Positions 1-64,000 of a stretch of 64,000 nucleotides of DNA are shown piece after piece. Where the stretch lies: contig CM028333.1 of the NCBI GenBank assembly GCA_016647705.1, positions 17,853,743-17,917,742 on the forward strand. The letters are read 5' to 3'. Each line of letters starts with the position of its first letter. The stretch's first letter is position 1. This DNA comes from Eucommia ulmoides. Its lineage: Eukaryota > Streptophyta > Magnoliopsida > Garryales > Eucommiaceae. Both the position numbers and the translations under genes were made by a program. The notes under the pieces were generated by a model. It was not told the origin of the DNA. It did not search any database and worked only from the letters and a program-made list of their open reading frames with translations.

Positions 1-1180
1 CCAATAGTTATTCATGGGACAATTGCTCTAACAGCCCAAAAACGACTTGCTTGGCTTGCTAATGGAGATCGACGACACATAGACCTATCTAGCACAAGGC
101 AAAGCCTCCTAGGTGAGGCCCGATCATCAGTTACAAGGATGGTAGGTCAACAGTAGCTGTTACCTTACATACCACTCTCCCCATGTACGAACATGATTAA
201 CACGGCATCCCGTAATGGGAGCTCAGGCAACATTCATGGCGGTTAAGTATGGTACGTAGAGGAGATCATGGCAGGGACGATTACTAGGGGTATGGCTATA
301 TATGCAGAAGGAAATGAGGTATAACACACAACTCTCTATACTACACTGAATATACTCTCTAAAGATTTCATGATATCTTTTAACAATTTGACATTATTCT
401 CATGTTAGAAGTTCTTTGGCCGACACCACACCGGTGTCCTTTATCATTTACCAAAGGCTAATGAAGGATGCTGACTACCTATTAATGTTGCGATAAGAAA
501 AAGGCGAATCTTTACGTCAATACATGAATTACTTTAATGAAGAGCTGACGTGCGGCGAGGGTTGTAATTCAAACCTTATTATAAACACATTAACCTCGGG
601 ACTGAGATTAGGTCAATTCTAGGATTCGCTAATGAAGCACACCCCGAAGACTATGACTGAGCTGATGGAGAAGGCAAAACCTTTTATGAAACTGGATGAC
701 GTCAAATATGCACGTGAAGACAGATCTACAACGAAAGACAATCCCAGGACTAGCAAAACAAGTCGTCAGAGAACTAAGAACAACACCTTAGAACGATAGA
801 GAGTGCATCCTAGGAGCTCAACGACAAGAGTAGAGGTACATTAGAAGCCAGACCTTCCAAGATTATGTATATCGATCTCCTAAATACTTCATGAGATCAT
901 ATCATTCGAGGTCATGCAGTGGCCTCCTAAATAGGGGTAGTCATGGGCCAAGCTGGGCCAGGCTTGGGTCGAGCTTTGGATAGGGTATAACAAGCACTTG
1001 TTTGGCCCAAGCTCGACCTGACCCTAATATTTTGCCCAAGCCCGACCCTAAGAAAAAACTTCGAGCCCAAGCCCGACCCTATAATACTAAGCAATCAGAT
1101 CTACTTTACCAAAGCATAAACAGAACACTGCAGTCAAAACTATAAGGACCAACCAAAAATTGAAACATTTCAAGAGTAAA

Positions 1181-1314
1181 AACTTACTTTTGTATCTAGC
1201 TGTTTGTGCCGGGAAATTCTTTAACCAAGGCATCAACTCCAGCTCCAAACTTACTTTTGTATCTAGCTACTATGCCGGGGAATTCTTTAACCAAGTCATC
1301 AACTCCGGCTCCGG
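1181..1314 (-). repeat. Tandem 67-bp duplication resembling an exon, inside the hAT
   Basis: Two adjacent copies start at 1181 and 1248. Read on the minus strand each encodes a similar peptide with the core GVDxLVKEFPG, followed by ARYKSK in the left-hand protein copy. Each ends at a possible splice donor (AAAAGTAAGT). This is consistent with a host exon picked up by the hAT and then duplicated. I do not recognise the parent protein. Confidence 0.6.
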
Positions 1315-1796
1315 TGAACATTACACAAAACAACTGTGAGGCAAGGCAGAGGTAGGGGGAGCACATCACTGTTATTGGGCTTGAACAATTAGGGTTAAAC
1401 AAACCCTTATTGAAGACATGGGAATCTGACCACCGTCGGCCGTCACCATCCAGATCTGCCCATCATTGAGCTTCGCCATCGTCGCTGACCACTATTGAGG
1501 GATAGATCTGGGCATGGTCGACCAGAGAGTAATAGATCTAGGCACTATGATCGTCACCGACCAATGTGGAACGACAATCGCCGACCACTACCGAACGTCG
1601 CCATCTAGATCCAACTACCTTGAACGTGACCTCCCCAAAATCCGACCACCGTGGCGTTAACGATGGAGATATACAGCGTTGGCAAGAAATACAGCTTGAT
1701 GATGAAGACGATTTGGAGATACTATCGTTGCAAGAGGGAGAAAGATGGTTGTTGGAGGGGCTGGAGAGAGTGATAAATACTCTTACGGCTTGAGTG

Positions 1797-1837
1797 AGTG
1801 AGAGAGAGAGAGAGGTATGCAGAGTGTGTGAAGTGAA

Positions 1838-1872
<35 letters not shown>
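1797..1872. repeat. (GA)n microsatellite
   Basis: A GAGAGA-rich run of about 75 bp, interrupted by AGGTATGCAGAGTG. It lies inside the hAT, just after a GC-rich exon-like block, the usual place for a plant 5'-UTR purine tract. Confidence 0.9.
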
Positions 1873-3299
1873 CAAAGTGTCAGCACAGCAGCAGTAAAGG
1901 GAGGGAAATGAATCTCATTAGGGTTAGTGAATATGTCTGTGTATATATATATAATTTTTTTTAATTATTTTTCGGGCGAGCCGGCCCAGCCCTAAAATAT
2001 TTTGGCCTTGCCTAAGCCTGACCATAAAATTGATCGGGTCCTAAAACCTAGGCCCAGACCCTACCAATTGGCTCAAAGACAAAGCCCAAGCCCTAAAAAA
2101 AATAGGGTCAGACTGTTTGGGCTGGGCAGGGTCTCCGGGCCCATGACCACCCTTACTCCTAAACTCCCGACGAAATCCACCAAGAACAAGGACAAGTATT
2201 ATGAATTCTATAAAGATCATGGACACGATACTTACAATTGTTGGTAGCTTCAAAGAGAGATCAAGCGATTGATTAACATGGGACGGCTACACGGATATCT
2301 ACCGGAGTAGATGAGAGAAAGAAAGAGACCAAGAAGCAAAGCTCGTTCTGAGAACCGCAACAATGAAAGGAATAATGATGACTCGAACAACACTTGTAGG
2401 GTCATCGACATGATAAACACGACAAGTCCCTATGTTGGAAAGTCGAATTGCGAGTGAAAAAGGAAGGTCCGTAAGGCAGCAGAGGAGCGATGCTACGGGA
2501 AAGTGATGGCTCTAACCAGCAATGTTGGGCTAGTGATCACTTTCAACGACGAAGATTATAGGGGGGTAGCTCACCCTCATAATGATACCTTAGTGATGAC
2601 GCTTTGGATTTCTAGCTTCGAAGTGAGGAAAGTCGTGATAGACACCGATAGTTTAACGAACATTATTTTTGCTAATATGCTTAATCATATAGGTGTTCCT
2701 AACTCAGACATTGGGTCAACCCAAATAGTAATGATAGGCTTCAACAGGGACCTCAGCTCCCCAAAAGGGAAAATCACCTTATTTGTTACTACAAACAAAG
2801 ATGAAAGTGGAGTGACCAAAGCTACCGAATTCATGATAATGGACTCTACATCTCCATACAATACTATCCTGGGATGGCCCTGGCTTTATGCAATGGGAGC
2901 TATGGCGTCAACCCTCCATCAGTGCATCAAGTATGTTAAATATGGACGGGTGACCATAATCAGAGAAGACCAAGTCGTGTCCAGGTAGTGTTTCACGATA
3001 GCCATAAAGGGGAAGAGGGCTATATAGTGACGACAAATGTAGAAACATGAAGAAGTGCAGGCCAGTAGCCCAAATCAAGGACAAGATCTTTACATAGCTG
3101 GAATCTACAACCCAACTCATTTAGTTTACTTTAAAGACCCTTTTTGTGAGTTATGTTTTCTGATTTTTGTTTTGTGAGTTTTTGTTTCAAGTTTAGAAGA
3201 ATTACTATCCCTTCCTATTTTCTGAAATCCAATAAAAACCATTTCCCCTCGCAAAGAAGTATCAGTTTTATGTTCAGAAACAATAAATAAGACTTAACT

Positions 3300-3830
3300 G
3301 AACTGCCTAGATCAGTTCGTTCATAAACTGAAGTGCCCAACCCAGTTCACTGTTAGAGCTGCCTAGCTCAGCTCAATCAAAGTTGCCTAGTTCAACTCAA
3401 CCGAACTGTCTAGATCAGTTCATTCATAAACTGAACTGCCCAACTTAGTTCACAACCAGAGTTTCCTAGCTTAGCTCAACCGAACTACCTAGATCAGTTC
3501 GTTCATAAACTGAACTGCCCATCCCAGTTCACAGTCAGAGCTGTCTAGCTCAACTCAATCAAAGCAGCCTAACTCAGTTCAACTTAACTGCCTAGATCAG
3601 TTCGTTTATAAACTAAACTGTCCAGCTCAATTCATAGTCAGAGTTGCCTAGCTCAACTCAATTAAAGCTGCCTAGTTCAGCTCAACCGAACTACTTAGAT
3701 CAGTTCGTTTATAAACCTAATTGTCAAGCTCAGTTCATAACCTGAGCTGCCTAGCTCAACCCAACTAAAATTGACCTAACTCAACTTAACTGAACTGCCT
3801 AGATCAGTTTGTTTGTAAACCAAGCTGAAC
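3300..3830. repeat. Tandem array, ~103-bp unit with ~25-bp sub-units
   Basis: The motif CTAGATCAGTTYGTT recurs near 3307, 3410, 3489, 3592, 3695 and 3799, giving spacings of about 103, 79, 103, 103 and 104 bp. Within each unit a degenerate ~25-bp module (CTGCCTAGNTCAGYTCA) repeats, so the array has two levels of periodicity. It sits downstream of the protease-like part of the Ty3 fossil. Arrays of this kind are known inside Tat/Ogre elements and can seed satellite DNA. Confidence 0.88.
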
Positions 3831-3880
3831 TTCCCAGGCGCGTGAGGGCCTGAAACACATACGGGGGATTTTTTTGGTAA

Positions 3881-3933
3881 CATCAATTGCTTTTGAAAAT
3901 CACGAGAATGTTATTTTTAAAAGCCAATTGATG
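3881..3933. repeat. Near-perfect hairpin, ~21-bp arms
   Basis: CATCAATTGCTTTTGAAAAT is followed after a ~10-base loop by its near-complement ending CAATTGATG. It lies just after the G-run at 3863-3867, between the tandem array and the TRIM-like sequence. It could be a terminal stem of an unrecognised foldback element. Confidence 0.6.
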
Positions 3934-3974
3934 AAATTTTGTGTGACAAGATTACCCTTATTTTATTTTCTTAC

Positions 3975-4395
3975 TATGGAATCCTACATCGCTTGTATTA
4001 CCTGATCATGAGCTATATATAAGTCTAGGGGCATTCCTCCTCTTACGAGGTGTCTTTTGAGAGTGAGTTAGACCCATTGCATTTGTACATGGTATCAGAA
4101 CCATGACTTTTATCCGATCTTGGATGTATTAAATACCACATCAATGGTTGGTCCCTCGATATCATTTCGTAGTGATTTGTCAAAATATTCTTCCTGCGCA
4201 TGAGGAGACGTGTTGAATCCCACATCAATGTTGGGCTCCCCGTTATTTGTTCACAGTAGTTTGCCAAAAGTCTGCCATGTGCATGAAGGAGCATGTTGAA
4301 TTCCACATCGCTTGTGTTATCTGATCCTGTGTTTTATATAAAAGTTTAGGGGCAATCCTTAGTTCCATAGGTTCTTATAATAATTCTGTTATTTT
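3975..4395 (+). mobile_element. TRIM-like small LTR element relic
   Basis: A left LTR-like segment (about 3975-4089, ending TGTACA) is followed immediately by a primer-binding-like site (TGGTATCAGAACC, 4090-4102) matching the initiator tRNA-Met class. A related segment beginning TGTTGAATTCCACATCGC starts at 4294 and shares the motif TATATAARNNTAGGGGCA. Two further partial copies of the CCACATCAATG motif lie between them. There is no coding capacity. The total length of ~420 bp suits a terminal-repeat retrotransposon in miniature. It is decayed, and its borders are approximate. Confidence 0.6.
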
Positions 4396-5786
4396 TTTTA
4401 TTCATAATTATCAAATAAAAAAAAATCTCGTCAAACAAGAAGTTTAAAAAAAAGGATCAGGACAGGTAATTTTCTTCTTTTCTTCTTTTTAATTTTCATT
4501 TTTTTTAAATCAAATGGGGCATTAACCGAAAGAGAGTGAAATAATAGTTAGAATGATAGAACGACCGTTTCTGAGAAGGTGACCTAAGCATATGGTGTGT
4601 GTTGGGTTCGGGTACTGAGTAGGGCTCTGCATTTGACTGAAAGGACACAGTGGTCGTCATATATATTATTAATTGTTTCTGCTGCTCCCAATTCCAACTT
4701 ATTTTATTAAATTTTCTTCTCCAGAATTTAATCACCCGAGAGACATTCGCTTTTAAAATCATCTGAAAAAAAATTAGTCAAGACACATGAACTTTGAACT
4801 GATCTGGACACATTTTACCGGTTAAAAAAAAAAAAAAAAAGACTTTGATTCTTTAATTAATAATAACCATTTAACTTTAATTTTTTCAAAAAAAAAAAGG
4901 AAATTTTATGAACCATATAAAATGGAAAATTATTTTTAAAACGTCAAAAAAGAAAAAAAAAATTATTTTCTAAAGGGAAACCAAACAAACCGTTAATTTA
5001 ATGAAAGTGGGATATGGAATGGTGCAGAAGAATGGCAGTCTAGTCTTTGGATAACAAAGTGAAGATTGCCCCCCACCCCCACCACGCCTCCTCCCATCTC
5101 TTTCTTCCATTAAGGAAATGGATTCTCTCTGCCCTTCCCATCCTACCCATTGCCCCATGTCCCCATTAATTAAAATTTTCTAAATATATTTTATTAAAAA
5201 ATAAAATATTCCAGTATTAACAAATAATTCTTTAAAGAAGATTAGTGAGGTAGAGACAATATATAGAATATATTGTACTCAATAATGAACAAGACATAGG
5301 AAGCAAAATCTAACATTTATTCCCACCTCAATTCCAACATAATCTTCTCATGAGATCAAAAGTATTAATTATTTATCATACTCTTATTTTATTTAATGAT
5401 TTGAAATGTTTCCTATGTGTAGATTATGAATTTGTGAAGTTTTTCAAGATAGTTTCTATATGAAAGGAGTTATTTCATTTAACAGTATATGATTTTAAGT
5501 TAAAACTTTCTATCATGATATCAAAGGTGAGTTTGGAAAATCTGGTTTATTTGTCTTCGATTGTTAAAATGTTTGTCTTGTCTCTTCTGTTATTTGATCA
5601 TATCATGTGTAAGGTTGGACGGCACGTGAGGATGAGTATTCGATTATTATATTGAATTTATGGGACTTCTCAAAATAATTCATATATAAAAACAATTAAT
5701 TTATTTAACATCTTATGATTTTAAATTGAAATTCCAATCAATTTATATATTATGTAATACAAATACAAGGTCAATGATAATTGTTG
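4396..5786. other. Noncoding stretch with a faint second TRIM-like relic
   Basis: No convincing gene. About 5410-5520 and 5650-5750 are weak direct repeats sharing the motif ATTTAACAGTATATGATTTTAA in diverged form. The first is followed by TGATATCAAAGG, which resembles a primer-binding site, so this may be another small LTR relic. The end of the stretch (5777-5786, ATAATTGTTG) is the left target duplication of MULE-1. Confidence 0.4.
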
Positions 5787-5930
5787 GAGTTCTTGACCAA
5801 AAAAATGTATTTTAAAAACTTAATTTATGAAAATATTATTCTTTAAACCTATTTACGCAATTGAAGTAAAACGCATTTGGAAAATGCGTTTTTATAAAAA
5901 CGCATATTCAATATGCGTTTAAAAAAAAAA
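5787..5930. repeat. MULE-1 left terminal inverted repeat
   Basis: Matches the reverse complement of 12645-12788 along its length, from GAGTTCTTGACCA through TTTAAAAACTTAATTT to the ACGCAT cluster. ACGCAT/ATGCGT motifs fall near 5871, 5885, 5900 and 5914 in alternating orientation and form small palindromes. Such subterminal arrays are candidate transposase-binding sites (inference). Confidence 0.9.
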
Positions 5931-5989
5931 TGAAAAATGCATTTCTACGTTCGGAAATAAAAAAGAAATCAAAAACGAAAAAAACACAA

Positions 5990-6330
5990 AAACGCAGAAG
6001 AGAGGGTTTTGCAAACAGATTGCCGTCAGCCTCCATTACCTGCCACCGTCGCCGTGAGTTCTCCGGTCGTCTATGCATTTTGATTAGGTAAGCATTTTTT
6101 GGGTTTTTTTTTTTTCATGTATATGTGTGTATATATACGGGTGTACATGTATGTGTGTATATATATATATATGAAATGTATGTGTGTATGAGTTTTTTGC
6201 ATTTTGGTTTATTTTGTGGTTTTCATTTTTTTTTTCTTCAGAAATGTAGATCTCGGGCCTCCGTTGCCGTCACCCACTCCTCCGTCTCCGATCTTGATTC
6301 TCCGTCACCGTCTGTCTCGTTTTGGTTAGT
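5990..6330 (+). promoter_or_regulatory. Probable leader exons of the MULE-1 transposase gene
   Basis: Two GC-rich, CCGTCGCCG-containing blocks (about 5998-6087 and 6241-6324) lie in otherwise AT-rich DNA. The first ends at a good donor (TTAG|GTAAGC) and the second starts after a pyrimidine tract and acceptor (TTTTCTTCAG). This looks like a spliced 5' untranslated leader. MULE-2 has a comparable GC-rich block at about 40785-40945. Exact exon limits are inference. Confidence 0.5.
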
Positions 6331-6847
6331 AAACCAATTTTTTTATTTTTTATTTTTCGGTTTTTTGGTAATTTAGATCTAGATCTATATAATTTGAAAA
6401 TAGTTTTTTTGTAATGTAGATCTAGATCTATAAAATTTGGAAATATAGATGTAGAGTAATTTTTTTCATTTTTTTTTTTTTTTAGTTTTTCGGTTTTCTT
6501 TTGTGTGTGTGTGTGTATTTATTTATTTTTATTTTTATTTTCTTTTAAAAATGTTATTGTAGGTTTATTAGGTTTATATTTATATATTTTGGTTTTAGTT
6601 AAAAATTTATGTTTTGATCTCAATTAGAAATTTTATTTTAGGTTTAAGAAGGAAATTTATTTATGATTAGGTTTGTGTTTGCTAATTATAAACTATTTAG
6701 GTTTATTCGATTTTAACGAATGATAATTAAGTTCTACAGTTTTTATGAAGTTTTAATTGGACAATTTAATTTTTTAGTAACATGATTGATAATTATAATA
6801 ATACCTTACATGTATTGTTTTGATTTGTGAAATTGTAGTTGTTTGAA

Positions 6848-7228
6848 ATAGAGAATGTTATATTATATTTGTATTGGGGTGGAAAGATATTAGAATGAAC
6901 TGAGTTTGTGGTGTCGTATAACATGTCTGCGGTCAAATCGTTGGATGTTTGTCGGGGGATTACGTTAAACGAATTAATTGCGATATTACGACCTTATATC
7001 TTTGAGGATAGAGTTGATAGAATTTTAAAGTTAAAGTGTAGGTTGCCGATAGCTACTGTTGGTCCTGGGAATTATAGACACATGTTGTATTCAATTGGTG
7101 ACGACGCGTCATTAGACAATGTGCTTCAGTTACTCTTAAGGTGCCCTCAATGCTTGGTGTTGAGGTGTATGTCAGTGTATGTCGAGGTAGAACGAGCTTT
7201 TGATCACGCTCTAATATTTTCTTCCTAA
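6848..7228 (+). pseudogene. Transposase N-terminal domain block
   Basis: From 6908 it reads through a segment with DVCRGITLNELIAILRPYI, then YRHMLYSIGDDASLDNVLQL and VYVEVERA. That order (RxGITLxEL, then a DDDxxLxxVL-like segment, then YVEVE) is typical of the PB1-like N-terminus of plant MULE transposases. The expected start lies upstream at 6848 (ENVILYLYWGGKI); the codon there is ATA, whereas MULE-2 keeps ATG at 41920. Confidence 0.8.
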
Positions 7229-7958
7229 CTTGGTCCTTTCACCCAATTTTATCTGGACATTTTTCTTCGTATAATATTCTCATGTTTGACCCCCAAGTTA
7301 TTCAATCCAGTTATACTCATCGGTCGCCTTACATTCCTGAAAAATATCATTCCTATACAGTGATTGATCATGATGCAGGCACCAGTTCCACCGCTCCACA
7401 TCAACATTAGTCACCAATTAGTCCACCGCACGACAACAATTGCAGTAGGTATAATGGGAATGTGGAGGGTGGGACGAATACAATCGATAGTTTCCATGAT
7501 GTTGAACAAACAAAGTTAGATGGTGCTTTTGCGATAGAGGAAGAGGAGAATGGTGGGGATGAAGATGAAGATATGGATGTCGAGCCGACAAGAGAATGGA
7601 GTGAACAATTATCGTTGCACAAGGTTCCTTCATTCTATAATCAGTTGGAATGAGGTGATGATAATGACATGGCAAAGTATGAGTCAAAATTGCGAAAGAA
7701 TTTTTGGACCCCGAAAATGGACGAATTCAATTGTGGCATGGTCTTTAAGGATAAGAAACATGTTCAGAATGCCGTAAAGTATTACCATGTTATAAAAAAT
7801 AAAGAGTATTGTGTGGTGGAGACGAATCTGTAATTTGATCAATTAAATGCAAGCATGGTTGCAGGTGGAGGATGCGGGCGACTCTAAAAAAGAGTCACGA
7901 AATGTTCCAAATTACGCAGTACAACAGGTGACACACGTGTTTCTACAATCATACGGCC

Positions 7959-8996
7959 TTGGCTCATGGAAACTTGGATTCGAGTGTCATTTCTGACATG
8001 ATACTTGGACAGGTCGAAGATGATCCAGAAGTAAATATGGGTGTTATCGTTGTGTTCGTGAAAGAGTCTCAGCGATTTACTATCTTCTACCGAAAGACTT
8101 GGTTGGCTAGATCTAAAGACATCGAGACCTTGTTCGGCGATTGGGATGAATCGTATCGAAAGTTGCCGAAATTAATGTCGGCGTTGCAACACTTTAATCC
8201 TGGGACAATTGTCGAATGGAGTATCGTTCCGACTACTGTAGCTGGTTATTCGACATTCGACATGGTATTTTTGGCATTCCAACCTTTTGTGGTTGAATGG
8301 AGATATTGTCGACTTGTCTTCACGATTGACGGGACCCATATGTACGGTAAGTACGAGGGAAAGATCTTGATCTCTATTGGGATAACACCGTCCAATAAGT
8401 GTTATCCTTTGGCATTCGCGGTGGTACCGACGGAGGACCACAACTATTGGTCCTGGTTTATTTTGATGCTGAAGCGCCATATTGTTAAAGATCAGCCGAA
8501 TGTCACGTTGATATCTGACAGACATACTGGCATTATTAGTGCGGTCAAAATTTTATTACTTAATCAATCGAATGAGCCTGCTCGGTATCATCGATTTTGT
8601 TTGCGGCATCTTTGTAGCAATTTTAACATCTTTAAAAATCAACAATTAAAAGATCTTACTTGGAACGCGAGTGTTGCAATACAAGTTCGAAAGTACAACG
8701 TCATTATGGAAGAGATAAAGAAAATAAAAGTAGGGGCGTATACGTAGTTGGATAACGTAACCAAAGATAAATGGATCAGGTCACACGATGATGGTAAACG
8801 TTGGGGCATGTTGACGACCAACAATGCTGAAGTATTCAACAACTGTTTGAAAGGTGCAAGGAATGTCCCAATTACAACTGTCATTTCGATAACTTTCTAT
8901 AGGTTGGTCAAATACTTTGATCTCGGTCGACAGGAAGCTCTAAAGGACATAGCTATGGGTTTGGGGTACATAAAACATGTCGTTGAGAAAATTTAG
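7959..8996 (+). pseudogene. Transposase catalytic core with DDE residues
   Basis: Counting from 7959, the first catalytic Asp is residue 124 in TIDGTHMYGKYEGKIL (codon 8328-8330). The second is residue 187 in LISDRHTGI (8517-8519). CLRHLCSNF follows, as in MULE transposases. After an in-frame TAG at 8745, where a Trp codon may have stood, the frame continues with TTNNAEVFNNCLKG; its Glu (8829-8831) is the expected third acidic residue in the conserved TTNxAExFN motif. All three acidic residues are therefore still present in sequence. Confidence 0.92.
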
Positions 8997-9155
8997 AAAT
9001 CTCAAGTGAAGTCCAAAACATACGACATCCAAATATTCAACCGGTAAGGTTTTTTAACTTGCAATTTATTAATTGGTAATATTTTTTTTAATAGACCATA
9101 ATATAAATGATTTAACTAATCATCTAATTTGATTTATAAATATATTCAAAAATAG

Positions 9156-9600
9156 GGAGAATGCACATTACCACGTGAAAACGAGAAAGACTTTGTCCGG
9201 TGGTATTGTTACGCACAAAGTTACATCAAATGATAACCCTGATTGTACTTGTGGAGAATATAAGGCTTTCAAATATCCATACTCACACATGCTTGCGGTG
9301 ACGGAGTATTGTGACACAGATGCGTTTCACTACATCCCTCCCGAGTACACAATAGCGAACTTGTTGAAAGTTTGGGAGTCATCGTTTGAACCGATCATTC
9401 ACGAGGACTATTGGCCGGTGGTTAATTTTCCAATCCTTCTTCCTAACAAGATTAGACTTCGAGTTGTGAAGCGCGGACGACCAAAATCCACTCGCATTCG
9501 AAACGAGATAGATGTGTCGCAACGGACAATGACAAATTGGTGTGGGTTATGTTCTCAAACTGAACATGATAGGCGAACATGTCCATCCCGACCCCAATGA
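9156..9600 (+). pseudogene. Transposase C-terminal exon: SWIM-like and CCHC motifs
   Basis: Begins after the AATAG acceptor, and splicing joins FNR to ENAHYHVKT. CTCGEYKAFKYPYSHMLAV is a SWIM-type zinc motif (CxCx(n)CxH) in which the usual third cysteine is Tyr. PPEYTIANLLKVWES is the conserved MULE segment after SWIM. Near the end, CGLCSQTEHDRRTC is a CX2CX4HX4C zinc knuckle. The stop TGA is at 9598-9600. MULE-2 has the same exon, split by a solo LTR. Confidence 0.9.
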
Positions 9601-9852
9601 ATATTCTCAATTAATTAGTATAATTAGTTTGTTTCATTGTAATGGAGATTTCAATTTTTATTTTTAATTTAGTTTATGGTTGTAACAACATTCGTATTGT
9701 GTTGTATTATAAACATAATATTTATTTCATATATTACTAGTTCGTGAAATTTTAGTTTCGGATTAATATTTTTCACACTAGTTTCAAATTTAAATTTTGT
9801 TCAATTAATTAGTTTGTAGACGCCCCAAATTTTTGTTCAGATTATTATAGTT

Positions 9853-12217
9853 ATGGCTGAGCCTGATCCTGTGGATCAGTCGTTACTTTATTTGCAGAGA
9901 GGCCACAGATCTGTGACTGTCTGGGAAGAACGCGGAGTGTAGGTCATACTAAAAAAATATTTAGACGGTGTATTGAATTATTTATTTTTTGTTTAGTATT
10001 GTTTAAATTAATTGTCTTTTAATTTATATTTTAGCATTCTTCTCGACTTAACTGTTCTGAAGCGGGACGATTTTGAGGGCAATGGACGGAATATGTACCC
10101 GGTCGCGTGGTACAATTAATACAAGTCGTCAGACTGTATAAAGCTTTTCGGTTAAGGAAGAAGCAGTTAGACCACGTATTGATTATCGCGTTGGTCGAGA
10201 GATGGCGTCAAGAGACGCATATGTTTCATCTTTTGACTGGTGAGATGACAATGACACTGCAAGAAGTAACAGTGTTATTTGGGTTGCCCGTGAATGGACG
10301 ACCAGTTACCAGGCCTGAGGACACATTACTGATCCCACGTTGGTAGGAACTTTGCCAAAACCTCCTTGGTCACACATCTCCAGAGGAAAAAATCAACGGC
10401 GACTGTCTGAAACTGAAATGGTTACAATCTACTTTTGATTGTATACCCGTCAACGCCGACGAGGGCATTATACAGTGTTACGCCAGGGCATACTGCCTGA
10501 TATTGATCGGCACAATGTTGATGCTGGATAAATCAAATAATTTGGTTAAGTTAGCTTACTTACCACTACTGCACGATTTGGTTGGGTCGCATCCATATAG
10601 ATGGGATAGTGCCACTTTAGCAGTACTATACCGTAAGCTATGCAAGGGATGTCGTAAGAAGACAAAAAAATTCCGGAGCCCTCTTCTTATTACAGTGTTG
10701 GGCATATGAACGACTCCCAAGACTACGACACATGTCTCTCTCTACAACTGGCAATTGGATGGATGACCTACAGATAGGGGACTTGAGGTTCCCAGGCACC
10801 CCTTAGGGGTCTCGGTACATTATTATATAATAAATGTTTAGGCATTTCAAATATTTCATTTCATGTAGTAATAATTAATTTTTATTTTTGCATACAGTTG
10901 GAAAGTATCTTTCAATTCAGATAACGAGCTGATGAACGTATTAATTGTGTATCCTGATCAATCAAATCGTCTACAGGATAACGATATCAGTTATACCTTT
11001 ACGTAAGATGTTAATAATTTTTATTTATGATTATATTTATTATTTAATTAATTTATTTGTATCTTGTTTGCAAGGTGATTTGGATGACGTATCTAGCTGA
11101 CCTCTTGGAGCAATTACCAGCATATTGTAGGGATGGCCAAGCAATTTGGATGACGTTTCTACTCTTAATATGCTACGAAATTGTAGAGTACCATTACCCT
11201 TATCGTACTCTACGACAATTTGGATTTCGCCAAGGGATTCCATAGCTAAGCGACACGTATAAGGATTTGCATTTGAATAGCCGGAGAGGAAAATTTGGTA
11301 CAGACTGGTCAATAGTGCACGGGGCATATATACGGGCATGGGATAGCTGGCGACCACCTGATTTGAGTAACCTTCAGGTTGGTACAAGCGTCCTTGATGA
11401 TTACATGCCCTGGTACTAGGGAGTCACTAGACGGCTCATAGTGAACCCATCTTACCGACCAAACTTCGGCTATCATGCAGTAGGAGGTCATCCGACGATA
11501 GAGGAATAATTTAATTAGAACATATATTTATTATTCTGTGTAATGTTCATTTACTTAGGTGCAATCAACTTTATGTTGCAGGAACCAGATATTTCTACCT
11601 TGATGCGTATGAGCGAGCTTGCATTGCGAACAAGACAACCAAGAGATTTTGAACAGGTTACACACTTATCGCACAACATTTATTCCTGGGCCTATCGTCG
11701 GCAGTTGTCATACCAGATGTCGAGTGATGTTGCTCCAGGACAGGAGCACAGACTAGATCCATCGTTGGAGTCGTCTTCCAAGTTTGCCGTAAACTAGGAT
11801 GATGACGTGTACTGAGCAGGCGATACAGTAATGGATGGCGCCAGTGCTGGACCATCTACGTACGGGATGGACAATTTTTTTTCAGATTATGGCACCGAAC
11901 TGGGTGTCAGTTGCGGACTGTCACTGGGTAGCACATTTGTCACCCCGATGATGGAGCATCCATCAACAAGCTCAATACCCATTCTTAGTGTGACACATGG
12001 AATACCTAGTAGAATTCAAAGACATGTGTTGCCGGTCCCTTGGGCGCCAAACGATGAACATTTGTTGCCCATCGTGAAGGAACCGTTGTATCCATCTACC
12101 ATGGATTTGGGATGCATTACTCAAGTCGATCATCTTCAGGCAAATGAGACGGAAGAACTTTCACTTCCTTTATGGCGACAACGGAGAAACATCAAACATA
12201 GGGGGTGTAGTACATAG
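9853..12217 (+). pseudogene. Plant mobile domain (PMD) gene carried by MULE-1
   Basis: The second MULE gene, about 250 bp downstream of the transposase stop on the same strand. It starts at ATG 9853 (MAEPDPVDQSLLYLQRGHRS). Inferred introns are 9943-10034, 10815-10897 and 11003-11074. Family-typical segments are LVERWRQETHMFHL, GEMTMTLQEVTVLFGLPVNG, IIQCYARAYCLILIG, DSATLAVLYRKLCKG, ICYEIVEYHYPYRTLRQFG and FGTDWSIVHGAYIRAWDSW. The tail ends with a basic RQRRNIKHRGC peptide at 12217. PMD proteins include Arabidopsis MAIN and MAIL1, nuclear proteins involved in silencing and meristem maintenance; TE-borne PMD genes are known. At least one frame change near 10105 and several stops make it a pseudogene. 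Its role in the transposon is unknown. Confidence 0.88.
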
Positions 12218-12644
12218 AACCCAATGACATGTATTATAATTTGTAGAAATGTATTATATATACACGTGCATTTTTTTTTCACATTCCAATTAGTGTAAAA
12301 GTGTAATTTTATTTCCATTCCAATTAGTGTGAATTTTATTTTTTATTTTTTATTTTTTAAATGCATATGTTATTTACATTTTTTGTGGGATCATTTTACA
12401 CTAATCAGAAAATGGAAAAGCAAATTATATTTTTTTTTTGCGTTTTTGGTCCACACCACACTGTAGGCGTTTTTTTTTTCTTTTTCTTTTTCTTTTTTTT
12501 TCCATTTTTTTAAACACAAACATAAAAACGTAAAAGCGTTTTGCGTTTTTGAAGAAACGCAAAAAGCTTTTGCCTTTTAAATAAAAACAAATTAAAAACA
12601 TATTTCTGAGCAATCATAGAAACGCATTTTAGAAATGCGTTTTT

Positions 12645-12788
12645 CATTTTTTTTAAACACATATTGAATATGCGTTTTTATAAAAACGCATTTCTCAAAT
12701 GTGTTTTACTTCGATTTCGTAAATAAGTTTGAAGAATAATGTTTTCAGAAATTAAGTTTTTAAAATACATTTTTGTGGTCAAGAACTC
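12645..12788. repeat. MULE-1 right terminal inverted repeat
   Basis: Partner of the left repeat. ATGCGTTTTTATAAAAACGC sits within it, in the same spacing as on the left. Further TGCGTTTTT/AAACGCA motifs extend inward to about 12465, giving a longer, looser subterminal zone than on the left. Confidence 0.9.
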
Positions 12789-12798
12789 ATAATTGTTG

Positions 12799-13979
12799 TG
12801 TATGAATGATTGGGTTGATGATTAAATAGGTGCATGTTGGTGGATCTAAATTTCAGTGTTTCTTGGGGGGTGGTAAATGGAATATATTTTATAAAGCAAA
12901 AGAATAGGATTACTACTTAGAGATAGATATAAAATTGTTTCAACAATTTCCAATGAAGGTTTGTGGTTCTTCGAACCTTCCAAAACCAGAAATTAACCCT
13001 CGCTTCTTTACTTTTTTTATTTACATGGCCATGAATTGGTGCATGCATGTGTTCATGTTACACAACTCTATTGTAGGTGCATGAACATGTATAAATGCAC
13101 ATGAAAATTCATTTTTCCAAAAATTATTATTTAATCAAAATAGTAATTTCTAGAAGCACATCAAGAGATAGGTATCCTATATATAAGGGTAGGAGTAGTG
13201 TTAGCCAAAAAATTATGATTACATCGATATAGTGTCAGTTAAAGAATTTCCAGTATGAGAATAAATTAATGTGTTATGTAAATATAAAATATTTTTTTAT
13301 TTCTATCATGAGAATTTCCTTCTGTATTTATATCTATTGATTCACCTGCTTTATGCATCGTGTTTGTGGTTGACTGGTAATAAACTTCCCACTTCACCCA
13401 CATCACCTAATCGTTGTAGCTAGCTCAAAATAATCATCATGGGTAGGTCATCTGAACGCTGTTGGTTTGTTTTCTAATCTAACCTAGGTATTAAAGTGGG
13501 CCAGTTTGGGTCATTTGAGTGGATGAGCATAATTGTCCTTGATTATTTTTTATGAGTTTATTGGATCAATTGGTTTATCAATTATCCTATTACTTAACTA
13601 TTGAGTCCAATCGGTGAGCCATCTATTGTGCCTCTTAGTACTTTAAGAGCTAACGGGCAGAAACCCATCCCTGTATACATATATATGCATTTATAAACAT
13701 AAAGAATAAATTGTAGGGTAGTGACATAATTGTTAAAGTAATGCACAATTGTATGGAATAATTTTTTTTGGGTAAATGGAAGGCATGTTTGTGTAAGGCA
13801 CACAACTTTAAATTTCAACTTTGAAGGGGCAATTTCAACTTTGAAGTGGCCATTTTTTTCCGAAATAGCTGGATGCCATATCCATCATGAATCAAGCTAC
13901 CTCACCCACTCACCCACAGCTAGTACATCCTCCTCCATTATGGGGTAGGAGAAAATTGAAGCAGATTTGAGTGTACAAC
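12799..13979. other. AT-rich intergenic sequence
   Basis: No gene or complete element recognised. A short ORF on the minus strand (13594-13818) shows no family signature. Nothing is convincing apart from simple AT-rich runs. Confidence 0.6.
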
Positions 13980-14410
13980 TCCAAACAAGATTTTTAATTA
14001 TTTTCAACCCTTTTTTTTTTTTTTTTTAATTTCCTATCCACCAAATTTTTCACCCAATCAAACATACCCGACATTAGAAAGAGAGAAAGAAAAAAAAAAT
14101 GAGAGAATAATATTTTTATTTATTGTGAAAAAAAATATATTTTCACAAGTATTGTTTGGTTAGTAAAGAGAAATGAAAGGAATAATCATTTTAATATAAT
14201 TTACTATTTTACATACTCATATTGCAAAAATAAATTGAAAATTTTATTATCAATGATATAATTGCTTTTTTCCCTCTTCTCTCAAATTTTTTTCCCCTCA
14301 TTTTCCTTAATTTTCCTCTCAAATTAGTGAAGAAAAAAATTCGCATAAGAAATTGTACTTTTTCCTTCCTATTTTTTTCCTCCCATTTTTCATCCATACT
14401 AAAGCTATTT
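13980..14410. mobile_element. MITE fragments of the 'ACCCAACCAAA' family
   Basis: A short end fragment (about 13980-14070, ending CACCCAATCAAACATACCC) abuts a longer copy (about 14075-14405). The longer copy is in inverse orientation to the one at 15648-16050. Shared landmarks are ATATTTTTATTTATTGTGAAA, TTGTTTGGTTAG, a central TAATATAATTTACTATTTTA, and a terminal CATTTTTCATCCATACTAAA. No coding content. Termini are too simple in sequence to fix the target duplication. Confidence 0.65.
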
Positions 14411-14685
14411 TTTTTTTGGTGTTTGTGTGGTAAATCCCTTATTTTACTCTTAATTTAAAAAAATCTCATACGCAATTGTAACTTGTGTTTTAGTCCCCCA
14501 CATTAAAAAAAAAAATAAAAAACAAAAACGGAAGGCCCAATACACGCGTTATACCATCGCAATTACATGTATCTAACTTGTGTATAAATATTTTTTAGAT
14601 GTAACAAATATTACACAACTACATGTAACATAGTTACATGTAATTTGTAACATGTAACTAATATTACACGTGTACATGTAATTAA

Positions 14686-15423
14686 GGTGGTGTTTGGTTA
14701 GTGTTCCCACTTTTCTTAACTCATTTAGGATGGGTTGGGTTGAGTTGAGTTGAGAATTATATTTCCTTTTGGGAACATAATTGTGTTTGGTAACGATAGA
14801 ATTTTATTTTGTGCTGGGAATAGGATCGCGTTTGGTAACGCATAATTCTTGAATTGTTTCCTCAACAATTGTTCTTTATTTATTTCAATTCAGCAAAGAG
14901 AGAGAGAGAGAGATATTACAAATGATGACCGCTACGGCGAGACGACGACAACAAACATGATGGATGCTAGAAAACGAAGACGATGATGGCAAATGAAGAC
15001 GAAGACAGAGACGACAATGGTAGCCAAAGACGAAGATGAAGATCGATGAGAGAAATCGAGAAAGATACAGATCGAGAGATCGACGAAAAACAATCGGAGA
15101 GAAAGTGAGCTGAGGTTTGGAAGGAAAAAAGAAAAACAAAAATGTGCAAATGAAATGAGGTTACCAAAGGTTGAACAAGGGACTCACTAACAATTTAAAA
15201 AATTCCTAGCGTGTCCTAAAGTCGTATTGAGTTTTTTGGGCAAAAAAAAAAAACCAAGCTTTTTTTTATTTATCATTTCCTTAAAATTTTGAGAATCAAT
15301 TCTCATTTTTTGGGTTGGGTTGGGCTGAGTTTTGTGTTACCAAATGCGTTCCCGAAAATCAATCTCAATTTTTTTGGGTTGGATTGAGTTGAGTTGGGTT
15401 GGGAACACTAACCAAACGGGGCC
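14686..15423. mobile_element. Tourist-like (PIF/Harbinger) MITE, 738 bp
   Basis: The inverted ends read GGTGGTGTTTGGTTAGTG and, on the other strand, GGCCCCGTTTGGTTAGTG; they continue inward through GGGTTGGGTTGAGTTGAG-type repeats. It is flanked by TAA on both sides (14683-14685 and 15424-15426), the 3-bp duplication of PIF/Harbinger elements. The middle has a (GA)n tract and a GACGACGA-rich block but no transposase. Confidence 0.85.
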
Positions 15424-15647
15424 TAATATTACATAAGCGTGAGCACATGCAAGACTAATATGTAAGTAAAAATCAATTTAAGGGACCAAATCAGAACTTA
15501 TGTTTTAAATGAGACTAATAACCGATTACACTTGCTAGTTGGGATTAATCACCAATTACCCTTTTTTTTTTTTCTTTCATTTTTCATCGTAGTTTCTTTT
15601 TTCATTTTCTTATTCATCCTTTCTTTTTTTCACCCAAACAAGCAGGA

Positions 15648-16050
15648 CATGCTTGGTTGGATGAAAAATGAATGGAAAATAAAATGAAAAGGAAAATGGA
15701 AAAAAAGTTTGGTTGGATAGAAAATGGAAGGAAAAGAAAATAGAATGGATAAAATACAATTTTTGACACAATTTTTTTCCTCACAAATTTGGGAGGAAAA
15801 TAGAAGGAAAATGGTTAAAGATATCAAAATTACAATTATACCCTTAATAATAGATTTTTTAATTTATTTTTGTAATATATGAGAGTAAAATAGTAAATTA
15901 TATTAAAGTGAATTATTTTATTTCCTTTGATTTTCTTTTCCAACTAAACAACACTAGGAGAAATAATTTTTCTTTCACAATGGATAAAATTATTATTCTT
16001 TTATTTTTTTTTTTTTTTTCCTTTTTCATCTTTCCAACCAAACATAACTT
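15648..16050. mobile_element. MITE of the 'ACCCAACCAAA' family, best copy
   Basis: Runs from GCTTGGTTGGATGAAAAATG to its near-complement CATCTTTCCAACCAAACATA. Internal landmarks are a CACAAATTTGGGAGGAAAAT block, ATTACAATTATACCCTTAAT, and TAAATTATATTAAAGTGAAT. Noncoding. This copy serves as the reference for the other four. Confidence 0.75.
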
Positions 16051-16577
16051 AGATTCCAAACCAAACTCTATCCACACATTTAAGGGAAAGATTCTTAATT
16101 CAATTTGGGTTTCAAAAAATAAAATTCTTTTGTCCAATAGGGAAAGTTTCTTAAAATAGAAGGGGGTTAGTGTAAAACTAAGAAAAGTTGATGCCAATCC
16201 AAACTTTTCTTCTGGGGAGAAATTCCAAGGCGTCACGTGAAGGGCATATTGGTGGTCACATGCCCATCCACACATACAATAAGCATAGAAATGGGATACA
16301 AAACAAAATAGCAGAGAAAGATGGCCACCCGCCCTTTCTTTTAGCCTTTCTCATGAATCTAAAACATGAAGTACTAATTACTACTCCCTATCTATTTTTT
16401 CGAAACTTTGGGTGTTCCTAGGGTAATTGAACCAAAACAAAACATTCACAGATTCACCCCTATATTTTATAGGGCATTAAGTCATGAGTAACCAAGTTTT
16501 TTTTTTTTTCATTGTCACCAAAACCAAAAGAGAAGACAAAGAAAGCGAAATCCCTTCTCATATAATTATCCCCTTTC

Positions 16578-17250
16578 CAGTACGTTTGCTTGAGCGGAAA
16601 AAATAACGGATAAAAAAAGAAAAGAAAACATGATGGAAAAAAAAATGATATGGAGGAAAATTAGGAGGAAAAAAAAAAAGATGAAAAATACACAATTTCT
16701 AAAGTAATTTTTTTCCACACCAATTTGGGAAGAAAAAAAAATGAGGGAGAATTTTTAAGAAGATAGTAAAATTACAATTATACCCTTAATAATAGAATAT
16801 TTAATTTATTTTTTGTAATATGTGTGGATAATATATTAAATTATATTAAATGAAAGGAGGGAAAAGAGAAAGGAAAAGAAAAATAAGGATAATATTTTTA
16901 TTCATTGTGAAAAAAAATTATGTTCCCAGTGTTGTGTGGTTAGGAAAGAAAAAATGAAAGGAGAAAATAATTTACTTTAATATAATTTGCTATTTTACCC
17001 TAATATATTACAAAAATAAATTAAAAATTATATTATCAAGGATATAATTGTAATTTTACTTAGTCTTCTTCACTTTCTTTTATTTTCTTCCCATTTTCCA
17101 TCCATACCAAATAATTTTTTTTCATCATATTTTCCTTTTCATTTTTTTTTTATCATTTTTTCACCCAACCAAATGATCCCTAATGAAAATAATTTTCCTT
17201 TCATAATGAATAAAAATATCATTTTTTTTTTTCAAGAACCAAATGTACCC
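16578..17250. mobile_element. MITE interrupted by an inverse copy of the same family
   Basis: The left part of one copy (about 16578-16850) stops at TAAATTATATTAAA. An inverse-oriented full copy follows (about 16851-17190, ending CACCCAACCAAATGATCCC). The missing end of the first copy then resumes (about 17191-17250, with TTTCCTTTCATAATGAATAA). The order of insertion is visible directly: the inverse copy is the younger one. Confidence 0.72.
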
Positions 17251-17337
17251 TTGGGGTGCTTTTGGTTGGGTAAACGAATGGAAAAGAAAATGTAAAGGAA
17301 ATATGATGAAAAATGAAAAATAAAATAAAATTGTATG

Positions 17338-19539
17338 TGTTGGCCCAATGACCTACCCAATAGGGGGGTGAATTGGGTAAATAAAAATTAATTCAAGTAA
17401 AATACTTTAAAAAATTAAATAATTAATTTTTACTCTAAATTAATTATTATCTTTATAGCAGCGAAATTTTAATATCAACTAGGTGTATAACAAACAACAC
17501 AAAAATAAATAATTTAAAGAATGCAGCACACCAGAAATTTATATTGGTTCACCAAACTATTTTTGGCTAATCCAATCTCCCGTCCTCCACGGAGAGTCGC
17601 ACCGACTAATCACTATGATCCTTTTAACCAGGTAGGAATCAAACATTTATAAAACGATTCTTTTCAAAGGCTCAAAATCCACTTTTACAATTTCTTTTCA
17701 CAGACTTAGGAATAACCCTATCTTTTTCTCAGGTTAAAAATTAAGCTAATTCTTTTGTATTTAGATTAAGAATCAAACCTCACAAAAACGCTCTAAATAT
17801 CTTTTTACCCGGTAAGGATTGAACCGTTACAAAATTACTCATATTAATTATAAAAAGGCAGAATTAAAATTTAATCTTTTTATACTCTAGGCAAAGATCA
17901 AAATCTCAATCTCTTTACCGTAAGAGATTGAAACCAACTGCCCAAGATTAGACACTCTCAATAGTATCTTATCCGACACTTAACTCACCAATTACAAAAT
18001 TGATAAGTGATTTTTTCACTTGGAGCTTCTACCACTTCAGATAAATTTAAGCTCGATTAATATTCCGATACTAGTGATAGAAAAGTGATAATTTCAAAAT
18101 CTGATTTTAAACAAAAATGGGTAGCACGTAATTTTAGTACGTAATCAGATTTTCTTAAGAAATTATTTCAAAAATAATTTTCAATTAAAAAATTCGGAAA
18201 ACAATTTCAAATACCAAATTCCAAGAAAAAATAATAATAGCAAGCAATAATTAATAGCAAATAACTTGGAATGATTTCACCAGGAATCCTCCGAATAAAT
18301 AATGATTAACAATGCAACTTCAAGTCGATGATCAGAACAATAATTTCCTAAGAACAATTTTCAAGAATAAATTTCACAAAACTTCTGAATGAACACTCTT
18401 AGAAAGCTCATTAAAACTAATTGATTTGATCTCTTGGGATATATCTAAAATAAAAAACGCATATCTATATATATAGGAATAAAACAAACCCTCAAACGAC
18501 TAGTTCCCATAAATCATGACAAGTATTTACTCTAACAGACCCTATATATCATTAAAACTCAATCTTAGTATAATTCACTAAATTATATCTTTTAAAACAT
18601 TTAATTTAGGCCCTCAAACTTTTACTTAAACTCAATTAGATAAGATAGAAAATATTTTATGTACTAAATTGAGAAATATAAAAAATACTTGAACCATATC
18701 TATAGGGATATTAAAATATCAATTAAATAACTCAAAATATATCAGATCCCTAAGATATCTCGCATATTTTAACCATAAGCGGCTATTTTTTGGATCAAAA
18801 CCATCAAAATCTCAAATCCTGAAACTGACCATCAGTTGACCGACCAACACTCGTCGGTCGATCGCCCAATTCAGGATGTAGCTCAAGCCAAAATCTCCTC
18901 GCCCATCGGTCGACTGCTGATCCTTCTCCTGTCGACCGGTCGATTCAAGGAGTTTCATAGGTCGACTTACCTGTCGACCTAGAGATTCAGAAAGTTCATC
19001 TTTTGGACATAGGTCGACTTACCTGTCAACCGACCAATTCAGAGAGTTCACCATTTAAACTTAGGTCGACCTACCTGTCGACTGAGAGATTCAACAAGTT
19101 CATATTTTAAGTTCCAGTCGACTTACCTGTCGACCGACCATACTGGAACATCTCTCCTTAATTCGATTTTAATCTATTTTTTTTTTCCGACATTTTCGCC
19201 TCTTTAACCGATTTCTTTTCTCAGTTAGCTCTACTAAATTCTTAAATCCAATTTTAATTAATTATCAATATTTATTTTTCAATTACACATAGGAACAAAT
19301 AATTTAACTACTTAGGATCCTATAAAAGCATACATAATTTTTTCTCTAGGTTTTTCAAATTCTTCAATCTGTTAACGTCTATCATCTTTGTCATCATTTT
19401 TAGCATCCATTTAGCTTTTGTCACAATATCTACATGATAATCATATAACTGGAACTAATAAATTGAAATACTTAATAAAATCGTTAGTTCCACAAAAAAT
19501 ATCAATATTTAATTGTCAATCAAAATATTAGAATCAATA
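17338..19539. mobile_element. Solo LTR, family A copy 1 (LTR-retrotransposon fossil)
   Basis: Begins TGTTGGCCCAATGACCTACC and ends TTAGAATCAATA, flanked by GTATG at 17333-17337 and 19540-19544. There is no internal coding region, so it reads as a solo LTR left by recombination. The same LTR family recurs at 48574-53467, and a related sequence starts near 39090. It contains a short array of GTCGACTTACCTGTCGACC-like modules (18830-19150). Superfamily not determined. Confidence 0.8.
18830..19150. repeat. Imperfect array of GTCGAC-centred palindromes
   Basis: Modules of ~60-67 bp carry paired GGTCGACTTACCTGTCGACC and GATTCAGAAAGTTCA-like segments, with four to five recognisable units. The counterpart in copy 2 (about 50160-50370 and 52970-53020) is more decayed. 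The palindromes sit near one end of the LTR. Confidence 0.7.
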
Positions 19540-19870
19540 GTATGGATGAAAAATTGAAGGAAAAAAAAATAGTAAGAAAAATGCACAATTTTCGAAATAA
19601 TTTTTTTTTCCGCACAAAATTAAGAGAAAAATAAAAGAAAGTGAGATAATATAAATAAAATTACAATTATACTTTTGATAATATAATTTTTAATTTATTT
19701 TTTTAATATACAAAGGTAAAATAGTAAATTGTATTAAAGTGATTTTATTTTTCTTCTTAACTAAATAACACTATTAGAAAACATTTTTTTTATACAATAA
19801 ATAAAAATATTATTCTCTCATTTATTTTTATTTTTTTATTTTTTTCATTGTCCAACCAAACTAGGCTTAA

Positions 19871-20615
19871 GCATGTGGTATGTTTTTACTGGGAGTGCTT
19901 GTGTAAATAACAATATAATTATCATACAATGACAAGACTCTAAACACAACCATTCAATGATATATCTTGACTCTAATTATATTTTTTGTCACCCCGAAAG
20001 CTAATCAAGAAGTGATCGGTTCAACTTTATTGAACAAGATTTGAGTAAACACATGCACACAACATCTGTAAAACCTACAAAAAAGGGTTGATTACTAATT
20101 TGGGATGTAGGTGAGATTAACAACGAAAAGCGGGCATTATTGTTAATGATCATCAGGAGTTGGGTAGTCGTGGGCTGAAGATGATTTTGTGGGTGGGGGG
20201 GGCTATTGATGATGTTAGCATCTTTGGAGAACAGGGTTTGAGAAAGGGACTCGCAATCATAGAGAGATGGGATTGGCATCTAAGCAGCTAGCCTTGGTAA
20301 TTAATTGATGAGGACATGACTGAGATATGTCCTATTCCTTTGATAAGGACATCTGCTGTATCGTTCACCCAGAAAGCCAGCCTAGTGCCCACCACTTTTT
20401 GTTCTTCTTAGAGAGAGAGAGAGTCCCATTTAAAGGGAGAGGGGTATTGGTAAGAAAGCACTAATTAGGGTTCTTGTATATTCTTCCCAACTACCAACCA
20501 TTGTCTCTACAAGATTATGTGATTTCATGTCATGCTACACACACACACATATATATATGTACCCTTCATTGTTTAAATTCTCTCTTTACAGAAGGGATAT
20601 GTCACATGGAGGGGC
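19871..20615. other. Noncoding stretch, nothing recognised
   Basis: A minus-strand ORF (20001-20279, 92 codons) has no recognisable domain and contains low-complexity segments. A short (CA/TA)n run lies near 20540. I see no firm feature. Confidence 0.5.
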
Positions 20616-20630
20616 ATGGCCTTAGGTTAA

Positions 20631-20860
20631 CCTAAGAGGTGTTAGTCTGATTGTCAAGAAGATGTATTCTTCTGGTTAACTAGAATTCGATTTTTTTGAA
20701 AAACATTTCGAAAATTAATTATTAAATTTAATTCTGAATGTACTAGGTCAATGTGGAAGAGTACACCCTTATAATCATCCGGAAAAATGATAAATTGAGG
20801 TACGTGTAAACTGTCCCGGACAACATCTTACCGTAAAATTAAAAAAAAAAAATAAAAAAT
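20631..20860 (+). mobile_element. tRNA-like SINE, ~230 bp, with target duplication
   Basis: The 5' part has an A-box-like TTAGTCTGATTGTCAAG and a weak B-box-like GAATTCGATTTT about 40 bp later. The body ends CCGGACAACATCTTACCGT followed by an A-rich tail. Flanks ATGGCCTTAGGTTAA (20616-20630) and ATGACCTTCGGTTAA (20861-20875) are a 15-bp duplication with two differences, as expected for LINE-driven insertion. Two related minus-strand copies lie at 21779-22000 and 22290-22440. Confidence 0.75.
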
Positions 20861-20875
20861 ATGACCTTCGGTTAA

Positions 20876-21778
20876 GGTCCTAAGATGCCCTTTCTTCTCT
20901 CTTCTCCAAATTGAAGTTTCTTTAAATATTAATTCAGTACATAAATTACAACTAATTTAGTGAAGGAAATTTTAATTTTTCTTTGTGGGGTGGGGGGTCC
21001 GGAAGCCACCAAGTGGACATGGCTTACAACTAATGTTCTTTTTCTCCTGCCTTTTAATTTCTTCACTTGTCCGAATCATGGAGAGAGAGAGAGAGCGTAC
21101 TTTTCCGAATAGCTACGAGCCAGTGCGTTAGAGTGGGTAGTCTCTTTCAGCCTCTCACTGCCAAACAGGGCTTCAAACTTCACAATTCATTAATGAATTA
21201 TCAAGTAGAAGAGTACCTTGTACACTGGTTAGACAGACCTCATCTTCTTCACCCCATTTACATGTGATTACACGTGTTTACCATGACCGACGCCACGTGT
21301 CACTCTCCATTTGGTTGTCCTATTCTGGTCTACTGGCAATTTTAGTTACTCTTGACCACCATTTTATTTAACCAAATTTAAAAATTTAAATTCTAATTTA
21401 ATAACTATCACTCTAATTATTTTACCTAATATTCATTATAAAAGTCATTTCTACCTTAGGTAAATAGATTAATTGAAAATTGATAGGAACAAATAATTAC
21501 TAATTTGTCTGTTCAACATTAATATTATTTATTTCAACCCACTAGGTAAATTAGTACTTAGCTAAAATTAAAATTCAAATACTAATAACTAATTCATTTG
21601 GGTAGTATGATTGAAATACAATTTTAAATATCTATTAGCCAAAACACTATTAATTCTAAATCAAAATAGTATTTTAGCTATTGTAAATGCCTATTTAGGT
21701 TGGAAATACTCTTACGTAGAATTGAAATTTCAGATTATTCACATGACGTAGATTTTAGTTGCTTAATAATAATAATAA
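20876..21778. other. Noncoding stretch, nothing recognised
   Basis: Contains a GGGGTGGGGGG run (about 20986), a short GA run (21080-21096) and a 66-codon ORF (21067-21267) with no family signature. No supportable gene. Confidence 0.5.
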
Positions 21779-22000
21779 TATTTTTTTTTATTTTGCGGTA
21801 AAACGTGTCCGGGTCAGTTTTCGAGTATCTCGACTAATTATCTCCCCAGACTATTTAATTAAGAGAACACTCCCTTGCTCGACATGGTGTATTCATGATT
21901 AAATTTAAAATTTAATTCTTAGAGTGTTTTTAGGAAAATCAGACTCTAATTGAAGAAAAAGTGATACCTCTAGTTGTCAATTAGACTAAATCAAGATGAA
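21779..22000 (-). mobile_element. SINE copy, minus strand
   Basis: Starts with a T-rich tail complement and GCGGTAAAACGTGTCCGG, the complement of the SINE end at 20815-20840. It continues to AGTTGTCAATTAGACTAAATC, the complement of the A-box region. It is diverged from the 20631 copy. Confidence 0.65.
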
Positions 22001-22289
22001 TTTTACAAAGTTTATGGTGTAATAGTTATATTAAGATCACTATTTCAGACAATAAATATAAATAAAATATAAAGAGAGCATGGGCCTCCCTAGTGTTTGA
22101 ATGACTTGTCACCACTGGCAACCAACATGTTAGCCTTCATCTTTTAATAAGAATAATGTGTATTCTACCCAAATATCTTTCAGGAGTGGCCAAGCCCAAT
22201 AGTCTCATAATTGCAGTCTTCAAGCCAAACTAAAAGTAAGGCCCCTTTGTTGTCTACCTGAGATTGGGCATCCTCATAGGTTTATGTTT

Positions 22290-22440
22290 TTCTTAGACGG
22301 TAAGGTGAGGTATAGTATGTCCAAGTCAGTTTTATGTACATTTTAACTAATTATTTTCTCAAGTAATTTTAAAAATAAACTCATTCACATTGATCTAATG
22401 CATTAATGATCTTAAGAAAATCAAATTCTAATTGACAAAA
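22290..22440 (-). mobile_element. SINE fragment, minus strand
   Basis: GACGGTAAGGTGAGGTATAG and GTCCAAGTCAGTTT correspond to the 3' half of the SINE. Homology fades after GAAAATCAAATTCTAATTGA, and the promoter half is not recognisable. Confidence 0.5.
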
Positions 22441-22992
22441 TTTTTATAAAATATAAAAACTGCTTGGCGGCCACATTTACATGTGCCAACCACAGCACCA
22501 ACAAAAGCTCTCAAAAGTGTCTCCCTCACAATCGTGGGCCAAAAACTAACCAAAGGACTTCTAGAGGCCGACATTAGGCCTATAAAAGATTTGCGTAACA
22601 ACACTTCCATAGCCCTACATAACCTAAATAAATACCAATGATCTCTTCTTCCTATTTTTTTGGGAAGGGAAAGTAGCTTCTTCTTATTTCGATTGCTTTT
22701 AATTTTGGAGATTTTATCTCTTTATTTTGTGTCATAACTCTCCTCCGAATAATTTGTGAATGACCACTCTTGACCCAAAATTTGAAATATTTTCTAGTAA
22801 AAGATTCATCTAAATTATGAGATACAATCTCTACAACTAGCTCAATAACCCCCTTCGAACAATAAAAAACGACTTTATCATTTACCAATGACTCGTAGTT
22901 CTACAATAAAAGGAGACTTAACCATAACAACTGTATTTTAGTCACTATTTATAGGAACATTCATGCGACACACATGTTCAAAGTCTTTGGTT
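22441..22992. other. Noncoding stretch, nothing recognised
   Basis: A minus-strand ORF (22652-22888) of 78 codons has no recognised motif. It ends next to the GAATC target duplication of the following LTR element. Confidence 0.45.
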
Positions 22993-23710
22993 GAATCTAT
23001 TGGAATATTTTTTATGGGTTAACATTAATTGAATTAATTATTTTACAAAAACGGGTTAATGGATAGTCTATTATTTAAGCAGTCCAAATAAATAGTGATC
23101 ATATTTTGATTTGGGTTATGACGTCATTTATGTAGAAGTCCAGTTAAGTGGCAAGTGTAGGTTTAAGATTTCGTTAAAGCACGTTATGGGAGGACCCAAC
23201 ATGAAACCCTAGTATATATAATTAAGTCCCCTCCCTAATCTAGAATAAAAAGTTTCTTTCCATTGAAAGTCGCCACCACAATAATCTAGATCATAGGGAG
23301 GAAGACCTAATTAGTAATCTACTGCGACAGATTTAATCTCCAACAATGGCTCAAACAGGTACGTATTTGATTACCATTCTTTATTGTTGTGTCCTAATAT
23401 TCATGTATGTTTACGATTATTATTCAGTCAACTGGATTTTTTTTTCCAGTTATAACTTTCGGCCTTTCGGTTCATATTAAGGAGCCCATAAAATTACTAA
23501 TTATAATTAATTATAGTTTTACAATTTTTAAGCCCTTAATTTTCTTTATTACATATAGAGACTAATTTAATAATTAGTTTCAAAGTTAAGTAAAATTGTT
23601 GTTTAAATTCTTGCAACTATAATTGCTCGTTGATAACTGAAAGTACATTTTGTAACGTACTTCATCTTATTTTGATCATTTACATATATGTCGTTAATAT
23701 ACACTGTTAA

Positions 23711-24655
23711 TTGTTGGGTAATATTGTTTAATTTTTCCATTTTGGAATGGTTGCTTGTGAATTGTTGAGATTATTTTACCAAAGTGATTTAATCAACATA
23801 GTTTGCAAGTTTTTGAGTTCCTATTTTATTGATGAGAAAATTTTAGATTAATTTGTGCATTCACCTGCCCAAAGGAGGTTATTGTGCAAATTAATTTAAT
23901 TGTTTGGCAATATAGCTTAATTTTTCCATTTTGGAATAGTTGCTTGTGAATTGTTGAAATTATTTTATCAAAGTGATTTAACTAATATAGTTTGCAAGTT
24001 TTCGAGTTCTTATTTTGTTGATGAATTTTTTTTAGATTAATTTGTGCATTCACCTGCCCAAAGGGGGTTATTGTACATATTAATTTAATTATTGAGTAAT
24101 ATCACTTAATTTTTTTCAATTTGAAACGTTTACTTGTCAATTATTGAGGTTATTTTACCAAAGTAATTTAACCAACATAATTTGCAAGGTTCCTATTTTG
24201 TTGATGAGAAATTTTTTAGATTAATTTGTGCATTCACCTGCCCAAAGAGGGTTATTGTACAGATTAATTTAATTGTTGGGCAATATAATTTAATTTTTCC
24301 CAATTTATAACGTTTGCTTGTGAATTGTTGAGATTATTTTACCAAAGTGATTTAATCAATATAATTTGGAAGTTTTTAAGTTCTTATTTTGTTGATGGGA
24401 ATTTTTTTAAATTAATTTGTGCATTCACCTACTTAGAGGGGATTATTGTGCAGATTAATTTAATTGTTGGGCAATATAACTTAATTTTTTTCAATTTGGA
24501 ACGTTCACTTGTAAATTGTTGAGGTTATTTTACCAAAGTGATTTCACCAACATAATTTGCAAGTTTTCGGGTTCCTATTTTATTGATGGAAAAATTTTAA
24601 ATTTTGTGCATTCACCTATCCAAAGGGGGTTATTGTACAAATTAATTTAATTGCA
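23711..24655. repeat. ~188-bp tandem array, five units
   Basis: Units start near 23711, 23898, 24087, 24272 and 24462. Each carries GGNAATATNNNTTAATTTTT, TTATTTTACCAAAGTGATTT and GTGCATTCACCTGCCCAAAG. The 185-190 bp period is in the range of plant satellite repeats and of nucleosome spacing. The array lies wholly inside the LTR element at 22998-26629. Confidence 0.9.
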
Positions 24656-24789
24656 TGAGGATATTATGTGAAATAAATTATTTGTCCAAAGGAAATGAAT
24701 TTTGAAAGATTATTTGTTTAATTATATTTTGAAGGAAATATATGGATTTGAAAGTCAACCTACTCAAATGGGATAAATTTTTAAATCTG

Positions 24790-25560
24790 TAATTTTTATT
24801 TTTTATTTTGTTGATCTTTATGATTAAAGAATAATTGTTTATTATAGACTCTACCCAAAAGCAAGTTTATGATAATACAATTGATTCTTATATTATATTG
24901 CCTATACTTAAGTAAACATTTTGTTTCATTACCCATAATTGATCTAGTTGCAATTTTTTTGTGAAAATAATTTCTTTTTGTTGTAAACAACAATAACGCC
25001 ACAATAAAATTTTAAATTGATTCTTTGATTTAATGAGAATCTTTGTAATCTTCTTCATTTCGATGATTGTGTCGTGTAAACATTGATCACTATTATTATA
25101 ATTTTTTTTTTATTTTTATTGATCTTCATGCTAAAAGAATAATTGTTTATTGTAAACTATACCCAAATGAGAGTTTATGATAATGCAATTGATTCTTATA
25201 TTGTGTCGCTTATACTTATTTGAGCATTTTGATTCTCCAATTTGGTGAGAGTTTTCTTATATTTTTTTTTATTCTATGATATGTTGTGACTATTATTGTT
25301 ATGTGTTTTGCAAAATTGAATTTTATTTGATAATCATCATTATTGTACATTATATTATTTGAATCGACTATACTAAAGTAAGGTTTAAGACCCATAGAGT
25401 TTAAGGAACATGTTGTGAATATGGGTGTCATTGAGTCTTTTGATTCTTTGGTTTAGTGAGAGCTTTTGTATTTTTCTTTATTTCGATAATTACGTTGTGA
25501 CCACTATTATTATGCGTTTTACAAAATTAAAATCCATTTGATGATCATCATTATTGCGTA
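24790..25560. repeat. Long diverged direct repeats, ~310-bp spacing
   Basis: TTGATCTTTATGATTAAAGA near 24812 and the related TTGATCTTCATGCTAAAAGA near 25119 start matching stretches that include GAATAATTGTTTATTRTAAAC and CAATTGATTCTTATAT. A weaker third relative follows near 25440. A second repeat layer in the same element. Confidence 0.6.
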
Positions 25561-25732
25561 TTATATTGTCGCATATCATATTATTTGAATTGATTATACA
25601 ATATGGTATCTTAAGATATTGTGCCTTAAGAATTACAGTTGTATACGTTTGGCTGTCATTAATCACTATTTTGAGATCTCGTGATGTATTGTTAGTGACA
25701 GATGACTTGTTAAAGTCAAACAATTTCATATT

Positions 25733-25830
25733 GTTGAGAAATTGCAATTAGCAATTTTATTTTGTTGAGAAATTGCAACAGTTTCATTTTATTGAGAAAT
25801 TGCAGTAATTTTATTTTGTTGAGAAATTGT
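25733..25830. repeat. Short tandem repeat, ~27-30 bp unit
   Basis: Four copies of TTGAGAAATTGCA separated by ATTTTATTTTG-like spacers lie near 25735, 25765, 25791 and 25819. Confidence 0.8.
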
Positions 25831-26674
25831 AATGAGGACCGATAAGAACAATTCATATTGATAATGATCACATGTTGACATTGGTTTCTTACTACACTAT
25901 TGGACTTACGATCTATGTCGATATGATTATAAGTATTTGTGAATATAAAAAGTCTAATATTTGTTGAGATTAATATATAGACTATCATAATCCAATATTA
26001 AGATTATGTTGCAACGAATAAGTTTATCAAGATGTTACTTATAGACTATCATTTCTTTAAACAAAAAGTATGGCCACATCAAAAATAAATTTTTTCTGTT
26101 ATTAACCTGAGAGTTTTATTTTCAATATTAAATTTATTCAGTTAATGTAGCTCAAGTGGGAGAATGTTGGAATATTTTTTATGGGCTAATATTAATTGAA
26201 TTAATTATTTAACAAAAACAGGTTAATGGATAGTCTATTATTTAAGCAGCCCAAATAAATAGCGATCATATTTTGATTTGAGCTGTGACGTCTTTTATGT
26301 AGAAATCCAGTTAAGTGGCAAATGTAGGTTTAGGGTTTTGTTGAAACTCGTTATGGGAGGGCCTAACGTGAAACCCTAGTATATATAACTAGATTCACTC
26401 CCTAATCTAGAATAAATGGTTTCTTCCCATTGAGAGCGGTCATCACAATAATCTAGATCATAGGAAGGAAGACCTAGTTAGTAATCTGCTGCGACATATT
26501 TAATCTCCTACGATGGCCCAAATAGGTACGTATTCAATTACCATTCTTTATTGTTGTGTCCTAATATTCATATATATTTACGATTATTATTCAATTCCGT
26601 TTTATTGTGATTATGAGAAATAATCAATAGAATCTACTCATTTGGTCTGATTCTCTAAGGATTAGATTAACAAT

Positions 26675-28711
26675 CGCTACAATAAAAATGACCAATCAGG
26701 GCATAAAAAAGTGTTGCGATAGAGCCCTTATTATGGCACTTGGACTTTTTGAGAAATTTGAACTGGTGCCCCGTAAAAAGCCGCTCCAATAGATTATAAG
26801 TACACTATATATTGCCCTTTTTGTTTGAACTTGTTAAGACAACAATAAGTGTCCTATAAAATAGCTATTAGAATACCATATATTGCCTCTATAACATTAC
26901 ATATTTTTTAAATTATATATATTAGGGCACTATAAAGTGTTGTGAAATTTTTTTATTAAGACACAAGAATGTGTCGCAAAATTGTCAAAGATGACCAACA
27001 TATAAGCACACTATTTAGCGTCGCAAAAAGTATCTTTTTTTTTTTTTTTATAATTTAAAATTATTTTAAAATATCAAAATACTCTAAATCCAAACAATAA
27101 AAACTAAAAATTCTTTACAATACAAAATACATAAAGAATTCAAATTTTTGCATTAAGAAGGGGGAATTAAAAATCCCAGAGATACACAAAATTATACCTG
27201 TCATGGGTCACTATTTCCTTTCAATATCTAAGCCACCATTCGTAAATCAAAATAAGGTTTAAGTACAAAAGTAATATATATATTAAATATGTGTTACATG
27301 TATTTTCCATACAATACTTCACCTCCTTTCTCAACTTGATTCAACATAAACTAAGTCAGTCCCGTCATTTCTTGCAAAACAAAACAAAAAAGTGCAAGAT
27401 ATAAGGCAAAACAAAACAAACACATACTTTACTTTTTCCGTTTTGGTCCCCAGAAAACTCTCCAACAGACATTTCATTATGTTCTGTCATCAAATTTTAG
27501 GGAACAAAAAACAAGTAAATTTTGTGTTCCCAAATTTATATTCCTTCTCCAAGTTTTTTGTGAATTGAACTAACAAAGAGACAGATAAAATACAAATCAA
27601 ATCTCAACAAGCTTTAAGTCTCATTTAAGATGCCAACTGATATTGAAAGTGAAAAATTATCATTCGGAAGATAGATCTACAAATATTATTGAGTCTAAAA
27701 TGGTTTAAAGTTACTTCAAATGTTAACTTAGGTTACTTGGAACTAGACCAGTAGCTTGCACAACTCTCAGCTCTCAAACAAGTGAAGTGTCGACCACCTA
27801 GGGTGATGGTAATGTGTTTTGGAGTGCAAGTGGCCGACCACTAAGCATAACAGTGTTGATGGAAGCGTGGAAACAGAAATTCAACATTACGTTTCCCAAA
27901 AAAAATTACACTGACCTCCCTTATGCTAATGAATACTTTTAACTATAAACCATTGCAATCATTTATTGAAAACTGCAAATAATATTGATAATTGTCAAAA
28001 TACATCATTCATTCATTACATTGACCTTATTTCAAATGTTTATAAAACTACAAATTATAGCCACTTAGAACTACTCAAAACAATAAATATATGATTAGCA
28101 AGTACTTTTCAACCTTCGCTTGAACTTGCATGACGAGCACTTGATATATTTGGTTGAGTTGAATGAAAGCAATGTTCCAGACAAGTCGCAGAATAAGAAA
28201 TCACCAATGAATATCCACATAAACACCTTAAATGAGTTCATGAGATCAATTATACTTCAATATATGATTAGTAATACGAAAAGAGTAAAAAACATATATA
28301 TCGTATACAGTAGTAGGCTAAAAAGCCAGATTGAGGCATAATTCGTATCTTTAATAATTGAAATCAGATGAAAGAATTGCAATACAAGCCTGTAAAACTT
28401 TGCGAAAATCCTCTTTTCGAGATCCTCAATTGATCAAGACTTAGATGGTACAAAAAATTAAAATCAAGATGTATGCATGTGTATGTATTACCAATATCAA
28501 AGTAAAGAGCATAGGGTAGGGACTTACCTAGGACTTCAAAGGAAATAGCTCTAAGATTGAGTCCAGCAACGATCTACGGCGGGGATTGAGCTGAGAAAGA
28601 AGGGAATGTACCTAGACGATAAAGAAAACTAATATTTAAGGTTCTAATCAAATTTAGGGTTCCAATCAGGTTGCTAGGTTTGGTCGCTTTGAGGGTTGAA
28701 AATGCGAATTG

Positions 28712-28750
<39 letters not shown>

Positions 28751-30028
28751 AACAGAGAATGAGAGAGAACGTGGTAAGAGAGAACGAAGCGGCGGCAGAT
28801 CTAAGACTTTACAATCGCCGGACGTCGTCCAGGCTCGTATCCATCGCCGATCGAGTAGATTTCACAGAGAAATCACAAGATCAAGAGGGCGAGAGGCGAA
28901 AAAACAGAGCCGGATGGTGGGGATTTTCAGATCTGAGATCGACGGTGATATCGACTACGAGTGTCTTCATCTTTGTGAAGGATCTGAAGCTTTGTCATGA
29001 GATTGGAGAAAGAGAGAGGTTAGTCGTAAGATAGACACCTAGATTAGCGGTTAAGGCCGTCATCTTTGCGACAACTCAGAGAAGAGAGAGAGGGAGCGTG
29101 ATGGAAAGAGAGTGAGATCTTGTGAGAATTGGCAGTGAGAGTGAGAGAGAGGCTCATCCATGTCTAGGGTTTTTTTTTTATAGAGAGGCTCTCAATAGAA
29201 GAGAGAGAAGCAAGAAAAGGTTACCAAAAAAAAGAGATAGAAGATTTGGACGGGGGTAGGAATACAAAATTTGGCCAGTGCCGTTTTTTGGAGGGGTTAA
29301 ATTTAGCATATTTTTACACAAGCACCAATTAATATCACTTGTAAATAATAACTGCAATAAAATCTATAACATATTATCACAGTTTATTAAAATAGTGAGA
29401 TAAAAAAAATTATCACACAATAAATTTTAAACGAGATTATATCTTATTCATATTGTTACAATTGCGGTTTATTTAAAAAACGAGATGAATTATATTTAGT
29501 AAGCGTGATAAAAGACAGCTTTCTAGTAGTGAATTCAAATCCTTAGTTTAAGACTATTTTTGAAACCAAAACCAAAATGACTTGTCTTTTTTTTTTTTTT
29601 TCTTTCACCAAATGTGTAAGCGGGAGAGGACGCCCTTTTTTTTTTGGGTTAAGTTGCGCAAATATCAATTAATTTATTTTAATATATATAATTAAATTAT
29701 AATAGGACACAAAATTGTGCCATAATATAATTTATGTTTTCAGGACACTATTTTCTGTCCTTTTATATTATATATAGATAATAATTTATTTAATTACTAA
29801 TTAAATGTTATTGGGGCATTACTTTGTGTCATTTATATATTTGATTTAGGGCACAATACAAATAGTGTCTCGAAAAATATCTTTATAGGGCACAATAACA
29901 TATAGTGTCCCAACAAATTCACTTTTATGCGACACTTTCAATTTTGTGCCCCGAAAAGCACATTTATAGGGCACAATATATATAGTGTCGCAACAGAAGT
30001 ACCCTTATAGGCAGTTTTTGTTGTAGTG
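26675..30028. mobile_element. Non-autonomous CACTA (En/Spm-like) element
   Basis: The right end reads TTTTTGTTGTAGTG, the complement of CACTACAACAAAAA. The left end reads CGCTACAATAAAAATG, the same terminus with one change. AAT flanks both ends (26672-26674 and 30029-30031), the 3-bp duplication of CACTA elements. Both subterminal zones carry many copies of GGCACWNNNTATAGTGTCSC-like motifs in both orientations, as in En/Spm. There is no transposase. A GC-richer block with (AT)n and (GA)n at 28560-29160 looks like the 5' part of a minus-strand transcription unit. Confidence 0.88.
28560..29160 (-). promoter_or_regulatory. GC-richer exon/leader-like block within the CACTA
   Basis: The block includes CGGCGGCAG, CGCCGGACGTCG and repeated AGAGAGAG tracts, unlike the AT-rich remainder. 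Read on the minus strand, CTCTCTCT precedes the GC-rich part, as in a plant 5' leader. An ORF on the plus strand (28696-29034) is a by-product of repeats. Function is inference only. Confidence 0.35.
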
Positions 30029-30178
30029 AATTGAATCTCTTACTTGAGTAACTTCCCACATTTCCACTCTATGTAAAAACTTTGACTAGATTTGTCAAAT
30101 CCCTATTGGAAACAAATTTTATTTTATTTTATTTGAAGATTGGACCACCGACAAATCAACATAACTAGTAGATAAGTA

Positions 30179-31030
30179 TTGAAGAGATATTATATTTATC
30201 TACTAAGGCAGGGGCATACTTACGAGGAAAAAATGAATCAAAAGCAGGTTTTCTATTATGCTTATATGGATTCAATAAATATTATTAAGGATTTCTATTA
30301 CTGGATTTGTCACTGGAATAAGGCTTTCAATTCGAAGCATTATGCATTGGTTCTGCCTATATTAATTCAATTTCCAAAACTTCCGGTGAACTATTTTGTT
30401 CCAGGGATCCTTAAGGCCATAGCCAGTATGATTTGTAAAGTGGTGGCCATTGACACAACTATTTTAACCCTTACTCGTTTGAATGCGGCTAGGGTTTGTG
30501 TTGAATTTAGACCTAACGAAACCTTTAGCGTATACGATATGGATTGGTAAACAAGAGGGTTTTCTTCAAGATATTGTGTATGAAAAACTTTCGTCCTTTT
30601 GTTTGCACTCTAACGTACAAGGATATGCTCTTGTGAATTGTAGGCGTAAGCATGCAGATCTTGGGCAGAAATCTGATGCACTTGCTCTTGAATCTCATAC
30701 AGAGGCGGAGGCGGGTGATTCTAAGAACGCATGGAAACGCAACAAAAGAGCAGCTCGAAAGGCGACTGAACAAAAGGCTACTGCCCAACCCTCTGATATG
30801 AATCCCTCACCATCTAGCAGTGGGCCCGCTTTGGAAGTTGGTGAAAGTCAGCCTACAAATCCCAAGGATATTATAAAGGACATTGCTTCTTCAGTGGTTT
30901 CCAAAGATAATACTTCTTTAGTGGAGATTGATACTTTAGTGGTTATTAAGGATACTACTCCTCTAGTGGTTAACGACACCATTCCATCATTGGAAAATTC
31001 GCATCTTGAAACTTCAGGATTGTAGGGAGA
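30179..31030 (+). pseudogene. L1 LINE ORF1 (DUF4283-like), first part
   Basis: The segment KLPVNYFVPGILKAIASMIC, then VAIDTTILTLTRLNAARVCVE, matches the RNA-binding DUF4283 core of plant LINE ORF1 and related gag-like proteins. A frame change near 30500 moves the reading to the next frame, where FCLHSNVQGYALVNCRRKH resembles the zinc knuckle that normally follows. The rest is a hydrophilic Ser/Thr-rich tail. It is cut at 31134 by the LTR element and resumes at about 34685. Confidence 0.8.
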
Positions 31031-32429
31031 CACAGTGCAAAGACTTGAGCAAGAATCCGCATCTCATCCTACTGCAAATTTATCGATTACTCATACAGCA
31101 GGTGCGCAGCAAGGGGATATCCATTCTCCAAATATGTAACAACCCTGTTTCTTAGGATCGCCACTCGATTTCTCTCCTTGAAAAATTAACGCTAAAACCG
31201 AACAACTAATATTTCATTACATAAATCTGAGATTTTTTTTTTATATTTTATTTTTTATTTTTTATTTTTTTATTTCAAAATCTCTTGGTCACAATTGATT
31301 TACTTAATTGTTAAGAATTGAGAAACTACCTTTAGCACCCCTTAATTATAAACTAATTCATATTAAATTTAATAATTACACTTGTCTCCCTAAAATTATC
31401 AAATATTTATTATAAATTTACATAATATAAAATAACCAAAAAATATTAAACTTACGCAAAATAATATTTTCCAAAAATATCAATTGAACATTTAACTCTG
31501 AAAATTATCAAGTATATATTTATACTATAAATTTACAAAACCATCCCCAAAAATATTAAACTTATATAAGATAATGTTTTTTCAAAAATATAAAATTTTA
31601 TGGGGTATTACAATCTACACCCTTTAAATAAATTTCGTCTTCAAAATTTCATTCAAACAATAAAAATTTAGAATTGTACCACATTGTTATATTAGTCACT
31701 CTCAGTTAAATAATAATAACCGAAAGTTATTACTACGCTTCCGCTGCGCTATTCTGATGAAAATAACAATGAATTCCAATTGAACTTTTCATAGGTTTAC
31801 AAAAAATATAACCATAGGCTTCCAATAGAAGTAAACAACCAATTTATTTATTTTTTTAATATTTTTTAATTTTTTTAATAAATGGAAAAAATATCATTTA
31901 ATCCTCTAATTTGTATAACATAGATTTTTATCAGAACATTACACCTGATGATACCAAATTGTTCTGTTACATGAACATGTATCAAAACGCGTTCAATACT
32001 CATATGCATGTATAAAAATATTGTAACTAGAGATAAAAATTATGCAGACAACCCCGCATCAAAATCAGGATAATACTGAATTATACATATTCGGATTATA
32101 TAACTAACACAAAAAATATTCCAATACTCATAACAGTCGTATCACATTTCGATCCTACCTAACATTACTAGTGGATCAATATCTATTTAAATATTTTACC
32201 GGTGCACTGTCTTCATAATACGAAAACTATTTATGGATCAAGTGTTTTTTATCAAAACCTATTTTTCTAGAAAAATATAACCAATTACTTATCAATGTCC
32301 AAATTTTAACAAAATATCATCATGATAAAACAATTGAATTTAAATCGACTGGTTAATACACGTTTATATAATAAAAAATCATATTTTTTTGCCAACCCTA
32401 GGATTGTTTTACCTCACGATCGGGAGTTA

Positions 32430-32640
32430 TCATATCCACCCTGCAGGACTTGCCTGACAGGTAACAATATATATAATATATAATATATCCACCCTGCACG
32501 ACTTGCCTGACAGGTAACAACATATAATATATTCACCCTGCAGGACATGCTTGACAGGTTACAACATATATAATATATCCATCCTGCAGGACTTGTCTGA
32601 CTAGTAACAATATATATCTACATCTCGCAGGACATGCCCT
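32430..32640. repeat. Tandem repeat of ~55 bp in the LTR element interior
   Basis: Four to five copies of a unit containing CACCCTGCAGGACTTGCCTG, then ACAGGTAACAAYATAT with a variable AT stretch. Units vary in length because of the (TATAATA) portion. Confidence 0.8.
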
Positions 32641-33174
32641 CTTGACGAGAAGACAATTATGGCATAGCAGGATAATAAAAATATTTTTTTTTCACCTTTA
32701 AAATTTTCTTGATCCATTTAACATCATAAACTGTCTAGTTTCAACAACCTCTTTATTTTTTTTTTAACTTAATATGAAAATATAATTTGACAATTTATAT
32801 AGAAGACAATAAAAACCTTTAAATTAATACTTTCAATTCAACGACAATTCTTGTGGTCCACGGTTAACACGATATTTACCCAGACTTATTTAACTTACTA
32901 TTGGTAAGTTATATTAATCAGACGCCATCTAAAATGTTAGTATGTTCAATTTGAAACTTATAAGGACTAAAGTCAAATAATGGTAACAACACATGAGTAC
33001 AACGTGTCAAACCACCAGAAAAACGTAACAGAGATGTCAATGTATGCAAATATGGACCATACCCCAATTTTTGCACATATGTATAAGCACTATAATACAT
33101 CTTGTATTTATGTAGGCGTAATATGTCACACCGCAATTCTTCCCTTAATGGAAATAAAGCAGATAAAGCACATT

Positions 33175-33215
33175 TTATTTTATTTTATTTATTTATTTAT
33201 TTATTTATTATTATT
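33175..33215. repeat. (TTTA)n microsatellite
   Basis: About ten TTTA/TTTAT units within the LTR element interior. A short ORF spanning it has no domain. Confidence 0.85.
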
Positions 33216-34684
33216 ACCCTTATTCTTTTCTCTATTTCAGTTTCGCCATTTCCATCTCCCACTTACCCTACATCTCTCAAGTCAATTTCAAATTTATTCT
33301 TTGAATTTGGTAAACTTCAAAAAAAAAATTCAAACTCGCGAAGGTATTAGTGGCATTGCCCTCAAATGTTACTTAGGAGAGGTTACTAACTCTCCAAAAG
33401 CTTTACTTGCTCTCTAAAATCGCTATTGACCTATTACAAGAATACTATAATTAGAGCAGAAGTAAAATTTTGGGGGTACAAATAGCATTTCCGGTAGTTC
33501 ATTCTCTTTCTTCGTCTACTCTATTCTCTCTATCCGTGGTCTTTTATCACTCATTTCTCTTTCCTCTCAACTCCTCTAGGTATTTGTTAAAAGCCATCTC
33601 TTCCTAATTTGCTGGAAATCATGGAAGAATTATCACTTTACAATTGAATACAAACCAACGAAACGAACCCATCCTCCCAAAATTCTATGATTATCGCCAA
33701 CACATTTTCTAATATGCTTGCATTGGATAGACAAGCAACCGCACATTTCATCAATATTATGACCCCTACATTAAAATCTGAAAAACTCCTAAAACTCCCA
33801 GCCCCCAAATCTCAACATAGTAAATACATCTCAACACAAATTAAACCTAGAACTAAGCATACGAGCACATCAAGAGAGCGAATTCTCAAATTAGATTAAC
33901 AAATGATACTACACTTGCAAGAGGAATGATGATATCGAGAATCCGATAATAATCACCATCGGCTATAACAACATTGGTAAGCTTATTCGATTGAAGCTTC
34001 TTGTGAAGCTTATTGATCTATGATAGCACGTCCTCCTACTCTTTCCTGAGTTGATCCAGCTCTTTCTAGCTGTTTAAGACTAAGGCAATGTTTGGCGGCG
34101 ACATCCCTCTCCAATGGTCTACAAAATTAATCTTGTAATATTACTTCATTCTGATCGACCAATGTGTACCATAACCCTAACCTAGAGTAGTTGTAAACCC
34201 GCTCTAATACCACCTATAACGACCCGATTTTCCAAGTTTGCCACTCGATTTCTCCCCTAGGAGAATTAACGCTAAAACCGAACGACTAATACCTCATTAC
34301 ATAAATCTGAGAATTTTTATTTTTTTTTCATATATTTTTTTTTTCAAAATCTCTTGGTCACAATTGATTTACTTATTTGTTAAGAATTGAGAAACTACCT
34401 TTAGCACCCCCTAATTATAAACTAATTTATATTAAATCCAATAATTACACTTGTCTCCCTAAAATTATCAAATATTTATTATAAATTTACATAATATAAA
34501 ATAACCCAAAAATATTAAACTTACGTAAAATAATATTTTCCAAAATATCAATTTAACATTTAACTCTAAAAATTATCAATTATATATTTATACCATAAAT
34601 TTACAAAATCATCCCCAAAAATATTAAACTTATTTAAGATAATGTTTTTTCAAAAAAATAATTTTTCTGGGGTATTACAACATA

Positions 34685-34935
34685 AGTTGGCACCCACAGT
34701 GGCGAACAATGCAGATTTGGTCAGTCAGTCTGGTCGCTCCAAATCCGATGATGAACGTGCTGCAAACATGTCTCCTCTTGTGTCGGGTTATGCTACAGAC
34801 CATCTGGAGGTGGATAACCAAGGCTTCACTTTGGTTAAGAAGAAGAAAGAGAGAAAGGTATACTCAGATGTTATGGGCCAGGTTCCTGGAACGTCTAGGA
34901 AAGTTATCCATCTAAATTTACATTATAATGTCTGA
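34685..34935 (+). pseudogene. L1 LINE ORF1, C-terminal part
   Basis: Resumes after the LTR insertion. GFTLVKKKKERKVYSDVMG is the basic segment typical of the region just before the end of plant LINE ORF1. It ends at 34935. Confidence 0.65.
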
Positions 34936-35039
34936 CGCTTTTCTTTTTTGAAATTGTAGGCGCATCAAAAACCCTACCACAGTCTCTCGTTTAAAGAGAA
35001 TAGTTAAAAGTTCTAGAGTTTCTTTTGCAGGGGTCATAG

Positions 35040-35600
35040 ATCCTTGGATCGACAACTCAAACATTTAAAAGATTGGAAGAGCCATTAAACTTTGTTGCGG
35101 CGTTTCTAATCAACAGTATGGTGGTAAAATCTGGGTTTTCTAGAAAGACTACTTAGATGTCTAGATTTTACATTTTAATAAACAATTTATAGCTATCATG
35201 ATAGCTTGGCTAAATGTTGAGTTAGTTGTGGTGGTGGTGTATGCGAGTTGTTTTCCACTGGAGCGAAGGCAATTATGGGTTGATTTACTTGATTTCATGT
35301 TGACGAATACTCTTCCTATTATTTGGGGAGGTGATTTCAATAATGTTCACAATGATTCTAAAAAAATGGGGCGCCTTTCGCCCTCTTGGCATAACATGCA
35401 AGATTTTAATGATTGCATCCAAACGGCCTGTTTGGTGGAGCTTCTCTTTATGGGTTCTATGTATAAGTTTTGCAATAACCACCATGGCCTCGATCTTCAA
35501 TATTATTGACTTGATAGAATTTTGACTTCTCCGGGGGATTGCACTAATTTTCATACTAGCATGACCCATCTTGAGAGAGCTAATTCAGACCACTGTTCGT
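35040..35600 (+). pseudogene. L1 LINE endonuclease domain
   Basis: Residues read as VVVVYASCFPLERRQLWVDL, then PIIWGGDFNNVHNDSKK, where GDFN is the conserved endonuclease motif. The frame then reaches ERANSDHCSFI, with the terminal SDH motif. This is the apurinic-like nuclease that nicks target DNA for target-primed reverse transcription. A stop (TGA near 35508) and a frame change divide it. Confidence 0.85.
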
Positions 35601-35629
35601 TTATCCTTCATTCTTCGATCCTAACTTAT

Positions 35630-37280
35630 AATGGACCTCGTATTCTCTATTTTCAACGAATGTGGGCTAATCATCATGGGTTCTTGGATGTCATTCGGGC
35701 TAATTGGACCTCCTCTCATGCTACTCGTCCGGGTGAGCATCAACCTGTGTGCTTTTAGGTTAGCTTTAAAGTCATGGAATGCGAATATCTTAGGGAATAT
35801 TTTTGTGGCACTCGACACTTGGAAGGATAAGATAGAGAGCTTATATTTGACTTTTCAATATCATTGGGATGAGGGGATTTCTTGGGACTTGGCTAAAGCT
35901 ATAGAGGAATATAATAAATGTCTACTCAACGAGGAGATTTACTGGAAGCAAAATTCTCGGGAGCATTGGCTGAAAGAGGGTGATTCGAAGTTGAAATTTT
36001 TTCATGCTTCCGTGCATCTTCGAAATAAGCTTCTTTGCCTTTCTCAAATCTGGGATGAAGGGGGTGGCAGCTTAGCAGATCCCAACGATTTTCATCAAGC
36101 GGCTATCGAGTTTTACACAACTCTTTATTGGGCTGATACAATTTCCTTTGCTAGAAATACATTTCATAATATTCATTCTCTTGTCTTGGATGTTGATAAT
36201 GCAGCCTTGATGCGGCCTTTTACTATGGAGGAAATCAAAGAAGCCTTATGGTCTATTCCGTTGGATGGGGCCCTGGGGTTGGATTCATTCTCATCGGCTT
36301 TCTTCCAAAAGGCATGGGAGATTGTGTCTGTCGACCTTCTTGAAAGGTGAAAGTCTCCCAACCTCTTTATCGAGAACTTTTCTTGTGCTTATCCCCAAAG
36401 AAACACAACCAATGGCCTTGAAAGATTTTCGTTCGATAAGCTTGTGCAATATTTGCTATAAAATATTTTCCAAGGCTCTTGCTACTCATCTTGCTGCTCT
36501 TCTTCTTTGCCCAATTTCTGATCAACAACATGGTTTCGTGCGAGTCCGGGCTATCTCAAAAGCTATTGGTTTGGGTTAGGAGCTTATCAAGGACTTGGGT
36601 AAGGACGTTCAGGGTAGGAATGTCATGTTAAAGCTGGATATGATGAAGGCATACGACAGAATGAACTACGACTTTCTTACTGAGGTTTTTAGAAGATTTA
36701 GGTTTTGTGAGGCTTTCCTTAATACTGTTCAAAATTATTTTAGGAATGTCTTATTTTCTGTTGCCTTCAGGGGGTTTATAAGGGTTGGTTCCAGGCTTCC
36801 AGGGGCTTATGTCGAGGAGACCTTATCTTCCATCTCCTATTTATCCTAGCCGAATAAATGTTGAGTTGTAACATTGCGAGTGCTGTCGAGAATGGATGGA
36901 TCTCTCTGTTTATCTTGAAAAGAGGTTGTCGCATTATTTCCCATATTTTATTTGCTGATGACACTCTCATTTTCTGTAATGATAGAGTCACTAGCTTGAG
37001 AAATCTGATCCGTGTCCTTGAGGATTACCAGTGTGCTTTGGGTCAATTAATTAGCCTTTCTAAAAGCAACTTCTACGTTCATCCGAATTGTCCTTTGGTT
37101 AGGAAGCAATTAATTAGGAATATCACCGGTTTCTCTCAGGGGTCATTTTCGTGCACCTAACTTGGTGTTTCTTTATCTCACAATCAAGTGAAGGCCTGGG
37201 ACTATGATTTTCTTCTCTCAAAAGTAAAGGCTCATATTGAAGGTTGGAAGTCACATTTTCTTTCTTAGAGAGGAAAATTA
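35630..37280 (+). pseudogene. L1 LINE reverse transcriptase domain
   Basis: The N-terminal part includes HWLKEGDSKLKFFHASVHLR and EIKEALWSIPLDGALGLDSF. The TFLVLIPKETQPMALKDFRS block follows in another frame. Motif A is KLDMMKAYDRMNYDFL (about 36629-36680). Motif C is FADDTLIF (36951-36974), retaining the catalytic Asp pair. The stretch spans at least four reading-frame pieces with stops between them, so it is inactive. Confidence 0.88.
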
Positions 37281-37639
37281 ATTATTATTAAACATGTTTT
37301 GGCTTCTTTTCCCATTTATCTGTTAGCCTTTTGTTGTGTGCATAAAGGGGTTCTTTCAGAGTTGGAATCTTTGATTGCTATATTTTTTTGGAGTTCGGAC
37401 AATAACCCTCATCATTGCCATTGGGTTGCTTGGCGTTCTCTTTGTACTAGCAAGGACAGCGACGACCTGGGGCTACGTAGACTTATGGATTTAAAGAAAG
37501 CTTTCTCTATGAAGCGTCTTTGGAATCTCTTGACTGGTTCTTCCCTTTGGTGTTCTTTCATGAAACAAAAATATACAAAAGGTTTGCCTCCTTGCTTTTG
37601 GATTGCTAACTCTGGTTGCTCTCGTCTATAGAGGGACAT

Positions 37640-38400
37640 AGTGGACACTAGGGATGCTTTCTTGGAAAATTCTCAATCGTTCGTTGGAAATGGCGAGGTG
37701 CTTCATTTTTGGCATGATAATTGGGGTCGAGGGATCCTTTCCCAAGACCTGAATGTTACGATGAATTTGAACATTGTAGCTACCAGTATTGCTCTTGAGG
37801 ATTGGAGGAACATAGACCTTGACGATGCTAAAGTACAGTACGTGGAACAAGCAAAACCTCTTCCCAATAGATTCCCAGATAGGCATATTTGGACCCTGAG
37901 TTGAGATGGATCTTTCTCAATTAAATCTACTTGGACAGTTATAGCCGGCGTGGATCAGTCCCTTCCCCAATTCTAGACTCTTTGGAAGCTTCACATTCCT
38001 CTTAAAATCTTGATTTTCTCTTGGAAGATTATGAGACAGTGTGTGCCCGTTGATTCGAACATTTAGAAACTCGGCATCAACCTTTCTTTTGCTTGTAGGT
38101 GTTGCGTATCTAAAGCTTTTGAGGACTCTATTTATCTTGGCATTTTTGGGCGTATTGCTAGCAATGTTTGGAAGCGCTTAAGTGTTTTATTCAAAGTCCC
38201 CTACATCATTCAGCCTATCCAGACCATTTCATGTTATGGTGGCATATTTTGAGGAGTCTTTCCCAATTTTGCACCTTAGGGAATATGGTCCACTCTCTTA
38301 TTTTTTGGAAAATCTGGTTAGCAAGAAACAAAGCATTTCATGATAATATTTCGATGGATGCTGACATAATTTTCTTCAAGGTTTAATCGTGGCTGCGAGA
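37640..38400 (+). pseudogene. L1 LINE RT-associated zinc-binding region
   Basis: VGNGEVLHFWHDNWGRG (about 37683-37735) is the segment normally found upstream of the zf-RVT domain in plant LINEs. WKLHIPLKILIFSWKIM-like sequence follows in another frame near 37985, then IFWKIWLARNKAFHDN. The cysteine/histidine cluster is poorly preserved. Confidence 0.65.
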
Positions 38401-38477
38401 TCTTAAGAGGAGTTTGAGCTACAAGCGGTGTTCTTCCTATTTGGCACTCACTCTTTCAATTTGTTGGGCTGTGTTAT

Positions 38478-38930
38478 TTGTCCAACCATCACTCGTGCTA
38501 TTTCTCTCTGTCACTGGTTAGCCCCCCCAACGGTGTCTTTAAGTTGAACGTTGATGGGGCGTTGAAATGGTCTTCGATGCGTGCTAGTTGTGGTGGAATC
38601 ATTAGGGACCATCTTGGTCGATTTTGCTTCGCTTTCTATTCACCTCTGCATGTTACAGCTAGTTTTCTCGCTGAAATGCGTGGTTTATTTTAGAGGCTTC
38701 AACGAGCCATCCGACTGGGCCTCTTTTCGCTTGTTATCGAGTATTTTTCGAAGAGTTTGGTTGTGGCGGTTCGCAAAAACTGTCTTAATTGGTCAATTTA
38801 TCACATTTGGCTCTCTATCTAAAGGTGGATTCGTTCTTTCGATAATTGTATTTCTCATGTGTTTCGTGAATGTAATTATGTGGCAGATGCCTTAGCTAAT
38901 GTTCTTGCTCCTAGCAGTATTAGTTTTGTG
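38478..38930 (+). pseudogene. L1 LINE C-terminal RNase H domain
   Basis: FKLNVDGALKWSS carries the first catalytic Asp, and GGIIRDHLGRFCFAF and FLAEMRGLF carry the expected downstream residues including the Glu. CNYVADALANVLA-like sequence near 38870-38900 matches the end of the family. RNase H at the end of L1 ORF2 is a known feature of many plant L1 elements. Confidence 0.82.
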
Positions 38931-39089
38931 ACAAGCACGAGCTCTCATCTTCTGTTAGTTCATGGCTCCATGATCATTGTAGGGGATACCCCCATATCAG
39001 GATGTAATTCCTTTTCTTTTTAATATTTTTCCTTCACACCTTGTGTGCGAGATTTCTCACATCAAGCAACCAAGTATACCTTAATCACT

Positions 39090-40495
39090 CTATTGGCCCC
39101 ATTAACTACCCAAGGGTTGGGGGTGAGTTGAATTGGGTACATAAAAATTTTATCAAATTTTAGATAATTAATTTGAAGACAAAGTTTGGTGACTGTTTAA
39201 TAACCAAATAGTGAAAAATATTTTAAACAAATAAGCAACTTATCAAGCATATAACATATGTAAGTAGATAGGGTTAGAGGCATATGACACACAAATTTTA
39301 TAGTAGTTCGGTAAGGTACTTTTGCCTAACCCCTACTCATCCGAGCTCCAATTCGAATTCATTTTTCCAATTCCCTTATCGGGTGAGAATCAAACCCTTA
39401 CACCCGTTGAGTGAATTACCTTTACACTCACTCAATCAAAAAACACTCACTTTAACTAACACCCTAGTCCAATTTACAATCAATTTTCTCACAATTGTTT
39501 TCCTCGCAAGGAGTTTTTATCATCATTTATAAAGATCAATATACGAACCAACTCGACTAAATATATGTGCGGAAGTTTTTGTTAGGAAAGTAATTCAAAA
39601 TTAAATATTTTATTATATATAAATTATATTATTTTATTTAATGTAATTATTATTAATAATATATTTATAATGGTTATAATTATGTGTTCTAATTACATGT
39701 TTATTATACATTATTATTATGATTAAATTATAAGATTTAATAAAATGTCTTTATGAATTATATTATGAATATATATGTTACAATAGTATTTATGTATATA
39801 ATTAGTGATTTTATTAATTATAATATTATGAGTACTTATTATTATACTAAGAGTTACCGAATTCATGCACTATATATAGGTGTGTGAAGATGATATAAAA
39901 TATATATATAAGAGTGATATAGAGATATAGAGTGATAGAGAAAAATAGATAGAGATAAAGAGAATAATAGAGAAAAATAAAGAAAGAGTTTGATATTATA
40001 TGAATAAGATATTGTGAATATGATATAATGAGATAGAGAAATAATATTTTATTATATTTTCATATATATTTTATACTTGATTTACGGGAAATAGAGTTCG
40101 CGTTCGGTTTAATATAGGGATGTTCTGCTTGCACCTTAATTCCGTGGATTGTTGTATCTTGGGAAGGGCTCACCATTCAACCTTCTGCATGGAGGGGGCG
40201 TATCTCTTCTTAGGATAGTGTTTACACACCTCGATCTACTAGATATGTATTTTCTTTCTATTCTATTATTTATTTTATTTATTTAATTGTTGATGTTCTC
40301 TGTTATTTAAAAATATTAAAATTTTATGTGATATTTATTTATTATTTAATTTGTATTTATATAATTTTATGAAATTTTCCCCAACAATTTAAGAAGCGAT
40401 ATGATTTTGTGAAAGTTCAATTTTGCTTGAATTTGTTTCTAAATAATTTTCACGTATTTGATGATTGATATATTTGTGCTTTAATATTAAATTTA
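39090..40495. mobile_element. LTR-like fragment related to family A, with a nested solo LTR
   Basis: Starts TTGGCCCCATTAACTACCCA and GAGTTGAATTGGGTAC, matching the start of LTR family A in diverged form. It is interrupted at 39580-40386 by another solo LTR and again at 40495 by MULE-2. The far end, beyond 62186, is not identified. An ORF at 39284-39532 is incidental. Fossil. Confidence 0.5.
39580..40386. mobile_element. Solo LTR fossil, ~807 bp
   Basis: Starts TGTTAGGAAAGTAATTC and ends AAATTTTCCCCAACA, with TG...CA ends and no interior. The motif TCTTGGGAAGGGCTCACC is typical of a plant LTR leader. The first half is very AT-rich with GATAGAGA tracts. No clear target duplication. Superfamily not fixed; Copia-like appearance. 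Confidence 0.5.
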
Positions 40496-40620
40496 GAGTT
40501 CTTTACCATATAATTACATTTTAAATAAAAAAATTCTGAAAAATGGTATATTCAAACTTATATTCCGATTCTTTATAAAACGCAGATTGGTATTGCATTT
40601 TTAAGCCAAAAAAAAAAAAG
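40496..40620. repeat. MULE-2 left terminal inverted repeat
   Basis: Complementary to 57645-57797 continued by 62173-62186. Shared segments are TTTTAAATAAAAAAATTCTG, GGTATATTCAAACTTATAT and the AACGCAGATTGG region. AAACGCA/TGCGTTT motifs continue inward to about 40765. Confidence 0.85.
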
Positions 40621-41040
40621 TTCAAAAACGCAAAAGGGAAACACACTAATACGTTTTTCTTCAAAAAAAAAATCCTGTTAGAGAAACGCAAAATGGATTT
40701 ACATTTCTCAACAAGAAACGCATTCCAGAATTGCGTTTATTGTTGAAAATGCAAATCCATTTTGTGTTTTTTGTTCTCAAACCCTAACCCCACCACTTTC
40801 ATTTTCATTTCGTTTCCCTTCTTCTACATCTCGTCGCCTCTCATTTCTAGTTGCGTCGCTGTCACTTGTTCTCGTTCCTCTGTCACCGTCGCCGATCTCC
40901 CTCCTCAGTTGCCGTCGTCGTCTCCTTCTGGTTAAGAGGTAAAAACCATTTTTTTTTTTTTTTTTTTTGTCTTTTGGAAATGTATGTGTATGTGTGTATA
41001 TATATACATTTTTTTTTTTGTTTTTGGAAATGTAGATGTA

Positions 41041-41044
<4 letters not shown>

Positions 41045-41090
<46 letters not shown>
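41045..41090. repeat. (AT)n microsatellite
   Basis: About 44 bp of alternating TA in the leader region of MULE-2. The MULE-1 leader has a shorter TATATATATA at about 6160. Confidence 0.95.
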
Positions 41091-41919
41091 AAGTGTAGAT
41101 CTAGTTTTTTTTTGGAAATGTAGATCTAGGTTTGTATGTGTATGCTTTTTTTGTTTATATATTTTGGTTTTAGTTGAAAATTTATTTTTCAATTTTAATT
41201 AGAAATTTTATTTTTGGTTTTATAAGGAAATTTGTTTATATTTCGGTTTTAGTTAGGATTTATGACTCTCGTTCATAAGTAGATAAGTTTGTTTCTTTTC
41301 TCAATCGCAATATTATTTTTTTGCTGATTATTAATTGTTTAGGTTTGTATTTACTAATTATTAATTGTTTATGTTTATTATCATAATAAATACATTTTAG
41401 AGAAAACCTACTTTAACTATGTATTTTGTAATTTGAACACTTCAAAACATGAAGTATCCAAGATTTATAATATGTATTTTTATTGTTATGTTTTTCTGTA
41501 ACAATTTTTTTTTGTTAGAGATTGATATTAATTTTTAGTAGATTTAAGGAACTATTTGTTTCATGAAATTGAGAGATTTGGAATAAAAATGTGATTTTTT
41601 TATTTTTTTTTTCACATGTCAAATTCAACATATACTCTTAATTTACACTTTGCACCCCCAAACTGATGAAAAATTGATTCAACATTATTGGTTAGATGTT
41701 TGAAATTGTTAGATTCTAGTTTGTGTACTTAAAAAGGCATTTGAATAAGTAATTGTGTATATCTAACTTAAGATTTAATGAATGAAAATTAATTTCAACA
41801 GTATTTATTGAGTTTTAATTGGGTAATTGTTTTTTTTTTTTTTTTTTAATAGCATGATTGATAATGATAATAATATTTTATTTGTTTTGTTTTGATTGGT
41901 GAAATTGTAGTTGTTTGAA

Positions 41920-44548
41920 ATGGAGAATGTCACATTATATTTGTAAGGAATTGAGTTTGGTATATCATATAGTATATCTACAGTCAAATTGTTAGATGTT
42001 TGTCGGGGGATTACCTTAAACGAATTGATTGGGATGTTACGACCTTATATTCTCGATGATGGAGTCGATGGAATTTTGAAGTTAAAGTATAGTTTACCGA
42101 TAGCTACTATTGGGTTCGAAAATTATAGATACATGTTGTTTTCAATCGATGACGACGCGACATTAGACCATGTGCTTCAGTTATCGCTTAAGGTGCCCTC
42201 GCTGCTTGGTGTTGAGGTGTATGTCGAGGTAGAGCGAGCTTTTGACCACGTTTCAATAATTTCTTCCCAACCTGGTCCTTTTACTCAATTTTTAGGTTAA
42301 AGTTTCAATCCTCATGTTACCGCGTTATCTGGACAATTTTCTTTGTATAATGTTCCCATGTTCGACCCCCAAGTTGTTCAATCCAGTTATACTCACCGAT
42401 CGCCCTACATTTCCCAAGAATATTATTCCCATACAATGATTGACCGTGATACAGACACTAGTTCTGCCACTCCACATCACCATTATTCGCCAAGTAGTCC
42501 ACCGCACGATAACAAGTGTGGTAGGTATGATGGGAACGTGGAGTGTGGGCCAGTTACAGTCAATAATTTCCACAACGTTGACCATACAGATTTAGAAGAA
42601 GCTGTTGCGTTGGAGGATGAGGAGAATAATAGGAATGGAGATGAAGATATGGATATCGAGCCGAGCCAGCAAGGGAGTGAACAGTTTCCATTGCACAAGG
42701 TTCTTTTATTCTATAATTAGTCGGAATGGGGTGATGACGATGACATGGTAAAGTATGAGCCAAAGTTGTAGAAGAATTTTTGAAACCCGAAAATAGACGA
42801 ATTCTGTAGTGACATGGTCTTTAAGGACAAGAAACATGTCTAGAATGCCATGAAGTATTATCATGTTATGAAAAATAAAGAGTTTTATGTGGAGACGCAC
42901 CCTAAAGTTTGGTCGGTTAAATACAAGCATGGTTGCAGGTGAAGGATGTGGGCGACTCTGAAAAAGAGTCACAGAATGTTCTAGATTACGTAGTACAATG
43001 GGCGACCCACATGTTTCTACAATCATACGGCCTTGGATCATGGAAACTTGGATTCGGGTGTCATTTCTTGCATGATACTTGGATAAGTTGAAGAGGATCC
43101 AGAAGTGAAGATGGATATTATCGTTGCCTCTGTGAAAGAGTCTTGGGGATTCACCATCTCCTACTAAAAGGCTTTGTTGGCTAGATCTAAAGCCATCTAG
43201 ACCTTGTTCTGCGATTGGGACGAATCGTATTGGAAGTTGTAGAAGTTCATGTCGGCATTGCAACACTTTAATCCTGGGACGATTGTCGAATGAACTATTG
43301 TTTCGATTGCTCAACCTTGCTATTCGACGTTTGACATGGTATTTTGGGCATTCTAACCTTCTATGGTTGGATGGAGATATTGTCGGCCTACCCTCACGAT
43401 TGACGGGACCTATATGTATGGTAAGTACGAGGGAAAGATCTTAATTACCAATGGGATGACACCGTCTAATAAGTGTTATCCTTTGGCGTTCGTGGTCATA
43501 CCGACGAAGGACCACCACTGTTGGTTTTAGTTTATTTCGATGCTGAAACGCCATATTGTTAAAGATCGTCCAAAGGTCACGTTGATATCTGATAGACACA
43601 TATGCATTATTAGTGCGGTCAGAACTTTATGGCTTAATATACAGAATAAGCCCGCTCGGTATCATTGATTTTGTCTTCGACACCTTTGCAACAATTTCAA
43701 CAACAAGTGTAAATATCAATTAAAAGATTTTACTTGGAATGCTGGTGCTGCTATACAAGTTCTAAAGTATAATGCCATCATGGAAGAGATTAAAAAAAAT
43801 AGATACGCGGGCGTATACGTAATTAGATATCGTTACTAAAGATAAATGGATCAGCGCACACGATGATGGTAAACATTGAGGAGTGTTGATGACTAACTAT
43901 GCTGAACTATTCAACAACTATTTAAAAGGTGCAAGGAATGTCCCAATTACAGCAGTCGTTTCAATAACTTTTTACATGTTAGTGAAATATTTTGATCTTG
44001 GTCGATAGGAAGCTCTAAAGGACTTGGTCATGGAATTGGGGATATGTAAAACATGTTGTTGAGAAAATTCAAAAATCTTAAGCCAAGTCCAAAACATACG
44101 ACGTCCAAATATTCAATTGGTAAGGTTTTTAAACTTACAATTTATTAATTATTTAATTTTTTATATTTATAAAACAAATGATGCACCTCATTATTTAATT
44201 TGATGTATAAATATATTCAATAATAGAGAGAATGCACGTTACCATGTGAAAACTAAAAAGACTTTGGCCGGTGATATTGTTACACTCAAAGTTACTTTAG
44301 AGGATAACCCTGATTATACTTGTGGGAAATATAAGGTTTTCAGATATCCATGGTCATCGTTTGAACCGATCATTTACGAGCACTATTGGCTGGTGGTTAA
44401 TTTTTAGATCCTTCTTCTTAACAAGAATAGACTTCGAGTTGTGAATCCCGAACGACCAAAATCCACTTGCATTCGAAATAAGATGGATGTGTCATAGAGG
44501 ACAATGACAAATCAGTATGGGTTGTGTTCTCAAACTTGCCATGATAGG
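41920..44548 (+). pseudogene. MURA-like transposase pseudogene (MULE-2)
   Basis: Keeps the ATG at 41920 (MENVTLYL) that MULE-1 lacks, but a stop follows within ten codons. Recognisable blocks are DVCRGITLNELIGMLRPYI (42000s), an acidic linker ending DMDIEPSQQ, MVFKDKKHV, LTIDGTYMYGKYEGKIL (about 43393-43440), LISDRH (about 43590), the TTNxAExFN region and the same intron (about 44120-44226). More than a dozen stops are scattered through it, so it is far more decayed than MULE-1. The SWIM region is shortened. The solo LTR at 44549 interrupts the zinc-knuckle codons. Confidence 0.9.
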
Positions 44549-45963
44549 TGGTAGCGGAATATTACATCACTACTTTTATCGCAAGTGTACGGGTCAAGTT
44601 TTAATAGAATAGTGATGAGTAGGGTTGTCGTATCCACAAAGATTGGATTAAATTGTTGTTAAGTATCTTGATTGTCATAACCAAATTTTATCTAGAAGAT
44701 TTAATTTTAGGGTTTTTATAGAAATAATAAAACTAAACTAATTAGCTAATTAAACTATAATACTAATATTGACATTGATGGGAGTATATTGTCTAGGGAT
44801 TAACTTCATTCACTAATACGTGTTCGATTCAATCTATTTTACATTAACGACATTCAAACTATTCGACAATCTAGGTATCGAAAACTCACTCACTGCCTCT
44901 CCCGAGTGTAAAGTGAATGAATATGCGACTTTGCGTCAACGTTGATGTCCCCATCTAGCGTCTAAATGACACTGATCACATGAGTCTTCCCTCAATCTCA
45001 CGGATTGCGTACTTTCTAATACTCTCCCGAGTCATTAGATCATCACGTTGCGTTTAAACCCTAGTCTGAATTTGGGATTACCTCTCCCGAGTGTCAAACC
45101 CCGTATTCTCAAAGCAACCAATATATCATAACAAGCATATAATGGAAGTAATAAAAAGGTAAACACAATCGGATAAAGATAAACAACTGTTAACAAAATA
45201 TCAATTTATTTAAACCAAGTTTTCATGAACAAGTCACTCCCTAGACAATAAATGTTTATCTACACAAGAGATAGCTAATATTCAACAATACAAGAGATAA
45301 ATATCATCAAAACAACCAACCAAAGCTAAAAAAAATAGAGAAACATGGGAGAATAGCCAAATCTGAAGAACGGGCGATTCCACATGCATTAAGTCCGTTC
45401 CAATCTTGTTTTATCCTCTACAAATGGATGATACTCTTGGTTGGTATGGTCTTGGAGTTGTCAAGACACTTCCAAAAACGTGCATTAGGTGTTAGGGGAA
45501 GAGAGGATATCATAGGGATCCAAAATATTACAAAACATATCTCAAAATATCTTATCTAGGTGGATCCAAACCGCTGCAGCGGTGGGAAGCACCGTTGCAG
45601 TAGTGGGAAGTCAGTAGGTCCATTGAACTTTCACTACTACAGCGGTGAAGGCCACCACTACAGTGGTGGTCTCTTAGCCGTAATGTTCTTTTCCGAACTC
45701 CAATTGAGGTGATTCAAAATTCTATGAAAAGTTAAGACATAGATCTACAACTTTCATGTTTCCAGATTTTTGAAAATCGGATTGCATCATTGTAAAAAAT
45801 GGCCTTGAAGTTACTGCACCTGACCAAATTTTCATTTTTCCACCCATTTATTCAAAACCTATAAAATAATATAAGCACACATTAAACTAACAAAAATTCT
45901 TGAAAACACACAAATATTTAAATCTAAAAGTACTTGATTTGTCAATAAATAAACCACTCATCA
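44549..45963 (-). mobile_element. Solo LTR fossil in the MULE-2 transposase exon
   Basis: Starts TGGTAGCGGAATATTACATC and ends AACCACTCATCA, flanked by ATAGG at 44544-44548 and 45964-45968. On the minus strand it begins TGATGAGTGGTT, the style of a Ty3-type LTR seen in several eudicots (inference). No interior remains. It interrupts the zinc-knuckle exon of MULE-2. Part of it recurs at 54395-54702. Confidence 0.82.
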
Positions 45964-45968
45964 ATAGG

Positions 45969-46357
45969 CGGACATGTCCATCCAGACCCCAATGAGCATT
46001 CTCAATTAATTTGTTTGTTTCATAGTAATGGAGATAACAATTTTTATTTTTAATTTAGTTTATGTTTATAACAACATTTGTATTATGCTATTTTCTATTC
46101 TCATTTGTTGATAAACGTAATATTTATTTCGCATAATACTAGTTGATGAAATTTTAGTTTTGTACTAATAATTTTTACACTAGTTTCAGATTTTTTATTC
46201 GAAATGTAAACGAAAAAAAAAAAAAGAGAATTAAAAAAAATAAAAATATAAGGCCCAAGTATGATTAAATTTTTTTTAGTATAGTATTTTATTTTAGGTT
46301 GTGTAGATACATCATATTTTGTGTAGATACTCCAATTTTTTTTGAATTCTTGCAGTT
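45969..46357 (+). other. MULE-2 spacer between transposase and PMD genes
   Basis: Continues from the solo LTR with GCGGACATGTCCATCCAGAC, the end of the transposase exon, and then AT-rich spacer matching 9601-9852 of MULE-1 with extra sequence (about 46200-46330). Noncoding. Confidence 0.7.
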
Positions 46358-47510
46358 ATGGATGAGCCTAGACCCGTGGATCAGTCGTTACTTTATTTGC
46401 AGAGTGACCACAGGTCTGTAGTAGTTTGGGAAGAACGTGGGGTGTAGGTTGTACTAAATACAGATTTAAGCATTGTACTCATTTTTTTTTTCTTTTATAT
46501 TTTTTAATTGATTGTCTTTTAATTTATATTTCAGTATTGTTCTCGGCTTGACTGTTCTGGGACTGAAAGGTTTCTAGGTCGATGGACGGGATATTTTCCT
46601 GGCCGAGTGATACAGTTGATACAAGCCACTGGTCTGTACGGTGTTTTTCTCTTACAGAAGAAGTAGTGAGACCATACATTGATTATCGCGTTGGTCAAAA
46701 GATGGCATCAAGAGACATATACGTTTCATCTTCCGATTAGAAAAATGACGGTAACACTGTAGGACATAGCAATGTTATTTGGGATGCCTGTGAACATACG
46801 AGTAGTTACTGGGCTTGAGGACACTCTATTGGTCTCACGTTGGTAGAAATTTTTCCACGACCTCCTCAGCCACACACCTCTAGAAGACAAAATCAAGTGT
46901 CGCTGCCTGAATCTGAAGTGACTACAGACTACGACAAAATTGTGTACCCACCGGCGCTGATGAGCGCATTATACAGTGTTACGCCCACACGTACTACCTG
47001 ATATTGATCGGCACAACGTTGATACCGGATAAATTAAATAATTTACTCAAGTTAGGCTACTTACCACTGCTGCGCGATTTGATTGGGTTGTAGGGGCAGT
47101 GCCACGCTGGCGGTGCTATACTGGGATCTATGCAAGGCATCACGTAAGGAGACAAAAAATATGTTCGGACCCTTCTTTTTATTACAGTGTTGGGTATGGG
47201 AGCGACTCCTGATGTGTCTCTATCTACAACTACCGATAGGATGGGTGACCTAAAGATCGGGGACTTTAGGTGCCCAAGCGCCCTTAGGGGGTCTCAATAC
47301 ATTATTATATAATTAATTTGTATGTATTTCAAATATTTCATTTCATTTAGTAATATTTAGTTTTGGTTTTTGCGTACAGCTGGAAAGTGTCTTTTAATCT
47401 GGATAGCGAGCCGATGCATGTATTGAATGTGTATTGGGATTAGTTAGATCGTTCACAGAATGATGATGTCAGTTATAGATTTATGTAAGATGTTACTTTT
47501 GTTTATTTAT
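46358..47510 (+). pseudogene. PMD gene, N-terminal part (MULE-2)
   Basis: ATG at 46358 (MDEPRPVDQSLLYLQSDHRS). Exon 1 ends near 46447. It continues after a TTTCAG acceptor at about 46532 and includes the segments matching LVERWRQETH, GEMTVTL and CYARAY of MULE-1, with several frame changes and stops. The segment after the next intron starts WKVSFNLDSEPMHVLNVYW (about 47380). It is interrupted in the following intron at 47540 by an RTE LINE, and the C-terminal part is not seen in place. Confidence 0.82.
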
Positions 47511-47691
47511 TTATTTATTTTTATATTTATTATTTAATTTAACTCCGCCTGTGGGGTTCGATACTTTATTCTTTACACACACCCGATCCCAAACCTGGGT
47601 AAAGGAGAAGAGTTGCGTTAAGTTGATGATAGCCAGTAGAAAACTTTGTCATAACTTTTATGACATGAATTAAAATACGTTAAACATTGGG

Positions 47692-48495
47692 GTGTTCCCT
47701 ACAAACGACGCATTATATTTACACCGGCCAGATATAGTGAATAACGAGAAAGGGTGGGTTAGGTCAATGCCTAGAAGAGACGTGCCATGTTTTCGCCCAG
47801 ATACAATGTTAAATGAGAAAGGGTTTCCACATTATGGTGGACGGGTTCGGATAAAAAAGTTAGTCCATGAAAATAGGCTTAGGTTGGCAACTTGGAATAT
47901 AGAAATGCTGACGGGTAAAACTCGAGAATTGGTGGATGTGATACATAGGAGGAGGATTAATATTCTATGCTTGCAAGAAACTAAGTGGGTTAGAGAAAGG
48001 TCTAGAGAAATTGAGAGTACGTGGTATAAATTATGGTATACGAGAAAGAACAAACATAGGAATGGGGTGGGCATCATGGTAGATAGGGATTTAAAGAATA
48101 GCGTTGTTGATGTTAGGAGAATTGGTGATAGGATGATGGTTATGAAATTGGTGATTTGAGGGGAGGTGAGTAACGTTATTAGTGTGTACGCTCTCCAAGT
48201 TGGATTGCAGAAAAATGTTAGACGAAAATTTTGGGAGAAAATGGACGAAGTCGTTTAAAGTATACCTAACCAAAAAAAAATATTTATTGGGGGAGAGTTG
48301 AATGGACAGGTTGGGAGAGAAAATGGGATTTTCGAGAAAGTACATGGTGGTTATAGATTTGGAGAGGAGAATGCAATGGGTGAGATGATTTTAGATTTTG
48401 CTATGGCGTATGATTTAGTTATTCTAAATATATGTTTCAGGAAGAGGGATGAACACCTTATTACATTTAAAAGTGATAAGAGGAATAGCTAGATA
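47692..48495 (+). pseudogene. RTE LINE endonuclease
   Basis: RLRLATWNIEMLTGKTRELV, INILCLQETKWV, LWYTRKNKHRNGVGIMVD and RRIGDRMMVMKLVI are in the canonical order of the RTE apurinic-like endonuclease, with WNIE and QETKW as catalytic/metal-site motifs. After a stop at 48157 another frame holds ELNGQVGRENGIFEKVHGGYRFGEEN (about 48296-48375) and, near the end, the RKRDEHLITFKS segment. GELNG stands where GDFNG is usual. Confidence 0.9.
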
Positions 48496-50736
48496 GATTT
48501 TGTCCTTACTAGAACGAGTGATCATTTAATATGTAAGGAGTGTAAAGTCATACCCGGAGAGAATATTTCTACCTGTTAGCCCAGTGAGCTACCCAAGAGG
48601 GGGTGAATTGGGTAGTATTAAAAATATCAGAATATAACACTTCAAAATTAAACAATTAATTTTATCCTAAAATTAATTATTATCTTTTATAGCAGCGGAT
48701 TATGTATTATCAACTTGGTGCACACCCAAATAACAAAATATAAATAATGTAAATAATGCAGTATACAGAAATTTATACTGGTTTACCAAGTTACTCTTGG
48801 CTAATCAAGTCTCCCGAGCTCTACGGAAAGTTGCACCCAATAAACTCAAGATTCCTTTAAAAGTAAGAACCAAACTCTTACAACGATTATTTTCACAGGC
48901 TCAGAATCAACCTTTACAATTTTTTTTCACAAACTAAGTAATAATCTCAATATTTTTACCAGGTGGAAGATTAACCTATAACCTAATTCTATTACAGGGA
49001 GAATCATGATCTAATTCTTTTTATACCTTAGACTCAAGAATTAAACCTCACACAAATACGCTTCAAATATACTTTTACCCCGTAAGCATTGAACCGTTAC
49101 AATTTATTCACAAATTCAATCAAGGAAGAATTAATACCTAATCTTTTTATACTCTAGGCAAAGATCAAAATCTCAATCTCTTTATCGGAAAAGATTGAAA
49201 TCAGCTATCCTTGATTAGACACTCCTAGTAGTATCTAATTCGACACTCAATTAACCAATTACAAACAATTGATAAGTAATTTTTTCACTCGGAGTTTTTA
49301 CCACCCCAGATAAATTGAAACTCAATTAATGTCTTGATACTAGTGATAGAAAAGTGAGAATTTCAAAATCTGATAAATAAAGATGAGTAGCAAGCAATTA
49401 AGCACGTAATCAGATTTTCTCAAGAAATTGTTTCAAGAATCATTTTCAATAAAAAATCCGAAGAACAATTTCAAAAATCAAATTCCAAATAATAAATAAT
49501 ATAATCAAGCAACAATTAATAGTAAGTAATTTGGAAAGATCTCATCAGGATTCCACCGAAAAAATAATGACCAGAATAGCAATGAAACTTCATATCGGTA
49601 GTAGCAATAATCCACAACAAATATTTCTTGAGAACAACTCTCAGAAAAGATCTCACAATTCACTCAGTATGATTATTCTTAGAAAGCACGAGAGCTGAAT
49701 AACTCAGAATAATTTGGATTCTCTTGATTTTTGATTTTTTACATGTGAAATCTGCAGGTCTATTTAAAATCACTTAAAACAAGCCCTATAATGGCTAATT
49801 CCCATAAATCATGACATTTAATTACACCAATAGACTCTCTATATCATAATGATTCTTTCCTGATATAATTCACTTAAAATATCTCTTAAAATATTCAAAT
49901 AAATCTCTCAAACTTTTACTCAAACTCAATTAGATAAGATTGAAAGAATTACATGTACTAAATTGAGAAATATAAAAAAATTACTTGAACCATATATGTA
50001 TGGATAATTAAATATTAATTAAATAACTCAAAACATAACAGATCCCTAAGATATCTAACATATCTTAACCATAAAATGGCTAGTAACGGCTATTTTTTGA
50101 ATAAATCCAAAATTTCATAAATCCTGAAATAGCTCCATCTGTGGACCAGCCAAGACCCATCAGTCGACCGCCCAATTCAGGATGTAGCGAAGCCAAAAAC
50201 TCTTCGCCCATCGGTCGATTGGATGATTCAGAGAGTTTAATAAGTCGACGTATCTGTAGACTTATAGATTTAGAGAGTTCATTCTCTGATCACAAGTTGA
50301 CTCACTTATCGACCTAGAGATCTAAAGACTTTTTGTTTTAAGCTCAGGTTGGCCTACTTGTTAACTCAGAGTGTAAGGCCCTAATTTTTATTTAAGTCTT
50401 ATTTTATAATATTTGAAAAATAACGGGGTGGATGGCGTAATTTATTATTTGATTTAAATATTTTAGGGGCCAATTTGCAAACGTAGAAAACATTCAATCC
50501 AAATTGGCATTTAACTTTTGAATTAAAACTTTTTAGGTGGAAATTTCAATTTAAGAAAATGTTAAAGGTGAAATTTGGACTAAAAAGAAGACTTAAAGAA
50601 ATTATGGGGAGAAAAGAGAAAAGACAGCCGGCGAATTGAGAAGAAGAATCCAGATCCGATCAACGTGGTAGTGTTTTGGATTAAGTTGATCCACTACTCT
50701 CATGCATCTAAATACCCATGCAATCGTGATCTTCAA

Positions 50737-50739
<3 letters not shown>

Positions 50740-50772
<33 letters not shown>
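50740..50772. repeat. Poly(A) run, 33 bp
   Basis: An uninterrupted A run on the + strand inside the long LTR, followed directly by a purine-rich GACGGAGCAGAAACAG segment. It is not at an element end, so it is probably slippage rather than a retroposon tail. Confidence 0.9.
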
Positions 50773-50774
<2 letters not shown>

Positions 50775-50814
50775 CGGAGCAGAAACAGAAACAGAGAAGA
50801 GAGAGAATCGGAGG

Positions 50815-51336
50815 TGGGTTCGCCGGTGAGTGTTCGGTGGTCGGCGATCCTTTGGGTTTGTGGGGGTTTGTGGGTGTTTGTGTGTTTTGGGTGTATATGT
50901 GTGTCCAATTGCTATGAATATGTGTGTGCGCTTTGGACTGTCACAGTGTATCATATGTGTGTGGGTATGTTTCGATGTGGGTTGCCGACGGTGGGACGTC
51001 GTTAGTAGGTGTGTGTTTCGGAGTGTGTGTGTGTGTGTCATTCGTGTGCGTTTCAAGCATGGGTATGTGTGTGATCGTGGGGGGTGCTCAATTTTCTGTT
51101 CATCATTGTGGGTGTCTGAGGACGTGATCGTCGTCATTTGGCTCGACGGCGTGGGTGGTCCGGTCGGTGGTGTTAGTGTTCAACTGTAATGTGGTTGTGT
51201 GTACTGTGTATGTTGTTGTGTGTATGTACATGTGTGGTGCCGTCGTCTGGTTGGTCTGACGGTGGTGGTTTGGTTGTGTGGGTGTCGCCGGATGTTCACC
51301 GGCGGTAAGTTTAGAGAGAGAGAAAGCAGTGCATGA

Positions 51337-51383
<47 letters not shown>

Positions 51384-51640
51384 GTGTATGGGTATGTATG
51401 TGTTTAGTTGTGGGTACGTGAATAGTGATGTGTATGTGTGTTATCAGTGTGTGTTGGGTGTGCATGGTGGTGTGGGGTATCGCCGGAGTGGAGAGCTAGT
51501 GAGAAAGAGAGAGACGTCGGTGTGTGTGTGTGTAGGTGTGTGGTTGTCTCTGTTTCATCGCTGGTGCATGTGTGCTTTGTGTGTGTGTGTTGCTTAAACG
51601 CCTGCATGTGTGTGTGTATGTGATTGGGTGTGGCGTCGTC
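50815..51640. repeat. G/T-skewed tract with (GT)n
   Basis: More than 800 bp in which the + strand is dominated by G and T, with many TGTGTGTG runs, the longest at about 51338-51378. Overlapping long ORFs on both strands here are artefacts of the skew. It may derive from expanded (GT)n seeds within the LTR. Confidence 0.85.
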
Positions 51641-54394
51641 GGCAGTGAAAGGCGGTGGTTGCGTCAGCGAGATAAGCAAAACAAGAAACAGAAATCAGAG
51701 GAAGGAAAAGAAAGAAGAAGAAAAAGAAAAAGAAAATTACACGAACCACCCCACTAAAAGACCAATATCTAATCTCGCGACCAGTGGAAAATCCGGGAGA
51801 GGTAGAATTCAAAACTTCTTTAATATATGCAGTTAATTGTCTCAATGTGAAATACGTGTTATCATTATCAGTGAATTTAGCGTTATTTGTTCGCATGAAA
51901 TATGTTGATATTGTTTGGTATATTGTGTGAAGTGTTACATGTGGAAATTATATGAAATGATCTGGACGATGCGGAATTTATGTGACGAGCCTGTTTACGT
52001 GGTTTACGTGTTATATAAATTAAATGTACGTATTAGAGGGGTTGGAGTTCTACTGAGCGTTGACTCACAATCCCACAGTGTTTGGATTGCAGAATCGACT
52101 GGGAAAAATGCGAGAGAATAGATAAATATTTTATTTGAAATTTTGTGTTGTAAATAATTTATAATAAAAATTTATTATTATAATTGGAGGAAACGGTAAT
52201 GATAAATACCGTAGTGATTATAAAATGTTTATTTCCAATTTGAATATATTAAATATATTGTTAATATAATTAATTAGGTTTGATTTTAAATAGTGAAAAA
52301 TTGGGACTTTAATTATAACTTGAAATTGGATGTTTAAATTATGAGTTTCGAAAATTATTAGTTACTACTATTATTTTTAAATGAGAAATATATTCATAAA
52401 ATGGATTATAATTATCCTTCCTCAGCATAACCAGAAATCTATTGGATTTTTTAAATAGTAAAATTGGTGGAACGGTTATTCGAAATCTCTAAATTTGGGA
52501 TTTATTAAATATATTTTTTGAAATTCTGAGGTGTAATAATTGTAGTTATTATTATGGTTGTAATTGGCAAAAACTGTAATTATCGCAATTGTCGTAAATT
52601 AATGAATATTCGGTTTTTAAAAAAATATTCCTATTAAATTGAACATTTTGGCGCCGTTTTGCGAAAGTGAAAGATTATTTTTATAGAATGAATTGGGTCA
52701 CCATTGTTTGAACAAATCCGCTGATAAATTTTAAATAAAACATTGGAATAAGTGGTGAAATTTAAAATGGTGATTAGTAAATATTATTAATCTCCATTGT
52801 TAAATCGGCAATAAAAAAATTATCCCCATTATTTATATAATTTACTGAATTTTGTAGAGTGACAATTTGGAAAGTCGGATAGTTGCTTCTAGGTTTAGGA
52901 ATTTCTCTATAGGAGAAACCATAGTCCGGCCCTAGGAAATCGGGTCGGGTCGTGACACAAAGATTCAACAACTTCATTCATTAATCACCAGTCAACTTAT
53001 CTGTCGACTGAGAGATGCTAGAATCTTCTCCCAAATTCGTTTTAAATCCAATTTCATCGATGTTTTCACACCTTTAACTGATTTCTTTTCTCGGTTAGCT
53101 CTACTAAATCTTAAATTCAATTTTAGTTAATTATCTTTATTTTTTTTTTCAATTACACATGAGAGCAAACGATTTAACTAATTAAGATCCTATAAAAACA
53201 CATAATTTTAAAAAACATATTGTATTGTGTGTGATCTTAACTGGGCTACATTAAGAGTTTGAATTTAACCTGAGTTGTTTTCCCTAAGTTCTTCAATTTC
53301 TTCAAACTTTTAATTTTCTATTATCTTTATCATTATCTTTAGCACTGCCATAATATCTTCATAATCATTTTCATAACTGGAACTAATAAATTGAAACACT
53401 CAATAAAATCGTTAGTTCCACAAACAATATCAACATTTAATTATCCATCAAAATCTTAGGATCAATACTACCCAATACAGACTAATGGTAAATAACCAGG
53501 CAAGGATACGTTAGAGAGATCTAAGAGGTAAAAGTATGGAGTTGTTTATGGAAAAAATTAGCAATAATGAGTTATGGAAGAAACCTGAGGATGTGTACCA
53601 AATGTGGATTGATATGACGAGTCGTATTAGAGAGATAAGAAGAAACGTTTTAGGAGTTGGTAAAGGAGAATAGGAACACAATATAAAGAAAGTTGGTGGT
53701 GGAATGAGGAGGTCCAAAAAGTCTTTCGGGACAAGAAAATAGTTATAAAAAATGACAAAAATATCAAAGTAGGAAGAGTTTGGAGAAGTATAAACATACA
53801 AAAACGGAGGTGGGAAAAGTAATTAAGGAATCAAAATTTGGGGCGTATGACAATTTGCATTAAAAGTTAGATACAAAAGAAGGAAAGAATGATATATTTA
53901 AACTTGCTAGGCGATGTGAACGAAAGACTAGAGATATTGGAAGTGTCAGATGCATCAAAGACACTGATAAAAATGTATTAATGAAGGATGAGGAGATTAA
54001 GGAACGATTAAGAAATTATTTTTATAATTAATTTAATGAGAATGATGCCAGGAAATCTAGAATACAGTTGCCCAATTTATCTTCAGATAAGATTTATAGT
54101 TTTCATAGAAGAATTAAATCTTCATAAGTTAGAATAACACTAAGGAATATGAGAATTGGAAAAGCAATAGAGCCAAATGAAATCCCTATAGAGGTGTGGA
54201 AACATTTGGGAGATATTGGGATAAAATGATTGACTAGACTTTTCATTAACATTTTGAGGATTAAAAAAATGTCTAACGATTGGAGGAGGAGTATCTTAGT
54301 GCCCATCTATAAAAATAAAGGCGATGTTCAAAGTTGTACGAATTATCGGGGCATAAAACATATGAGTCATACTATGAAACTTTGGGAGAGAGTG

Positions 54395-54702
54395 ACATTT
54401 CACCGCTGTAGTAGTGGTCTTTTGGCCGTAATATTCTCGTCTAAAATCCAATTGAGGTGATTCAAAAATCTATGGAAAGATAAGACACATATCTACAACG
54501 TCCATGTTTTGAGAGTTTCGAAAATTGGATTGCATCATTATCAAAAATGATCTTGAAGTAACCAAATTTGTATCTTTTCACCCATTTATTCAAAAACCTA
54601 TAAAATAATATAAACACATATTAAACTAACAAAAATGCTTGAAAACACACAAATATTTTAATTTAAAAGTACTTGATTTGTCTGTAAATAAACCACTCAT
54701 CA
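54395..54702 (-). mobile_element. Partial second copy of the MULE-2 solo LTR
   Basis: CACCGCTGTAGTAGTGGTCT to AACCACTCATCA matches the right ~310 bp of the solo LTR at 44549-45963 at roughly 85-90% by eye. It is joined on the left directly to RTE sequence and on the right, at the same target site (ATAGG), to MULE sequence. It therefore arose by duplication, not by an independent insertion. Confidence 0.8.
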
Positions 54703-55560
54703 ATAGGCAGACATGTCCATTCAGACCCCAATGAGTATTCTCAATTAATTTGTTTGTTTCATTGTAATGGAGACAACAATTTTTATTTTTAATTTAGTTT
54801 ATGTTTATAACAATATTTATATTATGTTGTTTTCTATTGTCATTTGTTGATAAACGTAATATTTATTTCATATAATACTAGCTGATGAAATTTTAGTTTT
54901 GTACTAACAATTTTTACACTAATTTCAGATTTTTTATTAGAAATGCAAACGGGAAAAAAAAATGAGAATAAAAAAAATATAAGGCCCAAATATGATATAA
55001 ATTACAGCGAAAAATCTAAATAAAATTTTAGTATAGTATTTTATTTTAGGTTGTGTAGATACATCATATTTTGTGTAGATGCTCCAAATTTTTTTTCGAA
55101 TTCTTGCAGTTATGGATGAGCTTGGATCCGTGGATCAGTCATTACTTTATTTGCAAAGTGACCACAGGTATGTAGCAGTTTGGGAAGAATGTGGAGTGCA
55201 GGTTGTACTAAATACATATTTCAGCATTGTACTCAATTTTTTTTTCTTTTATATTTTTTAATTGATTATCTTTTAATTTATATTTCAGCATTGTTCTCGG
55301 CTTGACTTTTCTCGGACGGGAAGGTTTCCAGGTCGATGGACGGGACATGTTCCCGGCCAAGTGATACAGTTGATACAGGCCACTGGGCTGTACGGTGTTT
55401 TTCTCTTACAGAAGAAGTAGTTAGACTACACATTGATTATCACGTTGGTCGAGAGATGGCGTCAAGAGACACATAAATTTCATCTTCTGACTGGAGAAAT
55501 GACGGTGACACTATAGGACGTAGCAACGGAGAAACATCAAACTTAGGGGGTGTGGTACAT
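54703..55560 (+). pseudogene. Duplicated MULE segment with PMD fragment
   Basis: Matches 45964-46770: the end of the transposase exon, the spacer, and PMD exon 1 (ATG at 55111, MDELGSVDQSLLYLQSDHRY). This copy reads VQVVL past the point where the others have a stop at the exon end. PMD exon 2 follows from about 55291. At about 55525 the sequence jumps from the GxMTVTL region straight to the last codons of the PMD gene (GGAGAAACATCAAAC; the terminal basic tail in MULE-1), so the central and most C-terminal PMD domain is deleted. Confidence 0.8.
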
Positions 55561-55890
55561 AGAACCCAATGATATGTATTATAATTTGTAGAAATGCATA
55601 TAATTTAATTTAATATGTACATTATTTAATAACTTATGAAGTTCTTTAGAAAGTTGTTGATCTACGGTAGACCAATAACTTTCTGAAACATATGGTACGT
55701 AACATCAAGAAGGTAGTCACATGAAAACGCATAACAAATACAATACATAAGAAATATAGTACGTAACATCACAAAAGTAGTGACATTAAAACAAAAAACA
55801 AATAAAATAAATAACAAATACAGTACGTAACATCACAAAGGTAGTCACATGAAAGCACATAACAAATACCGTACAACTAGCTAAATATAT

Positions 55891-56379
55891 TTATACTTCG
55901 TTCGATATGTATCCCTCAAACAAGTAATCGTTGTCCGTCATCACATTATTGTATTCATTTTGAGAGAGTGTTCTGTTACTTGCGACAACCATTTTATTGG
56001 CAAGTTGGAGTAGATAATATCGACTCATTCACAACAACATTCGATTATTCTTCATACGAATTCGTGTAATAGAATCTTCTATCTTACTTGTATCATTAAT
56101 TTGATATCTGTGAGGCATCTGAAAACTTCAATGATGCAGAACAGGTGCATTAAGAGCTCTCAAATAATTTACAAGGTTGTTAGCCTCTTTTACCCTATAT
56201 TTCTACTCTTGCCGTAGGCCGACACGATACTCTATCGGACTAGTGTCTTGATTGGTCCAATAGTCGATGGGTTCGTGGGATGTTATTACAGATATAACTA
56301 GTGTTCAACGACCACTAGATCTCTCTGATGCATGGATGAATCCCATCATGAGGAACTGAACTTTCTTAGTACACGGTGA
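55891..56379 (-). pseudogene. Unknown coding-like tract Z in MULE-2 (minus strand)
   Basis: One minus-strand frame stays protein-like for ~162 codons with four internal stops. It includes QFLMMGFIHASERSSG, SHEPIDYWTNQDTSPIEYRV, KEANNLVNYLRALNAPVLHH, ANKMVVASNRTLSQNEYNN and an acidic end MTDNDYLFEGYISNEV followed by TAA. I do not recognise the family. It lies downstream of, and tail-to-tail with, the PMD remnant. MULE-1 has no counterpart. It may be an extra MULE gene or captured host sequence. Confidence 0.45.
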
Positions 56380-56842
56380 TCATTTCAAACAAACTATTCG
56401 ATGGGTCAATCGTTGTTACCACGAGAGTTACAACTACACTGAATGGGATAAGGACAGTGAAGAGGCAAAGAATTTACAATGACCAACACTAATGGTAAAA
56501 ATGAACATTTATGAGGCAAGGTCTCACATGCACCATCTCAAGATTCCAAAATTACGATCTTCCAAAATTTAAAAAAACGAACTGGATGACATTGGCAAAT
56601 TTTTTCACGCATTGAAACGAGAAATAAAACAAATGGAGAAACGGATTCATGTCAAATCAAGACTCTACCAGATTCGGAAGACCAATGCCCCAAATGCAAA
56701 CAAGCAAACTTTGAAGTACTTTACCGATCCCAAATGTACCGATGACCCAAAACTGTCCAATTACGAAGACGGAGAGATTCACTACGAATGGTTTGATAAA
56801 ACTAAGTATTTATCGATGTTAGAAAAGTTCAATGATGGGTAG
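56360..56842 (+). pseudogene. Unknown coding-like tract Y in MULE-2 (plus strand)
   Basis: A single + frame reads for ~160 codons with two internal stops: HFKQTIRWVNRCYHESYNYT, EWDKDSEEAKNL, MVKMNIYEARSHMHHLKIPK, NELDDIGKFFHALKREIKQM, then HVKSRLYQIRKTNAPNANKQ and DGEIHYEWFDKTKYLSMLEK, ending TAG at 56840. Highly charged, possibly helical in the middle. Family unknown. It is head-to-head with tract Z, overlapping by 20 bp. Confidence 0.45.
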
Positions 56843-56894
56843 TATTTTTCTAATTTATGTAATGTTTTATTTTCTTTTTTTCTTTTTATGATTA

Positions 56895-57180
56895 CTACTT
56901 GTACTTGTCATAGTATTTAATTTTAAATTGATGTCTATCTCGGTTAGAATAACAATTTTTTGGAGCCCCGTTGCATAATCTCTTATATTGCTTCCGAAAA
57001 GGTTCGTTATCTGTTTCTTCTTCTTCCCCGTCCAAATCCAATATCATTTCTAGGTCACTTTTTAACAATCTAGAAAGTGTCATCATATGTGAGTTGAAAT
57101 CTAAATCATGGTGACTCAAATTCTCTTCCACAAGTTTGTTGCTTATTGGGGTAGTGTCATTGATGTTGGCTAATGTAGAC
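56895..57180 (-). pseudogene. Unknown coding-like tract X in MULE-2 (minus strand)
   Basis: A minus-strand frame open from about 57175 to a stop at 56895 without interruption: STLANINDTTPISNKLVEEN, MTLSRLLKSDLEMILDLDGE, an acidic EEEETDNEPFRKQYKRLC stretch and a basic C-terminus. It ends 52 bp from the end of tract Y, tail-to-tail. No family recognised. The upstream (57180-57600) is AT-rich MULE sequence, so this may be the start region of a short gene or a terminal exon. Confidence 0.4.
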
Positions 57181-57479
57181 TATGGGGAATTTACATTCCA
57201 ATTAGTATTTGAATATTTTAATAGAAAAACAAAGTAACAATAAAAAAATATTTTTATCATCAAATGATAAACAAAAATTTAAGTAAAATATTATTTTTAT
57301 TTTCAAATAGAGCTACACTATTTATTAGTCTACCTACCTAACTCCAAGTTTTGTACTAGCAAGATTAAAAAAAAAAAAAAAAAAAAAAATCAGTTAGTTT
57401 GAGTTAAATGACATTTATACCCATAAATATTTCAATAGGTTTGATATGAACACTATTCTAAAACTTAAAGGGTTAATAG

Positions 57480-57480
57480 T

Positions 57481-57517
<37 letters not shown>

Positions 57518-57518
57518 C
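57480..57518. repeat. (ATT)n microsatellite
   Basis: Thirteen uninterrupted ATT units near the 3' terminal inverted repeat of MULE-2. Confidence 0.97.
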
Positions 57519-57644
57519 AATAACAAGTGAAAAAATGAAACAAGTGAAAGAGGCTAAACAAGTTGTGAAACACGCAAATGTGATTTGCGTTTTCAAAAAT
57601 AAAAATTGAAGAGAACCGTATAAACGTTCTTCATATCTGCATTT

Positions 57645-57797
57645 TTATCTTCTTCTTTTGTTTCGGTGAGAAACACAGATTGGTTCTGCGTTTTTAAAAA
57701 AAAAAAACATAGTTCCAATCTACATTTTATAAGGAATAGGTATATAAGTTTGAATATACCAGTTTTTAGAATTTTTTTTATTTAAAATATAATTATA
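57645..57797. repeat. MULE-2 right terminal inverted repeat, outer 14 bp displaced
   Basis: Complementary to 40496-40640. It stops at ATTTAAAATATAATTATA (57797), where the Helitron begins. The last bases, TGGTAAAGAACTCC, are found 4.4 kb away at 62173-62186. Confidence 0.88.
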
Positions 57798-59539
57798 CTA
57801 GCGTATAACCCGTGCCTGAAGGCACAGGTGTAAAACAAAACAAAATAAAATAAAAAATTGATCTATTTCATTTAAACATCAACAATAATTAACAATCAAG
57901 ATTAACAACATACACCTATTTAATTTGAATATCAATAATAACTAACAATTGAACATTACTAATAATTAACAATGAAGATTAAAACTTGTATCGATATAAA
58001 ATAAGAAGATTATATATTCTTTACAAATACATATTATTTATATACTACATAGAGCTTTTTATAAATTCTATTTTTTATTCAGGATAATGACACTTTTGAT
58101 CCCTCACAAATGTAATCGGTGCTCAATTAGACTCCCAAATTTGAAAATAGACACATTGGCTCTTTGACATTTCAATTTTGTTTTGATTTTGCTCCAATAC
58201 TATTCAATGATAACGACCAAAAAGTATTTGTCATTGTACGTTCAAATCTAATTTCAACTATTCAACCTACATAGATTAATGCACCCCGTTATTTTTAAAA
58301 TTAATTTTTTTACCCAACTTTTTAAATAATTATATTTATATCCCACCTTACCCCCACCCTCTCAACAATGCCATTGCCACCACCACGAACTAAAAAAGAA
58401 ACTTTAATTTAAATTAAAAAAAAAAAAAACCAAAAGAAACTTCCACTTCGAATTGTAATAATTTAAACCAATAGTTTAGAGTAAAACAAACAAATTGTAT
58501 AAAAAGTCAAAAATCTGAACAAAACAATGCTAAATATTGAAATTAGAATAATGGAATAAAAGAACCATCAAATTGTTAGTTTTCTTTCATCGTCAAATAA
58601 TTTCAATGAACCACAATTAAACACAAATTAATAATATACATACAAATTTATAAAAAAAAAAATGACAAAAAAAACATGTTTCTCAAGTTTTTAACTCTCG
58701 TTTTTCAAGTGAACAAAACAATAATAGACATTTAAAAAAATAGCATACCTTGTTTTGTTTATATAATATCCCTCAACCCTAGGTTTTTAATTTATCTCGA
58801 TCACTGTCCGATACTGAAGTAGTATAGAAATTTGCGAGCTGCAAAAATGATTGACAATAATATGGAAACAAAAACACATCAAATCAATATATTAAAAACC
58901 GAAAATGATGATCAACGAAGGATATAAAAGCAATAAATTTTCAAACTCAAAAAATAGAAGTTGAGCACGCAATACAGATATAGATCATTCAACAACAAAA
59001 CACATAAATGCTTACCTTACCTGCTTCAATTCTCAAAAGCACGGGTTTTAATTTTTTTCCCATGCCTTTATGGGTTTTAATTTTTTCATTGTTAAGTTAA
59101 TGGCTAATTTAATATAAAAAAATATAATTGATTAAGTAAAATGAACAATACAACGCACAACCCATACATAAAATACTAAGTTAAAGATACTGGGATAAAA
59201 ATAAATTCTCCATTTATACATTCTAAAATTCAAACCATATTCTTATATAAAATTTTAAAAAATATATTTTTTATTTTTTATAAGAATCATTATTGATTTG
59301 GAGTCAAATCAATCTGATTTCATGGAACAACCGAGTGTACCGAATTTCAAAGTCGAAAATGGGCACACCATAAAACAGGCAAACTGGGTTTTCCACCTAA
59401 AAAGGTAGACCCAAGGCACCGAGATGATAATTTAATGTTATGTAAAACATGAAAAATTAATCAAAAATGCCCAAAGAGCTCTATGAAAGGTATGTAATAG
59501 GAAAAATTAAAAGAAATAAAAATAATTAGTCATAAAAAT

Positions 59540-59875
59540 TTGTTCATAAAGATTAGAATCTATATCTTGGTCTCCTCAACTCAACCACATTGTTTTTTAT
59601 GCCATTCAAAACCACCATTGCTGTCAACTTTAGTTGCCAATAATCATCAACCCTCATAGTGGCCGCTAAGACATCCATCTCCATGCTTCTAGAACACAGA
59701 AAATCTTTGGCACCAATTGCCACGTCACTCTCTCTTTCTCAAGAACATGTACATACTCAATTGTATCCTCCACGATCATCTCTCTTGGCCTACGAATTTT
59801 AGAGAGATTATAATCAAAAGAACTGATTTTAGTAAAAATTAAACTAATGCACACAAACAAAAAGAGAAAATTCAA
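59540..59875 (-). pseudogene. Captured exon-like fragment, possibly bHLH-derived
   Basis: Minus-strand reading gives SKIRRPREMIVEDTIEYVHV followed by LEKERVTWQL. The pattern IVxDTIEYVxxLEK resembles helix 2 of plant bHLH domains. After a frame change the strand continues MEMDVLAATMRVDDYWQLKL, then TAMVVLNGIKNNVVEL, plausibly the same parent gene. The basic region and loop are not evident. A Helitron-captured gene piece is the simplest reading, but homology is judged from a short motif only. Confidence 0.35.
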
Positions 59876-60639
59876 CCAAATTATTGACTGATATTTATGT
59901 TTAGTTTAGAGAGAGAGAGAGAAAAAAATATAGAGGGAAATGGAGCCTTCGAGATTTTCGGTGAAAGTCGTTTCAAAGAATTTATTGGTTGGAGAATTAT
60001 CTGCAAATATCGAACATAAATATTTTGAACACACAAAATATAACAAAATCGACAGATAAGACATTTAAAATAAGGTGATATGAACTCCGAGAGTTAGGGC
60101 GATACTACCTTGACGAAAAAGAAGCCATGAGCTGTGTTCTCCGGCTAGGTATGGGCGAGGGGCAAAAACAGTAAACAAACACCATCTAAATAAATAATAA
60201 ACAAAAGCCATCAAAGAAAAAATAGGAGTAAACTGAATCCTGAGAACAAAAACACAAATCAGATGCATTCCAGTTCCAAGTTTTCTGTGAACAGAAGCAT
60301 CAAAACAGAGCTATTGTTTTTTTTTTTTAAAACAGAAAACAAAAACAGTTCTTTGGGAACATAAAACCGAAACTAAAATAGAACATCAATTTATGAACCC
60401 AATTTTTCTTTGGGTACAAAAACAGAAAAAGAAACAGTTTTTTGGGAACAGAAAACAATTTTTTATTTTTAATTTTTTGGGTAAAGAATATAGAAACAGT
60501 AATAGAACATCAATACTCGTAATAGTTCACCAAAAAATCTAGAAATAGTATAAGCTCTATTTGTATTAAAAAAAACAGGAAATTGGGAACAAAACAAAAA
60601 CAAATCTCACATTATATATAGCAAAAACAAAATTGAATC

Positions 60640-60725
60640 GACATACCTAAAAACAAAATTGAAACAATTGAGTTTCAACCCCTCTGCCACCCTTAAACCT
60701 CGGGCATTGACAAAACTCTGCAACA
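60640..60725 (-). other. Possible captured internal exon in the Helitron
   Basis: On the minus strand, CTCTGTTGCAG-like acceptor context precedes a block reading SFVNARGLRVAEGLKLNCFN, then a donor-like AGGTATGTCG. It is GC-richer than its surroundings. Parent gene unknown. Confidence 0.3.
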
Positions 60726-61099
60726 AAAAACATCTCCTAATTGGTATTATGTGTAGACTATGAAACAAACCCCTGTAGAGGAAAGATGAAATACATGGTG
60801 AGAAATCTGGTGAGAGGGCGATGGATACCCTCATATCAAATCAAATCACCTTAGAATTCGACACAATTTCATAATCCAATTTTAATGCAATGAAATTAAG
60901 ATGTATAAACAGGCATTTCATCAAACATGTGGTGCTCAATATGAAATCAATAGCTGAGTGAAATTAATATGAAATCAGATTGCTGTTTTCATACAAAATT
61001 GGTGAATAAAATCAGTAACCTAATTATTGTCAAACATTTGAAGATGGAAATAGAATGGAAATTGAAATTCGCAAACATCAGAATACAAATTCGTAATCG

Positions 61100-61980
61100 A
61101 AATAGAATGGAGATTGACCTTAGCAGTTGATCATCTGAAGCGACGCCGATTATTGTGAGGCAGTGTGCGTCTAATGTGAGGGGCTTATGGATGCGAGATG
61201 GAGGCAATGTGTGTTTGATGTGATCGTCCAAAGGGACTGAGTTTGGTTCAACGAAGGGATTGTGCTTCGATGGTGATTGTTGCGAAGAAGCTATGCTTCG
61301 GTGAAAGGGCAATGAAGCAGAGATGCTATGATGATAGCGATGGAAAGACGATGGGATCGATCAAGTCCCTGAGTCAAGGAACCCCAAATTAAAATTGAAA
61401 GGAATAAAAATTAGAAACCGTAAATCAGAAAATCAAAAAAATAAAAATTCTGGGACAAATACTTACCATGAAGGCCGAAGGGACTGAGTTTGGTTCGATG
61501 AAGGGGCAGTGTTTCGATGATGATTGTTCAATCAAGAGACAATGGAGTAGGGATGGCGTGGTGATGGCGATGGTTGGCGGTACGACAGCTATTATTCTGG
61601 CGATGAGAGAGCAACCCTAATTTGGAGAGGGCACAACGGTAGAGAAAGAGCAACCCTAATGTGGTAGAGAAGGAAATCGAAGAGTGACAGTGGCGACTGG
61701 ATTTGTGCATGTGTGAAAGAAAGAGAGGATCGGCTGTCTCAAACCACCGTATCATCATACGCCGTCCGGATCAAACCACGGATGGCCATCGCCATCTAAA
61801 TCCGGCCAAGTCGACGGCAACGGCTACTACGACAGATTGGGGCGACGATGGCGATGGTGAACGGCGATTGTGAAGGAGCTCCGCAAATATTATGGAGGCT
61901 ATGAATTCGGCGGAGAAGAAGAAGAATCCGTGGAATGGGGAAGAAGATAGTACCCGCGGAGTCCATGAAGTAAATACAAG
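61100..61980 (-). repeat. GC-richer exon-like zone with internal duplication (Helitron)
   Basis: AAAGGGACTGAGTTTGGTTC at about 61228 recurs as GAAGGGACTGAGTTTGGTTC at about 61479, each followed by a diverged CTTCGATGGTGATTGTT-like segment (~65 bp in all, ~250 bp apart). The end near 61780-61980 is GCGACGATGGCGATGG-rich. On the minus strand this zone lies nearest the Helitron 5' end and could be leader/first-exon sequence of captured genes. Confidence 0.5.
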
Positions 61981-62844
61981 CAAGGACACTGTTGATGATG
62001 GTAAGTGTTAAAAAATTAGGTTGATGGTAAGTGTTGCATGTTGTATATTATAGATATATTATATAGATATGTTGTATATAGATGTTGTATATATCCAGAG
62101 ATATCCAACGGCTACGAATATCCAGAGACATCCAACGGCTCTGGATATAAATGAGTTGATTTATTATATAAATGGTAAAGAACTCCTTAAATTTATGGAA
62201 AAGACGAGAAATTAAATTTGTGTTTGTTATGATAATATTCTATCTTATATTGTGTATTTAATCTTATTTTATTTTTCATATTGAAATAATCTTAGGAAAT
62301 ATTTTTATTTTATAAATTTTGTTTGTTCTGTGAATTTGCATACATTGATCTATATTTTATTGTGATATTTTATATACAAATCTATTTTATTAATTAGTAT
62401 TCTAAGTGTATATGTTGTTGATGGCATTAACATTATTTTTATCCTAAAATGGAGATATATACTTTGAAAATGTGAGAATTATGTATGGATATATATTTAA
62501 ACGGAAAAATGATTTTTTTTCATTTTCATCTTACAAAGTAACTTATTATTATAGTTTTTTTATAAAGCTTTTTATTATATAGTCCTTATTTAAGAGATGA
62601 TATAGAAAAAATCCCAAATAAAGAGTTGTCTTACCTTTGGACCTCACAATACAATTAGTTTAGTCCTCAATATCTAATAAAATATTATGAATAGACAAAT
62701 ATACCCCTGTTTATATTACAAACAAAACTCTCTCTCTCTAACCTTGCTCACATTCACCCGCACACTCTCACATAAACAGTTTACTCTTCTCCCTCTCCAA
62801 ATCGTAACCTCTCTCCAAACAGTCACTCCACTCTGAAGACGATG

Positions 62845-62985
62845 AACGGTGCGGCCAAAACCACCGTCCGGTGCAGATGAAGACCACGGTCGAAAAAATG
62901 GTACAAACAAAACCACAGTATGGTGTAGACGAAGACCACTGTCCGGTGCAGACGGTGCAGATGAAGACCACCGTCCGGTGGTGAT
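62845..62985. repeat. Imperfect repeats of GGTGCAGATGAAGACCAC
   Basis: Three copies (about 62870, 62919 with changes, and 62943-62964) sit with ACCGTCCGGTG motifs before or after them, spaced ~22-50 bp. GC-rich relative to the flanks. Overlapping ORFs on both strands reflect the repeat. Confidence 0.7.
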
Positions 62986-63579
62986 TGGCTTGCGAACGGA
63001 GCGGAACAACGGCTACAAAGATGAGCGGACGTCCAGATCCTCCATCTCTCTCTCCCTTTAGATCGGGATTCAGATCTGAAATTAGCCGCATCTCTCTCTC
63101 TTATCTCTTCGCCGAAATGGAGCACTCCCAGGCTTCATTTTAGGGATCATTCGTTTATTCTTCTTACATGTGAATGAAATATGAGATCTAAAGATCTGAT
63201 TGTTCTAAATCCGGCTTCATTAAGAGGTGGGTTTATCTGGTATGTTCATAATCTGTCTGCATTTCTGGATTTTTTATTTCTTCAACGCAAAATATTGACC
63301 TTTTATTCAAATCAATCTCAAGTTCCTGAATATTTTACATTATTTATTTATTTGGTGAGTTGTAGTTGAGGAAAATTCGAAGCATTCATCCCCTATTGGA
63401 CCTGAAAAAAGGGACCTAGGGCTCTGAGATGAGGATTAGCTATATAGGTGCTGAAAATTCACTAATTTTCTTTTATGGTGTTTCTTCTTTTTGTTACTGT
63501 CAGGTCTCCATCTTGAGACTTCTCATTTTCTTATTTCTTTCTCTTTTTCCAGTCAAAGGGAAGTCACACATGAAAGTCC

Positions 63580-63580
63580 T

Positions 63581-63608
<28 letters not shown>
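63580..63608. repeat. (GA)n microsatellite
   Basis: About 14 GA units following the sequence AAAGTCCTA. Confidence 0.95.
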
Positions 63609-63614
<6 letters not shown>

Positions 63615-63778
63615 GTTTGTTTGTTAATATGGGAAGCTTGTTCAAGTTCAAGAATCAGAACAAACATTTTGATCCATTACCCTTGAATCCATTTTATTTG
63701 CTTTGAAGAAGGCAAAAAAGAAAAGAATTTGTCTTGCCAATTGAACAGTGAAGAAATTGCATTAACATTAATGCACAC

Positions 63779-64000
63779 TAGGGCTCTCCAAAAAGCCCAA
63801 AGCCCATGGGCGGCCCGAAGCCCACTCGAGCCCACCGGGCTTGGCCCGGCCCGAGCCCGGAATTAGGGCCGCCTGAGCCCGAGCCCATAGGGATTCCGGT
63901 CGGGCTCGGGCTTTGAATATTTTATAGGAGCCCGGCCCGGAGCCCGAGCCCGAGCCCAATTTTCGGGCTACCCGAGGCCCGAGCCCGAATCTAAGACCCG
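63779..64000. mobile_element. Left end of a second hAT-like element (cut by window edge)
   Basis: Begins TAGGGCTCTCCAAAAAGCCC, the same TAGGG-type terminus as the hAT at 932, then becomes extremely GC-rich with many GCCCGAGCCCG and GGCCCGAAGCCC units. The preceding 8 bases, ATGCACAC (63771-63778), would be its target duplication, but the other end lies outside the window. The minus-strand ORF here is a product of the repeats. Confidence 0.6.

Follow-up and report, generated by a model that had tools for sequence, protein, structure and literature searches.

The element at positions 5787-12788 of the window, a 64,000-nucleotide stretch of Eucommia ulmoides DNA, is an old member, now dead, of a large MULE family that was apparently mobile in recent times. 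Judging by the sequences of its copies, the plant mobile domain (PMD) gene that follows the transposase gene is a selected second gene and not passenger DNA, and we are confident that it is a helper gene of the family maintained by selection. Because selection has kept PMD working, it is probably a helper rather than baggage, and we infer that it raises the element's own success. For the explanation taken as a whole, a dead copy of a two-gene MULE family with a selected PMD helper whose suggested role is anti-silencing, we regard the case for and against as about balanced.

The element in the window

An earlier note on this DNA had described a complete MULE with an exact 10-bp flanking duplication, inverted ends of about 140 bp, and a MURA-like gene and a PMD gene in tandem on one strand. 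The duplication, ATAATTGTTG, is indeed identical at 5777-5786 and 12789-12798. The inverted ends are real and align over 161/159 bases at 91% identity with E = 8e-59, which excludes chance. The element is complete in its ends but not in its genes, since both carry in-frame stops and frameshifts. The tandem arrangement was borne out by a MULE domain (E = 1.8e-15) and by PMD homology read against L032, a copy in which both genes are open. The element comprises the following features:

5777..5786, no strand: left target site duplication ATAATTGTTG, exact match to 12789-12798
5787..12788, plus strand: PMD-bearing MULE, both genes on one strand, transposase then PMD
5787..5947, plus strand: left terminal inverted repeat, begins GAGTTCTTGACC, 91% to right end (161/159 bases)
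6839..9043, plus strand: MURA-like transposase exon 1, disrupted by stops as well as frameshifts; tblastn with the L032 transposase matches 6839-9044; Pfam MULE E = 1.8e-15
9156..9600, plus strand: transposase exon 2, ends TGA; SWIM-like zinc finger, C-terminal zinc knuckle
9853..9942, plus strand: PMD exon 1, starts ATG; last codon TAG here, CAG in L032
10035..10814, plus strand: PMD exon 2, most of the domain, frameshifted; from alignment to relatives
10898..10985, plus strand: PMD exon 3, donor site lost; from alignment to relatives
11075..11503, plus strand: PMD exon 4, donor site lost; from alignment to relatives
11582..12217, plus strand: PMD exon 5, conserved basic tail at its end; from alignment to relatives
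12630..12788, minus strand: right terminal inverted repeat, 91% to left end (161/159 bases)
12789..12798, no strand: right target site duplication ATAATTGTTG, exact match to 5777-5786

Compared with L032 over 865 of 868 codons, the window transposase contains six in-frame stops. The match to PF10551 (MULE) covers the full 99-position profile, and the SWIM-like zinc finger of exon 2 falls under the Pfam cut-off in this copy. The DDE acidic residues reported earlier could be confirmed for two positions, in the motifs TIDGTH and LISDR.

The window PMD gene carries seven in-frame stops relative to L032 (667 of 678 codons compared). As we read the alignment, the GT donors of L032 are replaced by AT at 10986 and GA at 11504. 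One exon-2 codon is a stop in 6 of 10 aligned rows (TAG in win2, win3, L011, L018 and L026; TAA in L016), and CAG is kept at that site in the other four (win1, L012, L019, L027). This common stop could have arisen through movement in trans of copies whose PMD was already broken, or through repeated C-to-T decay. Across subfamilies, the C-terminal basic tail of PMD is kept and the sequence ahead of it has diverged; such a tail points to a protein of the nucleus. Searched against PDB chains, PMD exon 2 returned chance matches only (E ~0.8).

An open copy and its relatives in the genome

The genome of Eucommia ulmoides, a eudicot, was searched for relatives, and near-intact copies were recovered. 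In L032, the transposase spans two exons and about 864 aa (868 codons including the stop) with no internal stop, and it matches PF10551 (MULE, 3e-16), PF03108 (DBD_Tnp_Mut, 4.7e-7) and PF04434 (SWIM, 9.5e-8). The PMD gene of this copy has its own ATG, 162 bp past the transposase stop, and encodes 677 aa in five exons whose four introns are all GT-AG; it matches PF10536 twice (1.5e-61 and 8.1e-18). Ending exon 3 at GTAAG produced a frame conflict and was rejected in favor of the donor GTCAGT, which gives an open frame. PMD is free of stops in L034 as well as in L032. Inverted ends exceed 100 bp in both the window element (161 bp at 91%) and L032 (373 bp at 83%).

Several family copies are 96.6-99.0% identical. 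When target duplications of about 9-11 bp, the size typical of MULEs, were sought in 14 copies, seven had an exact 10-bp duplication (win1, L011, L017, L027, L013, L014, L015) and two matched at 9 of 10 bases (win2, L032); none convincing was found in the remaining five (L031, L009, L010, L012, L018), whose ends were possibly mis-set. Family-type ends without a match to either gene were present in 9 of 20 fetched regions. Such non-coding elements have to rely on others for their movement, which fits non-autonomous derivatives; a 0.6-kb non-autonomous kind is represented by L013. The presumed autonomous form would have two separate genes on the same strand, for a Mutator-type transposase and for PMD. 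A fusion of the two appears to be ruled out by the predicted transposase stop, which is kept in all five aligned copies that reach that position.

The window holds further pieces of the family:

40496..62185, plus strand: second family member, heavily interrupted, left end GAGTTCTTTACCAT at 40496
41917..44548, plus strand: its transposase, broken, by homology to the L032 transposase
46358..47470, plus strand: its PMD, partial and broken, by homology to the L032 PMD
55112..55585, plus strand: third PMD piece, within the second member; 5' part and last ~60 bases
55897..56373, minus strand: gene X1 remnant, 54% aa identity to L030:2023-2574

The right end of the second member resumes at 62174-62185, and its duplication, ATTAAATTTA/CTTAAATTTA, agrees at 9 of 10 bases. 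L030 is a rearranged relative with extra open frames, in which PMD is inverted relative to the transposase; its frame of gene X1 matched no Pfam family.

Retention of PMD with the transposase

PMD lies downstream of the transposase, on the same strand, in all of the best 50 of 146 listed transposase matches. These 50 consist of 45 paired from the lists of matches, the window copy, and four apparent exceptions that were read individually. Five of the top 50 loci had thus seemed to lack PMD, and all five, the four that were read and the window copy, proved to bear it. List pairing alone, the only method applied beyond the best 50, places PMD with the transposase in at least 88 of the 146. The concern raised at the outset, that family copies might mostly be without PMD, is answered by the best 50.

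Selection on PMD and the transposase

Purifying selection acts on PMD and on the transposase about equally strongly. Between L032 and six near-intact copies, dN/dS was 0.27-0.52 for the transposase and 0.28-0.48 for PMD. Between subfamilies (L032 against L030, L035 and L038), the values were 0.15-0.21 and 0.20-0.23, respectively, and PMD is retained across subfamilies with dS >1. Neutral evolution of PMD beside a constrained transposase, which the earlier note had also considered, is not the pattern seen: dN/dS is below 1 and behaves similarly in both genes. Among near-identical copies, intervals for dN/dS included 1 in 3 of 10 pairs for the transposase and 1 of 10 for PMD.

When relics and near-intact copies were analyzed together, pN/pS for shared changes was 0.39 in the transposase and 0.45 in PMD, whereas copy-specific changes gave 0.77 and 0.91. 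In relics alone the contrast was weaker (shared versus copy-specific, 0.52 versus 0.71 for the transposase and 0.51 versus 0.80 for PMD). Codon-position counts confined to the two copies of the window proved too noisy for use. PMD evolves faster than the transposase, with dN between L032 and L035 of 0.374 versus 0.216. The trees of the two genes have 6 of 13 splits in common, with supported conflicts on the joining of relics and win2.

Relationship to host PMD genes and known elements

Over exon 2, the identity of the transposon PMD is 54% to L043 and 42% to L041, two Eucommia host PMD loci that are putatively MAIL-type genes. Identity to L029 is 23%. The host proteins have the same domain; of the introns of the transposon gene, that near aa 30 also occurs in L041 and that near aa 320 in L043. 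In contrast, the transposon gene lacks the intron near aa 251 of L043, which is apparently present in L041 too.

PMD-carrying MULEs are already known from rice. In its presumed autonomous form the family is like maize MuDR, a Mutator element that pairs the transposase with one further gene. In MuDR these are mudrA and mudrB, which are convergent; mudrB, which is not known as a PMD gene, probably works in transposition itself. By contrast, the Eucommia second gene is PMD by Pfam and lies on the transposase strand, L030 with its inverted PMD being the exception. VANDAL21 is a DNA transposon with an anti-silencing gene of its own, VANC21 (PMC8616336, in the part drawn on here). VANC21, a protein different from PMD, would be a functional parallel if the putative anti-silencing role of the Eucommia PMD holds.

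In the parts of the literature that we draw on, PMD-C is fused with MULE transposases in grasses and Amborella, and capture of a host PMD gene and its anti-silencing use by MULEs have been proposed (Ikeda et al. 2017, PMC5418596), so that anti-silencing by a transposon-borne PMD is already published as speculation. MAIN and MAIL1 silence transposons, and a counter-silencing function has been proposed for PMDs borne by transposons (PMC5418596, PMC8616336). PMD-C in eudicots is described as mainly genic (Nicolau et al., PMC7156037). The Eucommia family is like the published PMD-C MULEs in linking a MULE transposase to a PMD, here one of putative MAIN/MAIL type, but unlike them it is from a eudicot, has near-intact copies, and encodes PMD separately, after a conserved transposase stop. 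In a sweet-potato paper (PMC3946583), as far as the part used here shows, the letters PMD denote a cloning vector.

Possible roles of the PMD gene

The earlier note had suggested a helper or anti-silencing place for PMD. Retention and constraint support a helper role in general; the anti-silencing step, interference with the host MAIN/MAIL1 pathway, is our leading but tentative suggestion, somewhat short of probable. The PMD protein, with its conserved basic C-terminus, would enter the nucleus. There, being related to MAIN and MAIL1, it would compete with or poison their complex with PP7L, and the element would stay transcribed as a result. A fuller version is more doubtful: a eudicot MULE family may have acquired a MAIN/MAIL-type gene, kept it separate from the transposase as its second gene, and put the protein to use as a dominant-negative anti-silencer against MAIN/MAIL1/PP7L. 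PMD would then be a weapon in an arms race, faster than the transposase yet constrained, and the rearranged branch (L030 and window element 2) would add the helper genes X0/X1.

PMD might instead be a selected helper in transposition itself, in cutting, insertion or nuclear delivery, rather than in silencing. This is a conceivable if rather questionable reading, favored by the adjacency of the two genes on one strand in the best 50 matches, with 162 bp between them in L032, and by constraint of the same size on both. However, a Pfam search of the L032 PMD at E up to 0.1 found only PMD and a sub-cut-off DUF1985, with no likeness to a known transposition accessory protein, and the PMD relatives studied in the cited parts of the literature act in silencing (PMC5418596, PMC8616336). 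The basic tail, as a sign of a nuclear protein, and the constraint on PMD are also consistent with a role in targeting or in chromatin, in which PMD would direct insertion or bring host complexes to the element's ends and leave silencing unopposed; we consider this unlikely. Although MULEs do capture gene pieces (Pack-MULE) and the PMD of the window copy is dead, a gene captured by chance as passenger DNA is rejected as highly improbable because PMD is retained in the 50 best transposase matches and across those divergent subfamilies, its dN/dS is below 1, its shared changes are constrained, and it is without stops in L032 and L034.

A selected helper, with anti-silencing as its candidate function, is the reading that we prefer. 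What is new is a large eudicot PMD-MULE family with a separate PMD gene under purifying selection and a rearranged relative with extra open frames. With an open, separate and selected PMD and copies 96.6-99.0% identical, this family offers a clean test system for the idea of Ikeda et al. The family also cautions that some of the 'PMD genes' annotated in the genomes of other plants may belong to transposons. Tea, for which 175 phasiRNA loci at PMD genes are reported in the part of the source used here (PMC10673657), is a possible case.

Members of the family in the window

The earlier note had described the first window element as a complete MULE (Mutator-like element) whose second gene is a plant mobile domain (PMD) gene. 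The element is flanked on both sides by ATAATTGTTG, and its inverted ends are 91% identical over 161/159 aligned bases. Its left gene carries a MULE transposase domain (E = 1.8e-15); homology to L032, a near-intact reference copy fetched from elsewhere in the genome, identifies the right one as PMD. The two-gene architecture stood, but its genes are not intact: measured against L032, the transposase contains six stops and PMD seven, frameshifts occur as well, and both genes are broken. Self-comparison of the window revealed a second family copy.

5787-12788: first copy, 7002 bp
From 40496, right end split and resuming at 62174-62185: second copy, target duplication 9/10

The second copy contains a broken transposase, a partial PMD and an additional PMD piece. 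Its right end is interrupted by a Helitron-like insertion at ~57802-62173, which on the minus strand shows a hairpin, then CTAG and a T at the junction; the canonical TC start is absent at the other end of this insertion. A further insertion, at 44549-45963, lies between the transposase end and PMD, and part of it recurs from 54401 on, together with the PMD start (87%). Also inside this copy, at 47692-48159, is a 155-aa open frame that, judged by eye, resembles a LINE endonuclease.

Near-intact copies in the Eucommia genome

In the genome of Eucommia, a eudicot, we used both the element end and PMD as queries. The left-end search, which is biased towards ends resembling those of the window copy, gave at least 72 matches, with 40 of 646 candidates scored. 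Twenty regions around such matches were fetched, each of at most 10 kb, so that a distant part of an element could escape. PMD sequence was present in ten of them (L009, L010, L011, L012, L016, L017, L018, L019, L026 and L027), several being internal-deletion derivatives (for example L009, L010 and L017); L023 held a transposase fragment only, and nine regions had no match to either gene within their 10 kb or less. A PMD profile search gave at least 143 matches, with 117 of 2460 candidates scored. In all ten element-sized PMD places fetched (L030-L039), a transposase adjoins PMD, which is inverted in L030; L029 and L041-L045 (five further places) served as short pieces for comparison only.

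Both genes are open in L032: the transposase spans 868 codons with stop (~864 aa from the first ATG), and PMD encodes 677 aa in five exons with GT-AG introns. L034 has no stops in either gene over the compared codons, and the remaining near-intact copies have few over both genes (L031, 3; L033, 3; L036, 5; L037, 1; L039, 1). The coding DNA of these seven copies is 96.6-99.0% identical, which points to recent movement. Gene trees place L035, L038 and L030 together on a second branch.

L030 is rearranged: two open frames, X0 and X1, separate its transposase from PMD, which is encoded on the other strand.

L030:1131-5655 (C8:6030000-6039900): block of PMD, X0 and X1, inverted relative to the usual order

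An inverted repeat (92%) bearing the transposase 3' end encloses the block. No Pfam family matched X0 or X1 at E up to 0.1. X1 recurs in the second window copy (54% aa) as a remnant on the strand opposite to the other genes, and was not found in the rest of the 49 loci compared.

PMD is retained with the transposase

The earlier note had proposed counting copies with both genes. Genome searches scored 146 transposase and 150 PMD places, which were paired by position; the overall pairing figures are lower bounds. For at least 88 of the 146 transposase places, a same-strand PMD place lies downstream, at 1.6-2.2 kb in 86 of these 88 pairs and at 4.8 and 8.1 kb in the other two, the PMD at 8.1 kb being possibly part of a neighbouring element. 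Of the 50 top-ranking transposase matches, 45 were paired by list position. The five others were the window copy, which has PMD, and four places that, once read, all proved to have it as well, so that the count bore out retention in 50/50; reading of unpaired places covered these 50 ranks. Conversely, by list pairing only, a listed transposase accompanies at least 87 of the 150 PMD places; for the 50 best of these the count is 45.

Both genes show similar constraint

Pairwise dN/dS was computed for 26 pairs per gene (Nei-Gojobori). When L032 was set against the six other near-intact copies, the transposase gave 0.27-0.52 and PMD 0.28-0.48. The full set of 10 near-intact pairs computed gave 0.27-0.65 and 0.28-0.58, with bootstrap intervals reaching 1 in three and one of the pairs, respectively. 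Comparison of L032 with L030, L035 and L038 gave 0.15-0.21 and 0.20-0.23, rough values given dS of 1.0-2.0. Five pairs of relics (decayed copies), drawn from the first window copy, L011, L012 and L027, gave 0.54-0.74 and 0.49-0.68, as expected for genes once constrained and later decayed.

Changes were then divided into those shared by two or more copies and those seen in one, polarised by majority rather than by tree. With relics and near-intact copies together, pN/pS of shared changes was 0.39 [0.31-0.48] for the transposase and 0.45 [0.39-0.53] for PMD, and that of single-copy changes 0.77 [0.65-0.91] and 0.91 [0.77-1.07]. Relics alone gave 0.52 (shared) versus 0.71 (single) for the transposase and 0.51 versus 0.80 for PMD; near-intact copies alone, with few shared changes, gave 0.33 versus 0.57 and 0.21 versus 0.61. 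The two genes behave alike in every split. The comparison, which the earlier note had put forward as the decisive one, upholds selection on PMD alongside the transposase. At the protein level PMD changes more quickly (L032-L035 dN, 0.374 versus 0.216).

Transposase and PMD trees share 6 of 13 splits, agreeing on the recent clades and on the L030-L035-L038 branch. They conflict, with support, over where the second window copy and the relics attach to the latter (97 and 100) and over which copy L026 pairs with (81 and 95). Such discordance could stem from rate differences or from recombination between copies. C-to-T/G-to-A changes make up 365/650 of copy-specific relic changes in the transposase and 375/758 in PMD, and one codon of PMD exon 2 is a stop in six of ten aligned rows (five TAG, one TAA) and CAG in four. 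These changes and the stops at a shared codon are as expected of decay by methylation. The stop-for-CAG site is seen in relic copies and at window 46322-46933.

Origin and possible role of the transposon PMD

Over exon 2, the transposon PMD is 54% identical to L043 and 42% to L041, which we take to be MAIL-type host genes, each compared as a 2.3-2.5 kb piece. Two of its introns have counterparts there: the one near amino acid 30 in L041, and the one near 320 in L043, with the L041 match likewise beginning at 320. It lacks an intron near 251 that L043, and apparently L041, possesses. This pattern is consistent with a host gene having been captured at the DNA level. L029, 23% identical to the transposon PMD, belongs to a tandem array on C4 (C4:2507473-2604771). 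The array holds nine or more PMD matches with no intron gaps; seven are stop-free, and six of these span the whole domain.

At its C-terminus the transposon PMD protein has a basic tail (RRQRRNIRRRGCGT in L032, RRGRRNVRRRPCGT in L030), kept where the preceding sequence has diverged, which suggests a nuclear protein. According to PMC5418596, the original description of PMD concerned a rice MULE; PMD-C, the clade of MAIN/MAIL kind, is reported fused to MULE transposases in grasses and Amborella. A eudicot MULE family whose PMD is a gene of its own did not turn up in the literature searched, which excluded most subscription papers and Repbase.

The analysis establishes the architecture, one copy with both genes open, the retention of PMD and selection on it; that PMD has a helper function is our inference. 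According to three papers (PMC5418596, PMC8616336, PMC7156037), the host factors MAIN and MAIL1 act with PP7L in transposon silencing, and PMDs carried by transposons have been proposed to counter it. Because of this silencing role and that published suggestion, we tentatively favour, at somewhat less than even chances, the reading that the PMD of this family would interfere with the host MAIN/MAIL1-PP7L silencing pathway; a helper in transposition comes second, at slightly lower odds.
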